From assembly GCF_001553455.1 (NCBI RefSeq), contig NZ_BBOX01000030.1, positions 1 through 64,000 on the forward strand: a stretch of 64,000 bases of DNA, in the 5' to 3' direction. This stretch comes from Streptomyces hygroscopicus subsp. hygroscopicus. Its GTDB lineage: Bacteria; Actinomycetota; Actinomycetes; Streptomycetales; Streptomycetaceae. The notes under the pieces were generated by a model. The model worked only from the letters and a program-made list of their open reading frames with translations. It made no database searches and had not been told where the DNA came from. The stretch's first letter is position 1; every line of letters starts with the position of its first letter. Of this stretch, positions 1-64,000 are shown in pieces. The position numbers and the translations under genes were made by a program.

Positions 1-724
1 CCGCGCCGGCCCCGGCAGCCCCCGTGCCCGCCCCGGCACCAGCCGCGGTCGCCGCGCGCAGCGTTCGCTCGTCGAAGGGCCGCACCGTGGTGGCGTACAG
101 GACGGTCACATCCAGCCCCTCGACGGCCGCCAGAACGTTGTCGAGCATCGGCCCGACCGCGATCACCACACCGTCGCGCCCCTCCCGTACGGTCAGGAAA
201 CGGCCGGGGGCGATGTCGCGCGGAGCGGAGTTGGCGTGCGCCGACAGCCGTACGTACACCGAGTCGTCACCGGCCGCGGCCGCGTCCCGCAGGAGGGTCT
301 CGGCCTCGTCGGGATGGCCGGGCACATGGACGGTCCAGCCATCGAGCGTGTCCAGCAGGGCAACATCGCCGGGAGCCATATGGGTGTAGCCGCCGGCCGG
401 CCAGTCGTACGATCCGGCCGCGCTCACCAGTACCCCGCCCATGCCCTGATGTCCGAAGTCCAGCTTGACCTGCTCAAAGGGCCGCTCGATCAGAAAACTG
501 GCGAAGGTGTGCAGAATCGGCCGCATCCCGGTCAGCGCCAGTCCACCGCCGACGCCGACCAGCAACTGCTCGCGGATGCCGACGTTGATCACCCGGTCGG
601 GATGCGCCCGGGCGGCGTCCGCGAAGCCGTCCTTACCGATCTCCGCCAGCACGACGGCCAGCCGGGGATCCTCGTCGAGGAGACGGGAGACGATGGCGGC
701 GAAGCGCTCACGCATGGTGTCCAT
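1..724 (-). CDS. Transketolase C-terminal subunit (partial, runs off the window)
   Basis: C-terminal half of a split transketolase: pyrimidine-binding and C-terminal domains that complete a ThDP enzyme with the neighbouring N-terminal half. Translation from the ATG at 724 begins MDTMRERFAAIV and shows the family pattern DRVINVGIREQ (residues about 43-53), then HTFASFLIERPFEQVK and later VYVRLSAH. The 3' end lies beyond base 1, so the C-terminal fold is incomplete here. It starts 29 bases after the stop of the N-terminal subunit gene, so the two probably form one operon. The substrate cannot be read from sequence. Split transketolases often serve specialised sugar or secondary-metabolite pathways rather than the core pentose phosphate pathway. 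Confidence 0.88.
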   Translation of the reverse strand, partial: MDTMRERFAAIVSRLLDEDPRLAVVLAEIGKDGFADAARAHPDRVINVGIREQLLVGVGGGLALTGMRPILHTFASFLIERPFEQVKLDFGHQGMGGVLVSAAGSYDWPAGGYTHMAPGDVALLDTLDGWTVHVPGHPDEAETLLRDAAAAGDDSVYVRLSAHANSAPRDIAPGRFLTVREGRDGVVIAVGPMLDNVLAAVEGLDVTVLYATTVRPFDERTLRAATAAGAGAGTGAAGAGA

Positions 725-753
725 GAAGACAGTTCCTCTCACCCTGAAACGAA

Positions 754-1455
754 TCAGACCTTGGCCTCGACCTGGGCCACAACGGCATGCGGCCGCCCCG
801 GGTGGGGCGTCGTGCAGCCCTCGTACAGCGCCTGATGATCACGCCCGTCCACGGTCGCCGTGGACCACCCGGCGGCCTCGAAGCGCGCGGCGATACCGCC
901 GGGTCGGCCGTGGGTGGCGGAGGCGTTGTCGACGACGACCGTATGCAGCCGCTCCAGCCCGATGGCTCCGGCGTAGGCGATCGCCTCGTGGTTGCTCCCC
1001 TCGTCCAGCTCGGCGTCGCCGATGAGGACCCACACCGCCACCTCGGAGAGCCCCTGCGCCCGCAGCCCGAGCGCACTCCCCACGGCCAGCGGCAGCCCAT
1101 GCCCGAGCGAGCCGCTGCTGATCTCGGCACCCGGCACGAGCACCCGGTCCGGATGGTGCCCCAGCGGCGAGTCGTACGCCCCGAACCCCGGCAGCAGCGA
1201 CTCGGGGAAGAACCCCTTGGCGGCCAGCACGGCGTAGTACGCCATCGGCCCGTGCCCCTTGGACAGCAGGAACCGATCCCGCTCCGGGGCGTCCACGACC
1301 TCTGGCGAGACCCGCAGCACCCGGTCGTAGAGCACCCAGAGCACGTCGAGCGTCGAGGTCGCGGCCGGCCCGTGCTTCTCGTCCCCGGTCATCAGGCTCA
1401 TCAGCCGCGGAAGATCGCCGTACCCGTATGCGGTGTGAACGTCGGTGAAGGTCAT
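754..1455 (-). CDS. Transketolase N-terminal subunit
   Basis: ThDP-binding half of a split transketolase, about 233 residues and a little short for the family. Visible motifs are LSKGHGPMAYYAVLAAKG, YDSPLGHHPDR, SGSLGHGLPLAVGSALG and the ThDP/Mg motif IGDAELDEGSNHEA followed by VVDNAS. The start was set at ATG 1455 (MTFTDVH); a longer reading needs a TTG and adds nine unconserved residues. A small inverted repeat (AACTT, six bases, AAGTT) at 1470-1485 lies just upstream and could be a regulator site. The gene is followed directly by the C-terminal subunit gene. It diverges from the tRNA-Pro gene and may belong to whatever pathway lies left of the window. Confidence 0.88.
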   Translation of the reverse strand: MTFTDVHTAYGYGDLPRLMSLMTGDEKHGPAATSTLDVLWVLYDRVLRVSPEVVDAPERDRFLLSKGHGPMAYYAVLAAKGFFPESLLPGFGAYDSPLGHHPDRVLVPGAEISSGSLGHGLPLAVGSALGLRAQGLSEVAVWVLIGDAELDEGSNHEAIAYAGAIGLERLHTVVVDNASATHGRPGGIAARFEAAGWSTATVDGRDHQALYEGCTTPHPGRPHAVVAQVEAKV

Positions 1456-1709
1456 ACGGCCGAGCGTGCAACTTAAACCCAAGTTCAGATCAAGCCCCCC
1501 CGAACCATCTCACCGCGTTGCACCCGCCCCACCCCACCACACCTCAACCGAAGTAACGTTCAGTATCAGTGCGACCGCGAAACGTAAATCCCGCAGCTCA
1601 CTCCGCCGGAGTCTCGATCTTCCCCCAGGGGCGGCAGCGACCACCCCCTGAAGTGCGGTATTGTTCTTCATGCGCGGTCGGCGAGGGAAAGCCCGAGTCG
1701 AACGAGCAC

Positions 1710-1786
<77 letters not shown>

Positions 1787-1804
1787 GCATCATCGCAGGT
1801 CGGA

Positions 1805-1833
1805 GGCCGTTTCCGCGGGTAGCGGAGGCGGCC
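1805..1833 (+). terminator. Hairpin after tRNA-Pro
   Basis: GGCCGtttCCGC pairs with GCGGaggCGGCC around a five-base loop, 19 bases after the tRNA CCA end. Probable rho-independent-like terminator; it lacks a T run, which is common in Streptomyces. Confidence 0.55.
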
Positions 1834-2241
1834 TTAACCATTTCCGGGCTGGGAGCAGGTGGGAGCCCTCTGGGAGCCCTCGTGCTCCCAACTCGCCCAC
1901 GTGTCAACGGTGCCCGATTCGTCCGTCACTCGATCCGGTAGACCTCCGGCGCCGTACCGCGCCCCTGTGTGTCGTCGTCAACCGTAGGCCCCTGGGGCCA
2001 CCCCATCGATTCGGATGCTCTCTACATCGAGAGGCATAAGGAGCCCTTGTCGGCTCTTGAGCACCTTTCGTGGTGGGAGCACGGTGTCGTGCTCCCCATG
2101 CGACAGGGGGCGGGCGGACCGGCGAGGATCTCTCCGGCCAGTTTTCGCAGACAGCTCGCGCGCGGGTGTCCTGGCCGCAGTGGAGGGCTTGTGTCAAGAC
2201 GCGGCAAAGCCTGTCCCTGCCGAATACTTCATCCGCGCAGG
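1834..2241. other. Gene-less stretch between the tRNA and the first insertion sequence
   Basis: No reading frame here looks coding. The right edge (about 2213-2241) probably belongs to the insertion sequence, because a very similar stretch, CTGTCCCTGCCGAATAC followed by TCATCCG, is found again near 33279-33305. Confidence 0.4.
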
Positions 2242-3339
2242 TCATGCTGCATGTTGGTATTCGTGGAGGATGCCGCCGAGGTGGTCGTGGCGGTGTATGT
2301 CCAGGCGGCTCAACTTGTCCGGATCGTTGATCGGTGTGGGCAGTGGGTGCAGCGGTCGGGCGTTGGCGATGCCCTGGTGGGGGCGGTGGGCGTTGTAGAA
2401 CTGCCCGTACTTGTGCAGGGCGTGCAGGAGGTGGCGCTGGTTCCAGATCAAGGTCCGGTCCAGGAGCTCACGTCTGCAGGTCTGTACCCACCGTTCGATG
2501 AGCGAGTTCATTCTCGGCATCTGGATGCCGCTGAGAACGACTGTGATCCCCGTGTCCGCGAGGACGCCATCGAACAGGGCGGGGAACTTCCGGTCCCTAT
2601 CTCGGATCATGAATCGTGCCCGGAAGTCGACGTCTTCGAGGTCCATGACCAGGTTCTTCGCCGCTTGTGTTACCCAGGCGGTGGTCGGGTGTGCGGTGGC
2701 GCCCAGGATCCGGATGCGGCGACTACTGTGTTCGATCACCACGAGTATGTACATTCGCGCGCCGGACAAGGTGACCGTCGCAAAGAAGTCGCAGGCCAGG
2801 AGGGCGTCGGCTTGCGAGCGCAGGAAGTCGGCCCACGTGCTGGAGCTCCGGTCGGGCGCCGGATCGATGCCGGCATCCTTCAGGATCTTCCAGACGGTCG
2901 ACGCGGCCACCTTCACACCCAGCACGAGCAGCTCACCGTGCAGACGCCTGTACCCCCACTGCGGATTCTCCCTCGCCAGACGCAGCACCAGAATCCGGAT
3001 AGAGCGCACCGCACGAGGTCGACCAGGTCGCTTGGGCCGCGATAACGCGGCATGGTGGCGTGCGACAAGGTCGCGATGCCAGCGCAGCACCGTGTCAGGA
3101 CGCACGAGCAGTCGCACACGCCGCAGGGTGGGTAGCGGAAGCCGGTGCAGCAGCGCCGCCAGGAACGCCCGGTCGCTTGTGCTGAACCGGACCTTTCTCT
3201 TGCCGAGTTGGCGTTCCAGGACCGCGATCTGATGGCGCAGGGCGAGAATGTCTGCATCTTTGTCCTGGTCGCTCATCGGCAGCAGACGCAGCACCGCGAA
3301 CGCATTCGTCACACCAAGGTAGGCCAGTCGTAGCAGCAC
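2242..3339 (-). mobile_element. Complete DDE (rve) transposase of an IS3/IS481-like element
   Basis: A 365-residue transposase that looks intact. The N-terminal region carries SDQDKDADILALRHQIAVLERQLG and a helix-turn-helix region ending VRPDTVLRWHRDL. The integrase core follows, with the first catalytic Asp in LLACDFFATVTL, the second in IRDRDRKF and the Glu in MNSLIERWVQTCRREL. The C-terminal signature is FYNAHRPHQGIANARPLHPLP. It starts at a GTG (3339). Terminal inverted repeats were not identified. It is the best-preserved copy of a family whose fragments occur at 5588, 6632, 8192, 28926 and 54316 in this window, so this group has been active here repeatedly. Confidence 0.88.
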
Positions 3340-3452
3340 GATCGATCATCATGACGCATGGACAACGGCTACGCGAGAGCGCTGGTTCGAGCGACCGCAG
3401 CCGACGACTGTGAGGTCCGGTGCAGGCCTCCGACCAGGGAGGATGAATTCTC

Positions 3453-3611
3453 GGCAAGCACAGTGCCGGGCGTGATGGGGAGGACCTTTGCCCAGCGGCG
3501 GCGGGGGATTAGCGAGGACAGAGAGGCGAACCACAGGCGGTCCGCGGGTCCGTACCGTACTCGCCCTTGTAGTTGGCGTCGTAGCACGGCGTTTTCATGG
3601 CGCAGGACGAC
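3453..3611 (-). pseudogene. N-terminal fragment of a second rve-type transposase
   Basis: One frame on the minus strand reads VVLRHENAVLRRQLQG, then RYGPADRLWFASLSSLIPRRRWA and LPITPGTVLA. This is the typical N-terminal region of a different integrase-core transposase subfamily from the complete copy next door. Nothing of the catalytic core follows. Decayed insertion-sequence remnant. Confidence 0.6.
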
Positions 3612-4237
3612 AGCAGCGCCTGAGCGGCACCAGCAACCTGGTGGGTCCGCAGCAGCTCTGCGCGAGGTCGATCTAGATGAGGAGGACGTGACGGCCCGGA
3701 CGGTGTACGAGCTGTTTCGCAGCGCGAAGAAGGGCACGAAGGGCGAGCCCGGGATCAAGGCGGGCCGGGGAGCGCACTGCTCGGGCCCACCGCTCGGCGA
3801 ACCACGCCTGCTGGCGAGGGGCCGACGCCCTGGCCCGCTTCACGTTTTCGACGGCGTGTGTTGGCCCCACTGGAACGGTTTCGCCTGGCCCCACTTTTGG
3901 GCCGTGTGGGTGATGGGTCGGGGCGGTGCTGGAGAGGAACGGTATGAAGTGGCGCCGCCCCCTCGATCGGGTGACGTTTCGCGGGTGTCCTGGGGTGGAG
4001 GCGATCAAGTACGGACGGTGGCCTGCGGAGGCCGGTAGCGTGTGATGCACGGAGCTCGCCCGGCTGCTTCCCCTGACAGGAATGCGGACGGGCGGGCGCC
4101 TTGCTGGCGTCCGCCCGCTGAGGGTATAGGGCCAGGCGGCTTCCTGTCGGTGCCGGAAAGTATGTCACCCAGGTGCGACTGGCCTGCCCCTGGACACCCC
4201 CACATCACCCCAACGAGCCGAAATCAGTAACGCCGCC
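3612..4237. other. Region without a recognisable gene
   Basis: No convincing gene is seen. A possible 33-codon reading frame starts at ATG 3944 behind a GAGG and reads MKWRRPLDRVTFRGCPG; it may be real or chance. A GC-rich imperfect hairpin at about 4087-4121 could be a terminator facing the convergent gene at 4238. Confidence 0.35.
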
Positions 4238-4846
4238 TCAGATGGTCGGGGTGTCGTCAACAATCGGCCTGTGAATTTCAATGACCGGCTTCCACCCCGC
4301 GGAGAACTCGATGAAGTCTGCACGGGTGGGGTAGGTGTCGAACGCGCGACGGTCACGTTTGGGGTTGTCGGTCCCCTTTCGCCCCCGGGGAATCTGCTCC
4401 TCGAAGATGTCGACCTTCACGTCGGGAACCTCCTTGAGGCCCTGGCGCCAGATTTGTACGGTGTCGGCGCCGAAGGCCTGCCGGGCCGCGGCGTAAAGGG
4501 CCGTGAGGGCGCCCTTGTCCCCACCAGGGACGAAAAGTGCCAGGTCCAGCACGACACCGGCGGACTGGAGGACCTCGATGGTCACCGAGCCGTTCTCGTC
4601 AGCCAAGTAGACTCCGGCGTCATTCTCGTCGTCGGGAAGGCAGGAGACCTCTTCCTGGAATACGGTTCTCGCCGTGATCGAGCCGCCCTCGAAATCCTCA
4701 CCGGACTTGGTCAGAAAAGCAGGAACATAGCAGTCGGGAAGCTTGAGTTGTGCCGTGTCGGCGGAAATGAACAGCCTGTCCTTCACGCTGAGCTTCGTCA
4801 CCTCTTCCAGCGAGAGGCGGCGAGCGGTTATCTTCTCCGTATTCAC
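4238..4846 (-). CDS. Hypothetical protein (about 202 residues)
   Basis: I do not recognise this protein. The GTG at 4846 (VNTEKITARRLSLEEVTKL) is preferred as start because GGAAGGGA stands six to seven bases upstream. The longer ATG reading (4894) has no such site. The protein is soluble-looking and acidic, with no signal peptide or membrane segment. It has repeated hydrophobic-acidic strands (VTIEVLQSAGVVLDLALFV) and a basic C-terminal third (PRGRKGTDNPKRDRRAFDTY). Codon use is more AT-rich than in neighbouring genes, which fits cargo of the integrated element between the two tRNA-derived repeats. It is the only plausible intact cargo gene between 3.4 and 5.7 kb. Confidence 0.6.
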   Translation of the reverse strand: MNTEKITARRLSLEEVTKLSVKDRLFISADTAQLKLPDCYVPAFLTKSGEDFEGGSITARTVFQEEVSCLPDDENDAGVYLADENGSVTIEVLQSAGVVLDLALFVPGGDKGALTALYAAARQAFGADTVQIWRQGLKEVPDVKVDIFEEQIPRGRKGTDNPKRDRRAFDTYPTRADFIEFSAGWKPVIEIHRPIVDDTPTI

Positions 4847-5079
4847 GAATTCCCTTCCAGGTTGCACTGTCCCTCCGATCAAGGACGCTATCACGAAACC
4901 CTGAGGTCAACTGCCCAGTAATGCATGGGTAGATGGCTTCCGATGACCTGTGCGGGAGGATACCGAAGCGAGTGCCACTCGGTCCGCCAGGTAGTGTCCC
5001 TCGTCATGCTGTTGGGGATCAACTGGACGTTGCATTTCGGTACGTTGGGTAGCGTAGAGGGACCAAAAGAGAGTTTGCG

Positions 5080-5172
5080 ACAGATATCACCCATATCACC
5101 TTCGGGCAGGTGCTGGCGAGGTAAGGCGATCCATTCGTCGTGCATCTCGAAGAGCGCAGCGGAAACCAACCG
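5080..5172 (-). pseudogene. Mutator/IS256-like transposase C-terminal remnant
   Basis: The minus strand reads RLVSAALFEMHDEWIALPRQHLPEGDM. This resembles the conserved C-terminal stretch of actinobacterial Mutator-type transposases (hydrophobic, E.HDEW, R.YL.E.SM). Flanking frames carry nothing further. The match is short, so confidence is moderate. Confidence 0.42.
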
Positions 5173-5587
5173 GATGGTCCCACAGCGCAACAACGGAGAC
5201 CCCACCGGCAACAACATCGGGATGGAGTGCGCAAACCGGAAGTCGCATACCGCCGCGCCCTCTTCGGTCAGAACTTCAGCGTAGTCGGCTGACGCCCGGT
5301 TGCTGACGTCTCGTCTTGTTGGGTGGGGTTCGGTACATGGCAGGCCCGGATGTCCGCGATTACGGAGTTCTCTACGCTCTGTAACCTTGGATTGCCTGGG
5401 AATGCCGACGCATCATCTGCGACCTCCCCTGCCTCTGCACAGCTCAGACCGCATCCGGAAGTGTCCGGGAGCGATCTTCCGGATCTGCTGGAACGTTCCG
5501 CACAGGTCCCGGACCCGCGGGATCCGCGGTAGTACGGCACCCTCTCGTGACGCTCATGGCACTGACGGCCTGCGTCTACGCCGCAGG

Positions 5588-5671
5588 GGCCTGCCACCCG
5601 CACCGCAGCGCGCCTCCGAGCCAAGCTGGCGCCGCTTCCTCCGGTCACGGGCCCACACGCTGCTCGTTTGC
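5588..5671 (+). pseudogene. Middle fragment of an rve-type transposase
   Basis: The plus strand reads GLPPAPQRASEPSWRRFLRSRAHTLLVC. This matches the linker just before the first catalytic Asp in this transposase family (compare GIDPAPDRSSSTWADFLRSQADALLACDF in the intact copy at 2242-3339). It breaks off 19 bases before the second tRNA-derived repeat. Confidence 0.5.
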
Positions 5672-5690
5672 GCGGAGAGTTGCCGCGACG

Positions 5691-5733
5691 CTGGGGGTCA
5701 AGGGGTCGCAGGTTCAAATCCTGTCGTCCCGAC
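5691..5733 (+). repeat. Attachment-site repeat, copy 2
   Basis: Exact 43-base copy of tRNA-Pro positions 1742-1784. There is no acceptor 5' half, so it is not a tRNA gene. It closes a 4-kb segment that starts at the tRNA. An integrase C-terminal remnant lies immediately right of it with its 3' end pointing at the repeat, the usual arrangement for an integrase and its own att site. Confidence 0.85.
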
Positions 5734-5843
5734 GGTGTGACCAGCGGGTTTGCCAGTGATGGCAGGCCCGCTGCTTGCGTTCGTGTGACACGTGATGGTG
5801 GCGACGTGATGACACCCGGTGAATGCTGGGGCGGTGCCGTGAC

Positions 5844-5865
5844 GGCGCCCCTGGCCAGGGGCGCC
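5844..5865. terminator. 22-bp perfect palindrome beyond the integrase remnant
   Basis: GGCGCCCCTGG/CCAGGGGCGCC is a perfect inverted repeat without a loop, 45 bases downstream of the integrase stop at 5910. Likely transcription terminator for the minus-strand integrase. Confidence 0.5.
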
Positions 5866-5909
5866 GAGACGGGGAGAGACCCGCGGTGAGCGCAGAGCTT
5901 TCTGAGCCT

Positions 5910-6240
5910 TCAGGCTGCGCGCTTTTCTGATTGCCCGCCAGGATTGGCGGTGGCGTGCTTGCGGTCGGCGCGTTCCAGGGCGGTGCCGATGGCGGCGGCG
6001 TGGGGGAGCAGGTGGCCGTAGAGGTTGACGGTGGTGGCCAGTGTCGAGTGGCGCAGCGTCTTGGAGACCACGGCCAGCGGTACCCGCGAGCTGATCATGA
6101 TGGTGGCGGCGGTGTGCCGCAGGTCGTGCACGCCGATCCGCGGCAGGCCGAGCTCGGCTGCGCGCCGCCGCAGCTCGACCAGTACGCCCTGCGGGCGCAG
6201 CGGCGAGCCGTCGAGGCGGCAGAAGACCAGCCCCGCCGAG
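5910..6240 (-). pseudogene. Tyrosine integrase, C-terminal catalytic fragment
   Basis: About 110 residues of the catalytic domain of a phage/AICE-type tyrosine recombinase remain. VHDLRHTAATIMI is the box II HxxR motif (His-Leu-Arg-His-Thr). It is followed by VVSKTLRHSTLATTVNLYGHLLP, with the second conserved His and the active-site Tyr in NLYGH. The N-terminal and core-binding domains are missing: upstream sequence switches abruptly at about 6240 into an IS110 fragment on the other strand. The stop faces att copy 2. Matching N-terminal remnants lie at 14535 and 15589, probably from related integrases of neighbouring elements. Confidence 0.8.
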
Positions 6241-6630
6241 ATCATCGAGTCCATGCCCGGCATGGGCCCCATCCTGGGCGCCGAGTTCGTCGCCATCGTC
6301 GGCGACCTGTCCGGCTACCGCGACGCCGGCCGCCTTGCCTCGCACGCCGGCCTGGCCCCGGTGCCCCGCGACTCCGGCCGACGCACCGGCAACCACCACC
6401 GGCCCAAACGCTACAACCGGCGCCTGCGCTGGCTGTTCTACATGTCCGCGCAGTCCGCGATGATGCGGCCGGGCCCGTCGCGGGACTACTACCTCAAGAA
6501 ACGTGCCGAGGGGCTGATCCACACGCAGGCGCTCCTCGCACTTGCCCGCCGCCGGGTCGACGTGCTCTGGGCGATGCTGCGTGACAGGAGGCTGTTCACC
6601 TCCCTCCCGCCGGTCACACAAGCGGCTTGA
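6238..6630 (+). pseudogene. IS110-family transposase, C-terminal fragment
   Basis: The plus strand reads EIIESMPGMGPILGAEFVAIVGDLSGYRDAGRLASHAGLAPVPRDSG, then HRPKRYNRRLRWLFYMSAQ and later HTQALLALARRRVDVLWAML. This is the Transposase_20 (helix-hairpin-helix type) C-terminal domain of IS110 enzymes, about 130 residues to the natural stop. The N-terminal DEDD catalytic domain is absent. The element truncates the integrase to its left and abuts another transposase fragment to its right. Confidence 0.85.
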
Positions 6631-6631
6631 C

Positions 6632-7011
6632 ACGATCATTGAGATTCTCCCTGGCAGGCGCAGGGCCAGGGAGCGTATCGATCGGATGGTGCGTGGGCGT
6701 CCGCGTCGCCTGGGTACGCAGGATGCGGCATGGCGCCGCTTGAGCAGGTCGCGATGCCGGCGCAACACCGTGTCGGGGCGGACCAGCGGCAGAAGGTGCC
6801 GCAGTCCTCCTTTGGGGAGGTGGTGGAGCAGGCCGGCGAGGCTGGCACGGTCGCTGTCGGTGAGGGTCGGCTTGCCGACCTGACGATGTAGGACCAGCAG
6901 TTGGTGCCGGAGTACGAGGATCTCGATGTCCTTGTCTCTGTCGCTCATCGGCAGGAGGCGTAGGAACGCCAGGGCGTTGGTCGCGGCGAGGTGGGCCAGG
7001 CGCAGCAGCAC
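6632..7011 (-). pseudogene. rve-type transposase, N-terminal fragment
   Basis: Read from a GTG at 7011 the minus strand gives MLLRLAHLAATNALAFLRLLPMSDRDKDIEILVLRHQLLVLHRQVGKP, then the helix-turn-helix region LVRPDTVLRRHRDLLKRRHAA and RGRPRTIRSIRSLALRL. It then ends where the IS110 fragment begins. It is closely related to the intact transposase at 2242-3339. Bases 6725-6931 of this fragment are duplicated at 8192-8398. Confidence 0.8.
6725..6931 (+). repeat. 207-bp direct repeat, copy 1 (left of the LPMO gene)
   Basis: Ungapped, nearly identical 207-bp match to 8192-8398, both inside transposase remnants in the same orientation. A second shorter match (about 7070-7132 versus 8402-8464) follows each copy, so the copies derive from the same element end. 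Together they bracket the polysaccharide monooxygenase gene. Confidence 0.85.
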
Positions 7012-7313
7012 GACAGACCATGATGCCGCGCCGGGTCCCTGCGCAGGTGACGACACTTGGGCGAATGCCGAGGAGAACCGAAGATCCGTGATCAGGCTCC
7101 CAACCTGCGTGGATGATTCATCGGCACCCGCAGTGTCGTGGCCCTCTGAGCTCCGAATTACGCGGAACGCAGGCAGGCCGCACCCTTGCTTTCCGGTTTC
7201 GGGAAGGGTTCTGACGGTCGTGCCACCGAAGTCGCCGAAGCCTCCCGTGACTCCCGGCTCACGGCAGATTCCCTGATCGCCGCCCACTCCTGTAATCAAC
7301 TCCGTTTGTTTCA

Positions 7314-7341
7314 TTGACATTTCACTCAGAAGTCGTACCTT
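7314..7341 (+). promoter_or_regulatory. Promoter of the LPMO gene
   Basis: TTGACA (7314-7319), a 16-base spacer and TACCTT (7336-7341) form a good sigma-70/HrdB-type promoter. The CebR-type palindrome begins at the last base of the -10 element, an ideal position for repression. Confidence 0.6.
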
Positions 7342-7354
7342 GGGAGCGCTCCCA
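7341..7354. promoter_or_regulatory. CebR operator
   Basis: TGGGAGCGCTCCCA is a perfect 14-bp palindrome identical to the known binding site of CebR, the LacI-family repressor of cellulose/cello-oligosaccharide genes in Streptomyces. It overlaps the transcription start region of the AA10 gene, which begins 34 bases downstream. Confidence 0.88.
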
Positions 7355-7387
7355 TGGTGCCTTTTAACTGGAAGGAGTTCCCCCCAC

Positions 7388-8062
7388 ATGCGCAAACAGA
7401 GCCCATTAACCGGGCGTTCCCGGTCGGCCCTCCGCCGGCCTCTCCAGGCGCTCGCCATGCTGTTCGCCGTGGTTGTCGGCGCACTGACCTGGTCGGCCCC
7501 CGCCCAGGCTCACGGCTCCGTCGTCGGCCCCGCCTCCCGCGCGTACCACTGCTGGGAAAGGTGGGGTAACGACCACATGAACCCGGCCATGCAGACCGAA
7601 GACCCCATGTGTTGGCAGGCCTTCCAGGCCAACCCCGACACCATGTGGAACTGGATGAGCGCGCTCCGCGACGGCCTCGGTGGCCAGTTCCAGTCGCAGA
7701 CCCCCAACGGGACGCTCTGCAGCAACAACCTCTCGAGGAACGCCAGTCTGAACAAGCCCGGGCAGTGGAAGACGACCACCGTCGGCAACAACTTCTCGGT
7801 CCACGTGCACGACCAGGCGTCCCACGGTGCCGACTACTTCACGGCCTACGTGAGCAAGCAGGGCTTCGACCCCACGACCCAGACCCTGGGCTGGGGCAAC
7901 CTCGACTTCATCACGAAGACCGGCCGCTTCGGCCCGGCGACGGACTACACGTTCAACGTCAGCACCTCCGGCTACACCGGACACCACATCCTGTTCGTGA
8001 TCTGGCAGGCCTCGCACACCGACCAGGCCTACATGTGGTGCAGCGACGTGAACTTCGGCTGA
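7388..8062 (+). CDS. Secreted AA10 lytic polysaccharide monooxygenase
   Basis: Copper-dependent oxidative cleavage of crystalline polysaccharide outside the cell. The 224-residue precursor has a basic, twin-Arg-containing N-terminus and a hydrophobic stretch (about 20-34), and is cleaved after AQA so that His42 becomes the mature N-terminal His. His42 and His146 (in QASHGADYF) form the histidine brace; Phe223 near the end (CSDVNFG) fits the axial aromatic. There is no additional carbohydrate-binding module. AAGGAG lies 11 bases before ATG 7388. Fold signatures (GPASRAYHCW, GHHILFVIWQASHTDQAYMWCSDVNF) match the small Streptomyces AA10 group, several members of which act on chitin. The CebR box instead points to co-expression with cellulases. 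Codon 7 is TTA, so translation should depend on the bldA tRNA. The gene sits alone between two transposase remnants. Confidence 0.93.
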   Translation: MRKQSPLTGRSRSALRRPLQALAMLFAVVVGALTWSAPAQAHGSVVGPASRAYHCWERWGNDHMNPAMQTEDPMCWQAFQANPDTMWNWMSALRDGLGGQFQSQTPNGTLCSNNLSRNASLNKPGQWKTTTVGNNFSVHVHDQASHGADYFTAYVSKQGFDPTTQTLGWGNLDFITKTGRFGPATDYTFNVSTSGYTGHHILFVIWQASHTDQAYMWCSDVNFG

Positions 8063-8191
8063 GCAGGGAAGCACCGCACCGGGCACCGGTCTCTGCCGGG
8101 CGCCGGTAACCCGCCGCCCGGCCGGCCGAGCTCCGTCGGGGCAGGGGACCCGTTTGGTCACCCTGCCCCGGCGGGGCTCCCTTCGCTCCTC

Positions 8192-8398
8192 GCGGCATGG
8201 CGCCGCTTGGGCAGGTCGCGATGCCGGCGCAACACCGTGTCGGGGCGGACCAGCGGCAGAAGGTGCCGCAGTCCCCCTTTGGGGAGGTGGTGGAGCAGGC
8301 CGGCGAGGATGGCACGGTCGCTGTCGGTGAGGGTCGGCTTGCCGACCTGACGATGTAGGACCAGCAGTTGGTGCCGGAGTACGAGGATCTCGATGTCC
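8192..8398 (-). pseudogene. rve-type transposase fragment / 207-bp direct repeat, copy 2
   Basis: Duplicate of 6725-6931. The minus strand reads DIEILVLRHQLLVLHRQVGKP and then LLHHLPKGGLRHLLPLVRPDTVLRRHRDL, the N-terminal region of the local transposase family, cut off at both ends. The right end (8398) jumps directly to sequence that in copy 1 lies about 140 bases further on, a deletion within the copied element end. Confidence 0.8.
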
Positions 8399-8871
8399 GT
8401 CGAGGAGAACCGAAGACTCGTGATCAGGCTCCCGACTTGCGTGGATGATTCATCGGTACCCGCACGACGACCGCCAGTCCGGGTGCATCCCTCTGACCAG
8501 GGCGGATGACGTTCTCGGCAAGCGCAGCGCTGATGGCAGCTGCGCGAGAGCGCCAGCTCCAGCGACCGCGGCCAGATTTCGGGAAACCCGATGCACCCGC
8601 CCCCACCAGGACGGATGAGATTTCCGGCAAGGGCAATGCTGCCACCAGGAACTGATCGCCGAACTGGGCCTGCGCCTGGGCGAGCCGTGGAACCTCACCG
8701 GCCTCGCCCAGGGCTGCCGGCACACCGGACGCTGGGACAGCCTGGTCACCGTCAAACCCCTCGACCTGACCGGCGGAAGTGGGCTCTCCGGCCAACGCGA
8801 CGGCGCTGCGCTGACACCGCGGGCCCGCCCGCCGCCGGCCGGCCCGGGGCGTCAACGAGGCTGCGGCCAGG
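8399..8871. other. Mosaic of element ends and short coding-like remnants
   Basis: Three near-repeats of an element-end motif (a GGA(T)GA core with GTTCTCGGCAAG or TTTCCGGCAAGG) lie at about 8480-8520 and 8600-8640. A comparable stretch is near 3430-3470. At 8650-8819 the plus strand reads ELIAELGLRLGEPWNLTGLAQGCRHTGRWDSL without stops; it looks like a torn piece of a gene, which I cannot identify. Confidence 0.4.
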
Positions 8872-11169
8872 TCACCTGCGCAGGCACTCGATCTGGTAGT
8901 CGCCGGTCTCCTCGTCGATCGTGACGCCGTGTGTCTCGCTGCGGAAGCCGGGGAAGTGACGGTCGAAGCTCTCCAGGGCCGTGAGGTACCGCAGGAGGGG
9001 GCCGACGGTGTCACCGGTGGATTCCCCGGGCATGAGGACCGGGATGCCGGGTGAGGTGACGGTGACCATGGCGGCCGCCACCCGGTTCGCGGCGTCGGCG
9101 ATCCGGATCCGCTCCGTGCCGCCACGCACCAGACGCTGATAGCAGTGCTGCGGAGGCCGGACCGGCTCCGGGAGCTGCTGGAAGGCTGTGTCCAGCAGCT
9201 CCACCAGACGGGCCGAACGCAGTCGGCCGTACATCTGCCGGCACAGCTCGCGCAGGGTCAGCCCCGCGTAGCGGCGCGGATGCGCGGCTACGGCGGCGGG
9301 CAGCACCCGGTCGAGAGGGGCGTCGGCGTCGTACAGGGCCTTGAAGTCCATCAGGGCGTCCAGCAGCGTGCCCCACTTGCCCTTGGTGATGCCCATGGAG
9401 AACAGGATCAGCGTGGTGTAGCTGTCGGTTTTCTCGACGACGATGTTCCGCGTGGCCAGGTACGTCGTCAGAACGCGGGCCGGGATGCCCTCCTCGGCCA
9501 TGTCGCCGGCGGCGGTGATGCCGGGGCAGGTCAGGGTGACCTTGACGGGGTCCAGCATGCAGTGCCCCTCGGTGAGCCCGGGGAAGCCGTGCCAGGCGGC
9601 ACCGGGCTCCAGCAGCCAGCAGGAGTGCGTGGTGCGCGCAGCAGTTCCGGCGGGGCCTCGTCGAAGGGCGGCGCGCGCCGGTGGCCGGGTCGGTGACGGA
9701 GTCCGGCTGCCAGACGCCGAAGAACCAGCCCGGCCGGTCCCCGGCGCTCTCCACCCGCTTGCGCAGGCGGACCATTTCCTGACGGAAGCGGATCGCCTCC
9801 GTCACCGCCTCGTCGATGAGCCATTCGCCCTGGGGGCCGTCCATCATCGCGGTGGCCACGTCCAGCGAGGCGATCATCGGGTACAGGGGCGAGGTGGTGC
9901 CGTGCATCATCAGGGCCTCGTTGAAGCGGTCGTGCTCCACCGGTGCCCGCGGTGCGGGTCGCACGTGCACCATCGCGGACTGCGACAGCGCCGCGATCAG
10001 CTTGTGCGTCGACTGGGTCGCGAACACCGTGGGCCGCTCCGGCCCGGGGAAGGTCCGCTCGTCCACCGCCATGCCGTACCGGCCGGTGTACAGCGGGTGG
10101 AATCGGGCGTAGGCGAACCAGGCTTCGTCGAAGTGCACTCGCGGTGTACTGCCCGCGAGCGCTCGCGCGGTCGCGACGGCGTCGTAACTGAGCCCGTCAT
10201 AGGTGGAGTTGGTGAACACCGCGTACTGAGGCAGCGGCGACACCGCGGCCTCGGCCAGCGGATGCACCGCGAGCCGGGCCGCGATCGCCTCCGGCGCCAG
10301 CTCGGCCGGTGGCAGCGGGCCGGCCAGGCCGTAGCCGTTGCGGGTGGGAACCAGGTAGACGGGGCGGGCCCCGGAGACGACCAGCCCCTGCAGCACCGAC
10401 TTGTGGAGTTGCGGTCCACCAGCGCCAGCTCGTCGCGGGTGACGCTGAAGTGGCCGATCAGGCGGTTGCAGGTGGAGTCGCCGTGCAGTACGAAGTAGGT
10501 GGAGTCGGTCCGAAGACGCGGGCGGCGTTGCGCTCGGCCTCGCCGATCGGTCCAGTGTGCTCGAACAGCGAACCCGGTTCCTCGACCGAGATCGACAGGT
10601 CGCTGCGCAGTAGCCGCTCGCCGAAGTAGTCGTGGAAGGCCCGCCCCGCCGCTGACTTCGGGAAGGCGACACCGCCGGAGTGCGCCGGGGTGTGCCAGGA
10701 GTACTCGTGGGCGTCGTCGAAGCGGCGCAACGCCCGGAAGAACGGCGGCAGCACGTCCTCCCGGTAGGCCCGGGCGGCACTGGTGATGCGGCCGCGATGA
10801 ATCCCGGAGTGTCCTCCAGCGGCCACACGTATCCGACGACCGTCTCCGACACCCACAGCGGCAGATCGCGGACCCCTCCTCAGTCATGATCAGGAAGACC
10901 GGCAGGTCCCGGAAACGCCGGCCGATCCGGCGGAGGACGACGGGCCCGCCGTCCTCCACGCCGCCGCCGGGCAGATCCCAGGCGACCAGTGCCGCCGCCA
11001 GCCCCGCCTCGGTACGCAGCACCGCGTCCGCGTCCTGCGCGTCGACGGCCCAGCGCACCTCGAAGCCGCCGGCCTCGACGGCATCCCGGATCTTCCGCAG
11101 CTGCTCCGCCCTGGCGCCCTCGGCGCGCGGGTGCTCCGGTACCGCCATCAGAACCCTGCTGTCGGCCAT
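8872..11169 (-). pseudogene. Orn/Lys/Arg decarboxylase, multiply frameshifted
   Basis: All domains of a biodegradative PLP decarboxylase are present, but in alternating frames. The N-terminal wing domain starts at ATG 11169 (MADSRVLMAVPEHPRAEGARA). Then follow VVGYVWPLEDTPGFIA, YREDVLPPFFRALRRFDDAHEYSWHTPAHSGG and FVLHGDSTCNRLI. The PLP-lysine region VFATQSTHKLIAALSQSAMVHV is intact, as is the C-terminal domain from HCMLDPVKVTLTCPG to the stop. At least five shifts are needed, near 10880, 10790, 10510, 10405 and 9660. The intact enzyme would decarboxylate lysine, ornithine or arginine to a polyamine precursor in the cytoplasm. With so many lesions it is a decayed gene rather than a single sequencing slip. 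Confidence 0.85.
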
Positions 11170-11213
11170 GGCTGTCCTCCCCTCCCCGGGTGGCCGCCCG
11201 GCCACGAGGTCCG

Positions 11214-13217
11214 CGCAGCCGATTTCGAGTGGGCGGTCAAGCACAGCAAGGGCGGCTTCCCCTGGGCCCTGACTCAGGCGAAGAATACGGGGAAGAAGAC
11301 GCTCGTCCCGGACGAGACCACGGCGACATGACCACGGCGACATCCATCACCTATGCGAACCCCGACGGCACGCTCACCTCCGAGCTCACCGCCGGTCCGG
11401 CCCGCATCCAGCAGGACGGCCGGTGGGTGGACGTGCATGCCAGGCTGACGACAGCAGCGGACGGCAGAGTGAAGGCGAAAGCGCACCCGAATGGCCTGGA
11501 GCTCAGTGGCGGGGGCGGCACACCCGCGAAGTCGTTGAAGGCCGCAGATGAGGCCACGGCCCGCGACCTGGTCACTCTGGGGAAGGGCACCGAGCAGGTC
11601 ACCCTGCAGTGGAAGGGCGGCCTGCCCAAACCCGACCTGGATGGCACCCGCGCCACCTACAGGGATGCGCTTCCCGGCGCCGATATCGTCGTCGAGGCCA
11701 CCCGCACCGGCTTCGAGCAGTACGTGAAGCTGGACCATCGCCCCACCGACGCCTACAGCTACACGATGCCGCTGAAAGCCAAGGGCTTGAAAGCCGCCGC
11801 GCGGACGGACGGCTCCGTTCTCTTCACCGACGCGAAGACGGGCGCCGAGCGGGCCGTGATGCCCGCTCCGGTGATGTGGGACGCGTCCGTGGACAAGGCA
11901 TCGGGCAAGCATGAGAACCGGCACCCGGTGAACATCAAGGTGGTCGACAGGGGCAACGGCGAAGTCGACCTTGTTGTCACCCCCGACAGGGCGTGGCTGG
12001 CCGACCCGGCGACCCAGTACCCGGTCACCGTCGACCCGTCGACGGCAAACCTGACAAACGTCTTCGATACCTACGTTCAGCAGGGTGAGACCGGGGATCT
12101 ATCCACCGACGTCGAGCTGGACTTCGGGAACCCCGGCACCACCAACAGCGATGGCACGCCGCGTACCGCCAGGTCGTTCATCACCTGGAACACCGCGGCG
12201 TTCAAGGACGCACTGGTCACGAACGCGGACGTCAGCCTGTGGAACTTCCACTCCGGCAACGACGACTGCAAGGCGTACGAGTGGACCATCTGGGACACCA
12301 CCGCCTCGCGGTGGACGAAACAGCCGACATGGCAACAGCAGTACCACTCGTCCACCCAGACCAAGGGCAATCCTGCCTGCACCACCGCCCCGGACGGCTG
12401 GATCAGCGCGGACGTCACCACTCTGGTGCAGAGTTGGTCCTCTGCTCTGGACGGCAAGGGCCACATGGGGCTGCGCGCGGCCACGGACGACGTCAAGGCA
12501 TGGAAGCGCGTCAACTCCGCTAACGCCACGTCCAACCCGCCGAAGCTGAACGTCACCTGGAACTACCGTCCTGGGGACGGCATCGCGCAGCAGGCCGGCC
12601 CGCCCTTCAAGTCCTACGCTGGGTTGTGGGCCGTGAACACCACCACCCCCACTCTGCGGGACAAGTTCTCGGATGCGGACGGCGACACCGTCAATGGCAC
12701 CTTCCAGGTCTACGACGCGGCGACGAACAAGCCCATCACCACTCCGGCCGGAGAGGGCTTGATCGTCTCCGAGTTTGTCAAGCCCGGTGAGTGGGCGAGC
12801 GTGAAGGTGCCGGCCGGGCAACTGGTCAACGGCAAGACGTACAAATTCCGCACGAACGCCTACGACGGCACTCACTACAACCTGAACTTCTCTCCGTGGC
12901 GGGAGTTCGTCGTGGACACTACAGCCCCCGGTGTGCCGAAGAGCGTCGTGTCGGAAACGTACCCGGAGAACCTGCCGGGCGGTGCCGTGGGGGAGCAGGG
13001 TCGGTTCGACGTCGATACCGGCGTCGATGACGCCCGCGAGGTGGAGTACCGGATCGGGCCGGCCGACACCGACGACGGTGGTAACAGCGGTAACACCAGC
13101 ACTGATGGATGGCAGCGCACCCCGACGACCAACAACGGATTCGCCGCCAAGGCCTCGTTCTACGCTGCCCCTGCCGACGACGGCAACGGGCACGCCCACC
13201 TGGTGGACATCCGGTAG
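11214..13217 (+). pseudogene. DNRLRE/RHS polymorphic toxin, N-terminal piece
   Basis: Matches the N-terminal region of giant secreted Streptomyces DNRLRE-domain RHS proteins. The reading TSITYANPDGTLTSELTAGPARIQQDGRWVDV continues through GTEQVTLQWKGGLPKPDLDGTRATYRDALPGADIVVEATRTGFEQYVKL. A DNRLRE-type beta-sandwich follows (FDTYVQQGETGDLSTDVELDFGNPG to DVTTLVQSWSS), then Ig-like modules (WREFVVDTTAPGVPKSV). The signal peptide is missing and the frame stops at 13217, long before the RHS repeats. Upstream coding sequence (11214-11329) is out of frame because of a 14-bp tandem duplication at 11316-11343. ATG 11328 could restart translation for 629 residues, without export. The RHS core with a similar style lies at 16978-18822. 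Confidence 0.82.
11316..11343 (+). repeat. Exact 14-bp tandem duplication that breaks the toxin frame
   Basis: GACCACGGCGACAT occurs twice in direct succession. Removing one copy joins ...LVPDETTA to TSITYANPDGTL in one frame. The lesion looks like a slippage event. Confidence 0.85.
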
Positions 13218-13259
13218 GCGTGCCCCTCTTTCCCCTCGCCTACGTCAATGGAGGACACG

Positions 13260-13886
13260 ATGAGCGACATTCTGCCCGCCTGGACCGCCATCACCGACTG
13301 GCTGGCGGTGCACGCGCCCGCCTCGCACGCCACCTTACGGCCGGGCGCTGCCGTGGCCGAGGTTCGTTCCACCGAGGACGAGCTGGGGCTGAGCCTGCCC
13401 CCCGACCTGGCCACGCTGCTGATGGTGTGCGACGGAACGGTCGATGCTTCAGCCCATGACCGCGACCCTGACGAGTACGACCCGGGCCTGTTCCTCGCCC
13501 AGCATCATCTGCTACCGCTTGAGGAGATCGCGCATGTCCGGGGCCGGGGAGGGAACACCGACCCGTTCTGGGGCGCATGGATTCCGTTCGCCGTCACCGA
13601 CTACTCCCTGCCCCCGTGGGGCGGCCTGGCAATCGACGTCGAAGGCCGCCTCGCCACCTTCAACCAGGACGGCGGTGAGCCGCCGTCAACGCCGCTCACC
13701 TCCCCTGGGTACGGATCCCTCAGCGAGTTCCTGGACACTGTTGCTGAAGCCCTCACTCAAGGCACCGGCCCGTTGATGGCCGAGGCCACACCCGGGTTTC
13801 ACCGGGGCGCACTGGTATGGGGGCCGTTGCCGGGCGAGGGCGCTCCATGGACCTCGGCGCACCCGAAGGACGGCTCCACAGCCTGA
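13260..13886 (+). CDS. SMI1/KNR4-family immunity protein
   Basis: A 208-residue cytoplasmic protein of the SUKH superfamily, which typically neutralises polymorphic-toxin effectors. Typical features are an N-terminal helix (WTAITDWLAVHAP), the motif TEDELGLSLPPDLATLLMVCDGT (about 38-60), LLPLEEIAHVRG, and the core strand WGAWIPFAVTDYSLPPWGGLAIDVEGRLATFNQDGG, then a terminal helix SLSEFLDTVAEALTQG. The start ATG 13260 has GGAGG (13250-13254) five bases ahead. It stands 42 bases after the broken toxin frame, the standard toxin-then-immunity order. No cognate toxin tip is visible between them, so it is an orphan immunity gene, perhaps kept against toxins from relatives. Confidence 0.85.
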   Translation: MSDILPAWTAITDWLAVHAPASHATLRPGAAVAEVRSTEDELGLSLPPDLATLLMVCDGTVDASAHDRDPDEYDPGLFLAQHHLLPLEEIAHVRGRGGNTDPFWGAWIPFAVTDYSLPPWGGLAIDVEGRLATFNQDGGEPPSTPLTSPGYGSLSEFLDTVAEALTQGTGPLMAEATPGFHRGALVWGPLPGEGAPWTSAHPKDGSTA

Positions 13887-14349
13887 GGGCAGCGCGATAC
13901 GGCCATGAGACAGACCGGGGAGCAAATAGCGAGCGGTTGTCAGTCATCCCTGTCCAGCGATGACGCGCAGCACGTGCAGCGGGCCCCTGGCACAGATCAT
14001 TCATGGTAGGACCGATGTGCCGTTGGTACACACGCAATTGATTGGGAGACGGCATCGAAGCTGTCGGCGAAGTAGCCGCCGCGGTCGCGGCTGATGACCT
14101 GACCGACTTGGTATGCTTGCCGAAGTCTATGAGGTAGTTGTGTGCCTGCGGCGTGTGCGGTGGAGAGGTTGGTCCTGTGCTGGGTGTGGCTCCGGGCGTG
14201 TACTGCACATATGCGACGCCCGGTCATGATGCCAGATCCCAGGCACCTTGGGACGCAGAGGCCGAGAAGGGTGGACTCCTTTACTCGTCTGATTGCGCGT
14301 CAGCGTGACCTGGGAGAACGGACCGGAGCATGCCGCTCAGCCTCGACGC
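13887..14349. other. No recognisable gene
   Basis: Frames on both strands are short and not gene-like in composition. Two AT-richer patches (about 13980-14060 and 14090-14130) suggest foreign or decayed sequence. No repeat or RNA gene was recognised before the tRNA-derived copy at 14350. Confidence 0.4.
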
Positions 14350-14396
14350 GACTGGGGGGCAAGGGAGCGCAGCTTCAAATCCTGTCGTCCCGACCA
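14350..14396 (+). repeat. Attachment-site repeat, copy 3 (diverged)
   Basis: Diverged copy of the tRNA-Pro 3' half, ending with TTCAAATCCTGTCGTCCCGA and CCA. Similarity continues past the tRNA end for about 45 bases (GTCGGAGGCC...GCGGCC), matching the downstream flank at 1783-1834. It has several substitutions in the anticodon and T-arm part and no 5' half, so it is not a functional tRNA. An integrase remnant lies to its right, as for copy 2. Confidence 0.75.
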
Positions 14397-14534
14397 GCGT
14401 TTTCGTAGGTCGGAGGCCCTTTTCCAGAGATGGGGAAGCGGCCTTCTTCGTGTTGTGCGGCGTGGTGGTCGCATGCACGCCCTGGGGTGTGGAGGCGCCG
14501 GGTGAACTGGCGGCCGGGGCGGTGAAGTAGGGCA

Positions 14535-14853
14535 GCGTGAGGTGTGCACGTACGCCTTCGTCTCCAGCCAAGTCGTGAGGTAGTCGGCGACGGTCTGGTT
14601 GGGGTCGGCGTTGAACCCGCTCGCCCTCGAGGATCCGCCGCAGCGCGGCCTGGGCGGCGTTTTGGGTGGGGAGGCCGCCGCGGCCGATGGTGGTGCGGTG
14701 GTGGTCGGGGGCGGGGAGGTCGACGGCGAAGGTCCAGCTGCCGTGCTCACTGTCGTTGGTCAGTCGTGGGCAGTGGGTTCCGATCTGGTGGCGGTGTGTG
14801 TCGCGGCATCCGCAGCGCCGGTAGATTCGGCCACAGTGGGTGACGGAGCGCAT
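14535..14853 (-). pseudogene. Tyrosine integrase, N-terminal fragment (frameshifted)
   Basis: From ATG 14853 the minus strand reads MRSVTHCGRIYRRCGCRD, then CPRLTNDSEHGSWTFAVDLPAPDHHRTTIGRGG. This is the Arm-type DNA-binding N-terminus of Streptomyces element integrases (RCGC, HGSW.FAVDLP, RGGF). Near 14630 the frame shifts and continues NADPNQTVADYLTTWLETKAYV, the start of the SAM-like core-binding domain. The catalytic domain is gone. Its 3' end points at the att-like copy 3. The Arm-type domain would bind arm sites beside att. Confidence 0.75.
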
Positions 14854-15588
14854 GGAGATCGCCTCCTGGGTTTGGTGCGATGTGTCGACGATCCCAGTCT
14901 CCGTCGACGGGCTCACCATGCGATCACCTCAGGCTCCATAGCCCTCTGAGCTGGGTGTTCTCCTTGTTGTGGCCACACGTGCCGAGAGCTGCTGCTCAGG
15001 GCGCGAAGGCGAAAATAGTGTGCCAAGCACCCGGAAATTGCGTCCCCCGAGGTGACCTGCGGTTTCGGGCCCGTAGGGCAGAGGCCCGGGCCGAAGCCGC
15101 GCTCGAAGCGGTCGACCGGCAGCACACCGCCCTGCCAGAGGAGAGGATGATTACCCAGGGCTGATCATCAACCTGGCGAGAAGGTGATGGGCCTCAACGA
15201 GCAGCTCGCCGAGATCGGCAGGCTCATTGCGGTCCGGTTTCGCGAGCACGACCTCGCCGACGTGACGCGGCGACGAACGACTCTTATGGCTGAGGTGCAA
15301 CATGCGCGCCGGAAACTCTGCGCTACCAATCTGGACGTATCCTCCGCTCCCCCCAAGCCCAACGTCTTTGAGGGCGTCTGCGGCACTGCCTGTCTCTTCG
15401 AGCCTCCGCGGATCGCGGACCGCGCGCACGCGAGTGCCCACGCGCCGTTGGACCCGGCGAGCATGTGGCTGACTGTGACCCGTGGTGCAGCGTGGCGCAG
15501 GGCTGATGCGGGTGCTGGGCGAGGGGCGCACGGAGGTCCCGTGCGGGGGCTGTTCATGGGCGGGCGATCCTGCCGCCATCTCTACGTC
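14854..15588. other. Coding-like remnants of unknown origin
   Basis: Two plus-strand stretches look coding but do not form a clean gene. One is about 15060-15164 (RFRARRAEARAEAALEAVDRQHTALPEERM, stop at 15164). The other runs from ATG 15187 behind GAGAAGG (MGLNEQLAEIGRLIAVRFREHDLADVTRRRTTLMAEVQHARRKL). Both are charged, helical and possibly coiled-coil, as in plasmid or element accessory proteins. I cannot name the family. Confidence 0.35.
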
Positions 15589-15696
15589 CTTTGGAGACAG
15601 CGGATGGCGCTTGCCGCCGGCCGAAGGAAGGTCGACGGCAAAAGCCCAGGTACCGTGCCTCGACCCGTCCTGGAGCCGGGGCGGCTGGCACCCTAC
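15589..15696 (-). pseudogene. Second integrase N-terminal remnant
   Basis: The minus strand reads RLQDGSRHGTWAFAVDLPSAGGKRHPLS, the same Arm-type signature as the remnant at 14535 but a different sequence. No continuation is found. It implies a third integrase lineage in the array. Confidence 0.62.
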
Positions 15697-16292
15697 TGCC
15701 GGCCATCCGGGCGACGGCACCCGCCACGCCGGCACACGCGGCCGCGTTCACGGTTCACCTCCGGTGGGGGAGTGCGTGATCCCACCGTGGAGTGCGTGAC
15801 CCCACCGTGGAGGCGCCCGCGGTAAAAGGTGGCTGATCACGTGTAGCAAGGCGGCTGCCACCAACCAAGGCTCATCGAGGAAACTGACCGGCGGCGCCCC
15901 CTGGCGGGTGCGTGTGGCAGCGTCAGGCTTCGTCGCGCTGTTCGTGCTGGGCCGTCGGCGGGCGGGCTCGAAGGAGTGGGGTCCTATCTGGTGAGCTGGG
16001 GTAGTTGCTCGGTAACAGGTGCAGTAGCCCGCGTCAGGCGCATTGGACTCGGGCCTCACCGCGAACAGGGTCTGAGGAGCCGGTAGTAGGTGGCCCCAGA
16101 GAAGGCCGGTCAGGAGGCCGCCGACCTGATCGCAACCGCTCGTCCACCCCGTGTCTGCGATGTTCCGCAGTCGGCTGCTCATGGCAAACAGTTCCGACCG
16201 CGTGAAGTCCTACCCCGTGGCTGTGGCCTCGGCTGTCCGGGTCCCAGAGCTTTCCAGCCAGGCCACATCCTTATGCAGCCACGCCGGCTCGG
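15697..16292. other. No recognisable gene
   Basis: Nothing coding could be supported. The right end leads into a transposase remnant. A near-tandem direct repeat of about 20 bases (GTG/GAGTGCGTGA(T/C)CCCACCGTGGA) lies at 15770-15812. Confidence 0.35.
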
Positions 16293-16511
16293 CGCGACCC
16301 GCAGCACAAGGGGTTCGTCCCGCAGCCGAAGCGGTGGAGTGTCGAGCAGACCTACGGGATCCTGATACTGCACCGGCGCCTGGTCCGCGACTACGAACAC
16401 CGCCCTTCCTCCTCGTCCTCCCGCGTCTACTGGGCCATGACCCATGTGATGGTCCGGCGCCTCACCGGCGCGAACGTCCCCACCTGGCGCGAAGCGGCGG
16501 TGGCCGCGTGA
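16293..16511 (+). pseudogene. IS5-like (IS1647-type) transposase, C-terminal fragment
   Basis: Reads RDPQHKGFVPQPKRWSVEQTYGILILHRRLVRDYEHRPSSSSSRVYWAMTHVMVRRLTG to a stop at 16511. The RW.VE.T.G.L..HRRL.RDYE pattern is the terminal Glu region of IS5/IS1647 DDE transposases. Everything before the C-terminal block is missing. The stop codon overlaps the GTG start of the next gene. Confidence 0.75.
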
Positions 16512-16906
16512 ATGTCCAGCCTCTCCTTCAGGCACTGGACATCCAGGAGGAAGCCGCCCGGGCTCAGGCCGACGACCTGCGAAGGCAGATCGAGGGCCTG
16601 CAGACCCGGCTGCGGGAGGCCGAGACACACCTCGAGCACCTCGCGATCACACGCAAGACCGTCACCAGCCTCGCCGACCGGATCCCCGCCTCCCCGCCGG
16701 AACTACCCGAGCATCCGGACTACGCCCGCATCCTCACCGTTTTCAACGAGGCTACGGGACCACTGCGGGCCAAGGACGTCTGCCAGTCTCTCGGCCACGA
16801 ACTCCTGCCCAAGAACGTCGAGGGCATCCGAGCCAAGCTCAAGCGTCTGGTCAAACTCGGCGTCCTCACTGAAGCCGACATGGGCAGCTTCGCCAGGAAG
16901 CAATAG
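16508..16906 (+). CDS. Small coiled-coil/winged-helix-like protein overlapping the transposase stop
   Basis: A 132-residue protein starting at GTG 16508, which overlaps the transposase TGA (GTGA), a hallmark of translational coupling. Residues about 10-48 (DIQEEAARAQADDLRRQIEGLQTRLREAETHLEHL) form a coiled coil with clear heptads. Residues about 70-130 (DYARILTVFNEATGPLRAKDVCQSLGHELLPKNVEGIRAKLKRLVKLGVLTEADMGSF) look like a winged helix-turn-helix that counts repeated domain boundaries. It is probably an accessory gene of the IS5-like element, perhaps a repressor or target-choice factor. I do not know a functional description. The frame is intact although the transposase is truncated. Confidence 0.65.
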   Translation: MNVQPLLQALDIQEEAARAQADDLRRQIEGLQTRLREAETHLEHLAITRKTVTSLADRIPASPPELPEHPDYARILTVFNEATGPLRAKDVCQSLGHELLPKNVEGIRAKLKRLVKLGVLTEADMGSFARKQ

Positions 16907-16977
16907 TCACCGCCACGACCAGCATCCCTGACGCAACCCTCGCCCAGAAACGGACATCACCTCACGAACCGACCACT

Positions 16978-18822
16978 CAGGCGGACATCTGGGACGAGAC
17001 CGCGTCCCCCTCGGGCATACCCGTGCAAACCGAGGGCAGCCAAGCCCCCGTCCAGACCGACACAACCTACGACGGCGCCGGGCGGGCCACCAAGACGGTC
17101 ACCAAGAACTACGGTGTCACCCGCTGGACCACCGAGAGCACCTACACCGGCGACACCGTCACCACCAGCGCCCCCGCCGGCGGTCAGGGTGTCGCCGAGG
17201 TCACCGATGTCCGCGGGCAGACCACCGAGCGCCGCGAATACGCCAGCCCCAAGCCGACCGGCTCCGAATTCGCCACCACCGGCTTCACCTACACCCCCGG
17301 CGGTCTGCAGAAGACCATCACCGGTCCGGACAAGGCCACCTGGTCCTACTCCTATGACCTGGCCGGACGGCAGGTCGAGGCAGACGACCCGGACAAGGGC
17401 AAGACCACCACCAGTTACAACGCCCTCGACGAGGTCACCAGCAGCACCAACGCCGAGAAACAGACCCTCGTCTACGACTATGACGAACTTGGCCGCAAGA
17501 CGGGCATGTGGAGTGGCACCAAGACGGATGCCAACAAGCTCGCCGCCTGGACCTTCGACACTCTGGCCAAGGGGCAGCAGGACACCGCTGTCCGCTATGA
17601 CGGAGGCCTGGCGGGCAAGGCGTACACGCGGAAAGTGACCGAGTACGACAGCCTCTACCAGGTCAAGAGCAGCGAGCTCACGCTTCCCGACGAGGATCCG
17701 CTCGTCAAGGCGGGAGTGCCCAAGACCCTGGCCTTCACCACCGGCTACCGCCTCGACGGCACCATCAGCCAGAGTCGTGAACCGGCTGTAGGCGGACTCG
17801 CCGCCGAGACAGTCTCCTACACCTACAACGCCACCGGCCAGCAGCTCACCTCCCTGGGCACCACCGGATACCTCCAAGGCGCCGCGTTCTCCCCGCAGGG
17901 TGATCTGCGTCAACTGACCGTGGGCATGTCCGGGACCAGTTCGGCGAAGAAGGGCTACCTCAACTACGACTACGAGCCCGGCACCCGCCGCCTGACCCGC
18001 TCCTACGTCACCGACGACGTCCACGGCTACATGCCGCAGGAGCTGAAGTTCACCCAGGACGACGCGGGCAACGTCACCTCCATCTTCGACAGTACGACAC
18101 TCGGAGGCACGGGCAAGGCCGACTACCAGTGCTTCGCATACGACGGCTACCGCCGCATGACCGAGGCCTGGACCCCGGCCACCGCCAACTGCGCCACCAC
18201 CGGCCGCACCACCGCCAACCTCGCCGGCGCCGCCCCCTACTGGGCCAGCTACCGCTACAACACCGCAGGCCAGCGCGGTGAACAGACCGAACACACCACA
18301 GCCGGCGACACCAAAACCACGTACACCTACGGCACGGAGACCGGCCAGCCCCACCCGCTCACCAAAACCGAGACCAACGGCGGCACACCCCGCACCTACA
18401 CCTACGACAAGACCGGCAACACCACCGGTCGTCCCGGCACCCAGGCCACTCAGACCCTGACCTGGAATTCCGAAGGCAAGCTCGCCACCACCGCCGAACC
18501 CGCCGCCGGCAGCAAACCCGCCACCGCCACCGGCTACCTCTACGACGCCGACGGCGAACTCCTCATCCGCCGCGCCACCACCACCGACGGCGACACCGTC
18601 CTCTACCTCGGCGCCACCGAAGTACGCCTCACCGTCAAGGGCGGGACCAAGACCCTGTCCGGCACCCGCTACTACACGGCCAACGGCCAGACCATCGCCG
18701 TCCGCACCGCCAGCACCGCCAGCACCGCGACCACCGGCACCAAACTGTCCTTCCTGGCCGCGGACCACCACGGCACCTCCAGCATCGCCCTGGACGCCAC
18801 CACCTACGCCATCACCAAGCGC
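16978..18822 (+). pseudogene. RHS repeat core of a polymorphic toxin, truncated at both ends
   Basis: About 615 codons of RHS/YD repeats. Repeated units of the form YDGAGR, YDLAGRQVEADDPDKGKTTTSYNALDEVTS, YDELGRKTGMWSG, YRYNTAGQRGEQTEHT and YTYDKTGNTTGRPG are visible. The shell-closing core region RYYTANGQTIAVRT then FLAADHHGTSSIALDATTYAITKR follows. The next conserved step (RY..PFG..RG) and the variable toxin tip are missing because an IS5-like element joins at about 18823. The left end also begins mid-repeat. RHS shells encapsulate and deliver C-terminal toxins; here both delivery N-terminus and effector are lost. It may have been contiguous with the piece at 11214-13217. Confidence 0.88.
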
Positions 18823-18862
18823 TCGGTGGAGGTGCAGGTGATCTCGTTCCTCGGGGGTGAGG

Positions 18863-19679
18863 ATGATCCGGCCGAAGCCGTGGGAGATCAGTGACGAGCT
18901 GTGGGCGGTGATCGAACCGCTCCTGCCCAGGCACGAACGCCGCTATCGGTATCCGGGACGTAAGCGGATTGACGACCGCAAGACGTTGCAGGGCATCTTG
19001 TTCGTGCTCTACACGGGGATCCAGTGGGAGTTCCTGCCGCAGGAGCTGGGATTCGGTTCAGGGCCGACGTGCTGGCGGCGGCTGGCCGAATGGCAGGCAG
19101 CCGGAGTGTGGGGTGACCTTCAGCAGGTGCTCTTGGACCGGTTGCGGGCAGCGGAGCGTCTGGACTTCTCCCGTGCCGCGATCGATTCGTCTCATGTGCA
19201 GGCCAAGCGGGGGCGAAGCCGCCCAAAAGTCGGTCCGAGTCCGGTTGACCGCGCGGCCGGGCTCGAAGCACCATGTGCTGACCGACGGGAACGGTATCCC
19301 GCTGCGGGTGTCGCTGACCGGCGCCCACCGCAACGACGTCACCCAGCTCCTGCCCCTGGTCGATGGTCTGCCACCGGTGCGGGGCAAGCGGGGGCGGCCC
19401 CGGCGCAAACCGCGAGCGGTGTATGCCGATCGCGGGTAGGACCGCGACATCTACCGCCGACGGCTCCGTGAACGGCGCATCACTCCACGGATCGCGCGTC
19501 GCGGACAGGCCCACGGGCCGGGGCTGGGCCGCGTCCGCTGGGTCGCCGAATCCGCCATCGCCCATCTCCACGGCCCACGTCGCTTACGTATGCGCCGGGA
19601 GTCCCGGGACGACATGCACGACGCATTCCTCCAACTTGCCCACTGCATGATCCTCGCCCGCAAACTCCCAGCTTTCTGA
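18863..19679 (+). pseudogene. IS5-family (IS427-group-like) transposase with frameshift and stop
   Basis: From ATG 18863: MIRPKPWEISDELWAVIEPLLP, then LQGILFVLYTGIQWEFLPQELGFGSGPTCWRRL and AAIDSSHVQAKRGRSRPKVGPSPVDRA. The frame then changes near 19250 to ARPGSKHHVLTDGNGIPLRVSLTGAHRNDVTQL and PRAVYADRG. A TAG (19437-19439) replaces the expected Tyr codon after ADRG. The remaining C-terminus (RITPRIARRG, ESAIAHLHGPRRLRMRRESRDDMHDAFLQLAHC) runs to the stop at 19679. The shift looks like a 2-base deletion rather than a programmed slip. The element disrupts the RHS gene. Confidence 0.85.
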
Positions 19680-19687
19680 AAGCACTC

Positions 19688-19774
19688 CTTACCCCGGTCC
19701 ACGAGACTCGGATCTGCAAGTCCGCACCTTTTAGCGCGCACGTGGGCGGAGTCGAGAACCGCATGCGAGAAGTC
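19688..19774 (-). pseudogene. Remnant of another IS5-like transposase
   Basis: The minus strand reads DFSHAVLDSAHVRAKRCGLADPSLVDRGK. This corresponds to the first catalytic Asp region (VVDSAHVRAKRGG...GPSPVDRGK) of IS5-type transposases. Only about 29 codons survive, immediately right of the preceding element. Confidence 0.6.
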
Positions 19775-19898
19775 GACCAGGCATACCAGGCATCCTCGTC
19801 CAGGAGCGGTCGGGACGCGCAGATCGGCGCAGGCCGGTGCGCACGCCTCGGCGTGGCGCTGTGTGTCACGCACGCGCGCCCCTTCCGGACCGATTCGT

Positions 19899-21362
19899 TC
19901 AGTCGAAGGACGGGGGGCGCTCCCCCGACCAGGGAGCGGTCTGTTCGAGTTGTGAGGCCAGCCGGATCAGCACGTCCTCCCGTCCGTAGGCGGCGACGAG
20001 CTGCACACCGATCGGCAGCCCGTCGTCGCTGCGGTACAGCGGCAGGGAGATGGCGGGCTGGCCGGTGACATTGAACGGCACCGTGAAGGCGATGCCCTCG
20101 CTCACGGCGGCCACCAGTTCCTCGGGGCTCTGCGCCGTGGGCGCGAGTGCGCCCAGCACCGCAGGCGGCGCGGGCAGCGTCGGCGTGAGCAGCACATCGA
20201 CCTCCTCGTCCCAGAGTCCTGCCACGCCGCGCGCCCACCGCTGCCACGCCTGGGTGCCGGAGAGCCACTGCGCGGCCGTGACCGAGCGGCCCACCCTGGC
20301 CAGCATCTCGTTCATCGGTTCGAGGTCCGCCGGTTCGAGGCGCTCGCCGACGCGCTCCGACCACTGGTCAAGTTCCCAGGCCAGGACCGCCGCGAACAGC
20401 GGCACCAGCGCCTCGAAGAGGGCCGGGTCGTCCAGGCAGGGGGCGCTCGTCGGCTCGACGCGATGGCCGAGCGAGTCGAGCAGGCGGGCTGCGTGCTCGA
20501 CCGCCGCCACACAGTCCTTGTGGGCCGGGTTTGTCGCACCCGGCGGGGTCGTACGGAAACCGATCCGCAGGACGCCGGGATCGGCGCCGACCTCCTCGCG
20601 GTAGGGCCGCAAGGCGGGTGGGGCGGTGTACGGGTCGCCGGACGCGGGCCCCGCCGTCGCGTCCAGCACGGCCGCGGTGTCACGGACGGACCTGGTCAGC
20701 ACGTGTTCGTGCGTCACCGGCCCCCAGTACTCGCCGTATGCGGGGCCCAGTGTGGTACGCGCCCGCGAGGGCTTGAGACCGACGACTCCGCAGGCGCTGG
20801 CCGGCATCCGGATTGAGCCCGCCATGTCGTTGCCGTGTGCCACCGGGACCATGCCCGCGGCCACCGCGGCCGCCGATCCACCGCTCGAGCCCCCGGGGGA
20901 GCGGGTCAGGTCCCAGGGGTTCCTGGTCGCCCCGTGCGCGAGCGGTTCCGTGGTGATGCTGGTGGCCAGTTCGGGAAGGTTCGTCTTTCCGCAGAACACG
21001 AATCCGGCCGAGCGGAAACGGGCCGCGAGGACGGAGTCCTCAGGAGCGCGCCAGTCCCGGTCTCGCAGCGCGCGCATCCCACCGTAGGCGGGATCGCCCG
21101 CGGTGAGACAGAGAAAATCCTTGAGCAGCATGGGCACCCCGCGGAAAGGGCCGTCCGGCAGCCCGGCCGCACCCGCCGCGGCGAGAGCTTTCTCGAACAG
21201 CGGCGTGACCACGGCGTTGAGTCTGCGGTCGAGCCGCTCGATCCGCCCGATCGCCGCCTCCACGAGTTCCGTCGGCGACAGCACCTTGCGGCGGACCAGG
21301 TCGGCCTGCGCCGTCGCGTCCAGCCATGCGAGTTCTTCCTCGGGTATCGAACTTCCCGTCAT
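19899..21362 (-). CDS. Amidase signature family hydrolase
   Basis: Cytoplasmic amide hydrolase of the amidase signature family, 487 residues from ATG 21362 (MTGSSIPEEELAWLDATAQADLV). The longer reading adds 20 unconserved residues. The Ser-Ser-Lys triad is complete: Lys81 in VPMLLKDFLCL, cis-Ser159 in SPGGSSGGSAAAVAAG and the nucleophile Ser183 in HGNDMAGSIRMPASACG, with the usual 24-residue spacing. The C-terminal LPLYRSDDGLPIGVQLVAAYGREDVLIRLASQLEQ is typical. It resembles bacterial 6-aminohexanoate-cyclic-dimer/indoleacetamide-type amidases more than GatA, and no GatB/C neighbours are present. The substrate is unknown. The gene is flanked by debris, so it stands alone. Confidence 0.9.
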   Translation of the reverse strand: MTGSSIPEEELAWLDATAQADLVRRKVLSPTELVEAAIGRIERLDRRLNAVVTPLFEKALAAAGAAGLPDGPFRGVPMLLKDFLCLTAGDPAYGGMRALRDRDWRAPEDSVLAARFRSAGFVFCGKTNLPELATSITTEPLAHGATRNPWDLTRSPGGSSGGSAAAVAAGMVPVAHGNDMAGSIRMPASACGVVGLKPSRARTTLGPAYGEYWGPVTHEHVLTRSVRDTAAVLDATAGPASGDPYTAPPALRPYREEVGADPGVLRIGFRTTPPGATNPAHKDCVAAVEHAARLLDSLGHRVEPTSAPCLDDPALFEALVPLFAAVLAWELDQWSERVGERLEPADLEPMNEMLARVGRSVTAAQWLSGTQAWQRWARGVAGLWDEEVDVLLTPTLPAPPAVLGALAPTAQSPEELVAAVSEGIAFTVPFNVTGQPAISLPLYRSDDGLPIGVQLVAAYGREDVLIRLASQLEQTAPWSGERPPSFD

Positions 21363-21566
21363 TCCTACCCCTTCAGAAAGTGGTTGTGCTGTGTGTACCA
21401 GCGATGGCGCTGCACACGTCAAGGACTGTCATCAACCGCCGGCCGCGACCGGTGTGCCTCCGCGCGGCCGTCGGAGAGGGCCCTTTGACGGGCAATTTCG
21501 TCGTCGGCCGGTCTGCGTGCGACGTATGCCGGTCCGGTACGAGTCGGGTGGAGTGAGCCGAGCTGT

Positions 21567-22080
21567 TCACCCGCCGATGCCCGTGGGCGCCAGTTCATAC
21601 AGTGCCGTACCGCCGTGTGCGCCGTTGGCGATGTTCACCACGCCCGTGCTGGTCTCCAGGCGGGTGCCGCGCGCCAGTACACCGGCGAAGCCGCGCTCCA
21701 TGGTGAACACACCCCAGACTGTCCGCCAGGGCTGCAGGCGGCCGCCCTCGTCCGGGAACAGTTCGGTGACGGGCCGGATCCGGCGCTGCAGCACGTACGG
21801 GTTGCCGAGTGCGGCGTCGAGGTGCGCGGCCCAGTCCTCCTTGGTCGTGTTCGAACCCAGCACTATGCCGCTGCCACCGTGCAGCACCGTGGGCTTCAGC
21901 ACGAGATCGCGCCGGTGGGTAGTGGCGTATTCGAGCAGTTCCACTGCTTCTCCGCGCTCCAGTGTCACCCTGCCGGGCCGGACGGTCCGCGCCCAGGGCA
22001 GGACGCGGTCCAGAAACCCGGGTCGGCGAGCTGCAACACCCGGCCGGTTCGGTCAGTTCGAAAGCTGCGCTGATGGCAAC
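21567..22080 (-). pseudogene. ATP-grasp-like protein, C-terminal fragment
   Basis: The minus strand reads VTLERGEAVELLEYATTHRRDLVLKPTVLHGGSGIVLGSNTTKEDWAAHLDAALGNPYVLQRRIRPVTELFPDEGG, then VWGVFTMERGFAGVLARGTRLETSTGVVNIANGAHGGTALYEL. The pattern of a Lys in VLKP, a Gly-rich loop and YVLQRRI.P resembles circularly permuted ATP-grasp (glutathionylspermidine-synthase-like) proteins. Just upstream, related sequence appears in other frames (FLDRVLPWARTVRPGRV-like, FELTEPAG), so the gene is broken and its N-terminus is unrecognisable. An intact homologue would ligate a carboxylate to an amine. Confidence 0.55.
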
Positions 22081-23680
22081 CGCGTGGCGGACAACCATGA
22101 GTAAACGACGTCGGCTTGGGCCGTGCGGCCGAGCCCGAGGTGAAGGTGACGTCTCCGGCCGTCACGGCCTGGCCCCTCAGACGGCCCGGGTGGACCTCGG
22201 CGTCGCTCGACCAGCGTGCCGGCGCGTCGACATGGGCCGAGTTCGCGCGATGGCTCTGCACCAGCGTCAGATCGGCCGCCCCGGCCGCACCGGTGTGGGA
22301 CATCCCCGCTGCACGGGGGAAGCATCCGCCGTCGTGGGCGCGAAAGGGCTCCTGACGATCGGGGTCGGCACGACGGGCTGCGCCGGTGACACCCGCCGAC
22401 CGGTCCGCACCTCCGCGGCGGCCCGCGCCCGCACCACCTTCTCGGTGATGAGGTTCGGCGCGCGGAGTTCCTCACCGGGGTCTCACCGGCCTCAATTGTT
22501 CGCCAGGCCGGGTCGGGGGGAGATGGTCACGTGGCGTTTCCTCTCGTGTTGCTGTATCGAGGCGCGAAAGATGCGGGGAAGAACACACCGGGGTTCGGCC
22601 GGGACGCGGTTTTGCCTCTGACGTCTCGGTGTGAGTGGGAGCGGTCGAGCGGCGTCCGGCGTACCGTGTGCGCGGCATCGAGGTCACGGCCGGAAAGGTG
22701 CCCGAACTGCGACTCAGGGAAGGGGACGTCGATCCCGGGAGTCGCGGGGTCTCCAGCTCGCGGAGAAGACGGACCCACGTCGCCACCCACGCGGGGACGT
22801 CACCCAGCAGGACGGTGGGGCAACCGCAGGACGTCTCTCATCGCCGACACTGCGCTGCCGCAGGTCAAGACCCCGGGGGGACGGGCCGGCCTTCGAGGGC
22901 GCGGCCACGGAGGCCGGCAGGCGGAACCCCGGCACATCGGTGATGGCGGAGTGCGCCGCGACAGCCCCAGTGTCCCGGGGCGACTGCGGCCTGCCGAAAC
23001 GGTCGGCGACGAACCGCGGGAACTTTTCGGTCAAGGCACCGTGGAGGCCATCCGGAGCAGCACACGGATACCGCATGTCGGTGTTCCGGAGGATGTCGGC
23101 GCCCGCCGAGCAGGCTCGGCGGCGCCCACCGTGGTCCCGACCTGCGCGGCGACCTGCGCGAGAAACCCCATCAGGCCCTTGAGGCGAAACATCGACGCAG
23201 TCGACGCACAGGGGGCATCGAAAGCCTCGGTGTGCGAGGCCGACGGTCGTGTACGCGGCGATAACGCATGACGTCGTGGCCACGGTTGTCTCCGCCACCA
23301 TCGGCTTCCTTTCGTCTCGTCACATCAGGTTCGACGTCCGCCCTCAAGCGTCGCGTCGCTCCGTCACATCCACGAGTCAAGAAAATGCCAACATGCGCAA
23401 GGATCCCGCCGTGGTCGGTCGTCGCGAACTCACCGCTTCCCACCACTGGGGAAGGAGCCGCTCAGCGCCTGTTGTGGGATTGAACGCGCGGTATTCATCT
23501 CGAAGGCGCAGGACAAAGGTTTGGTGTGGGTGGGGGAAACAGACCCCGTGCTGATACGGAGAGTGGGCGGTTCAGAGTCAGCGCGATGAGCACTTGTCAA
23601 GGTCGGGAGGGCTTGGGCGAGGAGTCCCGGAATCCGGGCCGGGGGTGGGGCGCTCGGCCGGCCCGCCCGGAACCTGCTCG
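22081..23680. other. 1.6-kb stretch of gene debris
   Basis: No intact gene could be supported. The first 300 bases probably contain the decayed 5' part of the ATP-grasp-like gene. A minus-strand start at 23301 (MVAETTVATTSCVIAAYTTVGLAHRGF) begins well but loses frame within 30 codons. Long open frames in this stretch have no family features and lack normal codon-position GC. It looks like several torn ends joined. Confidence 0.4.
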
Positions 23681-23728
23681 ACACCTGGCCCGTGGTGCCG
23701 GATCGATCCGGCACCACGGGCCAGGTGT
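23681..23728. terminator. 48-bp perfect palindrome
   Basis: Two 24-base arms (ACACCTGGCCCGTGGTGCCG plus GATC, and its exact complement) meet at GATC/GATC with no spacer. It lies downstream of the minus-strand monooxygenase remnant and is probably a bidirectional terminator. The perfect symmetry and lack of a loop would also suit a site for a mobile or cruciform-recognising function. Confidence 0.55.
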
Positions 23729-23779
23729 ATCCATTCGCGCACGCGCTTCGTGGTCTGAGGCGTCGGTCCGCCGGTCCTG

Positions 23780-24240
23780 GTCGATTGCCTCAGCGGGGCT
23801 GCGCGGGGCGGCCGCGGACGTCGTCTCCAGGGCGTTGTGCGGGGCCGCGATGGGGCGGGCGGGCGCGGTGGCGCTCCGCCAGGCGATGTATCCGTTGGGA
23901 CGCACCAGGGTTGCTCCGTCGTGCGGCGGCGGATGCCTCCGGGACGACGGGGTGGGCGTCGCTGCCGATGAGGACGAACTCGACTCCGACGCCGGTGCGG
24001 TGGCCGGCCGCGGTGGCGGCGCGTGACCATCGCGGGTCGGCCGACCGGAGCACCCAGCTACGCCCGAAGAGATCCAGCAGCGATCTCTCGCCCCCGGCGG
24101 AGCCGGTGTCGCCGTAGGCGCGGATGGGCAAGTGGGGTGCGCGGGTGCCGGGTTGCCCGGTGCGCAGCAGACGAGACACAGCTGTGCGCGATGCCGTACG
24201 CGACGCCTTCGGATCGCTGTGGTGGGCGTTCGCCGAGCGC
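23780..24240 (-). pseudogene. FAD-dependent aromatic monooxygenase, C-terminal fragment
   Basis: The minus strand reads VSRLLRTGQPGTRAPHLPIRAYGDTGSAGGERSLLDLFGRSWVLRSADPRW and GVEFVLIGSDAHPVVPEA. After a frameshift near 23940 it continues DGATLVRPNGYIAWRSATAPARP. This is the thioredoxin-like C-terminal domain of PheA/TfdB-type flavin hydroxylases (G.PG.RAPH..., GA.LVRPDGYVAWR). The FAD-binding N-terminal two thirds are absent. Such enzymes hydroxylate phenolic or polyketide rings. Confidence 0.78.
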
Positions 24241-24327
24241 TCAGGCGCGGACGCCGTCGGGTCAAGACGCTGCCCGGACCGGGCGTGCCCACCAGCGTGC
24301 TCGCGCCCTCGACATCGACGGGATCGC

Positions 24328-24366
24328 GGCGCAGGGGGCGTCGACGGGACCGACGCCCCCTGCGCC
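24328..24366. terminator. Strong hairpin downstream of the MFS gene
   Basis: A perfect 16-bp stem (GGCGCAGGGGGCGTCG and its complement) encloses a 7-base loop, 41 bases after the MFS stop codon at 24407. Likely terminator for that minus-strand gene. Confidence 0.7.
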
Positions 24367-24406
24367 GGGGCAGCGCGTACGTTGGAACTCCGGGGCGCCG
24401 GCCCCC

Positions 24407-25663
24407 TCAGCCCGGTGTGTCCTGGCATCCGGCCGCGGCCGGCGCTTTGGGGCGCAGGAGGGCGACCAGCGTCATGACGGCGAGCGCCACCACGAACCAC
24501 GAATAGTCCCGTGTCGCGGCCGCCAGACCGCCCCCGTGCACGACGAGGACCCCGGCGATGACGGCGGGCAGGCTCATGCCCAGGTAGCAGACCACGTAGA
24601 CCGCCGACAGAACACCGGCACGCTCGTGCTCCGCGACCAGGGGCACGACGGTACGCATCCCTCCCTGGAAACCGGCCCCGAAACCGACGCCCGCGACGGC
24701 GGTGCTGCTGAAGAATCCGACGGTCGAGGACTGGTCGACGGCGACCAGCGTGCCTGTCCCGGCCACCACGAGCATCGCGATGCCGACCAGCATCACCGTG
24801 CGGGGTGCCATGCGGCCGAGCACAACGGTCGCCAGCGATCCGACCACGGCGAGCAGGAAGAACCCGAGCGCGCCCAGCACCACCGAGGAGGAGCCGGACA
24901 GCTGCCTCGCCAGTGCCGGACCGAGCGATCCGTAGAAACCCGCGAGCGCCCACACGGCGAACAGGATCGGCGCCGCCGCGAGCACCGGGCCGCGCAGGCC
25001 GGCGGGCACCGTGAACTCGGGTACGACCGCGGCGCGCGCACCGGGCCTGCGGGACACGGTCTCCGGCATCAGGGCCACCGCGACACCTTGCAGGAGGAAG
25101 ACGCCGACGAGCAGGAGATAGACCAGGTGGGTGGGCGCCGGCGCATACTGGACCAGCAGCCCGGACAGCAGCGCTCCGGTGCCGGTACCGATTCCCGGCG
25201 CGGCCGCGTTGGCCACCGTGCCGCGGCCACGGTCGACGTCGACCATCGCCGCACCGAGCGCGCCGAGCGCCCCACCGGTGGAAACACCTTGCAGTACCCG
25301 GCCGGCCAGCAGGGCTCCGACCCCGTCCGCGGTGGTGAGCACCACCATCGCGGCCGTCTGCACCGCGAGCGCGGCCAGCAGCACCGGCCGACGGCCGACG
25401 TGGTCGGACAGCCGTCCGAGCACCAGCAGCGCGAGCAGTACGGCGATCGCGTACACGCCGAAGACGACGGTGGTGGTGATCGGCGAGAAGTCCCACATGC
25501 GGGCGTAGGCCGCGTACAGCGGGGTCGGTGCGCTGGAGGCGGCCAGGAAGGACACGACGATCGAGGCCAGCAGCACGAGGCTGCCGACGCCGGGACGCCG
25601 CGCGGGGACGACGGTCTCGCCGCGCCGCGACGGGCTCTGGGTGGAGGGACGGGCAGGATTCAC
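24407..25663 (-). CDS. MFS transporter (drug/metabolite exporter type)
   Basis: A 418-residue major facilitator. The GTG at 25663 (VNPARPSTQSPSRRGETVV) was chosen because GAGG stands before it and the longer frame codes low-complexity residues. About 12 membrane segments can be drawn. TM1 is GVGSLVLLASIVVSFLAASSAPTPLYAAY. The loop 2-3 motif LLVLGRLSDHVGRRPVLL is the MFS motif A (GRLSDHVGRRP). TM4-5 contains GRVLQGVSTGGALGALGAAM. The C-terminal half has GFFSSTAVAGVGFGAGFQGGMRTVVPL. Likely exports a small hydrophobic compound in exchange for protons. A truncated paralogue lies directly upstream. Confidence 0.87.
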   Translation of the reverse strand: MNPARPSTQSPSRRGETVVPARRPGVGSLVLLASIVVSFLAASSAPTPLYAAYARMWDFSPITTTVVFGVYAIAVLLALLVLGRLSDHVGRRPVLLAALAVQTAAMVVLTTADGVGALLAGRVLQGVSTGGALGALGAAMVDVDRGRGTVANAAAPGIGTGTGALLSGLLVQYAPAPTHLVYLLLVGVFLLQGVAVALMPETVSRRPGARAAVVPEFTVPAGLRGPVLAAAPILFAVWALAGFYGSLGPALARQLSGSSSVVLGALGFFLLAVVGSLATVVLGRMAPRTVMLVGIAMLVVAGTGTLVAVDQSSTVGFFSSTAVAGVGFGAGFQGGMRTVVPLVAEHERAGVLSAVYVVCYLGMSLPAVIAGVLVVHGGGLAAATRDYSWFVVALAVMTLVALLRPKAPAAAGCQDTPG

Positions 25664-25911
25664 AGTCAACCTCGATGGGGCGGGGCCGGGCACACCGCGT
25701 CGCGGGCGGCGATGTCTTTGGGAGCGGCCGGTACGCGTCCACGGCATCCACGGCGTCCGTGCCGTGCGGCGGCCGGCCGCAGGGGCGTCTTCGTTGAGTC
25801 GCGAGCCGTACGGTTCGCCGCGGGGGGCGGTCACCGCGCGGCGTTGTCCGGGCAGGCGGCCACGCCATCCGCGACGTCGGACACCGGCTCGGACACTGGT
25901 TGTGGAGTGGA

Positions 25912-26228
25912 TCCCGCCCGGCGAGCAAGCCGCCGACACCGCCGGCTTCGCTGAAGACGACCATGGCGAGGATCTGCAGCGCCGGCGCGGTCAGCGGCAC
26001 CGGTTTGCGGCCGAGGTGGTCGGAGGTTCTGCCGAGCAGGAGTAGCGCGGCCGGCACGGCGACGGTATACGTGCCGAAGACGATGGTGGTGGTCAGCGAG
26101 GAGAAAAGCCATGCGCCCGCGTAACTGGCGTACAGCGGTGTCGGTGCGGCCGCGGAGGCCAGGAACGACACGATCATCGAGGCCAGCAGCGCGAGGGCGG
26201 GCAGGCCGGGACGCCCAGCGGTTTTCAT
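25912..26228 (-). pseudogene. MFS transporter, truncated N-terminal paralogue
   Basis: From ATG 26228 the frame reads MKTAGRPGLPALALLASMIVSFLASAAAPTPLYASY, then LTTTIVFGTYTVAVPAALLLLGRTSDHLGRKPVPLTAPALQILAMVVFSEAGGVGGLLAG. This parallels the first three membrane segments of the intact MFS protein downstream (shared SAPTPLYA(A/S)YA, TTT.VFG.Y..AV, GR.SDH.GR.PV). It then runs into unrelated sequence near 25912. A tandem duplication with loss of most of one copy is the simplest reading. Confidence 0.8.
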
Positions 26229-26289
26229 GACGGCCTCACGTCAGTCGCCGACGGGCTCGTGGGCCCGGGAGCGGGCCCACGAGCGGCGG

Positions 26290-26712
26290 CTACCGGGATG
26301 CGTCGGGGTACGCGGCGGTCGCGCGGATTTCGACGAGGAGTCCCGGACTGGCGAGGCCGCTGACCCCGATGATCGTCCAGGTCGGGTAGGGCGGTGCGAC
26401 GAGGCGCTGCTTGGCCTCGATGAAGCCGGGCAGGTGCCGGCGGATGTCGACGTGGTAGCTGGTGACGTCGACGAGGGCGGACAGGTCGAGGTTCTCCAGT
26501 CGGAGGATCTCCTCGATTTTCCGGAGGGCGATCTCGGTCTGCTCTTCGATGGTGTCCGGGATGGTGCCGTCGGCGCGGCGACCGATCGTTCCGGCGATGA
26601 ACAGGAGGCCGTGTGCGCGGACCGCAGCGGAATAGCCGAAGCCCGCGAAGGCGCTGGTGGTCTGCCCGAAGACGGCGTTGCCCTCGGGGACCTCGACGGT
26701 GTGGATGGTCAT
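26290..26712 (-). CDS. RidA-family protein (YjgF/YER057c/UK114)
   Basis: 140 residues from ATG 26712 (MTIHTVEVPEGNAVFG) with GGAAG ahead of it. The RidA core is visible: FIAGTIGRRADGTIPDTIEEQTEIALRKIEEILRLENLDLSALVDVTSYHVDIRRHLPGFIEAKQRLV, ending TIIGVSGLASPGLLVEIRATAAYP. The final PGLLVEIRATA includes the Arg that binds the carboxylate of imine/enamine intermediates in deaminating RidA proteins (usual motif P...VEI...A). It probably hydrolyses a reactive imine made by a neighbouring pathway. It follows an HD-domain gene in the same direction, 68 bases apart, and a pair of 17-bp direct repeats lies in that gap. Confidence 0.88.
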   Translation of the reverse strand: MTIHTVEVPEGNAVFGQTTSAFAGFGYSAAVRAHGLLFIAGTIGRRADGTIPDTIEEQTEIALRKIEEILRLENLDLSALVDVTSYHVDIRRHLPGFIEAKQRLVAPPYPTWTIIGVSGLASPGLLVEIRATAAYPDASR

Positions 26713-26727
26713 GGCGGTGCTTCCTTT

Positions 26728-26764
26728 TCTTTGTTGACGAAAGGCAATCTTTGTTGACGAAAGG
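26728..26764. repeat. Direct repeat (17 bp, period 20) upstream of ridA-like gene
   Basis: TCTTTGTTGACGAAAGG at 26728-26744 and again at 26748-26764, unusually AT-rich for this genome. The two-turn spacing (20 bp) suits a dimeric regulator binding on one DNA face, or a local duplication of the ridA leader. Confidence 0.55.
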
Positions 26765-26780
26765 TGTGGAGTCCGCGGAG

Positions 26781-27455
26781 TCAGTTGCCCCAGCGGGACG
26801 AGCGGCAGGCGTGCTCCATCCGGGTCCGGCCGAAGGTCTGGCGTTCGCGGAGGAATTCGCCGGGGATCGCGTACCGGGGTGCGTTCTTCGGGTTCTTCGC
26901 GGCCTGCGCGACGATCGCGTCGGTGAGTGAGCGGATCATGTCCAGCCGTGGATAGGCGGTGTGCACGGCGTCGGCCTGCTCGTCGGTGAGGGCGTCGAGG
27001 TGGCCGGCGCCCATTGCGCCGCCGAAGTCGAGGGCGAGGCCTTCGCGGAGGAGCACGCACAGCGTGCCGCGGCGTTCCGCGATGCCCGGGGAGGTGTGCA
27101 GGGCGATGGCCTGCCAGACCTGGTCGGCGTCGGCTGCGGGCACTCCGCGGTCGATGAGGAACGCGGCGGCCCGGTCGGCGCCTTCGACCTCGAACCGCTG
27201 GCTGTGCGGGCCGTCCGACGCCACGCCGAGGTCGTGCATCGCGCACGCGGCGAACAACAGGTCGTCGTGGTAGTCGTGGCCGGCGGCCAGGCCGAGGCGG
27301 CCGGCCACCAGCCGGGCGAACAGGTAGCTGCGGATGCTGTGGTTGAACACGGACGGCGTTTCCACCGGCCGGATGAGGTTCACGACGGCGTCGGCAAGCG
27401 GTGTGCCGGGCAGCGTGATCAGGTCGGCGGTCGCCTCGCGGGTAGGTCCGGTCAT
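26781..27455 (-). CDS. HD-domain metal-dependent phosphohydrolase-like protein
   Basis: 224 residues from ATG 27455 (MTGPTREATADLITLPGTPLADAVVNLI). The metal site can be read as His39 (FNHSIRSYLFA), His74-Asp75 (CAMHDLG) and His120 (AIALHTSPGI). The C-terminal end NPKNAPRYAIPGEFLRERQTF is usual for HD proteins in this group, often annotated cyanamide hydratase-like. Substrate unknown. It is divergent from a GlxA-type regulator (71 bases between start codons) and followed by a RidA gene. The three probably form a regulated unit. Confidence 0.82.
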   Translation of the reverse strand: MTGPTREATADLITLPGTPLADAVVNLIRPVETPSVFNHSIRSYLFARLVAGRLGLAAGHDYHDDLLFAACAMHDLGVASDGPHSQRFEVEGADRAAAFLIDRGVPAADADQVWQAIALHTSPGIAERRGTLCVLLREGLALDFGGAMGAGHLDALTDEQADAVHTAYPRLDMIRSLTDAIVAQAAKNPKNAPRYAIPGEFLRERQTFGRTRMEHACRSSRWGN

Positions 27456-27526
27456 GTCTTCAGCCTGGCCGCGACCGCCCTGACCTGGCGAGAGGCAAAA
27501 TTCCCTCACTTCGATAGAATCCTGCC

Positions 27527-28506
27527 ATGACAGTGCATCGAGTCGCGGTCCTGGCGCTGGACGGGGTCACCCCGCTGGACCTGGCGATCCCGACGCAGAT
27601 CTTCACCACCCGGCCGGAAACCCCCTACGAGATGACCGTATGCGCGCTGGACGCGAAGGTGGCCACCACCGCGGGCTTCGCCCTGATCGCCGGTGGGGAT
27701 CTGGAGCAGGTGCGCGGCGCCGACACCGTGATCGTGCCGGGATTCGAACCGATACTGCCGCTGCCGGACGCCGTGCTCGGCACGCTGGCCGAGGCCCGCG
27801 ACCGGGGCAAGCGTGTGGTGTCGATCTGCACGGGCCCTTCGCACTGGCCGCGGCGGGCGTGCTGGACGGGCTGCACGCCACGACCCACTGGAAACACATC
27901 GACGAGTTCGAGCGGGACTTCCCGGCCGTCGAGGTCGACCGCGACGTGCTCTACGTCGACGAGGGCGACGTGCTCACCTCGGCCGGGGTGTGCTGCGGCA
28001 TCGACCTGTGTCTGCACCTCGTACGCCGCGACCTGGGAGCGGTGGTGGCCAACGAGATCGCCCGCGGTCTGGTGGCCGCCCCACACCGGGACGGCGGGCA
28101 GGCCCAGTACGTGCCGGCTCCCGTCGCGACGGCCGGTGAGGCGTCGCTGTCCGGTACCCGGGAATGGGCCCTGCACCGGCTCGGCGAGCCACTCACGCTG
28201 CGCGTGCTCGCCCGGCACGCGGGCCTTTCGCAGCGGACCTTCATGCGCCGGTTCACCGAGGAGACGGGCACGACCCCGTTGCAGTGGTTGCAGGGCGCCC
28301 GCCTCAGCAGGGCACGGGAACTGCTGGAAACCACGGACCACTCGGTGGACCGGGTGGCGCGGGAGTGCGGACTGGGCACGGCAGCCAACCTGCGGCTGCA
28401 CTTTCGGCGGGCACTGGGCACCACCCCCACCGCCTACCGCCGCACCTTCGGGCGCTCGACGTCGCACAGTCCGGCCTGTTCACCAGCAGGCCAGCGCTCG
28501 CACTGA
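27527..28506 (+). pseudogene. GlxA-family AraC-type regulator with one frameshift
   Basis: An N-terminal DJ-1/PfpI-like domain (MTVHRVAVLALDGVTPLDLAIPTQIF, VIVPGFEPILPLPDAVLGTL) is followed by a C-terminal AraC double helix-turn-helix (WALHRLGEPLTLRVLARHAGLSQRTFMRRFTEETGTTPLQWLQGARLSRARELLETTDHSVDRVARECGLGTAANLRLHFRRALGTTPTAYRR). The frame breaks at about 27833. ICTGPSHWP should read ICTGAFALAAAGVLDG, and adding one base restores it. Everything else is intact, so this is either a very recent mutation or a sequencing error. It would control the divergent HD/RidA genes. Confidence 0.82.
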
Positions 28507-28925
28507 AAATCGCACCGCCCGACCAGTTGTGAGAGCGGCCTTCACTTCTTCAGGTGAGGCGCTCCGGCGGAGCTGAGGCGGGTCAGTGCGTTTCCGGTGG
28601 CCTGGACCGGGTGGTGGCGCGGGAGGACTCCCCGGTGCGGGAACCGTGGATTGCCGCGACGCTCGCGTTCGTCTCAGGCGGTGCCAGTCTGGTCGACCTG
28701 CCGCAGCGCTTCGGACAGTTCGCCAGGGTCAACACACCGGGGGCGGGTGGGGCGTGGGGTGCTGAGCCACGTGGCGGAGACGGAGCCGTGCAGGCCGCTC
28801 GGCATCAGCAGCCACGAGCCGGTGGTCAGGGAGCGGGTGCCCTGAGCGGTGCACCGGTGGGCGGTGCCGGCGGGGACGTGGACGATGAGCTCGTGGCGGA
28901 CGTAGTCGGCCAGGACGTGTCCGGG
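28507..28925. other. No intact gene; possible transposase trace
   Basis: The plus strand around 28610-28730 reads REPWIAATLAFVSGGASLVDLPQRFGQFARVNT. It vaguely resembles the N-terminal block of IS5-type transposases (AIAF...GT.WV.LP..YG.W..V..R), but is too short to be sure. Confidence 0.3.
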
Positions 28926-29010
28926 TCATCGATCGGCGGGGGCAAGGGGTGCAGCGGTCTGGCGTTGGCGATGCCCTGGTGTGGTCGGTGTCTGTTGTGG
29001 AACTGGACAG
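28926..29010 (-). pseudogene. rve-type transposase, C-terminal fragment
   Basis: The minus strand reads QFHNRHRPHQGIANARPLHPLPPPIDDPD, nearly identical to the C-terminus of the intact transposase at 2242-3339 (FYNAHRPHQGIANARPLHPLPTPINDPD). Isolated fragment. Confidence 0.75.
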
Positions 29011-29028
29011 GTTGGTTGCGCATGCATG

Positions 29029-29050
29029 CATTGAGAAAGCTTTCTTGATG
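29029..29050. promoter_or_regulatory. Palindromic operator of the MarR gene
   Basis: CAT-TG-AGAAAGCTTTCT-TG-ATG is a 22-bp palindrome interrupted by one two-base mismatch in each arm. It ends 15 bases before the GTG start of the MarR gene. Size and position fit autoregulation by a MarR dimer. Confidence 0.6.
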
Positions 29051-29065
29051 AACTAATCTCGAAGA

Positions 29066-29578
29066 GTGTTCGATCCCATCGAGGTACCGCCACCACCCGG
29101 CCCCGTCGTTGAGTTCGCTCAGCACGTCGGACGGCTGCACTCGCTGCTGGACAGGGTCGTCGTGTCGGCCGCGGGCAGCTGCCACTTGTCGCGCGCAGAG
29201 TTCGACGTCCTCGTCGCACTCGCGGCGCAGTCCGACGGCCTTCGCCCGCGGCAGCTTTCGGAAGGTCTGCTGCTGACCACGGGCGGCCTGAGCAATATTC
29301 TCCGTCGACTGCAGCGTGAGGGTTACATCGAACGGCAATGTGAGCCCTCGGACCGGCGAGGCCGCATGATCCGCATCACTGCTACGGGAATGGCGTTGGC
29401 GCGGGAAGCGACTTTTCGTGTCAATGCGAGTATTGAGCGACTGCTCGCCCCTGTTGACCGCATGCACCTGGACCAGGCCAACGCGCACCTTCATCTGATG
29501 CTGAGCGATCTCGGCGAGGACGGGCCAGTCCACCGGCTGCAAGGAAAGGTTTGCCCTGCTCAGCAGGGCAAGCAGTGA
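29066..29578 (+). CDS. MarR-family transcriptional regulator
   Basis: 170 residues from GTG 29066 (MFDPIEVPPPPGPVVEFAQHVGRLHSLLDRVVV). The winged helix reads LSRAEFDVLVALAAQSDGLRPRQLSEGLLLTTGGLSNILRRLQREGYIERQCEPSDRRGRMIRITATGMALAREA: recognition helix TTGGLSNILRRL and the wing with the conserved D-R-R (SDRRGRMIRIT). N- and C-terminal helices form the dimer interface. The palindrome at 29029-29050 is its likely binding site. The NIPSNAP-SDR fusion gene starts 11 bases after its stop, so regulator and enzyme are co-transcribed. The ligand is probably the enzyme's substrate. Confidence 0.9.
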   Translation: MFDPIEVPPPPGPVVEFAQHVGRLHSLLDRVVVSAAGSCHLSRAEFDVLVALAAQSDGLRPRQLSEGLLLTTGGLSNILRRLQREGYIERQCEPSDRRGRMIRITATGMALAREATFRVNASIERLLAPVDRMHLDQANAHLHLMLSDLGEDGPVHRLQGKVCPAQQGKQ

Positions 29579-29589
29579 AGGAAAACAGA

Positions 29590-30726
29590 GTGCCTGTTTA
29601 TCAAAAGCGTACGTACCATCTGGCATCGGAGTCCGCCGTACCTGACTACCTGGAACGGTGGGAGGCTCATATAGCGACGCTGGCCGAGTTCAACGTCGTG
29701 ACACACGGGTTCTCCCGGGTGCCTGGAAACCCGAAGGCCGTCGTCGCCCTGGTCAGCTTCCAGGACGGAGACGATCCCCGCACGGTTATCCGCGACTACA
29801 TGGAAAGTGAAGGCTTCCGGCGCGACATGGCGGGCTTCGACATGTCGCAGATCGAACGGGTGGACACACTCCTCCTCGATCCCGTGGACACGGTTGAGGA
29901 GTTGTCCACAGTAGGCGGCGAGAGCCACAGCCGTCCGGCGCCCGGCGGGAGTGCACGGCTCGCAGGCAAGGTCGCGCTCATTACCGGAGGTGCCCGTGGC
30001 CAGGGCGAGGCCGAAGCACGTCGGTTCGCCCGCGAGGGCGCGATCGTCTACCTGTGCGATCTTCTCGCCGAGCAGGGCGAGAAGGTCGCGGAGGAGATCC
30101 GCATGGCTGGGGGCAAGGCTCACTTCAAAGTGCTCGATGTCACCGACCCCGCGCAATGGAACCGGGTGATCAGTGAGGTCGAAGCGGAGACGGGCCGCCT
30201 CGACATCCTCATCAACAACGCCGGGACCAATGTCCGCCATTCACTCACCGCCACTTCGCGCGAGGCGTGGGACACCATCCTCGACGTCAATCTGACGGGA
30301 CAGTTCCTCGGTATGCAGGCCTGCGCGCCGTTGATGGAGCGGACGGGCGGCGGAAGCATCATCAATATCGGGTCCACGGCAGGAATCATGGGTCATCCTG
30401 TCGCCGCATACTCCTCCTCCAAGTGGGGAGTGCGAGGGATGACCAAGTCCGCGGCCATCGATCTCGCCGCGAAGGGGATTCGGGTCAACGCCATGCATCC
30501 GGGCGTGGTCGACACCCCGATGATGGATTCGGGAAGCACCCTATTCAAGAGTCTGGTGAGCATGACTGCCCTCGGCCGCGCGGCAGACGCGGATGAGATG
30601 GCTTCGGCCGCACTTTTCCTCGCAAGCGATGACTCCAGCTTCGTGACCGGAATCGACTTGCCGGTCGACGGAGGTTTCAGCGAACTCGCCGCCTACGGTG
30701 AGATCTGGAACAGAATCAACAGCTGA
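29590..30726 (+). CDS. NIPSNAP-like domain fused to a short-chain dehydrogenase
   Basis: 378 residues from GTG 29590 (VPVYQKRTYHL), with GAAGGA seven bases upstream. Residues 1-100 look like a NIPSNAP/dimeric alpha-beta barrel domain (YHLASESAVPDYLERWEAHIATLAEFNVVTHGFSRVPGNPKAVVALVSFQD). A linker (about 101-122) leads to a classical SDR: cofactor motif TGGARGQGEA (132-141), NNAG (209-212), catalytic Ser262 (GSTAG) and Tyr274-x3-Lys278 (YSSSK), then PGVVDTPM. NAD(P)-dependent alcohol/ketone oxidoreductase of the cytoplasm. Asp157 (YLCDLLA) after the second strand hints at NAD. The fusion is unusual: NIPSNAP domains normally stand alone and bind small hydrophobic molecules. It is in an operon with the MarR gene. 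Confidence 0.87.
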   Translation: MPVYQKRTYHLASESAVPDYLERWEAHIATLAEFNVVTHGFSRVPGNPKAVVALVSFQDGDDPRTVIRDYMESEGFRRDMAGFDMSQIERVDTLLLDPVDTVEELSTVGGESHSRPAPGGSARLAGKVALITGGARGQGEAEARRFAREGAIVYLCDLLAEQGEKVAEEIRMAGGKAHFKVLDVTDPAQWNRVISEVEAETGRLDILINNAGTNVRHSLTATSREAWDTILDVNLTGQFLGMQACAPLMERTGGGSIINIGSTAGIMGHPVAAYSSSKWGVRGMTKSAAIDLAAKGIRVNAMHPGVVDTPMMDSGSTLFKSLVSMTALGRAADADEMASAALFLASDDSSFVTGIDLPVDGGFSELAAYGEIWNRINS

Positions 30727-30758
30727 CCCCCGCTGTTTCCTCACCTCGATCTTCCATG

Positions 30759-30786
30759 AGGGCCCGTCATCTTCCCGTCGGGCCCT
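30759..30786 (+). terminator. Terminator hairpin after the SDR gene
   Basis: AGGGCCCG (30759-30766) pairs with CGGGCCCT (30779-30786) around a 12-base loop, 32 bases after the stop codon at 30726. Confidence 0.55.
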
Positions 30787-31308
30787 TACGCTTGTTCGAG
30801 CCGGAAATTCTGTGAATGGGCAGACCGATTGTACGACTGCCGCACCGGGTAGACGCCGGGTTCACAGCTCCGGCCGTCGTGGTGCCGCTTGAAGGACGGA
30901 GTGCAGCTGGTCAGCCGGGTGCGGCAGTGCTTCGAGCCAGCCAAGGGCGTCTGTGAAGACGCCAGTCCCGTGCCGGTGCTGTTGCGAGGCGCAGGCGGCC
31001 TCCCCGTCTCAACACTGCCCGTCGTTGCGTGCGCTCGAGCCTCGGGCTTTCACCAGGTAGGGCGTCCGGTAGAGGTTTTCCCGTAACTGGTAGGGGGGTT
31101 GGTGTTGGCTGGGCATGGGTGGGGTGATCTCACCTTGACTCTGTCGGGGATCTTGGTGTCGGCGGAGTCAACTGTCCAGGAACCAGCCGCCTGAGGGTCC
31201 GCCGCAGCGTGACGCCGCACCGGTGGGCTCGCATTGCGCACCTGACGACGCCCCGAGCGGACCTTCCCTTCCTTTCTAGGTAAAACCGCACCCGGAGAAA
31301 AGGGACCC
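30787..31308. other. No recognisable gene
   Basis: Short open frames only, with no family features. It may contain the promoter of the AT-richer gene pair that follows, but I cannot point to convincing -35/-10 elements. Confidence 0.35.
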
Positions 31309-31587
31309 TTGCATCGTCTCGTTGACGCAAAAAAGCAGCAAGATAACCGCGATCATTCCATCGCCGAGTGTAATGACGTCTTGGGGCAACTGCAGCGGAA
31401 CAGACTTGCAGTGCGACGAGTACCCTTTCGCCTCTGCCGAAGAGGGATCCAACAAGGCGACGACCGATACTCCGTCCGCCTGATCGAGAGTACCGACAAC
31501 GAAGCAGGCGGGCGGCGACTCAACTCGATGTACACTCTCAATCGGATCCTCGACGGTGATCCGTTCTACGTGAAGATCACTAACTAA
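31309..31587 (+). CDS. Hypothetical protein (92 residues or C-terminal remnant)
   Basis: An open frame in AT-richer DNA that ends ...LNSMYTLNRILDGDPFYVKITN, 16 bases before the next gene. The product is basic with no membrane segment or known motif. The N-terminal part (MHRLVDAKKQQDNRDHSIAECNDVLGQLQRNRL) reads less like protein than the end, so it may be the tail of a longer lost gene. The closeness to an immunity-like second gene suggests a toxin-tail remnant, but this is inference. A frame on the opposite strand over the same bases (31276-31656) is a weaker alternative. Confidence 0.35.
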   Translation: MHRLVDAKKQQDNRDHSIAECNDVLGQLQRNRLAVRRVPFRLCRRGIQQGDDRYSVRLIESTDNEAGGRRLNSMYTLNRILDGDPFYVKITN

Positions 31588-31603
31588 GAGAAGGGCTCGC
31601 CCT

Positions 31604-32131
31604 ATGGGGCTCGTCGCCGAGTACAGCGTCGACGCCACTCCAGGAAGTCGATTCACCGAAATTTATGACGCAGACGCTTACCTCGACGATGCAGCTGCCA
31701 TGGACGCTGCACGACATCAGGTGGTAGCCGGCAATGGCTACCACCTGTATCTACACAGCCTCCAAGCCGATATCCCCGTCCGGATCACTATTCGGATTTG
31801 GGATGCACCACCACCATGTCCTCCGTCCGACGCCGAAGGAAGCACCACCGTCACCATCGAATCCGCAACCGGGAACCTTGTAATAAATCAGCTCACCTAC
31901 GGTCCTGCAGGTGCCATGGACCTCCCCCGTGCTGGATTCTACGAAGGGTTTTCCTGGTGGACGGGTCGACAAGCCATGCGCGACTACTACGACACCGTCC
32001 TCAGTCAACTAGCTGATTCCGGTCGGAGCGCCCGACTCCCGAATAACTGGCGACATACGCAAAACACTGAGCGCTACTTCCTCGACCTGATGTGGGTACG
32101 TGAGCCACAGTCGCTCGACGACGATCTGTGA
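31604..32131 (+). CDS. Hypothetical protein, immunity-protein-like (175 residues)
   Basis: ATG 31604 has AGAAGGG about nine bases upstream. The protein (MGLVAEYSVDATPGSRFTEIYDADAYLDDAAAMDAARHQ) is acidic, single-domain and soluble. It has a central run of beta-strand-like segments (VRITIRIWDAPPPCPP, GSTTVTIESATGNLVINQLTYG) and a Trp/Tyr-rich C-terminal helix region (YEGFSWWTGRQAMRDYYDTVLSQL). I recognise no family. Small acidic soluble proteins in AT-rich islands behind a short frame are often immunity or antitoxin genes. Its base composition differs clearly from neighbours, which suggests recent transfer. Confidence is good that it is a gene, low for any function. Confidence 0.6.
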   Translation: MGLVAEYSVDATPGSRFTEIYDADAYLDDAAAMDAARHQVVAGNGYHLYLHSLQADIPVRITIRIWDAPPPCPPSDAEGSTTVTIESATGNLVINQLTYGPAGAMDLPRAGFYEGFSWWTGRQAMRDYYDTVLSQLADSGRSARLPNNWRHTQNTERYFLDLMWVREPQSLDDDL

Positions 32132-32225
32132 AAGGCGTTCGTCCTCCACGTCCTAGTAGAACTCCGTTAGGTCTGTGTGTCGACCTTGTTCAGGGGCATG
32201 GTGAGTAGGTGGACGCACATGAAGT

Positions 32226-32780
32226 GAACCGTGTACGGGCGATGCTGGCGTTATACGTGGCTGATGTGTTCGCCTCGGCACCACGCAAGAACCAGCGGGC
32301 AAGAGCGACTGCTATCTGCGGGGACTGATGACGGACGGGGCGGTCAAATCCATCCAGGCCATGGCTTCGCGGCTGCCGGACGGCAATGAGCAGAACCTGC
32401 AGCAGTTCGTGAACCAGTCCACGTGGGATCCGGTGCCGGTGCGCCGGCGGATCGCGGAGCGGATGGTGCCGCAGATCGCCCCGGACGCCTGGGCGGTCGA
32501 TGATGTGTCATTCCCCAAGGACGGCAGGATGTCGGTCGGCGTCGCCCACCAGTACTGCGGTGCGCTGGGCAAGCAGGCCAACTGCCAGGGGCCGTCAGCG
32601 TGCACGCGGTGTTCGACACGGCCTCGTGCCCGCTGAACTGGCAGCTGTACCTGCCCCGGGCGGACCCACTTCGAAGGCCGCTCCTGGAACGGTTGGTACC
32701 ACCACGCCACCCTCGTCACCGCCGCCCACGCCTTCCTCACCGAGCAGCACTGGCCCCAAAAGCCGACATACCGCACTCTG
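32226..32780 (+). pseudogene. IS701-family transposase, frameshifted and incomplete
   Basis: Three frames in succession give [26 protein letters not shown]; then [97 protein letters not shown]; then [23 protein letters not shown] further shift leads to FEGRSWNGWYHHATLVTAAHAFLTEQHWP. The DD of [11 protein letters not shown] and the [10 protein letters not shown] block are diagnostic for IS701 transposases. The region between LYLP and FEGRSW, containing the rest of the catalytic core, is deleted. Confidence 0.82.
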
Positions 32781-32850
32781 ATGAGCGTGCTGTGCTGGAA
32801 CGCTGGACGCGGCGGGCGAACTCCGCCCAGCCTCTGGCGTTACGGGCTCA

Positions 32851-33061
32851 CAACCACCCCCGCTGGCGCGGGGCCGACGTGCGGGGCCCGGTTTCCCTGA
32901 TTGTCCGTCAGGAACCACCCCCGCTGGCGCGGGGCCGACCAGGAATACGAATCCCTCCCGACCGGTATCGAGGAACCACCCCCGCTGGCGCGGGGCCGAC
33001 GCCTCGGCCAGCAGGGCGCGGGTGGACCAGGACGAACCACCCCCGCTGGCGCGGGGCCGAC
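32851..33061 (-). CRISPR. Type I-E-like CRISPR array, 4 repeats and 3 spacers
   Basis: 28-bp repeats at 32851-32878, 32912-32939, 32973-33000 and 33034-33061 are separated by three unique 33-bp spacers (32879-32911, 32940-32972, 33001-33033). The repeat core CCCCCGCTGGCGCGGGG forms the stem of actinobacterial type I-E repeats. In E. coli-like orientation the array reads on the minus strand. The leftmost repeat differs at its outermost base (C for G on the plus strand), as expected of the leader-distal end. That puts the leader to the right (33062 onward). No cas gene is in the window. The array directly abuts a broken IS701 transposase. Confidence 0.93.
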
Positions 33062-33383
33062 ACTTGCTGACCTGGGACTCTACTCCCGGTCAACGCCGTT
33101 TTCCTTCAGTTGGAGGTTGGCGTGAGCAGCGCCAGCGGGCCGTCTAGCGCGGTCGTGAGGACAGGTCTCGTGGTCATGTTGGAGATGATCTCAGAGGTGA
33201 GGTCTAGCGCGAAGTGCATTGCGTGGGAGGCCGGAGCAGCGGGGTGACCAGGTCGCTCCCATGCCGGCAATCGATGGCTCTGTCCCTGCCGAATACCTCA
33301 TCCGGGACCGGGACAGGTGTGGACCCCCGATCCGGTGCGAAGACCTGACGCACAGGGCTTGACCCGCTCCGTCCGCTGCCTGC
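33062..33383. other. Presumed CRISPR leader, then transposon-end debris
   Basis: About 100 bases right of the array contain the AT-richer stretch GCCGTTTTCCTTCAG, fitting a leader read leftward. From about 33260 the sequence resembles the flank of the insertion sequence at 2213-2241. No gene is seen. Confidence 0.45.
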
Positions 33384-33428
33384 AGGGTGCTGGTTATGCG
33401 CATAAGTAATGCGCATAACCAGCACCCT
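33384..33428. promoter_or_regulatory. Double palindromic operator for the LacI gene
   Basis: Two 20-base arms (AGGGTGCTGGTTATGCGCAT and its exact complement) are separated by five bases. Within it, TTATGCGCATAA (33394-33405) is itself a palindrome and TAATGCGCATAA (33407-33418) nearly so: two overlapping LacI-type half-site pairs. It ends 19 bases before the GTG start, so it should cover the promoter and act in autoregulation. Confidence 0.75.
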
Positions 33429-33447
33429 CGATGAGAAGGACGCAAGC

Positions 33448-34554
33448 GTGGAGCAGTCGCGGAAGCGGGCGAAGCGAGGCCGTAACACCGGCTCCGCGGG
33501 CCGCACCTCCCGGCCCCGGCAGGCCGAGGTGGCGCAGCTCGCCGGGGTCTCCCAGGCCACCGTCTCGCTCGTGCTGTCGGCGCGTACGGACGGCAAGGCC
33601 GCGACGATCTCCAAGGAGACGCGGCAGCGCGTCCTCGACGCCGCCCGCAGCCTCGGGTACGCGCACGACCCGGCGGCGCGGCGGCTGGCCGCCGTGCGCA
33701 ACAACCTCCTCGGCGTCTTCAGCTTCACCGCGACGTTCCCGACGGATGTGCAGCACTCGTACTACCCGTTCCTCGTCGGTGTGGAGCAGGAGGCGGCGGC
33801 CCGCGGCTTCGACCTGGTGCTCTTCACCGGATCGAGCAGCGGCGGAGCGGGCGCGGCGGGGCCGGACGCGCTGAGCCGGGTGCGCCTGGCCGACGGCTGC
33901 CTCTTCCTCGGCCGCCACGTGCCGCGTGCGGAGCTGAAGCGGCTGGTGGCCGACGGCTTCCCGGTGGTCCATCTGGGCCGGCGCGACGAGCTGGAGGGGC
34001 TGGCCTGGGTCGGCGCCGACTACCTCAGCGCCAGCCGCGCCGTCGTGGCGCACCTGGCGGCACTGGGCCACCGGCGCATCGTCCTGGTGCGCGAGGACGA
34101 CGACGCCCCGGCGTCCGCGGACCGCGAGCGCGGCTTCCTGGAGGGGCTCGAGGAGACCGGTGCCGAGACCGGCCCGGCGGCGGTGCTGCGCTGCGCCGAC
34201 CCGGTGCACGAGGTGACGGCGGAGCGGGTGCGCGCGCTGGTCGCGGACGGGGTGACGGCGTTCGTCGCGGAGGAGACGGACACCGGTGCGGCCTGGCGGG
34301 CGCTGGACGCGGCCGTCCGGGAGGCGGGGCTCGACTGCCCCGGGGACGTCTCGCTGGCCCTGCTCGGCAGTCCGCCGCCGGACCTGGCCGGGGGGCTCGT
34401 GCCCACGGGGTTCGACGTGCCCCGGCACCAGCTCGGCGCCGCCGCCGTACGGCTCCTCGCCGCCCTGGTCGCCGGTGAGCAGGTGCACGAGCCGTTGGTG
34501 GCCTGCGAGTTCCGGACCGGCGCGACGGCGGGGCCACCCGGCCGTCGGCCATGA
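33448..34554 (+). CDS. LacI-family transcriptional regulator (block A)
   Basis: 368 residues from GTG 33448 (VEQSRKRAKRGRNT), with AGAAGGA seven bases before it. An upstream ATG at 33409 lies inside the operator and is unlikely. A basic leader precedes the helix-turn-helix (RQAEVAQLAGVSQATVSLVLSARTDGKAATISKETRQRVLDAARSLGYAHDPAARRLA), then comes a periplasmic-binding-protein-like effector domain (NNLLGVFSFTATFPTDVQHSYYPFLVGVEQEAAARGFDLVLFTG through FDVPRHQLGAAAVRLLAALVAG). It should repress block A (FAD oxidoreductase to esterase) and release DNA on binding a sugar or breakdown product. Operator candidates are seen only upstream of its own gene. Confidence 0.92.
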   Translation: MEQSRKRAKRGRNTGSAGRTSRPRQAEVAQLAGVSQATVSLVLSARTDGKAATISKETRQRVLDAARSLGYAHDPAARRLAAVRNNLLGVFSFTATFPTDVQHSYYPFLVGVEQEAAARGFDLVLFTGSSSGGAGAAGPDALSRVRLADGCLFLGRHVPRAELKRLVADGFPVVHLGRRDELEGLAWVGADYLSASRAVVAHLAALGHRRIVLVREDDDAPASADRERGFLEGLEETGAETGPAAVLRCADPVHEVTAERVRALVADGVTAFVAEETDTGAAWRALDAAVREAGLDCPGDVSLALLGSPPPDLAGGLVPTGFDVPRHQLGAAAVRLLAALVAGEQVHEPLVACEFRTGATAGPPGRRP

Positions 34555-34556
34555 CA

Positions 34557-34652
34557 CCCCCGGACCTCGGGTCCCCCGGACCTCGGGTCCCCCGGACCTC
34601 GGGTCCCCCGGACCTCGGGTCCCCCGGACCTCGGGCCCCCCGGACCTCGGGC
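34557..34652 (+). repeat. Six tandem 16-bp repeats between lacI and the FAD oxidoreductase gene
   Basis: Unit CCCCCGGACCTCGGGT repeated six times without gaps; the last two units end in C. Each unit contains CCCGG/CCTCGGG complementary parts, so the transcript can fold into hairpins. The repeat starts two bases after the regulator stop codon and leaves about 75 bases to the next start, a place where it could attenuate read-through. Confidence 0.85.
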
Positions 34653-34726
34653 CCTCCGGGCCCCCGGCCGGCCCGGCCAACACCCCCCTGACACCCAAGG
34701 CACCACCCTCACCCCCGAGGAGCACC

Positions 34727-36325
34727 GTGAGAGCAGAACCGGACATCCTGATCGTCGGTGGCGGCCTCGGCGGCGTCGCCGCCGCGCTCGCCGCCTGCCG
34801 GGCCGGCCGGCGCGTCGTGATGACCGAGGAGACCGACTGGATCGGCGGCCAGCTCACCGCGCAGGCAGTGCCGCCGGACGAGCACCCCTGGGTGGAGCAG
34901 TTCGGCACGACGGCGACCTACCGCGCCCTGCGCGAGGGCATCCGCGCGTACTACCGCCAGTGGTACCCGCTGCGCGCCGAGGCGCGGGGGCTCGCGGAGC
35001 TGAACCCGGGGGCCGGCCGGGTCAGCAAGCTGTGCCACGAACCGCGGGTGGCGCTGGCCGTGCTGGAGGGCATGCTCGCCCCGTTCCGGGCCGCCGGTCT
35101 GCTGACCGTCCTGACCGAGCACCGCGCCCTGTCGGCCGAGACGGACGGCGATGTGATCCGCGCGGTGACCGTGCGCGACCTGCGCGGCGGTGAGCCGACC
35201 ACGTTCACCGCCCGGTATGTCATCGACGCCACCGAGACCGGTGAACTGCTGGCGCTCGCCGGAGTGGAGCACGCGGCCGGGGCCGAGGCGCAGGACGAGT
35301 TCGGTGAGCCGCACGCCCCCGCCGAGGCGCGGCCGGACAATCAGCAGGGCATCACGGTGTGTTTCGCGCTCTCGCACCATGAAGGCGAGGACCACACCGT
35401 GGAGCGGCCCGAGACGTACGACTTCTGGCGTTCCTACCGGCCCGGCTTCTGGCCGGGGCCGCTGCTCGGCTTCGAGGCGCCCGACCCGCGCACCCTGGAG
35501 CCCGTGCCCCGCACCTTCGTGCCCAACCCGGACCTCGACCCGCTGGCGGTCAGCGCCGACCAGAGCGCCGACGCCGGGGACAAGGAGCTGTGGGGGTTCC
35601 GCCGGATCCTCGCCCGCGGGCTGCACCGGCCGGGCGCCTTCGGCTCGGACATCACCCTCGTCAACTGGCCGCTGAACGACTACTGGCTCAAGCCGTACAT
35701 CGGCCAGGAGGCCGAAGCCCTGCGCGAGGCCCGTCAGTTGTCGCTGTCGGTGCTGTACTGGCTCCAGACGGAGGCGCCGCGTGCGGACGGCGGCACCGGG
35801 TTCCCGGGCCTGCGTATCCGCCCGGACGTCACCGGCACCGCGGACGGCCTGGCCAAGGCGGCCTATGTGCGCGAGTCGCGGCGCATCAAGGCGGTGACGA
35901 CCGTGATCGAGCAGGATGTCGCGATCGACGTCGTCGGGGTGTACGGCAGGACCCGCTACCGCGACTCGGTCGGGGTCGGCGGCTACCGCATCGACCTGCA
36001 CCCCTCGACGGGCGGGGACACCTACATCGACATCGGCTCCGTGCCGTTCGAGATCCCGCTCGGCGCGCTGGTGCCGCGCAGGGTGCGCAACCTGCTGCCC
36101 GCCGGGAAGAACATCGGCACCACGCACATCACCAACGGCTGCTACCGGCTGCACCCGGTCGAGTGGAACGTCGGAGAGGTCGCCGGCGCCCTCGCCGCCC
36201 ACTGCCTGGACGAGGGGGTCGAACCGCACCAGGTGCAGGCCGAGGACAAGCGGTTCGAGGAGTTCGGCCGCCTCCTGGACCGCTGGGGCGTGCAGCGCCG
36301 CTGGCCCGATGTCCGCGGCTACTGA
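34727..36325 (+). CDS. FAD-dependent oxidoreductase (FAD_oxidored type)
   Basis: 532 residues from GTG 34727 (VRAEPDILIVGGGLGGVAAALAACRAGRRVVMTEETDWIGGQLTAQAVP), with GAGGAG about five bases upstream. The dinucleotide motif GGGLGG is at residues 11-16, followed by E..DWIGGQLT, typical of the FAD-dependent family near HdrA-like and thiazole-type flavoproteins. ARYVIDATETGELLALAGV and the C-terminal LLPAGKNIGTTHITNGCYRLHPVEWNVGEVAGALAAHCLDEG close the FAD site. No signal peptide, so cytoplasmic. Homologues often sit in polysaccharide utilisation loci, but the reaction is not established. It is first gene of an operon with the HyuA-like protein, 117 bases apart. Confidence 0.85.
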   Translation: MRAEPDILIVGGGLGGVAAALAACRAGRRVVMTEETDWIGGQLTAQAVPPDEHPWVEQFGTTATYRALREGIRAYYRQWYPLRAEARGLAELNPGAGRVSKLCHEPRVALAVLEGMLAPFRAAGLLTVLTEHRALSAETDGDVIRAVTVRDLRGGEPTTFTARYVIDATETGELLALAGVEHAAGAEAQDEFGEPHAPAEARPDNQQGITVCFALSHHEGEDHTVERPETYDFWRSYRPGFWPGPLLGFEAPDPRTLEPVPRTFVPNPDLDPLAVSADQSADAGDKELWGFRRILARGLHRPGAFGSDITLVNWPLNDYWLKPYIGQEAEALREARQLSLSVLYWLQTEAPRADGGTGFPGLRIRPDVTGTADGLAKAAYVRESRRIKAVTTVIEQDVAIDVVGVYGRTRYRDSVGVGGYRIDLHPSTGGDTYIDIGSVPFEIPLGALVPRRVRNLLPAGKNIGTTHITNGCYRLHPVEWNVGEVAGALAAHCLDEGVEPHQVQAEDKRFEEFGRLLDRWGVQRRWPDVRGY

Positions 36326-36442
36326 CCCGGCCCGCCGCGTCACCGGCCCCCGCCTCACCGGCCCCCGCGTCACCGCCCACTTTCCCTGGTAGCCCCCCAC
36401 GTCTTCGACCCACCCATGTCAACGCACAAGGAGGTGCCCGCC

Positions 36443-38575
36443 ATGACTCCAGACCGTCGCATCCGCGTCGGTATCGACGTGGGCGGCACGTTCACCGACG
36501 CCGTGGCGGTCGACGCCGCCACGCTGACCCTGGTGGGCCAGGTGAAGGTGCCCACCAGCCACCACCACGAGGACGGCGTCGCCCACGGTATCGTCCAGGC
36601 GCTGCGGCGGCTCCTGGACGAGTCCGGGCGCACCGCGTCCGACGTGGTCTTCCTGGCCCACGGCACGACGCAGGCCACCAACGCCCTGCTGGAGGGCGAC
36701 GTCGCCAAGGTCGGCCTGATCGGGATCGGCGCCGGCCCCGGCGCGGTGGTCACCCGGCGGCTCGCTTCCTTCGGCAAGCTCGAACTCACCCCCGGCAAGC
36801 GGCTCCCGCTGGCCTACGCCCATGTGGCCGACCCCTTCGACGAGGCCGCGGTGCTGGCGGCCGTGGAGCGGGTGCGCGCGGACGGGGCCGATGTCCTCGT
36901 CGCCACCGAGCCGTTCGGCGTGGACCGGCCCGAGGGCGAGCGGGCCGTCCTCGACGCCGCGCGGAGGACCGGCCTGCCGCTGGCCGCCGCCCACGAGATC
37001 ACCTCGATGTACGGACTGCACAAGCGGACGCGGACGGCGGTGGTCAACGCCGCGATCCTGCCCCGGATGCTCACCACGGCCGACCTGGTGGACGCGTCCA
37101 TCACGAAGGCCGGTGTGACGGCCCCGCTGATGGTGATGCGCTGCGACGGCGGCGTCATGTCCCTGGACGAGATGCGCCGCCGCCCCCTTCTGACGGTCCT
37201 GTCGGGCCCGGCGGCGGGCGTCGCCGGGGCGCTGATGCGGGAGCGGATCAGCGAGGGCCTGTTCCTGGAGACGGGCGGCACCTCCACCGACATCAGCGTC
37301 GTACGGCGGGGCAGGGTCGCCGTGCGCCAGGCCACGATCCTCGGCAGGCCCTCGTACCTGAACGCGCTCGACGTCCGCACCGTCGGCGTCGGCGGCGGTT
37401 CCATGGTGCGTGTCTCCGGCGGCCGGGTGGTCGGCGTCGGCCCGCGCAGCGCCCACATCGCGGGCCTGCCCTACGCCTGCTTCGCCTCGCCCGGCGACCT
37501 GCGCGACGCCCGGGTGGCCACGGTCCGGCCGATGGCCGGCGACCCCGGCGACTACCTGGTCCTGGACGCCGCAGGCGGCCGCTTCGCGGTCACCATGACC
37601 TGTGCGGCCAACGCCCTCGGGCGGGTCAGCGAGGGGGACTTCGCACGCGCCGACCAGGAGGTGGCGCGGGCCGCCCTCGCCCCGGTGGCCGCCGCGCTCG
37701 GCACGGACGTGGCCGGTGCGGCACGGGCGGTGCTCGACGCGGGCACCGAACAGGTCGGGACGGTGGTGGAGGCGATGATCCGCGACTACCGCCTGGACCG
37801 CGACACCGCACTCCTCGTGGGCGGCGGCGGGGGAGCGGCGGCGGTGACGCCGCACCTGGCCGCCTCCCTCGGGCTCGAAGGACGCATCGCCCGGCACAGC
37901 GAGGTCATCAGCCCCATCGGGGTGGCGCTGGCGCTGGTGCGCGAACAGGTCGAGCGCATCGTGCCCGGCGCCACCCAGGAACAGATCCTCGCGGTACGCG
38001 CCGAGGCCGAACAGGCCGTCGTCGCACAGGGCGCCGCCGCCGACGGCGTCGAGGTGGAGGTGACCGTCGACCCGCAGACCAACACCGTCCGGGCGGTCGC
38101 CACGGGCGCCACCGAACTGCGCACCCAGGACCGCTCCCACCGCGCCGACGCCGATGAGCGGCTGCGCGCCGCCGCCACCAGCCTCAAGACGGCGGAGGCA
38201 CAGGTGCGGGTGCTGGCGGGGACGGGCGCGTACACGGTGTACGGCACCGAGGTACGGCGCCGGCTGCGGGCCGACCGCCACCCGGTGCGCGTGGTCGACG
38301 CGGACGGCGTGGTGCGGCTCGGCGCGCCGGACGCCCGGGTGGCGACCATGACCGTCGCGGAGTCCGGCGAGGCACTGGCCGCACTGGTGCGTGACACCAC
38401 CTCCTACGGCGACGGAGGGGTGCGGGCCCCCGCGGTACGGCTCCTGGTCGGCGGCCGGATCGCGGACCTCTCCGGCGTCCTCGACCCCGAGGCGCTGCTG
38501 GCGCTGGCCCGCACCGAACTGCGCCCGCGCGGATCCGGGGAGCCGGTCGTCGCCGTCGTGGAGTCCCGGACATGA
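36443..38575 (+). CDS. Hydantoinase/oxoprolinase family protein, HyuA type
   Basis: ATP-dependent opening or carboxylation family (N-methylhydantoinase A, 5-oxoprolinase A, acetone carboxylase beta). It has 710 residues from ATG 36443 with AAGGAGG nine bases ahead. The ASKHA ATPase motifs are clear: VGIDVGGTFTDAVAVD (9-24), FLAHGTTQATNALLEGD (70-86), LLTVLSGPAAGVAGALM, LETGGTSTDISVVRRGR and TALLVGGGGGAAAVTPHLAASLG. The usual partner subunit HyuB is not encoded nearby, which is odd because most HyuA proteins act as HyuAB. The gene overlaps the next by four bases (ATGA). Likely an ATP-driven step on a lactam, ketone or similar metabolite. Confidence 0.9.
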   Translation: MTPDRRIRVGIDVGGTFTDAVAVDAATLTLVGQVKVPTSHHHEDGVAHGIVQALRRLLDESGRTASDVVFLAHGTTQATNALLEGDVAKVGLIGIGAGPGAVVTRRLASFGKLELTPGKRLPLAYAHVADPFDEAAVLAAVERVRADGADVLVATEPFGVDRPEGERAVLDAARRTGLPLAAAHEITSMYGLHKRTRTAVVNAAILPRMLTTADLVDASITKAGVTAPLMVMRCDGGVMSLDEMRRRPLLTVLSGPAAGVAGALMRERISEGLFLETGGTSTDISVVRRGRVAVRQATILGRPSYLNALDVRTVGVGGGSMVRVSGGRVVGVGPRSAHIAGLPYACFASPGDLRDARVATVRPMAGDPGDYLVLDAAGGRFAVTMTCAANALGRVSEGDFARADQEVARAALAPVAAALGTDVAGAARAVLDAGTEQVGTVVEAMIRDYRLDRDTALLVGGGGGAAAVTPHLAASLGLEGRIARHSEVISPIGVALALVREQVERIVPGATQEQILAVRAEAEQAVVAQGAAADGVEVEVTVDPQTNTVRAVATGATELRTQDRSHRADADERLRAAATSLKTAEAQVRVLAGTGAYTVYGTEVRRRLRADRHPVRVVDADGVVRLGAPDARVATMTVAESGEALAALVRDTTSYGDGGVRAPAVRLLVGGRIADLSGVLDPEALLALARTELRPRGSGEPVVAVVESRT

Positions 38576-39123
38576 ACGACGACCACGACCTGGACCTCGC
38601 GGTACGCCTCCTCGCGGGCACCCCCACGCACGAGGGCCGCGACCCCGCGCTGCTCGGCCAATGGGCCCGTACCGCCTCGGAGTTCGGCCGCCGGATGACC
38701 GTGCGGCACCAGACCGTCCGGGTGGTCGAGCGGGACGGCGGACTGGAGGCCGGGCTGTTCGCCCGCTACCGGTCCCGGCCGCCGGTCGTCGAGGTGTACG
38801 CCGACACCGTGGCACGCGCCGAGCGGCTGGTCGCCGAGCGCGGCTGGCGCCACTGGTTCCCGGAAGGGTCGGTGCGCGCCGCCGCCCTCGCCCACGAGCA
38901 GGCGCACGCCTGGCTCCACCACGCCCCGGTGCGCGCGGAGTTCAAGCGCGCGCTCGGCCACACGGCACTGCGGCTCGGGCGGCGCCGCCTGTACGCGTAC
39001 GTCGCGGGCGCGGACGAGATCGCCGCGCACGCCTACGCCCAGACCGCGTGCGGCCTGGGCCGCAGCCCTCTGCTGCTCACGGAGGCGCTGGCCGCCGCCG
39101 TGTCCTTCGAAAGCGAGAACTGA
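38572..39123 (+). CDS. Small putative metallopeptidase-like protein (HEXXH)
   Basis: 183 residues; the start overlaps the hyuA stop (ATGA). The feature that stands out is the zinc-binding-type motif AHEQAHAWLHH (His-Glu-Gln-Ala-His, residues about 105-109), with GADEIAAHAYAQ downstream that could supply a third ligand Glu. The N-terminal half (MNDDHDLDLAVRLLAGTPTHEGRDPALLGQWARTASEFGRRMTVRH) is helical and has no signal peptide. I do not recognise the family. It may be a minigluzincin-like peptidase or a metal-binding companion of HyuA. Position inside a tight operon argues for a job in the pathway rather than general proteolysis. Confidence 0.72.
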   Translation: MNDDHDLDLAVRLLAGTPTHEGRDPALLGQWARTASEFGRRMTVRHQTVRVVERDGGLEAGLFARYRSRPPVVEVYADTVARAERLVAERGWRHWFPEGSVRAAALAHEQAHAWLHHAPVRAEFKRALGHTALRLGRRRLYAYVAGADEIAAHAYAQTACGLGRSPLLLTEALAAAVSFESEN

Positions 39124-39126
39124 CCG

Positions 39127-40413
39127 ATGGGTGTCGTCATCCTGCTCGTCATGGCGGTGGGAGTCGCCGCCATGCTCACCCGCAAACTGCCCACGGCGTT
39201 CGCCCTGGTGCTGCTCGCCGTGGTGATCGCGTTCCTGGCGGGCGCTCCGCTCACCGGCAAGGAGAGCGTGCTCGACACGGTGCTCCAGGAGGGGGCGTCC
39301 GCGCTCGCCGCCACGATGATCGCGATCCTGCTGGGCTCATGGCTCGGCAAGCTCCTGGAGGAGACCGGGATCGCGGGCACCCTGGTCCGCAAGATCGTCG
39401 AATTCGGCGGCGACCGGCCGGTGTTCGTCGCCCTCGGCGTGCTCGCCGTGTCCGCGCTGGTCGGCACCGTGACCGGATCGGCGCCCGCGGCGATGCTCGC
39501 CGGTCTGATCGGCATCCCCGCGATGATCGCGGTGGGTATCCCCAAGGTGACCGCCGCGGGCACGGTCCTGATGGGGATAGCCGTCGGCGTGCCCTTCGAA
39601 CTGCCGGTGTGGCAGTTCTTCTCCACCGCCCTGGACCTGCCCATCGGCACGGTGCGCGGCTTCATGGTGAAGCTGTTCCCGTTCGCCCTGGTGGCCGCCG
39701 TCGCCTATGTGCTGGTGGAGTCCCGGCGCCGCGGCGTCGAGCACACCTGGCCCCTGAAGGCGGCGCGGACACGGCCCTCGCGCGCCGACCGCCGCCGGCG
39801 GCTCGGCGACGCCCCCTGGTACGCCCTGCTCACCCCGGCGGTGCCCCTCGTCCTCGCCCTCGGCCTGGACGTGGCCATCATCCCCTCGCTGCTGGGCGGC
39901 GTGCTGTACGCGCTGGTGACGACGACCCGGCCGCGGGAGATGAACCGCCGCCTGCTGCGCACCCTCTACGGCGGGTTCGAGGTGGCCGCCCCGCCCATCG
40001 CCCTCTTCGTGGCCATCGGTATCCTGCTCGCCGCGGTCAAGCTGCCCGGCGCGGTCGACGCCCTGCAGCCCCTCGTCAAGGCCGTCAGCCCGCAGAACAC
40101 CGTCCTGTTCATCCTCGTCTTCACCCTGCTGGTGCCGCTGTGCCTGTTCCGGGGCCCGCTGAACGTCTTCGGCCTCGGCGCCGGCATCGCGGGCGTCCTC
40201 GTCGCCACCGGCATCTACCCGGCCGTCGCCGTCCTCGGCATGACCGCCTCGTACAACCAGGTCTTCGGCGTGTCCGACCCGACCAGCACCCAGACCGTGT
40301 GGAGCGCCCAGTACGCGGGCGTCTCCCCGCACCAGGTGATGGTGCGCACCCTGCCGTACGTGTGGGCCGTGGCCTTCGGCGGTCTGTGCGTCACCGCCTT
40401 CACCGAGCTGTGA
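39127..40413 (+). CDS. Permease of the GntP/CitM-like (ion transporter) superfamily
   Basis: 428 residues, starting three bases after the previous stop. About 11-12 membrane segments are evident (MGVVILLVMAVGVAAML, AFALVLLAVVIAFLAGAPL, LAATMIAILLGSWLGKLLEETG, VFVALGVLAVSALVGTVTGSAPAAMLAGLIGIPAMIAVG ...). GSAPAAMLAG in the first half and the C-terminal VLGMTASYNQVFGVSDPTSTQTVWSAQYAG resemble the substrate-loop pattern of gluconate/citrate-type secondary transporters. Likely imports an organic acid or sugar acid across the membrane by proton or sodium symport. It could carry the uronic-acid-derived product of the secreted lyases encoded downstream. Confidence 0.75.
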   Translation: MGVVILLVMAVGVAAMLTRKLPTAFALVLLAVVIAFLAGAPLTGKESVLDTVLQEGASALAATMIAILLGSWLGKLLEETGIAGTLVRKIVEFGGDRPVFVALGVLAVSALVGTVTGSAPAAMLAGLIGIPAMIAVGIPKVTAAGTVLMGIAVGVPFELPVWQFFSTALDLPIGTVRGFMVKLFPFALVAAVAYVLVESRRRGVEHTWPLKAARTRPSRADRRRRLGDAPWYALLTPAVPLVLALGLDVAIIPSLLGGVLYALVTTTRPREMNRRLLRTLYGGFEVAAPPIALFVAIGILLAAVKLPGAVDALQPLVKAVSPQNTVLFILVFTLLVPLCLFRGPLNVFGLGAGIAGVLVATGIYPAVAVLGMTASYNQVFGVSDPTSTQTVWSAQYAGVSPHQVMVRTLPYVWAVAFGGLCVTAFTEL

Positions 40414-40487
40414 CCGGAGCCGGCCCGATCCGCGTTCCGGACATCCGCGCGGACCACCGCGCCCCGTAGCCACCGAACCCGCAGTGC

Positions 40488-40515
40488 CCGACCCGCAGTA
40501 TCCGACCCGCAGTAT
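40488..40515 (+). repeat. Exact 14-bp tandem duplication before the beta-propeller gene
   Basis: CCGACCCGCAGTAT occurs twice in succession, followed by a third partial unit (CCGACCCG), in the 122-base gap ahead of the ATG at 40536. Confidence 0.7.
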
Positions 40516-40535
40516 CCGACCCGAGGGAGCCGATC

Positions 40536-41540
40536 ATGCCCGAGCCGCAGTCCGGCCTCGACCGCCGTATGTTCCTGCGCGCCACCGCCCTCTCCGGCGC
40601 GGCGCTCACCGTCGGCGGGCTGGTCACGCCGTCCGCCTCCGCCGCGCCCGGCGGATTCCCGGACTACGCCTACGTCCGCACGCTGCTCACCCCGTCGCAG
40701 CTGAAGTACAACCCGACCGGCGAGATCATCTTCCCCACGGTCCGCGGGGTGTACGACAAGCTGGCGCGTCCCCTGGGCCGGTACTACCTCTACTACGCGC
40801 CGCACGACGCGCCGGGCGGCATCTGCCTGGCCTACGGCGACTCCCTGGAAGGCCCGTTCACCGAGTACCCGGACAACCCCATCGTGGCGAACAGATGGGA
40901 CCCGCACTACTCGGTCAGCCACGTCTCCTCGCCGCACGTGCTGTGGAGGGAGGACCTCAAGGAGTTCTGGCTGTACTTCCACGGCGAGAACACCACCACC
41001 CGCCTCGCCCGCTCGAAGGACGGGATCCACTTCACCTACGACAAGGTGGTTCTGAACACGTCCATGATGCCCGCCGGCACCACCGAGACGTCCTACGCCC
41101 GGGTGTTCCGGCACGACCTTCCCGCCCGCGGCGCCCACTACGTGATGCTGTTCATGCTCAACAACACCACCAACCACCGGGACATCGGCTGGGGCTGGTC
41201 CGCGGACGGTCGCGACTGGACCTTCGCCCAGACGCCGCTGGTGCGCCACTCGGACGTCGGCGCGGTCAACGTCGGCGGGCCGCACCTGCTGACCCGCGGC
41301 GGCTCCGCGTTCGTCGTCTACAACAAGGACAAGGAGAGCGGCGGCGACCTCATGATCACCGAGGTGGGCAAGGACTTCTCGCTCCGCAAGCACCTCGGCG
41401 TCTTCTACGACTCCCGCTCGTCGGCGCCCGAGAACGGCCGGGCCGCGGCCCCCTCCTTCGGCACGGACCACGGCGTCCCGTACATGATCTACGAAGCGGG
41501 CGAACGCCTCGCCGGATCCATCGCGGTGGCCCGGGGATAG
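40536..41540 (+). CDS. Secreted beta-propeller-like protein (GH43/GH117-like fold)
   Basis: 334 residues. The leader MPEPQSGLDRRMFLRATALSGAALTVGGLVTPSASAAPGG has a twin-arginine motif (DRRMFLR) and an Ala-x-Ala cleavage site, so export by the Tat route is likely. Mature protein features are YYLYYAPHDAPGGICLAYGDSLEGPFTEYPDNPIV, SPHVLWREDLKEFWLYFHGENTTTRLARSKDGIHFTYD, VFRHDLPARGAHYVMLFMLNN and GGPHLLTRGGSAFVVYNKD. These are repeated blades of the five-bladed propeller found in GH43, GH32 and GH117-type glycosidases. Catalytic acids cannot be assigned with certainty. It probably cleaves or binds an extracellular glycan. RBS: GAGGGAG eight to nine bases upstream. Confidence 0.8.
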   Translation: MPEPQSGLDRRMFLRATALSGAALTVGGLVTPSASAAPGGFPDYAYVRTLLTPSQLKYNPTGEIIFPTVRGVYDKLARPLGRYYLYYAPHDAPGGICLAYGDSLEGPFTEYPDNPIVANRWDPHYSVSHVSSPHVLWREDLKEFWLYFHGENTTTRLARSKDGIHFTYDKVVLNTSMMPAGTTETSYARVFRHDLPARGAHYVMLFMLNNTTNHRDIGWGWSADGRDWTFAQTPLVRHSDVGAVNVGGPHLLTRGGSAFVVYNKDKESGGDLMITEVGKDFSLRKHLGVFYDSRSSAPENGRAAAPSFGTDHGVPYMIYEAGERLAGSIAVARG

Positions 41541-41608
41541 CCCCGGTCCCCGCCCGAACCGGGTACGCACCACACGACCGTCCGTCCTCCTGGGGAGAGC
41601 AGTCCCGC

Positions 41609-42577
41609 ATGGCACTCTTCGACCTTCCACGCGAACAGCTGCACCGTTACCGCAGCGCCTCCGCCGAACCGGACGACTTCGACGCGTTCTGGTCCGCCAC
41701 CCTGGCGGAGGCCCGGCGGTACGACCTCGACGCCCGCTTCGAGCCCGTCGACACGGGCCTCAGCACCGTGCGGGTGTACGACGCCACGTTCGCCGGCTTC
41801 GGCGGTCACCCGGTGAAGGGCTGGCTGACGCTGCCCGCGGAGATCGCCGAGCCGGTGCCCCTCGTCGTGGAGTTCGTGGGGTACGGAGGCGGGCGGGGCC
41901 TGCCCCACGAGCACCTGCTCTGGGCGTCCACCGGCCGGGCGCACTTCGTGATGGACACCCGCGGTCAGGGCAGTGGCTGGGGCGGGGGCGGGGACACCCC
42001 GGACCCGGTGGGCGCCGCCCCCGCCTACCCGGGATTCATGACCCGCGGGATCGACGCGCCCGAGAACCACTACTACCGGCGGGTGTTCACCGATGCCGTG
42101 CGGGCGGTGGAGGCCGCCCGCACGCATCCGCTCACCGACGCCTCCCGTACCGCGGTCATCGGTGAGAGCCAGGGCGGAGGCATCTCGATAGCGGTGGCAG
42201 GACTGGTCCCCGACCTGCTGGCGGTCGCCCCGGACGTGCCGTTCCTGTGCGACTTCCCGCGCGCCGTCACCCTGACGGACTCGGGCCCGTACCGGGAGAT
42301 CGGCCTGTTCCTCCGCACGCATCGCGGCCGCACCGGAGAAGCGCTGCGCACGCTCTCCTACTTCGACGGCGTCCACTTCGCCGCTCGTGGCCGGGCACCC
42401 GCGCTCTTCTCCACCGCGCTCGAGGACCAGACGTGCCCGCCCTCCACGGTGTTCGCGGCCTTCAACGCCTGGGACCACGAGGACAGGTCCATCGAGGTGT
42501 ACGACTTCAACGCCCACGAGGGCGGCGGGCCGTACCAGGCGGCGGCGAAGCTGAGGTGGCTCAGGCCCCGGATGTGA
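41609..42577 (+). CDS. Acetylxylan esterase / cephalosporin-C deacetylase (AXE1, CE7) family
   Basis: 322 residues from ATG 41609 (MALFDLPREQLHRYRSASAEPDDFDAFWSATLAEAR), the typical CE7 N-terminus. Alpha/beta hydrolase triad: Ser187 in GESQGGG, Asp273 in ALEDQTCPPST, His303 in FNAHEGGGPYQ. The RGQG motif (MDTRGQGSGWGGGGDTPD) that shapes the CE7 oxyanion hole is present. No signal peptide, so it deacetylates imported oligosaccharides in the cytoplasm, as CE7 enzymes usually do. It sits 68 bases after the propeller gene in the same direction. This points to an acetylated glycan as the substrate of block A. Confidence 0.93.
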   Translation: MALFDLPREQLHRYRSASAEPDDFDAFWSATLAEARRYDLDARFEPVDTGLSTVRVYDATFAGFGGHPVKGWLTLPAEIAEPVPLVVEFVGYGGGRGLPHEHLLWASTGRAHFVMDTRGQGSGWGGGGDTPDPVGAAPAYPGFMTRGIDAPENHYYRRVFTDAVRAVEAARTHPLTDASRTAVIGESQGGGISIAVAGLVPDLLAVAPDVPFLCDFPRAVTLTDSGPYREIGLFLRTHRGRTGEALRTLSYFDGVHFAARGRAPALFSTALEDQTCPPSTVFAAFNAWDHEDRSIEVYDFNAHEGGGPYQAAAKLRWLRPRM

Positions 42578-42704
42578 CGCCGGCAGCACCCCGCGAAAGC
42601 CGGTGAACGGTCGGCGTCACACCCGTTGACGCGCGGACCGGAATCGCCGAAGAATCTGCGGGCCCCTTCAGACAACGTTGTCGAGCACTCGGAGGTATCG
42701 CCCC

Positions 42705-45700
42705 GTGTCGCACTCGTCCCCGCCCCTCCGCCGCCGCCGCTTCCTGCACCTCGCCGGGCTCACGGGCGCGCTGGCCGCCCTGCCTCCGCTCACCGGAGCC
42801 GCGAGCGCCCACGCCGCGCACGGCGGCACGGATACGCCGCCCGATGCCGTCGCGGCCACCTACCTGCGGGTGCTCCTGGACCACACCCGGTGGTCCGAAA
42901 CGCAGTGGGACGAGGCCAAGGGCCACTACAGCGCCAAGGACTTCGGGTTCGCCGTGGTCCTCGGCCACGCGGTGCTGCTCACCCACGGCACCTACGACGC
43001 GGCGCGTGCGGGCACCGACCGGGAGACCCTGAAGCGGCGCACGCTCGCCACCATCCGCCACTTCGCCGCGTCGAACCGGCTCACCGGCGGCGACGAGTGG
43101 GGCCGCAGGCTCTTCTTCGACACCACCTTCCAGTCGTACGTCGTCCTCGCCGCCCGGCTGCTGTGGCAGGACCTCGACACCGCCACGCGGCACAACGTCG
43201 AGACCATCGTCCGCGAACAGGCCGCCTACACCACGTCGTTGGGCAGCGGCGACGACCCCGCCTCGGGCGACTGGACGCCGAACGGCCTGAACGGCGGATA
43301 CGTCGGCGACACCAAACTGGAGGAGATGGGCCTGTACGCGCAGACCCTCGCACCCGCGCTCGCCTGGGCCCACGACGACCACCGCGCCGCCGACTGGGCC
43401 ACGTGGTACGGCATCTGGTCGCGCAACGAGGCGGGGCTGCCGCCCGCCGACCTCGCCAATCCCGTCCGCGTGGACGGCGTCGCCGTCTCCGAGAACACCG
43501 CCCGCAACCTGTACGACACCTTCATCGTCGAGAACCACGGCTCCTTCGGCCCGCACTACCAGGAGGAGCTGTGGCGCACCTCGGGCCGCAACGCCGCGCA
43601 CTTCCTGGCCGCCGGACGCCCCCTCCCGCAGGTTCTCGCGCGGCAGCCGAACGCCCAGCCGCTGTGGCACACGCTGCTGGGTGTCATGAGCGACGCGGGC
43701 GAACCGCTGATGCCGATGGTCGACGACCGCGAGCACCTCTACGGCAGGGACGTCATCCCGCTCGCCTTCCTCTCCCAGGTGATGCGCGACCGGGCCGCGG
43801 CGCGTGCGGAGCGGGAACTGGCGTCGCGGCTGGAGGCGTACCAGCAGTACCCGCCCGAGCACCGGATGGCCAAGTTCTCGGGGGAGCCGAAGTACGAGCC
43901 GGAGGCACGCGCCGAGATCGCGATCAGCTACCTGCTGCACGTGTGGGCGGCGGCGAACGGGCGGCCCGTCGAGCCGCTGTCGCGCGAGGAACTCTTCGCG
44001 CGGGCCTCCGGTGTCACGGACTTCGGGACCGGACCAGGACTGGTGTCGCACCAGTCGCGGGCCGCGTGGGCCGGTGCCGTGACGAAACCCGGGTTCGTGA
44101 AGTTCGCCTGGCAGCCGGCCCACGACGACTGGCTGTTCCGGCTCGGCGGCGCGACCCCGATGTTCCTGCCCGCCACCGCCGCGAAGGTCCAGGGCCGTAC
44201 CGTGCGCGTCTACGAGTCCCTGCGCGACGGCTTCGACGGCAGCGCGACGCTCCTGCGCCTCGATGGCGGCTGGGCCGGGTTCGCGACGCTCCCGAGGGGC
44301 TCGATCGTCTACGCGAGCAGCGGCACCGCTGACGCGGAGGGCCGGCTCGAGGTGCACAACCTGACGATGCCCGGCATGCCGGGGCTCGACGGCGCGCGCA
44401 CCTACCGCTTCGAGGAGGGCGAGGCGACCGTCCGCGCCCGCGACACCTCCGCCGGCACACCCGCCGGACGGGTCGACGACCTCGGCTTCACCCCCACGAC
44501 GGTGCGCCACGTCCGCATGCTCGGCGTGCGGCCCGACCCGGCGTACGGGTACTCCCTGTACGCCTTTGAGGTGCGCGACGGCGCCCAGGGCGCGGACCTC
44601 GCCCGCGGCGGGTCCGCCACCGCCTCGTCGGCCGACGCCGGGAAGGGCGCGCCGCTCGCGGTCGACGGCGACGCGGCCACCCGCTGGGCGGTGTCGAGGG
44701 CCGACCGTCCGCGCGCCGACAGCTGGCTGGCCGTCGACCTCGGCGCCGAGCGCCGGATCGACCGGGTCACCCTGCGCTGGGAATCGGCGGCCGGCCGCGG
44801 CTACCGCATCCAGGGTTCCGTGGACGGCCGGGACTGGCGGGACCTCGCGACCGGGCCGAGGCCGGCGGTGAGCAGCCGCGGCGGCTGGCTCGACGTCGAG
44901 GGACGCGCCGGGCTCGTGGTGCGTGACGGCCGGAACCCGATCGGCGTCTACGACGACACGATCGTCCTCGGCGACGGCCCGGCGGCACCCCTCCTCGTCG
45001 AGGGCTTCCCCGGCACATCGGCCGGGGAGCTGCGCGCGATCGCCCGGAGGGCCACGCCCTCGGCGGAGGCCACCGAGGTGCGCACGACGCTGACGGACGG
45101 ACACCTGACCCTGTTCAACCTCTCCGGCGAGCCCATCAGGACGCGGATCGCGATCCCGCGCACCGGCACGGACACCGTGGTCTTCGAGGGCACACAGACA
45201 CTGACCGCCGACGGCACGGCCTTCGAAGCCGCGCTGCCCGCCGCCACGGCGGTCGTGCTGCCCCCGCGCTTCACGCTCACCCCCGTCACCAGCCGACGCC
45301 TGCCGTCGGGTCTGCGGGTCCAGGTGGTCGACGGCGCGACCGTACGCCTGTCCGGGGCCTCCTGCACCCTGCGCGTCCGGGCGCAGGGGCGCAGCGAGGT
45401 CGCCGCCGTCAGGGCGGGCCGGACGCTCACCGTCGTCCTGGCCGGCGCGGCCGCCCACCCGCACGACGACCTGGCCCTCGGCAGGACCGTCTTCCCCACG
45501 AGCCCGCTGCCGGAGGGCATGTCCGACCCCGCGGCGGCGGTGGACGGCGACACCCGCACGGCGTGGCGGCCGGGTCCGCACGGCCGCATGGTCGTGGACC
45601 TCGGCGCGGCCCGCCCGGTCCGCCTGGTGGAGACCGAATGGACGGCGGACGCGGCGCCGGGCGCGAAGGTCGGCTTCAGCACGGACGGCATCACCTACCG

Positions 45701-45836
45701 GGACGCCGGGACCCTCACCGGCCGGGGCCGCGTGCGCCGGCTGACCGCCTCCGGGACGGCCCGCTACGTCAGCCTCGAGGTCGACGGGCCGGTGCCCGCG
45801 GCGGCGCCACGCCTGCGGCGCCTGACGGTGCGCTGA
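42705..45836 (+). CDS. Large secreted protein, alpha-toroid-like domain with two discoidin-type modules
   Basis: 1043 residues from GTG 42705 (VSHSSPPLRRRRFLHLAGLTGALAALPPLTGAASAHA), with GGAGG nine bases ahead. A Tat-type leader is followed by a helical domain (about 40-440; DHTRWSETQWDEAKGHYSAKDFGFAVVLGHAVLLTHGTYD, DEWGRRLFFDTTFQSYVVLAARLLWQDL, NGLNGGYVGDTKLEEMGLYAQTLAPALAWAHDDH, FIVENHGSFGPHYQEE). This suggests an (alpha/alpha) toroid as in polysaccharide lyases, with HGSFGPHYQ as a possible active-site segment. A beta-rich region (about 445-620) and two F5/8-type C modules follow (about 630-718, LARGGSATASSADAGKGAPLAVDGDAATRWAV; about 920-1005, LALGRTVFPTSP...AAAVDGDTRTAWR). I cannot assign a known family. 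Probably a new or distant lyase or hydrolase. Confidence 0.72.
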   Translation: MSHSSPPLRRRRFLHLAGLTGALAALPPLTGAASAHAAHGGTDTPPDAVAATYLRVLLDHTRWSETQWDEAKGHYSAKDFGFAVVLGHAVLLTHGTYDAARAGTDRETLKRRTLATIRHFAASNRLTGGDEWGRRLFFDTTFQSYVVLAARLLWQDLDTATRHNVETIVREQAAYTTSLGSGDDPASGDWTPNGLNGGYVGDTKLEEMGLYAQTLAPALAWAHDDHRAADWATWYGIWSRNEAGLPPADLANPVRVDGVAVSENTARNLYDTFIVENHGSFGPHYQEELWRTSGRNAAHFLAAGRPLPQVLARQPNAQPLWHTLLGVMSDAGEPLMPMVDDREHLYGRDVIPLAFLSQVMRDRAAARAERELASRLEAYQQYPPEHRMAKFSGEPKYEPEARAEIAISYLLHVWAAANGRPVEPLSREELFARASGVTDFGTGPGLVSHQSRAAWAGAVTKPGFVKFAWQPAHDDWLFRLGGATPMFLPATAAKVQGRTVRVYESLRDGFDGSATLLRLDGGWAGFATLPRGSIVYASSGTADAEGRLEVHNLTMPGMPGLDGARTYRFEEGEATVRARDTSAGTPAGRVDDLGFTPTTVRHVRMLGVRPDPAYGYSLYAFEVRDGAQGADLARGGSATASSADAGKGAPLAVDGDAATRWAVSRADRPRADSWLAVDLGAERRIDRVTLRWESAAGRGYRIQGSVDGRDWRDLATGPRPAVSSRGGWLDVEGRAGLVVRDGRNPIGVYDDTIVLGDGPAAPLLVEGFPGTSAGELRAIARRATPSAEATEVRTTLTDGHLTLFNLSGEPIRTRIAIPRTGTDTVVFEGTQTLTADGTAFEAALPAATAVVLPPRFTLTPVTSRRLPSGLRVQVVDGATVRLSGASCTLRVRAQGRSEVAAVRAGRTLTVVLAGAAAHPHDDLALGRTVFPTSPLPEGMSDPAAAVDGDTRTAWRPGPHGRMVVDLGAARPVRLVETEWTADAAPGAKVGFSTDGITYRDAGTLTGRGRVRRLTASGTARYVSLEVDGPVPAAAPRLRRLTVR

Positions 45837-46161
45837 CCGCTCCGCGCCCGCCGACCCAGCCGACCCCGCCGACCCCACCGACCCCACCGACCCCGCCGGG
45901 CCGGGTCGGTGCCGGGAGCGCGGTCAGGCCCGTCCGGCGCGTCCGGCGCGGCTGGGGCGACCGCCTCGCCCGCTGGTGGTGAAACGGGACAGCGGCAGGC
46001 CGAAGGCGCGGGGGGTGGCCGTACCCGTTCCCGTCCGGGTACGGCCACACGATCGCGAAGTCCGACGGGAGTACCAGGGGGCCGAAGCCGCCCTCGCCCA
46101 CCGGCGTCACGACTGTTGACGTACCCGGGCCGTAGCCGGTAACTGTTTACCAGCCACTTTC
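45837..46161. other. Intergenic region with 9-bp repeats
   Basis: Five units of CCGACCCCR (about 45853-45898) follow the stop codon. No gene is supported; the frames are low-complexity. The boundary between blocks A and B runs through here. Confidence 0.45.
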
Positions 46162-46171
46162 AAACCGGTTT
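46162..46171. promoter_or_regulatory. LacI-type operator of block B, site 1
   Basis: AAACCGGTTT in the context TCAAACCGGTTTA, 116 bases upstream of the PL8 start. The same palindrome with the same flanks (TCAAACCGGTTTA) lies at 52909-52918, between the importer and regulator genes. Confidence 0.72.
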
Positions 46172-46286
46172 AGAAAACGGCCGAGCCGAAGCCGTGACCG
46201 AATCAGCACCCGGAAGACCTCGTCAACCGAACGCACGCCCCCACGGCAAGCGTTGTCAGGATCTGGGCGCGCCCAAAGGAGTCCGC

Positions 46287-48476
46287 ATGACGGAAAACGG
46301 AGTCGTACCCCTGCCCGATCGACGTCGCGTCCTGCTCGGGGGCCTCGGGATCACCGCCGGTGTCGCCGGGCTGACGCTGTCGGTGCCAGCTCTCGCACGG
46401 GCTGCGGAGGCCGCTGGGAGCCGAGCGGTCACGGATGACATTCAGCTCATCATCGAACGCCTGCGGCAGCGGTTTCTTGCCCAGGGCGACCAGGTGAGGG
46501 TCGCCAATGGCATCTTCCTCGCCCGTACGTCCGAGGCCCTGGCCTATGCCGAGTCCCTGCACGCCGACGGCTCGTGGCCCGATGTGGACTACGACGACAC
46601 CACCAGTTCCGCCAACGGCCGGGTCTGGTCGCCCTATCACGCGCTGTACCGCATGATCGCGATGGCTCACGCCTACCGTGACCCGGATGCCGCGGGCTAC
46701 GGCAAACCGGAGCTGATCGAGGCCCTGAACCGTGCGCTTCTCTACTGGGACAGTGTCAAACCGACCAGCACGAACTGGTGGGAAGTCGAGATCGGCAAGT
46801 CGATGGCCATGGGCCGGGTGTCGATCTTCGTCGGCGACGAACTCAGCACCGAGGCGCGGGAGGTGACCTACGCCCACAACACCGGCCGCCTGGACCCGGT
46901 CGGGGCGAACGGCTCCTGGAGGACCGAGAATTACCTCTATGAGGCCATCGCGAAGCACGCGACCGCCGACATCGAGCGGGGTTACGCCACCATGTCGCAG
47001 ACGGTCGCCGTCGACAGCAGCGGTAAGGTCACCGAGGCCGTGCAGGTGGACGCGTCCTTCTGGGCACATGGGGCGCAGCTCTACAGCGAGGGCTACGGCA
47101 TGGCCCTGTTCACCATCGTCGCGGCCTGGGCCGATGTCGCACGCGGCACCAGCTTCGCCTTCTCGCCCGAGGACATCGACGCCATCGCCTTCTACATCCT
47201 CGACGGGACCCGCTGGCTGATCCGCGGGGAGATCGGGATGATGTATCTCGGGTACCGTCCCCCCAACACCATCGACGGCGTGACGAGTTACGCGGCCGAC
47301 TTCCTCGAGCCGCTCGACCGGATGGTGCGGGCCGATGAGAGAAACGCGGCGGCGTATCAGCGGCTTGCCGACAATATCCGCGGGAAGATCCGGGGGAACG
47401 GCGTCACCGGGCACAAGTACTTCTGGCGCTCGGAGTTCTCCTCACATCTGCGGGACGCGTACGCAATCTTCACCAGGGTCAATTCCCCTCGGATGAAGGG
47501 CAGCGAGTACCGCTCCACCTTCCGGCCCGAAGTCGGCAACGAGATCGACTGGAATGCGGCGGGAGCCACCTCGATCCAGGTCACGAACCGGGAATACGAC
47601 GACCTCGTACCCGCCTTCGACTGGTTCCACTACCCGGGTGTCACCGCGCCTTACACCAAGGTGACGACGCAGTCGAGTCCCGCCAACCGCGGCAGCTTCA
47701 CCGGCGGCGTCTCCGACGGGCGTTACGGGGCAAGCGTCTTCACCCTCGACCGGTTCTCGACGACGGGGCGCAAGAGCTACTTCTCCTTCGACGACGAGAT
47801 GGTCGCGCTCGGCGCCGGGATCAGTTCCACCTCGCAGCACGCCGTCCATACGACCGTCAATCAGGGAGCGGCCCGGCCCAACGCCTCCGTCGGCGGCAAG
47901 GCCGTACGCCCGGGGACCGATTCAGCCGCCACCGGCGCCTCATGGGCGTACAACGACGAGATCGGCTATGTCTTCCCGGAGGGCGGGCCGTTGAAGGTCT
48001 CGAACAAGGAGCAGACCGGGAGCTGGCTCGACCGTGATCCGGTGAAGCGGAATGCCTTTACCCTCTTCTTCGACCACGGCACCACCCCGGATGGAGCCAC
48101 CTACGCCTACATCCTCCTTCCCGGCGCGACACCCGAAAAGGTCCGCTCCTATGCGGCCAGGCCGGTCGTCAAGATCCTGCGCAACGACGAGCAGATCCAA
48201 GCGGTCCGCCACCCGCGGCTGCGGCTGACGATGGCGGCCTTCCATGCCGCGGGCTCCCTCGACCTGGGATCAGGCCGCACGCTGCGGGTCGATCAGCCCG
48301 CCATCATCATGCTCGACGAGGGCGGCAGGTCCGCCGTGGTGAGCGTCGCCAACCCCGACCAGCCCGGCCTGACGGTCTCCGTCACCCTTGCCGCCCCCGG
48401 CCGCACCCGTCGTGCCGGCTTCCCGCTGGGCGCCGGCCCGAACCTCGGCAAGACGGTGACGCAGCCGCTCAGGTGA
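46287..48476 (+). CDS. Secreted polysaccharide lyase family 8-type enzyme
   Basis: 729 residues from ATG 46287 (MTENGVVPLPDRRRVLLGGLGITAGVAGLTLSVPALARAA), with AAAGGAG in front and a Tat-type leader. The alpha-toroid domain follows with the PL8 hallmarks STNWWEVEIGKS (162-172), the Asn region DPVGANGSWRTEN (203-215), and the catalytic His261/Tyr270 pair in DASFWAHGAQLYSEGYG, nine residues apart as in hyaluronate lyase. A beta-sandwich domain follows (YPGVTAPYTKVTTQSSPANRGSFTGGVSDGRYGASVF; YNDEIGYVFPEGG; DHGTTPDGATYAYILLPGATPEKV). PL8 enzymes cleave hyaluronan, chondroitin or xanthan by beta-elimination at uronic acids. Block B's GH130 makes a mannose-containing substrate such as xanthan worth testing. 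Confidence 0.9.
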   Translation: MTENGVVPLPDRRRVLLGGLGITAGVAGLTLSVPALARAAEAAGSRAVTDDIQLIIERLRQRFLAQGDQVRVANGIFLARTSEALAYAESLHADGSWPDVDYDDTTSSANGRVWSPYHALYRMIAMAHAYRDPDAAGYGKPELIEALNRALLYWDSVKPTSTNWWEVEIGKSMAMGRVSIFVGDELSTEAREVTYAHNTGRLDPVGANGSWRTENYLYEAIAKHATADIERGYATMSQTVAVDSSGKVTEAVQVDASFWAHGAQLYSEGYGMALFTIVAAWADVARGTSFAFSPEDIDAIAFYILDGTRWLIRGEIGMMYLGYRPPNTIDGVTSYAADFLEPLDRMVRADERNAAAYQRLADNIRGKIRGNGVTGHKYFWRSEFSSHLRDAYAIFTRVNSPRMKGSEYRSTFRPEVGNEIDWNAAGATSIQVTNREYDDLVPAFDWFHYPGVTAPYTKVTTQSSPANRGSFTGGVSDGRYGASVFTLDRFSTTGRKSYFSFDDEMVALGAGISSTSQHAVHTTVNQGAARPNASVGGKAVRPGTDSAATGASWAYNDEIGYVFPEGGPLKVSNKEQTGSWLDRDPVKRNAFTLFFDHGTTPDGATYAYILLPGATPEKVRSYAARPVVKILRNDEQIQAVRHPRLRLTMAAFHAAGSLDLGSGRTLRVDQPAIIMLDEGGRSAVVSVANPDQPGLTVSVTLAAPGRTRRAGFPLGAGPNLGKTVTQPLR

Positions 48477-48493
48477 CGCGAAGCGCAGACATC

Positions 48494-48540
48494 AACGGGC
48501 TTGCGGCCGACGGCTTCTCTCCGTCGGCCGCAAGCCCGTT
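48494..48540. terminator. Bidirectional terminator between convergent genes
   Basis: A perfect 20-bp stem (AACGGGCTTGCGGCCGACGG and its complement) encloses the loop CTTCTCT. It separates the PL8 stop (48476) from the minus-strand GH130 stop (48553), as expected for convergent transcription. Confidence 0.85.
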
Positions 48541-48552
48541 CAGGTCAGAGGG

Positions 48553-49632
48553 TCAGTCCGCGGTCCGCTCCAGGGCGGCTACGCCGATCGCGCTGTCCGC
48601 CATCCCGTAGAACACGTAGACGGTCCCCGCGATGCGCTCGATCGCGGTCGGGAAGACAACGTTGCCAAGCGTTCCTGTCGTCTCCTCGCGGGTCTCCGGA
48701 GACAGCCACGGCTCCTGCGAGCGCGCCAGCACCCGCGCCGGATCGTCCGGGTCCAGCAGCATGCCCCCGGCCCGGTAGACGGCGCCATGGCTGAGCTCGA
48801 AGCCCCTCGCGACCGGCCCGGTCACACCGTGGTGGATGAGCAGCCAGCCCTCGGGCACCCGCAGCGGCGGCGGACCCGCACCGATCTTCGCCGTCTCGAA
48901 CGGCATCGTGGGAGCGGCCACTGGAGCGGAGTGCCGCAGCGAGGTCAGCGCCGAAAGATCGCGGCGGGCCGCCTCGGCGTCCACGTACGCGATCCAGATC
49001 GACGGGCGGCCGTCGGCCACCCCGGCCGGGGCCGGGGCGCCCTCGCCCGGGCGCAGCCAGTCCAGGTCCCACATCGGCCGGTGCAGCATCGCAAAGCTCG
49101 CACGGCCGTCGGGGCCGGGCACGATCTCGGGGAAGAAGACGAGGTCTTTATTGGGGAAGAAGTTCAAGTCGGTGGACAGGTGCGGCTGATACGTGAAATG
49201 CAGTGGGCCCAGACGGCGCCAGCTGATCGTGTCCGTGGAGACGGCCAACGCGGGCCGCGGGCCGAGCGGACCGTAGGCGACGTACGTCATGACGTGCACG
49301 CCCAGGTCGGGGATGAAGGTGATGCGGGGGTCCTCCACGCCGGCGTTGTGTGCACCCCGCTCGAAGCCTTCGTCCGGGGACAGCACCACGCCCTGGCGCT
49401 CGACGCCGACCGGTACGCCGTCTTCGATCACGACACGGGCGCGGCCGATCCGGGAGACATTGCCTGCCGCGACCATGCGGGGGAAGAGATAGAGCTCGCC
49501 GTCGGGTCCCCAGGCGGTGGCCGGATTGAGGACGCCCTCGGCCTCCAGGGGGTCGGTGGGGTCGGCGTTCATGAGCACGCCGACCCGGTTCAGTGCGTAC
49601 GGGAGCGCGCTGTCGGTGTTGAGCCGGGTCAT
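48553..49632 (-). CDS. GH130-family glycoside phosphorylase/hydrolase
   Basis: 359 residues from ATG 49632 (MTRLNTDSALPYALNRVGVLMNADPTDPLEAEGVLNPATAWGPDGELYLFPRMVAAGNVSRIGRARVVIEDG). Family signatures are GVLNPA, HNAGVEDPRITFIPDLGVHVMTYVAYGPLGPRPALAVSTD, FFPNKDLVFFPE, WLLIHHGVTG and the terminal GNVVFPTAIERIAGTVYVFYGMADSAIGVA. GH130 enzymes are beta-mannoside phosphorylases or hydrolases. No signal peptide, so it works on imported oligosaccharides. Asp in VEDPR fits the general acid, but phosphorylase versus hydrolase cannot be decided by eye. It begins two bases after the permease stop in the ABC operon. Confidence 0.9.
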   Translation of the reverse strand: MTRLNTDSALPYALNRVGVLMNADPTDPLEAEGVLNPATAWGPDGELYLFPRMVAAGNVSRIGRARVVIEDGVPVGVERQGVVLSPDEGFERGAHNAGVEDPRITFIPDLGVHVMTYVAYGPLGPRPALAVSTDTISWRRLGPLHFTYQPHLSTDLNFFPNKDLVFFPEIVPGPDGRASFAMLHRPMWDLDWLRPGEGAPAPAGVADGRPSIWIAYVDAEAARRDLSALTSLRHSAPVAAPTMPFETAKIGAGPPPLRVPEGWLLIHHGVTGPVARGFELSHGAVYRAGGMLLDPDDPARVLARSQEPWLSPETREETTGTLGNVVFPTAIERIAGTVYVFYGMADSAIGVAALERTAD

Positions 49633-49634
49633 AC

Positions 49635-50468
49635 CTAGCCTTTGATCGCGGAGCCGAGGTTGGCGGAAGTGAAGTGGCGCTGGAAGAGCAGGAAGAGGAC
49701 GACGGCCGGCACCGCCAGCACGCAGGCACCGGCGAGCACAGCGCCCATGGGATTGGCCTGGAAGGTGGAATTGGCCTGCGAGAAGTTCGCCAGGCTGACC
49801 GCGAGGGGCTGCATCTCCTGGTCCTTGGTCACCAGGAACGGCCAGAGGAACTCGTTCCACGGGCCGATGAAGGTCACCAGCATGGCTGTGAGAATCGCCG
49901 GGCGCACCAGTGGCACCGCCACGGAGCGCAGGATGCGCAGCTCACTCGCTCCGTCCATGCGCGCCGCGTCGAAGATCTCGCGCGGGATCTGGAGGAAGTA
50001 CTGGCGGAAGATGAGCACGGCGACGGAGTTGATGGCGAACGGCAGGATCATTCCGGCGTAGCTGTCGGCGAGGCCGAAGTACCGCACCACCATCACGTAC
50101 AGCGGGATCATCAGCAGCTGGAACGGGATCGCCTGGACCAGCAGGACGAGCGCGAACACCAGGCCGCGGCCGCGGAAGCGCAGGATCGCCAGGGCGTAGC
50201 CGGCCAGCAGGCCGAAGACCAGCGTGCAGGCCACCACCCCGACCGTCATGATCAGCGAGTTGGCCAGGGCGCCCAGCAGGCTGAACGAGTCGTCGATACC
50301 CGCGAGGTTGTCCAGGGTCAGGTTGCCCGGCTTGGGCAGCAGGCCGCCGAGGCCGGTGTCGCGCTTCTTCTGCAGCGCCCCGATGAGCATGTAGTAGAAC
50401 GGCAGCAGCGCGGCGATGGCGCCGAGGCCGAGCGCGGCGTAGCGCAGGATGCGCAGGGTGCGGGCCAT
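49635..50468 (-). CDS. Carbohydrate ABC transporter permease (MalG type)
   Basis: 277 residues from ATG 50468. Six membrane segments; TM1 is ILRYAALGLGAIAALLPFYYMLIGAL. The EAA loop that contacts the ATPase reads EIFDAARMDGASELRILRSVAVPLVRPAI. The C-terminus FNRHFTSANLGSAIKG-like (LFQRHFTSANLGSAIKG) is standard for MalG/CUT1 permeases. One base separates its start from the stop of the other permease gene. The ATPase subunit is missing here, as in most Streptomyces CUT1 systems that share MsiK. Confidence 0.93.
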   Translation of the reverse strand: MARTLRILRYAALGLGAIAALLPFYYMLIGALQKKRDTGLGGLLPKPGNLTLDNLAGIDDSFSLLGALANSLIMTVGVVACTLVFGLLAGYALAILRFRGRGLVFALVLLVQAIPFQLLMIPLYVMVVRYFGLADSYAGMILPFAINSVAVLIFRQYFLQIPREIFDAARMDGASELRILRSVAVPLVRPAILTAMLVTFIGPWNEFLWPFLVTKDQEMQPLAVSLANFSQANSTFQANPMGAVLAGACVLAVPAVVLFLLFQRHFTSANLGSAIKG

Positions 50469-50469
50469 A

Positions 50470-51489
50470 TCAGTCCCTCTCCATGACGCGCCGGGCGACG
50501 GTCGCGATGATGAGCACGCCGGTGACGAGGATCAGTCCGATGGCGGCCGCGGCATCCGGCTCGCCCTGCTCGATGCCCCGCTGGTACACCAGCAGCGCGG
50601 GGGTGAGCGAGGCGCCGCTCGGGCCGCCGCCGGTGAGCAGGAACGGCTCGGTGAAGATCTGCCCGGCGGTGATGATCGACAGCAGGATGACGAGCGAGGT
50701 GACGGGCCGGACGGCCGGCAGGGTGACGGCCCGGAACGCCTGCCGGCGCCCGGCTCCGTCGGTCAGTGCCGCCTCGTGCAGCTCCTTGGGCACGTTCTGC
50801 AGCGCGGCGAGGTAGAGCAGGACGTAGAACCCGAGCTGTTTCCAGGTGACGTAGACGGCGATGAGCGGCATCACCAGGTGCTTGTTCGCCAGCCAGGACG
50901 GGTCCGGGGCCCAGGGGCCGAGGACCTTGTTGACGGCACCGGAGCCGTTGAACAGAAACAGCCAGACCGCCAGCGTGGCGACCGAGGCCGTCACGTACGG
51001 CACGTAGTACGCCATCCGGAAGAAGCCGCGCCAGTGGGTCGCGGCGTTCAGTGCCGACGCCAGCACGAGCGCCAGCACCACGGTCAGCGGAATGTTGATC
51101 GCCATGAACAACCCGAGGTTGGCGAAGGCGCGCTGGGTCTTCTCCTCCCCGAGGACCTCGGTGAAGTTGTCGAACCCGACGAACGGGTGCGGTACGGAGA
51201 CGCCGGGCGCGGTGAAGAAGTAGTCGTGGAAGGCCATCCATACGCCGACCCCGAACGGGATGATGAACACGACCAGGACGTAGGCGGTGTACGGCGCGGT
51301 CAGGACGAGCCCGAGCGGGCTGTTGCCGAGCCAGCGCTCGAGCCGCGGGGCGCCGGGCCGGCGCCCCGGGATACGGCGTTCGGGTGCGGCTGCCGGCGGT
51401 GCGTGCCGGGTCGATGGCCGGGGACGCCGGCCGCGGGGCGGATCACCTGCGGCCCGGGTCCCATCGCGGCTGCTGCGGAGTGATGTCAT
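50470..51489 (-). CDS. Carbohydrate ABC transporter permease (MalF type)
   Basis: 339 residues from ATG 51489. A basic, proline-rich N-terminal tail (about 55 residues) precedes TM1 (GLVLTAPYTAYVLVVFIIPFGVGVWMAFHDYFF). The EAA loop is VPKELHEAALTDGAGRRQAFRAVTLPAVRPV, and FTEPFLLTGGGPSGASLTPALLVYQ is the usual CUT1 segment before the last helices. It forms the membrane channel with the MalG-type protein. The start lies 11 bases after the binding-protein stop, with GAGG in between. Confidence 0.93.
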   Translation of the reverse strand: MTSLRSSRDGTRAAGDPPRGRRPRPSTRHAPPAAAPERRIPGRRPGAPRLERWLGNSPLGLVLTAPYTAYVLVVFIIPFGVGVWMAFHDYFFTAPGVSVPHPFVGFDNFTEVLGEEKTQRAFANLGLFMAINIPLTVVLALVLASALNAATHWRGFFRMAYYVPYVTASVATLAVWLFLFNGSGAVNKVLGPWAPDPSWLANKHLVMPLIAVYVTWKQLGFYVLLYLAALQNVPKELHEAALTDGAGRRQAFRAVTLPAVRPVTSLVILLSIITAGQIFTEPFLLTGGGPSGASLTPALLVYQRGIEQGEPDAAAAIGLILVTGVLIIATVARRVMERD

Positions 51490-51500
51490 GGTGTGCCTCG

Positions 51501-52799
51501 TCAGTCGGCGATCTGGTCGTCGATCTGCTGCGCGGCCTTGTCAAAGGTCGACTTCACATCGCCCTTCCCGGGCAGCACCGCGTCTTCCCAGGCTGTGCGG
51601 AACGTCTTCCACACCTCGGTCGAACCGGCGATGTTCGGCACGTCCACCGCCCGCGGCACCGCGTCGGCGAAGGGCTGGTAGAAGGGGTTGTCCTTGAGAT
51701 AGCCGCCCGCGACGGCGGCCACGTCACTGCGGGTGGGGAACTGCCCCGTCTTCTCCAGCAGTGCCGCGTCGTTCTTCGCGCTCATCGAGAACTTGGTGAA
51801 TTCCCAGGCGGTCCGCTTGTGCTTGCACGAGGTGAACAGGCCGACGTTCTTGGAGTCCGCGAACGTCGATGTCCTGTCTGCCGGTATTCCCGCGGCCGTG
51901 GGCAGCGGCACCACGCCGTACGTCACCTTGCCGTCGAACTGTCCCTTGCCCCACGGCCCGGCGATGCTCATGGCGGCCACCCCGTCGGCGAACGGGCCCG
52001 CCCACATGTCGCCGCTGTACGCCTCCGGGGACGAGTAGCCGCCTGCGTACATCTGCTGCCAGAAAGCCAGGGTCTGCCGTCCGGCCTGGGAAGTGAAGGT
52101 GGCCTTCTTGTCCCTCACCAGTTGCGTGCCGCCGGAGTTGGCCAGGTACAGCGGATAGAAGTCGAACAGCGCATTGGTGTAGTCACTGGTCGCCGGCGGG
52201 TACAAGGCGAACTTCGCCGCCTTGCTGCTCTTGATCTTCTTCGCCGCGGCCAGTACATCGTCGTACGTGTTCAGCTCCGGATTCTCGGCGTCCAGGCCGG
52301 CCTTTTTGAAGACGTCCTTGTTGTAATAGAGCATGAACGGGTTGGTTTTCCACGGCACTTGATACAGCTTGCCATCCGGGGAACGGAAGCCGTCCACGGC
52401 ACCGCCGGAGCGCTTCTTGATGAAGGACTCGGCATCGCCGAAGGTGTCCGAGAGATTCACCAGGCCGCCCTGCTTCTGGAATGCGGCGACCGCTGCCGGA
52501 GCGGTGTTGTAGAGGAGGCACGGGGTGTTGCCCGCGGTGATCGCGGCCCCGACGACATCTTCGGTGGACTTGCCCGACGGCACCGCCTTGGCGGTGACCT
52601 TCTCCTTGGTGTGCTCGGCGTTCCAGGCGGCCACGGTGGCCTTGGCCCAGGCCTGCTCCTGCTCATTCGTCGAGTACCAGATGTCGATCGGTCCCGAGGT
52701 CGGCTTGCCGCCGCCGGCGTCGCCCGAACCGCAGGCGGACAATGGCAGGACAAGCGCCGCGGCGGCGGCCAGCACCGTAACGCGCGGAGAACGCCTCAT
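51501..52799 (-). CDS. Sugar-binding lipoprotein of the ABC importer
   Basis: 432 residues from ATG 52799 (MRRSPRVTVLAAAAALVLPLSACGSGDAGGG). A lipoprotein signal peptide ends in the lipobox LSAC with lipidated Cys23. The extracytoplasmic-binding family 1 fold shows GPIDIWYSTNEQEQAWAKATVAAWNAEH, GKLYQVPWKTNPFMLYYNKDVFKKAGLD, MSIAGPWGKGQFDGKVTYGVVPLP and SKNVGLFTSCKHKRTAWEFTKF. It is held to the outer membrane face and delivers oligosaccharides to the two permeases. It is first gene of the minus-strand operon, with the AAACCGGTTT operator about 110 bases upstream. Confidence 0.94.
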   Translation of the reverse strand: MRRSPRVTVLAAAAALVLPLSACGSGDAGGGKPTSGPIDIWYSTNEQEQAWAKATVAAWNAEHTKEKVTAKAVPSGKSTEDVVGAAITAGNTPCLLYNTAPAAVAAFQKQGGLVNLSDTFGDAESFIKKRSGGAVDGFRSPDGKLYQVPWKTNPFMLYYNKDVFKKAGLDAENPELNTYDDVLAAAKKIKSSKAAKFALYPPATSDYTNALFDFYPLYLANSGGTQLVRDKKATFTSQAGRQTLAFWQQMYAGGYSSPEAYSGDMWAGPFADGVAAMSIAGPWGKGQFDGKVTYGVVPLPTAAGIPADRTSTFADSKNVGLFTSCKHKRTAWEFTKFSMSAKNDAALLEKTGQFPTRSDVAAVAGGYLKDNPFYQPFADAVPRAVDVPNIAGSTEVWKTFRTAWEDAVLPGKGDVKSTFDKAAQQIDDQIAD

Positions 52800-52908
52800 T
52801 GTGCCCAACTCCCTTCCATGCGGGTGATTGAGGGTCCGAAGCGACTCCCCTCTCGTCGCCGCCGGCCCGCCCCGCCAGAATGATCACCGCGGGGTTACGA
52901 GCGTCATC

Positions 52909-52918
52909 AAACCGGTTT
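52909..52918. promoter_or_regulatory. LacI-type operator of block B, site 2
   Basis: AAACCGGTTT within TCAAACCGGTTTAAT, in the divergent region between the importer operon and the lacI gene. Flanks are the same as site 1 at 46162-46171. Confidence 0.75.
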
Positions 52919-52943
52919 AATATCTAAGCGTCAAGGACGGGTG

Positions 52944-52955
52944 CGAAACGTTTCG
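52944..52955. promoter_or_regulatory. Second LacI-type palindrome near the block B regulator
   Basis: CGAAACGTTTCG is a perfect 12-bp palindrome of the classic LacI/GalR style (central CG step), 69 bases upstream of the regulator's start. It could be an autoregulatory site or belong to a second regulator. Confidence 0.55.
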
Positions 52956-53023
52956 GTAACCTGGGTGGCGCAGTTCTGCCACCCAGCAGCCGTACGTCCC
53001 GAATCAGTGGAAGGCGAGGCGGT

Positions 53024-54121
53024 ATGGTGCGGGGCCAGGACAAAGCGGGTGGATCGGCGGGCGGTTCCCGCCAGGCGATGCCTCCGCCGTCACGCCGGGG
53101 CGGGGGCGGTCGGCCGACGATCGGTGATGTCGCCGCGCTGGCCCAGGTCTCCAAGGCGACGGTCTCCTTCGTCATCAACGACCGCCCCGGGGTCAGCCCG
53201 CAGGCGCGCCAGCGGGTCCTGGACGCGATCGACCAGCTGGGCTGGCAGCCCAACGCCGGCGCCCGGGCGCTCTCCACCAAGCGGTCCCAGACCCTCGGCC
53301 TGGTGATGCGCCGACCGCCGGAACTGCTGAGTACCGACCCGTTCTTCCCGCAGTTCGTCGCAGGCATCGAGACCGGCCTCGCGCCGCTCGGCTACGCGCT
53401 CGTGCTGCAAGTCGTCCCCGACGAGGAAACCGAACGGCAGGCGTATGAGCGGCTGGCCCGTGACGGCCGGGTCGACGGCGTGTTCCTCACCGATCTGCGC
53501 ACCGACGACCCGCGGCCGGCACTCGTGACGGAGCTGGGCATCGACGCACTGATCGTCGGACCACCGCAGCACGGCGGCCAGGTGCCGGCCCTCGGGGTCG
53601 ACGACGGCAGCGGGGTGCGGCGTGCGGTCAGCCATCTGCGCTCACTCGGCCACCGGTGGATCGGACACGTCTGCGGCGCCGCGGGGTTCGTGCACACCGA
53701 GGCCCGGTGCGACGCCTGGCGCGGTGCGCTGGCGGATGCCGGCCTGCCCGAGATCCCACCCGTGGCGGCGGACTTCACCGGCGCGGCCGGCGCCCGGGCC
53801 ACGCATCAGCTGCTGGACCTCGACCGTCCACCGACCGCCATCGTGTACGCCAACGACCTGATGGCCATCGCCGGGATCACCGCCGCGACCAGCCGCGGGC
53901 TGCGGGTCCCCGAGGACCTGTCGGTGGTGGGCTTCGACGACATCCCGCTGGCCGACTGCATCGCGCCACCGCTGACGACGGTGCGCCAGGACGTGCTGAC
54001 CTGGGGACGCGCCGCCGCGCAGGCGCTGGTTTCGCTCACCGAGGGAGGAGAGTTCCAGGCTGCCGAACTCCCGCCGGTGGAATTCGTGGTGCGGGCGAGC
54101 ACCGCACCGCCGCGGAGTTGA
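53024..54121 (+). CDS. LacI-family transcriptional regulator (block B)
   Basis: 365 residues from ATG 53024, with GAAGGCGAGG ahead; ATG 53078 is an alternative start. After a Gly-rich leader the helix-turn-helix reads RPTIGDVAALAQVSKATVSFVINDRPGVSPQARQRVLDAIDQLGWQPNAGARALSTKRSQTLGLV. It is followed by the sugar-binding domain (STDPFFPQFVAGIETGLAPLGYALVLQVV, GVDDGSGVRRAVSHLRSLGHRWIGHVCG, VYANDLMAIAGITAATSRGLRVPEDLSVVGFDDIPLADCIAPPLTTVRQD). It diverges from the ABC operon. The shared operators suggest it controls importer, GH130 and the PL8 lyase together. Confidence 0.94.
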   Translation: MVRGQDKAGGSAGGSRQAMPPPSRRGGGGRPTIGDVAALAQVSKATVSFVINDRPGVSPQARQRVLDAIDQLGWQPNAGARALSTKRSQTLGLVMRRPPELLSTDPFFPQFVAGIETGLAPLGYALVLQVVPDEETERQAYERLARDGRVDGVFLTDLRTDDPRPALVTELGIDALIVGPPQHGGQVPALGVDDGSGVRRAVSHLRSLGHRWIGHVCGAAGFVHTEARCDAWRGALADAGLPEIPPVAADFTGAAGARATHQLLDLDRPPTAIVYANDLMAIAGITAATSRGLRVPEDLSVVGFDDIPLADCIAPPLTTVRQDVLTWGRAAAQALVSLTEGGEFQAAELPPVEFVVRASTAPPRS

Positions 54122-54315
54122 GTGTGGAGCCGTGAGCGGAGGCGCGCGGCAGGCTCTCGGCTTCGGCCGACCGGTCCCGTCGACGTACGCACGACGAGCG
54201 AGGCGGCCAGGACGGTCGCATCGACCGCCTCGCTGCCATCGATGACGTCCAGAAGATGACGTCCAGAAGCAGCCGGGCGGCCACCTCGCCCGGCAGGCCC
54301 GGCGCGGTCTCCCCG
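54122..54315. other. Debris with a 14-bp tandem duplication
   Basis: GATGACGTCCAGAA occurs twice in succession at 54241-54268. Frames here are consistent with the decayed upstream part of the transposase fragment that follows. Confidence 0.45.
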
Positions 54316-54521
54316 CGCGCCCGGGCCCACACGCTGCTCGCCCGGGACTTCATGCACGTGGACACCGTCTGCCTCGGGCGTCTCCACGTCTGCTCCGCCA
54401 TGGAAATCAAGACTCGGCGCGTCCACGGTGTGGGCGTCACCGCCCGCCCGACGGGCGCATGGAGCGCGGCGACAGGGCCGGGTGCTTCCGGTTCCTGATC
54501 CGGGACCGGGGACAGCTGTCC
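54316..54521 (+). pseudogene. rve-type transposase, middle fragment
   Basis: The plus strand reads [54 protein letters not shown], then in the next frame [11 protein letters not shown]. This is the catalytic region of the local integrase-core family: the first Asp (LLARDF, normally LLACDF) and the second Asp (RDRD-like) survive, the Glu part is missing. Frameshifted. Confidence 0.7.
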
Positions 54522-54727
54522 GGCGGGAGTGGCGAGCGTTCCGGCTCCGGACGACGCCGCCTGGTACGGCTCACCGCGCACGAGGGGGTGGGGTCGGTGG
54601 CTACGGGCGGTTGGCTCGGTGCGGGACAGTGCCACTCGGACAAGGGGCGGGCGAACCTCTTGCTGATCTCTCGGCTGTGTGCCTCGTCTTCTTCACCGGT
54701 GCGGCCACGATGCGCAACGTGCCTCAC
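54522..54727. other. No recognisable gene
   Basis: No coding frame could be supported between the transposase remnant and the regulatory element upstream of the GMC gene. Confidence 0.35.
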
Positions 54728-54767
54728 AGTGTGCACTCACGCGGGTGAATATTGCCCACCTCGTGCA
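54728..54767. promoter_or_regulatory. Bipartite element, copy 1 (upstream of the first GMC gene)
   Basis: AGTGTGCA, 12 bases, AATATTGCCCACC, then TCGTGCA. The same two blocks with the same 12-base spacer occur at 59846-59885 between pucR and the hisD-like gene. This is a good candidate binding site for the PucR-type regulator. Confidence 0.7.
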
Positions 54768-54926
54768 TGTGCTGAGTATGTCCGACCTCTCTAGCCTCTT
54801 CAGGAACCAGTGCGGGGCAAGGCCGCTCCGGCCTGACGCCCAGCTCCCCACCCCAACACTCGTTTCTTCCCGGCACGCGGATGGCGATGACGCAGGTCGT
54901 CGAGACTGGATTTCCCTGGAGGCGGA

Positions 54927-56507
54927 ATGAACGCGGAATCGTATGACTACATCGTCGTCGGGGCCGGCTCGGCCGGCTGCGCGGTTGCGGCCCGCCTGTC
55001 CGAGGATCCGAACGTCACGGTCGCGCTGATTGAAGCAGGGCCGCCCGCCCGAGGCCGCCTCTTCGAGATCCCCGCGCTTTTCTCGCAGCAGCTCAAGACC
55101 GCATTCGACTGGGACTTCGAGACGGAACCCGAGCCCCGGCTCGGAGGGCGCCGAGCCTACCTGCCCCGCGGCCGGGTGATCGGCGGCACCAGCTCGATGA
55201 ACACGATGCTCTACGTTCGCGGTCACCGCCATGACTACGACACCTGGGAGCGGCTCGGCAACCCGGGCTGGGGCTATGACGATGTCCTGCCGTTCTTCAA
55301 GAAGTCCGAGGACAACGAGCGCGGAGCCGACGACTTCCACGGTGTCGGTGGCCCCCTCGCGGTCAGCGACCCCATTTCGGTTCATCCTCTTCTGACGGCA
55401 TGGGTCGAGGCGGCTCAGGACGCGGGGCACAAACACAACCCGGACTTCAACGGATCCGAGCAGGAGGGCGTTGGCTACCACCAGGTCACGCAGCGAAACG
55501 GCCTGCGCTGCAGCAGCGCCGCAGCGTTCCTGGAGCCGGCCGCGGGTCGCGCAAACCTCACCGTTCTGCCCTCGACGACCGCTCTGCGCATCTGTTTCGA
55601 TGGCAGCCAGGCGGTCGGCCTGGAAGTCGATCACCTGGGAACCGTCCGGACCATCCGTGTCAACCGTGAAATCGTGCTGTCCCTGGGCGCCTACAACTCG
55701 CCCCACCTGCTACTCCAGTCCGGCGTCGGGCCGGCCGACGAACTCTCCGCAGGGGGAATCACCCCCCTGCACGACCTGCCTGATGTCGGCAGGAACATGC
55801 AGGATCACACCGGGTGCTTCCTCAGCTTCTTCAGCCGAACCGAGCCGGTTCTGGGACCGGACACCTCGCGGGAAGAACAGCTCCTGCGCCGGCACGGTAC
55901 CGGCCCGATGGCCTGGAACGAGGTCGGCGGCTTCTTCAGCTCCGGCGACGATGTCCCCGCCCCTGACATCCAAGTTCATGCAGCACTGGGCATCGTCCGT
56001 GACGAAGGTCTTGCCGCGCCACTGGAGCCTGGAATGTCATTCGGTCCTTACGTCGCACGGCCCGCGAGCCGTGGCTCGGTGCGGCTGCGGCATTCCCACC
56101 CCTACGCCAAGCCGCGCATCTTTCACAATTACCTCGACGACGCCGACGACCGCCGGCGGCTGCGAGAGGGCGTCCGTCTGTGCATGCGCATCGCCCGTGA
56201 ACCGAGGCTGACAGCCATGCTGGAATCGGACCTGCGGGCGGCCGCCGACGCCGGACTCGCCCCGGTGTCGGACAGCGACCAGGACATCGACGACTTTATT
56301 CGCACTCAATCGTTCTCCTTCTACCACCCGTCCGGCACCTGCATGATGGGCAAGGTCGTCGACCATGAACTTCGTGTGTACGGGCTCGGGAACGTCCGCG
56401 TGGCAGACACATCGATCATGCCGACACTCGTCACCGGAAACACAAATGCTCCAGCCATCATGATCGGAGAAAAGGCCGCCTCATTCATTCGGGCGTCGAC
56501 CGGCTGA
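54927..56507 (+). CDS. GMC-family FAD oxidoreductase (choline dehydrogenase-like)
   Basis: 526 residues from ATG 54927, with TGGAGGC ahead. The FAD motif YIVVGAGSAGCAVAARLSEDPNVTVALIEAG is at 8-38, the GMC signature 1 PRGRVIGGTSSMNTMLYVRGHRHDYDTWERLGNPGWGYDDVLPFFKKSE follows, and SLGAYNSPHLLLQSGVGPADEL is signature 2. Catalytic His467 (FYHPSGTCMMG) and Asn507 (TGNTNAPAIMIGEKAA) are in place. It oxidises a primary or secondary alcohol with FAD in the cytoplasm. The closest family flavour is choline/alcohol dehydrogenase. It is the first gene of block C and likely controlled through the bipartite element 160 bases upstream. Confidence 0.94.
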   Translation: MNAESYDYIVVGAGSAGCAVAARLSEDPNVTVALIEAGPPARGRLFEIPALFSQQLKTAFDWDFETEPEPRLGGRRAYLPRGRVIGGTSSMNTMLYVRGHRHDYDTWERLGNPGWGYDDVLPFFKKSEDNERGADDFHGVGGPLAVSDPISVHPLLTAWVEAAQDAGHKHNPDFNGSEQEGVGYHQVTQRNGLRCSSAAAFLEPAAGRANLTVLPSTTALRICFDGSQAVGLEVDHLGTVRTIRVNREIVLSLGAYNSPHLLLQSGVGPADELSAGGITPLHDLPDVGRNMQDHTGCFLSFFSRTEPVLGPDTSREEQLLRRHGTGPMAWNEVGGFFSSGDDVPAPDIQVHAALGIVRDEGLAAPLEPGMSFGPYVARPASRGSVRLRHSHPYAKPRIFHNYLDDADDRRRLREGVRLCMRIAREPRLTAMLESDLRAAADAGLAPVSDSDQDIDDFIRTQSFSFYHPSGTCMMGKVVDHELRVYGLGNVRVADTSIMPTLVTGNTNAPAIMIGEKAASFIRASTG

Positions 56508-56521
56508 AAGCATTTATGGAA

Positions 56522-56546
56522 CCCCCTCATAAGCCTTGAGAGGGGG
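56522..56546 (+). terminator. Hairpin after the first GMC gene
   Basis: CCCCCTC (56522-56528) pairs with GAGGGGG (56540-56546) across an 11-base loop, 15 bases after the stop codon. Confidence 0.6.
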
Positions 56547-56624
56547 CTGACCCATGGGTAATCTGGTCCGCCGGTTTCGACACACTGCTCAGCGCACACA
56601 ACGCATGTGAGGGAGTTCTGTTTC

Positions 56625-58208
56625 ATGTCCAGCCCGGTCCGAAAGGACTACACACCTCCGGAGCTCCGGCCCGATGCCCTCGTCTCCGTAGGTGCCGCCG
56701 CAGAGATCAGCACTGATGTCCTGATCATCGGCTCCGGCATGGGCGGTTCCGCTCTGGCCTGGGCGCTGAAGGACTCCGGCCTTGAGGTACTCGTCGTGGA
56801 ACGGGGCAATTTCCTTCCACGTGAGCCCGAGAACTCCCAGCCGGCCGAGATGTACATCCGGGGCCGGTACAAGAACGCCGGTTATTGGTACGACGGCAGC
56901 TCCGGAAAGCCGTTCGCGCCGGGTGTGTACTACTGGGTGGGTGGAAACACCCGTTTCTACGGCGCCATGCTGCCCCGGTTCCGACGCAGCGATTTCACCG
57001 AGGTGGAACACCAGGAGGGCGTCTCGCGCGCCTGGCCGTTCAGCTACGACGACCTGGAGCCCTTCTACACCACCTTGGAGGGTTTGCTCCAGGTGCACGG
57101 GCAGACCGGCGAGGACCCGACCGAGCCGCCGCACTCCAAGCCGTACCCCTATCCCGCACTCGACCATGAACCGGAGATCGAGCGGTTCGCCCGATCGCTA
57201 CGCGGCCAGGGCCTGCATCCGTTCCACACGCCCAACGCCCTGAACGTGGAGACACAGGCCGACCGTGCCGCGGTGACAACGGCCGACGGCTGTCCGGACG
57301 AGACCGGTATGAAGTCCGACGCCGAGAACAGAATCCTGCTCCCCGCGCTGCGCGACGGCGTGAAGATCCTCACCGGTGCGCAGGTCACCCGCCTGATCAC
57401 CTCTCGGGACGGCCACAAGGTCATAGCCGCCGAGGCACGGCACGCGGGCCGTACCGTCCGTATCCACGCCAAGACCTTCGCCGTGGCCGGCGGTGCCGTC
57501 AACTCGGCCGCGCTGCTGCTGCGCTCGGCCGACGACCGGCATCCGCGCGGTCTCGGCAACTCGACCGGGCTGCTGGGCCGCAACTACATGGTCCACAACA
57601 GCACGTTCTTCGTCGGTGTCAATCCGCTGCGGACCAACCCCACGAAGTGGCAGAAGACCCTCGGCATCAACGACTTCTACGAAGCCGGCCCGGGAACACC
57701 CTTCCCGTTGGGCAACCTCCAGATGCTGGGCAAGCTCCAGGCCCCGATGCTCAAGCCCGCGCGCCCGTGGGCACCGAACTGGGCCCTGAAGTTCATGTCG
57801 GCCAGAAGCATCGACATCTATCTGACGACCGAGGACCTGCCCTCCCTGGACAACCGGGTACGGGTGGATGGCGACCGCATCATCATCGACTGGACCCCGA
57901 CCAACCTCGCCCCCCACCACGAACTCGTGCGCCGGGTGACCAGGGCGGTCCGCAAGTCCGGCTATCCGCTGATCTTCACCCAGCGGATGGGTATCGAGAC
58001 CAACTCCCACATGTGCGGAACGGCCGCTGCCGGTCACGACCCGGGGTCGAGCGTGCTCGATCCGATGTGCCGCAGTCACGACATCGACAACCTCTGGGTG
58101 GCCGATTCGTCGTTCTTCCCGTCCTCCGCGGCCCTCAACCCGGCCCTGACGATCGGGGCGAACGCTCTGCGTATCGCGCCGGCCCTGGCCAAGGCGACGA
58201 AGAGCTGA
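56625..58208 (+). CDS. GMC-family oxidoreductase (glucose/gluconate dehydrogenase-like)
   Basis: 527 residues from ATG 56625 (MSSPVRKDYTPPELRPDALVSV), GGGAG 11 bases ahead. The FAD motif is DVLIIGSGMGGSALAWALKDSGLEVLVVERG, then YYWVGGNTRFYGAMLPRFRRSDFTEVEHQEGVSRAWPFSYDDLEPFY and FAVAGGAVNSAALLLRSA. The catalytic His462 (NSHMCGT) and Asn505 (AALNPALTIGANALR) are present. It belongs to the branch with bacterial gluconate/sorbitol-type GMC dehydrogenases and differs strongly from the first GMC protein, so the two probably perform successive or alternative oxidations. It ends 13 bases before the convergent pucR stop. Confidence 0.92.
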   Translation: MSSPVRKDYTPPELRPDALVSVGAAAEISTDVLIIGSGMGGSALAWALKDSGLEVLVVERGNFLPREPENSQPAEMYIRGRYKNAGYWYDGSSGKPFAPGVYYWVGGNTRFYGAMLPRFRRSDFTEVEHQEGVSRAWPFSYDDLEPFYTTLEGLLQVHGQTGEDPTEPPHSKPYPYPALDHEPEIERFARSLRGQGLHPFHTPNALNVETQADRAAVTTADGCPDETGMKSDAENRILLPALRDGVKILTGAQVTRLITSRDGHKVIAAEARHAGRTVRIHAKTFAVAGGAVNSAALLLRSADDRHPRGLGNSTGLLGRNYMVHNSTFFVGVNPLRTNPTKWQKTLGINDFYEAGPGTPFPLGNLQMLGKLQAPMLKPARPWAPNWALKFMSARSIDIYLTTEDLPSLDNRVRVDGDRIIIDWTPTNLAPHHELVRRVTRAVRKSGYPLIFTQRMGIETNSHMCGTAAAGHDPGSSVLDPMCRSHDIDNLWVADSSFFPSSAALNPALTIGANALRIAPALAKATKS

Positions 58209-58221
58209 CGCCGCAAGGCGG

Positions 58222-59829
58222 TCACGTCCGTCGCAGGGCCGGCCTGCGCAGCAGGTCGTGGCCGCGTACGGCCAGTTGCAGCCGCTGCTGGTTGTCGACC
58301 CGGGTGAGGTCGAGGCCGAGAATCTCGGAGAGCCGTTCGAGGCGGTGGTAGAGGGTGCGTCGCTGGACGAAGAGCGCGTCGGCCGCACGCGCCTTGTTGC
58401 CACCGCAGTCGAGGAAGGTGCGCAGGGTGGGCAGCAGCGGGTTCTTCACCAGTGCGTCGTGTTCCAGCAGCGGGCCCAGCTCGTCCTCGACATAACGTCT
58501 GAGCTCGGGGCCTTCGGAGAGCGCCACGAGCAGCCGCAGCGCCCCCAGGTCGTCGAAGTGGCGCACCTCCGCGGTGGTGGCCGCCGCCGCGACAGAGGCG
58601 GCGCTTCGGCTCTGGCGCAGCGCCAGCGGCAGCGCCGCGGGCTCCACGACCCTGCTGATGCCGCCGCGCAGACCGTGCTCGGCCAGGACGGTGCGCACCT
58701 CGGCCGCGTCACCGGGTCCGGACAGGCCGACGACCGCCATGTCGAAGTCCCCGGTGTCGCCCACGATGGCAGGCCGGCCCGACTCCCACAGCAGCCGGGC
58801 CAGGGCGTGGTCCTGGGCCGGTTCGTCGTCCCCCGAGCAGACGGTGACGACGATCAGGTCCCGGCCGCGCAGATCCTGCCCGAGCGCCAGGCCGAGGCTC
58901 ACGAACTTCTCACCCGGGATGTCCCCGAGCAGCAGCCGGTTCAGCAGCGCCGTCTGGCGCTGGGAGGCCCGCGCGCCGCTCTCGCGTTCACTCACCAGCG
59001 TGATCGCCACGGCCGCGGCGGCCCGCTCCAGCGTGCGCAGCTCGGCCGGGCTCGGCTGCACTCCGCCGTGCAGCAGGTGCAGCCAGCCCCATGACTCGCC
59101 CCGCAGGATCACCGGCTGGCGGGCGCAGGGCACGACTTCGCGGAACGACGCCGCCGGCACGTTGGGGACCTCGCGGCCGTGCGTCACGAGGGAGTGGTGG
59201 CGTTCGTGGATGGCCCGGGAGTGCGCGCTCCACTCGTCGACGAGCCGGTCGGCCTCCGGGGTGGCGCCTCCGTACGCGAGCATCTGGTGGGCGACGTCCT
59301 CCAGCACCACGGGCCGCCCGGTTTTGCGGGCCAGTTCCCTGACCACGCCCACGTAGTCCTCGTCGGCCAGCAGCAGGTCCATGAACGCCTGGCTGGTGGC
59401 CTCCTCGGCGATCAGCTGCTTGACGCGCATGCCGACCAGCACCTCGTGGATCTGGGCCGATGTCTCGACGAAGGGGATCTCGTCGGCCAGTCCCACCAAG
59501 GGCAGGCCGACCGCCTCGGCCTCCTCGACAGCGGCCTGCGGCATGGTGTCGAACATGCGCCCGGCCAGCTCGACGACGAGGACGGCCGCGTGGGCGTCCG
59601 CGAGCCGCCGGACGAAGGCCCGCTGCTGAAGCGCCGTGTCGCCCATGCCGAGGCCGGCCGTCAGCAGCATCTCCTGGCCCGTGAGGAAGCGGTGGATGTC
59701 CGGGATCTCCCCGGTGTGCACCCAGCGCACGGGGCGGTCGAGATTGCGCCCTCCGGCGTAGACGCGCACCTCGGTGCGGGTGAACACCTCAAGTTGCAGT
59801 GCGGCGCGAACCGTCAGGACATCAGTCAT
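58222..59829 (-). CDS. PucR-family transcriptional regulator
   Basis: 535 residues from ATG 59829. An N-terminal purine-catabolism (PucR) domain is visible (MTDVLTVRAALQLEVFTRTEVRVYAGGRNLDRPVRWVHTGEIPDIHRFLTGQEMLLTAGLGM, VLVVELAGRMFDTMPQAAVEEAEAVGLPLVGLADEIPFVETSAQIHEVLV). A GAF/GGDEF-like middle follows, then the C-terminal PucR helix-turn-helix (LPTLRTFLDCGGNKARAADALFVQRRTLYHRLERLSEILGLDLTRVDNQQRLQLAVRGHDLL). Usual role: activator or repressor of nitrogen- or purine-related catabolic genes. It is divergent from the hisD-like gene, with the bipartite element between them. Confidence 0.93.
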   Translation of the reverse strand: MTDVLTVRAALQLEVFTRTEVRVYAGGRNLDRPVRWVHTGEIPDIHRFLTGQEMLLTAGLGMGDTALQQRAFVRRLADAHAAVLVVELAGRMFDTMPQAAVEEAEAVGLPLVGLADEIPFVETSAQIHEVLVGMRVKQLIAEEATSQAFMDLLLADEDYVGVVRELARKTGRPVVLEDVAHQMLAYGGATPEADRLVDEWSAHSRAIHERHHSLVTHGREVPNVPAASFREVVPCARQPVILRGESWGWLHLLHGGVQPSPAELRTLERAAAAVAITLVSERESGARASQRQTALLNRLLLGDIPGEKFVSLGLALGQDLRGRDLIVVTVCSGDDEPAQDHALARLLWESGRPAIVGDTGDFDMAVVGLSGPGDAAEVRTVLAEHGLRGGISRVVEPAALPLALRQSRSAASVAAAATTAEVRHFDDLGALRLLVALSEGPELRRYVEDELGPLLEHDALVKNPLLPTLRTFLDCGGNKARAADALFVQRRTLYHRLERLSEILGLDLTRVDNQQRLQLAVRGHDLLRRPALRRT

Positions 59830-59845
59830 GTGCGCATTACCTCAG

Positions 59846-59885
59846 AGTGTGCAGGATCTGCGGCCAATATTGCACACCCTGTGCC
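59846..59885. promoter_or_regulatory. Bipartite element, copy 2 (pucR/hisD-like intergenic)
   Basis: AGTGTGCA, 12 bases, AATATTGCACACC, then CTGTGCC. Outer halves TGTGCA and TGCACA form an inverted repeat, so a dimeric regulator is likely. It is 16 bases before the pucR start and 73 bases before the hisD-like start. Confidence 0.72.
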
Positions 59886-59958
59886 TGTCGCCCCACCCCC
59901 GTGTTTACCCAGACTTCAGGTCGAGCCCGCAGGCACGATCACCTACCAGGAGTGCAGA

Positions 59959-61284
59959 GTGTCCTCATCACGCACAATCATCAAGGCTCCGGCAGCCTCG
60001 GAGCCGACACGGACCAGCCGTCCGGAAATCGTCGAGACCGTCGCGGAGGTCATCGCCGACGTGCGCGCCCACGGCGATGCCGCCGTGCGCCGCTGGTCGC
60101 AGAAGTTCGACCAGTGGAATCCGCCGTCCTTCCGGCTGGGCCCCGACGAGATCGCCGCTGTGGTCTCCTCCGTCCCGGAGACGGTCCTCGACGATCTGCG
60201 GTTCGCCCAGCAGCAGGTCCGCGGCTTCGCCCAGGCGCAGCGGGACTCGCTCACCGACTTCGAGGTCGAGACCCTGCCCGGGGTGTTCCTGGGCCAGCGC
60301 AACATCCCCGTCGGTGCGTCCGGCGCGTATGTGCCCGGCGGCCGCTATCCGCTCACCGCGTCGGCCCACATGACCGTCCTGACGGCCAAGGTCGCCGGTG
60401 TGGAGCGGGTCGCCGCGACGACCCCGCCGGACCGCGGCGCCCCGCCGGCCGTCAGCATCGCCGCGATGCACCTGGCCGGCGCGGACGAGATCTACGTCAT
60501 GGGCGGTGTCCAGGCCGTGGCGGCCCTGGCCCTGGGCACCGAGACGATCGACTCGGTCGACATGTTCGCCGGCCCCGGCAACGCCTACGTGGCCGAAGCC
60601 AAGCGCCAGCTCTTCGGTGAGGTCGGGATCGACCTGTTCGCCGGCCCCACCGAAGTAGTGATCGTCGCAGACCACACCGCCGACCCGTTCGTGGTGGCCA
60701 CCGACCTGCTGTCCCAGGCCGAGCACGGGCCGGACTCTCCCGTGGTCCTCATCACCACCTCCGAGGACGTGGCCACGCGCACCATCGCCTGGGTGGAGAA
60801 ACTGCTGCCGGACCTGCCCACCGGCGAGGTCGCCGGGCGGGCCTGGCGCGACTGCGGCGAGGTCATCGTGGTTCCCACCCTCACCACCGCCTACGACCTC
60901 GCCGACCGGTACGCCAGCGAGCACGTCCAGATCCTCACGGCCGAGCCCCGCGAGGCCCTGCACCGGATGCGCAACTACGGCGCCCTCTTCCTTGGCGACA
61001 AGACATGTGTCGCATACGGTGACAAAGTCATCGGCACCAATCACGTACTGCCCACCCTGGGGGCGGCCCGTTACACCGGCGGTCTCTGGGTCGGCAAGTA
61101 TCTCAAGACGGTGACCTACCAGGAGATCAGGGACGCCGGGGCCAGCGCCCGGCTCGGCGAGATATGCGGCAGGGCGTCCCGCATCGAGAACTTCGAGGGA
61201 CACGCGCGCTCGGCCGACGTCCGCGCCGCGCGCTACGGATCAGCCTCGCTGGACTGGGCCGATTACCCCCTCGACCAGGTCTGA
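59959..61284 (+). CDS. Histidinol-dehydrogenase-family enzyme, catabolic paralogue
   Basis: 441 residues from GTG 59959, with AGGAG six bases ahead. Zn site and catalytic residues of HisD are all present: Gln253 and His256 (SQAEHGPDSP), Glu321-His322 (ASEHVQIL), Asp355 (YGDKVIGTNHVLPT) and His415 (EGHARSAD). The dehydrogenase signature VAGVERVAATTPPDRGAPPAVSIAAMHLAGADEIYVMGGVQAVAALALGTETIDSVDMFAGPGN is intact. There are no other his genes nearby. Related non-biosynthetic HisD proteins, for example the sulfopropanediol dehydrogenase HpsN, oxidise primary alcohols to acids in two steps with NAD. Such a role fits the GMC and transporter neighbours. Confidence 0.9.
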   Translation: MSSSRTIIKAPAASEPTRTSRPEIVETVAEVIADVRAHGDAAVRRWSQKFDQWNPPSFRLGPDEIAAVVSSVPETVLDDLRFAQQQVRGFAQAQRDSLTDFEVETLPGVFLGQRNIPVGASGAYVPGGRYPLTASAHMTVLTAKVAGVERVAATTPPDRGAPPAVSIAAMHLAGADEIYVMGGVQAVAALALGTETIDSVDMFAGPGNAYVAEAKRQLFGEVGIDLFAGPTEVVIVADHTADPFVVATDLLSQAEHGPDSPVVLITTSEDVATRTIAWVEKLLPDLPTGEVAGRAWRDCGEVIVVPTLTTAYDLADRYASEHVQILTAEPREALHRMRNYGALFLGDKTCVAYGDKVIGTNHVLPTLGAARYTGGLWVGKYLKTVTYQEIRDAGASARLGEICGRASRIENFEGHARSADVRAARYGSASLDWADYPLDQV

Positions 61285-61379
61285 CCCGCGATGACGGACC
61301 AGGGCTTACACCGGACCGCAGGCGCGGCGCGGCATCCGTTCCTAAAGGAGCACCTCACCCCCGACCCCCGGAGATCGTC

Positions 61380-62990
61380 ATGTCAGCAACAGAGAACGAG
61401 GCGCACACGGCGCCCAGATCCCACCGCGTCCCCCCCTCGGGCGGGACCCCAGGCCTTGTCTCCTCGGCCGAGGACGCGGAACTGCTCGCCGCGCTGGGCT
61501 ACGAGCAGCGCTTCGACCGCAAGGTCAGCCTGTGGGCGAACTTCGCCCTCGGCTTCGTGTACCTCTCGCCCCTCGTGGGCATCGTGTCCCTCTTCGCACT
61601 CGGTCTGTCGACCGTCGGCGGGCCGTCCGTCTTCTGGATAGCCATCGTCGGAGCCGGGCAGTTCCTCGTCGCGCTGGTCTTCGGGGAGGTCGTCTCGCAG
61701 TTCCCGCTCGCCGGCGGGCTCTACCAGTGGGTCCGAAGGCTCTGGAACGGGCGCTACGCCTGGTTCAACGCGTGGACCTACATCTGCTGCATCACCATCG
61801 GCATCACCAGTACCGCGCTGTTCAGCTCGGACTTCGTGGCCAGCCTCTTCGGCGGGACCGCCGATGAGCCGGGCATCAGTTCCACCCCCACCCAGCGCCT
61901 CTGGATCGCGATCGGCATGACCGTCGTCTGTCTGGTCTGCAACTGCTTCGGCACCAGGACACTGGCCCTGATCTCCAAGATCGGGCTCGCCGCGGAACTG
62001 ATCGGCATCGTTCTCGTGGGCCTGTACCTGCTGATCTTCGAGCGGCGCAACTCCGTCTCGATCTTCTTCGAGACCAGCAGCTCCACCCACGACAACTACT
62101 TCATGGCTTTCATCGCCGCCTCACTCGTCGGGCTGTTCCTCTTCTACGGCTTCGAGGCATGCGGCGAGATCGCCGAAGAGGTCCCCAACCCCTCCCGCAG
62201 CATCCCCCGGGCCATGCAGCTGACCGTGGCCGTCGGCGGAGTGGCCGCGCTCCTCGCGTTCGTCGGCTACGCGCTCGCGGCCCCCGACCTGCCCTCGATC
62301 CTCTCGGGCAAGGACGCCAACCCGATCCCGGCGATCCTGCAGAGCTCGGTCGGCACCGTGGGCACGAAGGCGGTGCTCATGGTCAGCATCACCTCCTTCA
62401 TCGCGGGCGTCATGAGCCAGCAGGCCGCTGCGAGCCGGATCGTCTTCTCCTTCGCCCGCGACGACATGTTCCCGGGCTCCCGAGTCTTCTCGCAGATCTC
62501 CCGCAAGCACCGTGTCCCCCTGAACGCACTGCTGGCCGTGAACGTCGTTCCCCTGGCGATCTTCGTGTTCGTGTACTACTCGCCCGATTCGCTCACCAAG
62601 ATCGTGGCCTTCCAGATGCTGGCCGGATACGCGGCCTTCATGATGGTGGTGCTCGCCGCGCTGCGGATGCGCCTGAAGGGATGGCGTCCCGCCGGCGCCT
62701 GGACCCTCGGCCGCTGGGGATTCGTGGTCAACGTGGCGGCCCTGGCCTACGGCGTCCTCGGGATGGTTCTGCTCGCCTGGCCCACCGGCGACGCCGGAAC
62801 CCCGCTCCTGGACCGGTGGATCGCGCTGATCGGCTTCCTCGTCGTCTCGGTCGTGGGCCTCGTCTACTTGCTGGCCGGGAAGCCCGAGCGCAAGTCCACC
62901 GCACCGGAAGGTGACGCCCTGGAGATCGCCGAGCAGCTGCGCGCCCGCGCCGCGGCCCTCACGCCCACCACCGGAGGGAACATCGTATGA
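61380..62990 (+). CDS. APC-superfamily amino acid/amine permease
   Basis: 536 residues from ATG 61380. About 12 membrane segments; the first (ASLWANFALGFVYLSPLVGIVSLFALGLSTVGGPSVFW-like) and the consensus regions VFGEVVSQFPLAGGLYQWVRRLWNGRYAWFNAWTYICC and FYGFEACGEIAEEVPNPSRSIPRAM are typical of APC/AAT permeases of the GABA/choline-like branch. GFEACGEIAEEVPNP is the segment that faces the substrate pocket in LeuT-fold carriers. Likely imports an amine or amino-alcohol with protons. It overlaps the ThuA-like gene by four bases. Confidence 0.92.
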   Translation: MSATENEAHTAPRSHRVPPSGGTPGLVSSAEDAELLAALGYEQRFDRKVSLWANFALGFVYLSPLVGIVSLFALGLSTVGGPSVFWIAIVGAGQFLVALVFGEVVSQFPLAGGLYQWVRRLWNGRYAWFNAWTYICCITIGITSTALFSSDFVASLFGGTADEPGISSTPTQRLWIAIGMTVVCLVCNCFGTRTLALISKIGLAAELIGIVLVGLYLLIFERRNSVSIFFETSSSTHDNYFMAFIAASLVGLFLFYGFEACGEIAEEVPNPSRSIPRAMQLTVAVGGVAALLAFVGYALAAPDLPSILSGKDANPIPAILQSSVGTVGTKAVLMVSITSFIAGVMSQQAAASRIVFSFARDDMFPGSRVFSQISRKHRVPLNALLAVNVVPLAIFVFVYYSPDSLTKIVAFQMLAGYAAFMMVVLAALRMRLKGWRPAGAWTLGRWGFVVNVAALAYGVLGMVLLAWPTGDAGTPLLDRWIALIGFLVVSVVGLVYLLAGKPERKSTAPEGDALEIAEQLRARAAALTPTTGGNIV

Positions 62991-63655
62991 CCCGCGTTCT
63001 GTACCTGTACGGAGGCTGGCCGGGGCACAAGCCCTACCAGGTCGCCGAGGAATGGGCCGTGCCGATCTTCAGGGACCTGGGCTTCGACGTCGACGAGACC
63101 AACGACATCTTCGCGCTCGACGCCGACCTCACCGGCTACGACCTCATCGCGCTCAACTGGAACAACGCCCTCCTGTCCGAGGGGCTGACAGCCGCCCAGG
63201 AGGCGAGTCTGCTGGGGGCAGTGGAGGCCGGCACCGGGATCGCCGCCTGGCACGGCGCTGCCGCCGCGTTCCGGACGAGCCTGAAGTACCACTGGCTGAT
63301 CGGCGGCAGCTTTCTCGAACACCCCGCGGGCGAAGGCGTGAAGTACCCCTACCAGGTCACCGTCACGGACACCGGCCACCCGATCACCGACGGCGTGAAG
63401 GATTTCCAGGTCGCCTCCGAGCAGTACTACATGTCCGTCGACCCCAACAACCACGTCCTCGCGGAGACCACCTTCACCGGTGAGCACCTGCCCTGGCTGG
63501 AGGGCCGGACCATCCCGCAGGCCTGGACCCGCACCTGGGGACAGGGCCGTGTCTTCTACAGTGCGGTCGGACACGACCTCGACGACCTGCAGAACCCGGA
63601 CGTCACCCGGCTGTGCGCGCAGGGCTTCGCCTGGGCCGCCCGCCGGGGCGCCTGA
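62987..63655 (+). CDS. ThuA-like domain protein
   Basis: 222 residues; ATGA overlap with the permease gene. The trehalose-utilisation (ThuA) fold is evident: MTRVLYLYGGWPGHKPYQVAEEWAVPIFRDLGFDVDETNDIFALDADLTGYDLIALNWNNALLSEGLTAAQEASLLGAVEAGTGIAAWHGAAAAF, then GVKYPYQVTVTDTGHPITDGVKDFQVASEQYYMSVDP and the terminal TWGQGRVFYSAVGHDLDDLQNPDVTRLCAQGFAWAARRG (compare the usual GRVFYTALGH). Family members are glutamine-amidotransferase-like and often accompany sugar dehydrogenase pathways. The biochemical role is open. No signal peptide, so cytoplasmic. Confidence 0.9.
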   Translation: MTRVLYLYGGWPGHKPYQVAEEWAVPIFRDLGFDVDETNDIFALDADLTGYDLIALNWNNALLSEGLTAAQEASLLGAVEAGTGIAAWHGAAAAFRTSLKYHWLIGGSFLEHPAGEGVKYPYQVTVTDTGHPITDGVKDFQVASEQYYMSVDPNNHVLAETTFTGEHLPWLEGRTIPQAWTRTWGQGRVFYSAVGHDLDDLQNPDVTRLCAQGFAWAARRGA

Positions 63656-63693
63656 CTCCCCACCACCCGAACCGACCCGACTGGGAGCACCCC

Positions 63694-64000
63694 ATGCCTG
63701 TCCTCACCGGAGGCCAGATCGTTGCGCGGACCCTGCGCAACTACGGAGTCGACTACGTCGCCGGCATTCCCGGCCACGGCATCTGGTCGCTGACCGACGC
63801 CTTCCTCGACGACGAATCCAAGATTCCCTTCATCCAGACCTTCCACGAGCAGAGCGCCGTCCACCTCGCGGACGGCTACTACCGGGTCACCGGCCGCCCG
63901 CAGGCCGCGGTGACCTCCATCGGCGCCGGCGCCAGCAACACCGTCATCGGCATGGCCACCGCCTTCACCGACTCCACCAGCGTCCTGGTCATCACCGGCG
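63694..64000 (+). CDS. ThDP-dependent enzyme, N-terminal part (runs off the window)
   Basis: From ATG 63694 (MPVLTGGQIVARTLRNYGVDYVAGIPGHGIWSLTDAFLDDE), with GGGAG ahead. The pyrimidine-binding domain of acetolactate synthase/benzoylformate decarboxylase-type enzymes is visible: the conserved catalytic Glu is in FHEQSAVHLADGYYRVTGRPQAAVTSIGAGASNTVIGMATAF. The rest is outside the window, so the substrate (2-oxo acid decarboxylase, carboligase or IolD-like hydrolase) is undecided. It continues the block C operon 38 bases after the ThuA-like gene. Confidence 0.88.
   Translation, partial: MPVLTGGQIVARTLRNYGVDYVAGIPGHGIWSLTDAFLDDESKIPFIQTFHEQSAVHLADGYYRVTGRPQAAVTSIGAGASNTVIGMATAFTDSTSVLVITG

What the first reader, a model, noticed from the sequence alone, without database searches (positions are those of the whole stretch)
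54728..59885. Identical bipartite element at two promoters of block C
AGTGTGCA, 12 bases, AATATTGC(C/A)CACC and GTGC recur with the same spacing 160 bases before the first GMC gene and between pucR and the hisD-like gene. This looks like a new binding motif of a PucR regulator and ties both flanks into one regulon.
Basis: seen in the sequence. Interest (0 to 1): 0.68.

Follow-up and report, generated by a model that had tools for sequence, protein, structure and literature searches.

The report
Operator of a PucR catabolic regulon
The repeated DNA motif is real and is most likely the docking site through which a PucR-type regulator switches on a small set of breakdown genes in soil bacteria; the same site, followed by a promoter box at a fixed distance, stands before these genes in related bacteria.

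Summary
The motif occurs exactly twice in the window, and its core, up to 2 mismatches, nowhere else in the 9.46 Mb genome. It is larger than described: half-sites TGTGCA-N17-TGCACA-N3-TGTGC, then 20-21 bases to a -10-like hexamer (64 of 65 elements). AATATT is not part of the general consensus. The element precedes the HisD-like gene in 22 of 22 pucR loci; 19 of these also have GMC-directed copies. In 13 loci one dyad-symmetric copy points both ways. Among 392 same-genus genomes, copies of at least 35 bits lie only in the six with a PucR orthologue and in one with a 50% homologue, there far from pucR. Diverged copies precede the HisD-like gene of 50% PucR relatives, even about 5 kb from pucR. 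Best explanation: a PucR operator overlapping the -35 region, activating the hisD, GMC1 and GMC2 units. PucR binding, activation and effector are inferred. A new member of a known kind, well supported for in-silico evidence.

The parts
59843..59888 (+). Element of the hisD-like promoter (also overlapping the pucR leader): left half-site GTGTGCA 59847-59853, inner arm AATATTGCACAC 59866-59877, tail TGTGCCTGTC 59880-59889
   Evidence: mean majority identity 0.98 in arms and tail versus 0.72-0.79 in spacers over 19 sequences
59910..59915 (+). Predicted -10 hexamer CAGACT of the hisD-like operon, 21 bases after the tail
   Evidence: hexamer at offset 20 or 21 in 64 of 65 elements
54725..54770 (+). 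Element of the GMC1 promoter: left half-site GTGTGCA 54729-54735, inner arm AATATTGCCCAC 54748-54759, tail CGTGCATGT 54762-54770
   Evidence: scored 38.5 by a matrix not trained on it (maximum of 60 simulated sequences 1.3)
54792..54797 (+). Predicted -10 hexamer TAGCCT of GMC1, 21 bases after the tail
54927..56507 (+). GMC1: GMC oxidoreductase, choline-dehydrogenase-like, predicted regulon member
   Evidence: Pfam PF00732 and PF05199; NCBIfam scores below the choline dehydrogenase cut-offs
56625..58208 (+). GMC2: GMC oxidoreductase near glucose and fructose dehydrogenase large subunits; no R1 element of its own in the window, so predicted to be read from the GMC1 promoter here (ORF tool start 56607; 56625 is my choice by comparison with L082)
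58222..59829 (-). pucR: PucR-type regulator (PucR N-terminal domain, HTH_30; GGDEF-like region below cut-off), proposed binder
59959..61284 (+). HisD-superfamily dehydrogenase, first gene of the divergent operon (GTG start chosen by me); nearer to HpsN than to HisD but lacks HpsN His126
61380..62990 (+). APC-type permease, predicted operon member (start chosen by me; ORF tool start 61164)
62987..63655 (+). ThuA-like protein, predicted operon member
63703..64000 (+). Start of a thiamine-diphosphate enzyme (acetolactate synthase-like) that runs on past the window (start chosen by me)
   Evidence: L026:3703-5478

Best explanation
The element is the operator of the PucR-type regulator encoded at 58222-59829. 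PucR oligomers contact TGTGCA half-sites: one distal half-site, and an inner/outer pair TGCACA-N3-TGTGC next to the promoter. The outer half-site (the tail) overlaps the -35 position of a promoter that has a recognisable -10 but no good -35, so PucR most likely activates transcription from the -35 side when its unknown effector is bound. Targets are the hisD-like/permease/thuA/TPP operon and GMC1 (with GMC2 behind it here). At the hisD side the distal half-site begins 17 bases upstream of the pucR start codon, so binding probably also limits pucR expression. Shown: sequence, conservation, geometry, gene association, specificity in the genomes searched. Inferred: PucR as the binder, activation, autoregulation, effector control.
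For: Two exact copies in the genome. Model R1 finds 56 elements of at least 36 bits in the window and 21 pucR loci (38 of the 56 trained it): hisD-directed in 22 of 22, GMC1-directed in 17, GMC2-directed in 17. In L023, where pucR and hisD are co-directional, the element sits directly before hisD. Arms, tail and -10 region 0.97-0.98 conserved, spacers 0.72-0.79. The -10 hexamer is 20 or 21 bases after the tail in 64 of 65 elements; background 0.0025 per position. In 392 same-genus genomes 19 hits of at least 35 bits fall in the 6 genomes with PucR of at least 84% identity and in G096 (50% PucR); the next hit is 23.1 bits. G096 has pucR+hisD, GMC2-permease-ThuA-TPP and GMC1 at three distant places, two with an R1 hit and the hisD one with a matrix hit. 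In 8 sister loci (43-53% PucR) the best matrix hit of the whole locus is just before hisD in 6 of the 7 that have hisD, 0 of 100 simulations as good. Class-wide, 2 of 296 genomes hit at E up to 0.002, both with PucR. The predicted recognition helix QRRT(L/V)Y(H/Y)R is kept in the 11 orthologues and the 6 element-bearing sisters aligned there, not in three other paralogues of G096. GabR and MabR, PucR-type activators, bind inverted repeats.
Against: No binding or expression data. Motif and pucR are mostly linked, so co-occurrence partly reflects shared descent; at least two genomes (G183, G222) have contig lengths equal to those of training loci L009 and L016, so that search tests specificity more than recall. 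G357 and G372, with 50% PucR, have no strong R1 hit; R1 found none of the three sister sites it was tried on, L084-L086; R2, which finds them, was trained on them. L093's copy is not significant alone (23 of 100) and L101 misses the hexamer rule. L102, with a 43-46% PucR that keeps QRRTLY, has no element. The right-half pattern alone is not specific (310 of 392 genomes at up to 1 mismatch), and 260 of 392 have some weak R1 hit at E up to 0.5. The hisD leader outside the element is also fairly conserved (0.89). No transcription start is mapped.
Confidence: 0.8

Rival explanations
1. Same operator, opposite sign: PucR is a repressor that occludes the -35 region and is released by a pathway intermediate.
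For: The tail overlaps the -35 position, and one end of the element overlaps the pucR leader, which fits occlusion.
Against: The PucR-type regulators named in PMC7652997 are activators except B. subtilis PucR, which does both (passages); MabR activates (PMC5541348 passages). A promoter with a -10 but a poor -35 and a fixed operator-to--10 distance is, from general knowledge, typical of activator dependence.
Confidence: 0.15
2. Another DNA-binding protein (for example the DeoR- or LacI-type regulator nearby, or a trans-acting global factor) binds the element.
For: A DeoR-type gene lies beside GMC1 in many loci and a LacI-type gene at 53024-54121 lies left of GMC1 in the window.
Against: DeoR is not found by tblastn in L018, L020 and L023 or in the eight sister loci; a global factor should leave strong sites at unrelated genes, but the 13 genomes have 1-3 strong sites each, all at these genes. 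Genes outside the shared clusters were not all annotated, so another regulator is not fully excluded.
Confidence: 0.07
3. The tail and the hexamer are simply the -35 and -10 of a promoter read by an alternative sigma factor; the left half-site is incidental.
For: Fixed 17-18 base spacing from a hexamer beginning at the TGT end of the tail to the -10-like hexamer (follows).
Against: At the hisD side the left half-site 23 bases away is conserved as strongly as the tail (0.98 each), and symmetric copies exist. Sigma genes were not searched for.
Confidence: 0.04
4. Shared descent of two duplicated promoters without function, or chance.
For: The two window copies share AATATT, which most other GMC sites lack.
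Against: Copies across two families and selective conservation of arms against spacers.
Confidence: 0.01

Closest known systems
GabR of Corynebacterium glutamicum (PucR-type)
   Same: Divergently encoded PucR-type activator of a catabolic operon; binds inverted repeats between -87 and -23; two sites needed for strong binding (PMC7652997: passages and section 19)
   Different: GabR lacks the GGDEF-like domain; its site is two 21-bp repeats at one promoter; here one three- or four-half-site element stands at two or three promoters. The GabR repeat sequence was not seen, so the motifs were not compared
MabR (Rv2242) of Mycobacterium tuberculosis
   Same: PucR-type activator binding a palindrome; dimers and tetramers; HTH spacing suits adjacent major grooves (PMC11617747 and PMC5541348 passages)
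   Different: Operator TTTTGT-N9-ACAAAA, not enriched in the window (3 hits, all with 3 mismatches, 1.37 expected); N-terminal globin-like domain; mycolic acid genes
AdeR and PutR of Bacillus subtilis
   Same: PucR-type activators with inverted-repeat sites of 24 and 17 bp (as stated in PMC7652997)
   Different: Their site sequences were not seen here; AdeR NCBIfam model matches far below cut-off (48.9 of 700 bits)
PmfR of nicotine-degrading Arthrobacter
   Same: Best NCBIfam match of the window PucR
   Different: 66.2 bits against a cut-off of 800: not an equivalogue; its site was not read here

Membership tests
PucR-type transcription regulator (the encoded protein) | PucR N-terminal domain and C-terminal HTH_30 | tested here: met
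   PF07905 110 bits (cut-off 33.5), PF13556 68.2 bits (cut-off 27)
PucR-type transcription regulator (the encoded protein) | GGDEF-like middle domain (in about half of the family, PMC7652997 passage) | tested here: inconclusive
   PF17853 21.8 bits, below its cut-off of 24.5
PucR-type operator | Inverted repeat in the promoter of the regulated, often divergent operon | tested here: met
PucR-type operator | Position upstream of or over the -35 region | tested here: inconclusive
   Fits the predicted -10 (64 of 65 elements), but no start is mapped
PucR-type operator | Physical binding by the PucR protein | not testable with these tools
   Needs a gel shift or footprint
MabR operator | TTTTGT-N9-ACAAAA | tested here: not met
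   no match with fewer than 3 mismatches in the window
HpsN (DHPS-3-dehydrogenase), for the HisD-like gene | His126 at the sulfonate site (PMC11382572 passages) | tested here: not met
   Aligned residue is Leu (GGRYPLT against AGRYAHI; chain numbering is one off the paper's); the Asp-Lys pair is kept
Histidinol dehydrogenase HisD, for the HisD-like gene | NCBIfam TIGR00069 above cut-off | tested here: met
   440.9 against 243.8 bits, although PDB similarity is higher to HpsN (389 against 258 bits)

The most novel reading that the evidence does not exclude
A direction-coding operator: a symmetric PucR element becomes a one-way or two-way switch according to whether the outer half-site (tail) is present on one or both sides. 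One PucR assembly on the four-half-site dyad fires two divergent promoters, and evolution redirects the regulon by adding or losing a 9-base tail. It controls an undescribed catabolic pathway with a third kind of HisD-superfamily dehydrogenase.
Probability: 0.4. Interest if true: 0.6.

Novelty: new member of a known kind. Interest (0 to 1): 0.45.

Why it matters
According to PMC7652997 (passages) only a few PucR-type regulators had been studied by 2020. This element gives a precise consensus with symmetric and one-way natural variants, a predicted activation geometry, and a small regulon of one to three strong sites per genome, which makes the PucR mechanism directly testable. It also marks out a conserved catabolic gene set in actinobacteria whose substrate is unknown.

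Tried and rejected
Right-half pattern alone at up to 1 mismatch: 310 of 392 genomes hit, the reversed control is also frequent, and one recurrent unrelated sequence appears, so it cannot define the regulon. A first own-genome pattern used a 13-base spacer by my counting error and found one chance hit, with one in the reversed control; corrected. DHPS catabolism as the pathway: weakened, because His126 of HpsN is absent. MabR-type site: not seen. Plasmid and viral collections: no relatives of PucR found. The region between GMC1 and GMC2 folds no better than shuffles (z -0.55). Literature: no held paper has both PucR and histidinol dehydrogenase or both PucR and GMC oxidoreductase; in the listings no title or abstract start shown concerned this element. 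Of those papers I saw passages of PMC7652997, PMC11617747, PMC5541348 and PMC11382572 and section 19 of PMC7652997; none was read whole. Subscription papers are mostly not in the library.

My gene calls are rough (GC3-based) and several starts are wrong; gene identities in the report rest on tblastn and on Pfam for representatives. The -10 hexamer class was defined after seeing the elements, and related sequences are not independent. The 21 loci come from 20 genomes (L005 and L013 share one strain).
Full report
THE OBSERVATION. The two copies are real, on the same strand, at 54728-54766 and 59846-59884. The 33-base pattern is not expected by chance in 64 kb (0.00 in 100 shuffles). In the whole 9.46 Mb genome the core has two exact copies; the only further hits at up to 3 mismatches are the 59847 copy read on the other strand, because it is palindromic, and one unrelated place; the reversed control has none. 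A mis-spaced version of the pattern found one chance hit and one in the reversed control.

ANATOMY. Read as half-sites, the element is TGTGCA-N17-TGCACA-N3-TGTGC (0 mismatches at 59848, 2 at 54730; 0.06 matches expected at up to 3 mismatches). The distal half-site and the tail are direct repeats 32 bases apart, about three helical turns; inner arm and tail form a close palindrome. After the tail come 21 bases and a -10-like hexamer: CAGACT at 59910 and TAGCCT at 54792. I see no good -35; its place is taken by the tail. Over 19 aligned pucR-hisD intergenic sequences, mean majority identity is 0.98 in the left arm, inner arm and tail and 0.97 in the -10 region, against 0.79 and 0.72 in the two spacers, 0.78 in the pucR leader, 0.89 in the hisD leader and 0.95 around the hisD ribosome site.

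CONSERVATION. Twenty-one pucR loci from 20 genomes (71-95% identity by best segment; Streptomyces, Amycolatopsis and one record named only as an actinobacterium) were fetched. A matrix trained on 19 hisD-side sites scores the window GMC1 site, not in training, at 38.5; the maximum in 60 simulated sequences is 1.3. A sequence-only covariance model built on 38 elements finds 56 elements of at least 36 bits in the window and these loci: 22 hisD-directed (22 of 22 loci), 17 GMC1-directed (in L014 the GMC1 gene itself is not found) and 17 GMC2-directed; the remaining 14 hits are at most 17.4 bits, 13 of them the hisD site read on the other strand. L018, L020 and L023 have only the hisD element. In L023, where pucR and hisD run in the same direction, the element is directly before hisD, not before pucR, so the regulated unit is the hisD operon.

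PROMOTER DIRECTION. Of 65 elements examined (the 56 plus nine from G096 and sister loci), 64 have the hexamer [TCG]AGN[CG]T at offset 20 (37) or 21 (27); L101 is the exception; background is 0.0025 per position. The class was defined after inspection and the sequences are related, so this describes a constraint rather than giving a p-value. In 13 loci one element lies between GMC2 and a divergent GMC1 (GMC1 lost in L014), with tails and -10 hexamers on both sides. These are self-complementary at 30-38 of 53 positions; random stretches at 15.1 (sd 4.8, maximum 34 of 2000); ten one-way elements at 14-32, the window hisD element being the 32. Tail presence therefore goes with promoter direction. 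In the window and L005, GMC1 and GMC2 are in tandem and a single element stands at the head.

SPECIFICITY. In 392 same-genus genomes a PucR of at least 84% identity occurs in six and one of about 50% in three, G096, G357 and G372. The model's 19 hits of at least 35 bits fall in those six and in G096; the next is 23.1 bits; 260 of 392 genomes have some weak hit at E up to 0.5. G183 and G222 have contig lengths equal to those of training loci L009 and L016, so this tests specificity rather than recall. G096 has no PucR above 50% and one HisD-like gene of 75% beside that PucR. Its other pathway genes lie elsewhere: GMC2-permease-ThuA-TPP at C6:7.90 Mb and GMC1 at C1:0.92 Mb, each with the element. 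The element thus stays with the pathway genes in trans to pucR. In a class-wide sample 2 of 296 genomes hit at E up to 0.002, both with PucR; stricter filters may have lost weak copies, and whether G752 was drawn is not shown.

SISTER SYSTEMS. PucR relatives of 43-53% identity in this genus and in a genus of another family were taken as eight loci; seven have a HisD-like gene of 71-76%. Scanned with a matrix of the earlier elements, the best hit in the whole locus is just before the HisD-like gene in L084, L085, L086, L100, L101 and L103 (0 of 100 simulations as good); in L093 the right place ranks third and is not significant alone (23 of 100); L102, without a HisD-like gene, has none. In L093, L100, L101 and L103 that gene is about 5 kb from pucR. 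R1 missed the sister sites L084-L086; R2, built with the sister sites, finds 26 sites of at least 27.9 bits in 13 chosen genomes, many of them in its training set, and nothing else above 18.3.

WHY PucR. PucR is found by tblastn in each of the 21 loci and the eight sisters. In the rough clustering (at least 40% identity) no second regulator cluster spans all loci, but unshared genes were not all annotated. DeoR is not found in L018, L020, L023 or the sisters. The predicted recognition helix QRRT(L/V)Y(H/Y)R is kept in the window protein and ten orthologues aligned and in six element-bearing sisters (L086 could not be aligned there), and differs in three other paralogues of G096; L102 keeps QRRTLY without an element, so the helix alone does not decide. 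PucR-type regulators named in PMC7652997 are activators, B. subtilis PucR being both; GabR binds inverted repeats at -87 to -23 and is an octamer (passages and section 19). MabR is an activator with a palindromic site and forms dimers and tetramers (PMC5541348 and PMC11617747, passages).

MECHANISM. Most likely PucR activates from a site overlapping -35 at the hisD-like operon, GMC1 and GMC2, with an unknown effector, and limits its own expression because the half-site begins 17 bases from the pucR start. This mechanism is inference. The gene set is catabolic in character: a HisD-superfamily dehydrogenase nearer HpsN than HisD (389 against 258 bits) but without HpsN's His126, a thiamine-diphosphate enzyme, two GMC oxidoreductases, a permease and ThuA. 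The substrate is unknown.

VERDICT. A real, conserved and, in the genomes searched, highly specific operator of a PucR-type regulon; new as a member, not as a kind. The direction-coding tail is its most interesting aspect.

Noticed in passing
59959-61284: The 'hisD' gene is a HisD-superfamily enzyme nearest in the PDB to sulfopropanediol dehydrogenase HpsN but lacking HpsN's sulfonate-binding His126: possibly a third substrate class.
   Followed up: partly
56508-56624: The gap between GMC1 and GMC2 holds an inverted repeat and a degenerate GCACACAACGCATGT at 56594-56608, perhaps the remnant of GMC2's own element; R1 does not score it.
   Followed up: partly
L085:9700-9745, L086:9580-9625, L084:9957-10002: A second, looser element lies beside pucR in three sister loci (matrix 13.3, 13.3 and 6.9; 1, 0 and 28 of 100 simulations as good); its target was not worked out.
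   Followed up: partly
L101:8047-8099, L093:8712-8764: Element-like sequences between the TPP gene and pucR in the other genus (0 of 100 simulations as good in L101, 7 of 100 in L093) suggest that pucR/TPP may also be a target there.
   Followed up: partly
L014:11282-12561: L014 keeps the GMC1-directed half of the shared element and, by eye, a GMC1-like start, but GMC1 itself is not found by tblastn.
   Followed up: no
window 46194-54121: Left neighbours look unrelated: polysaccharide lyase family 8, GH130 phosphorylase, ABC permease, LacI regulator.
   Followed up: no
e.g. L029, L030, L035: A recurrent sequence ATGGCACAATCTGTGCATG turns up in many genomes of the genus, apparently unrelated to this regulon; not examined.
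   Followed up: no
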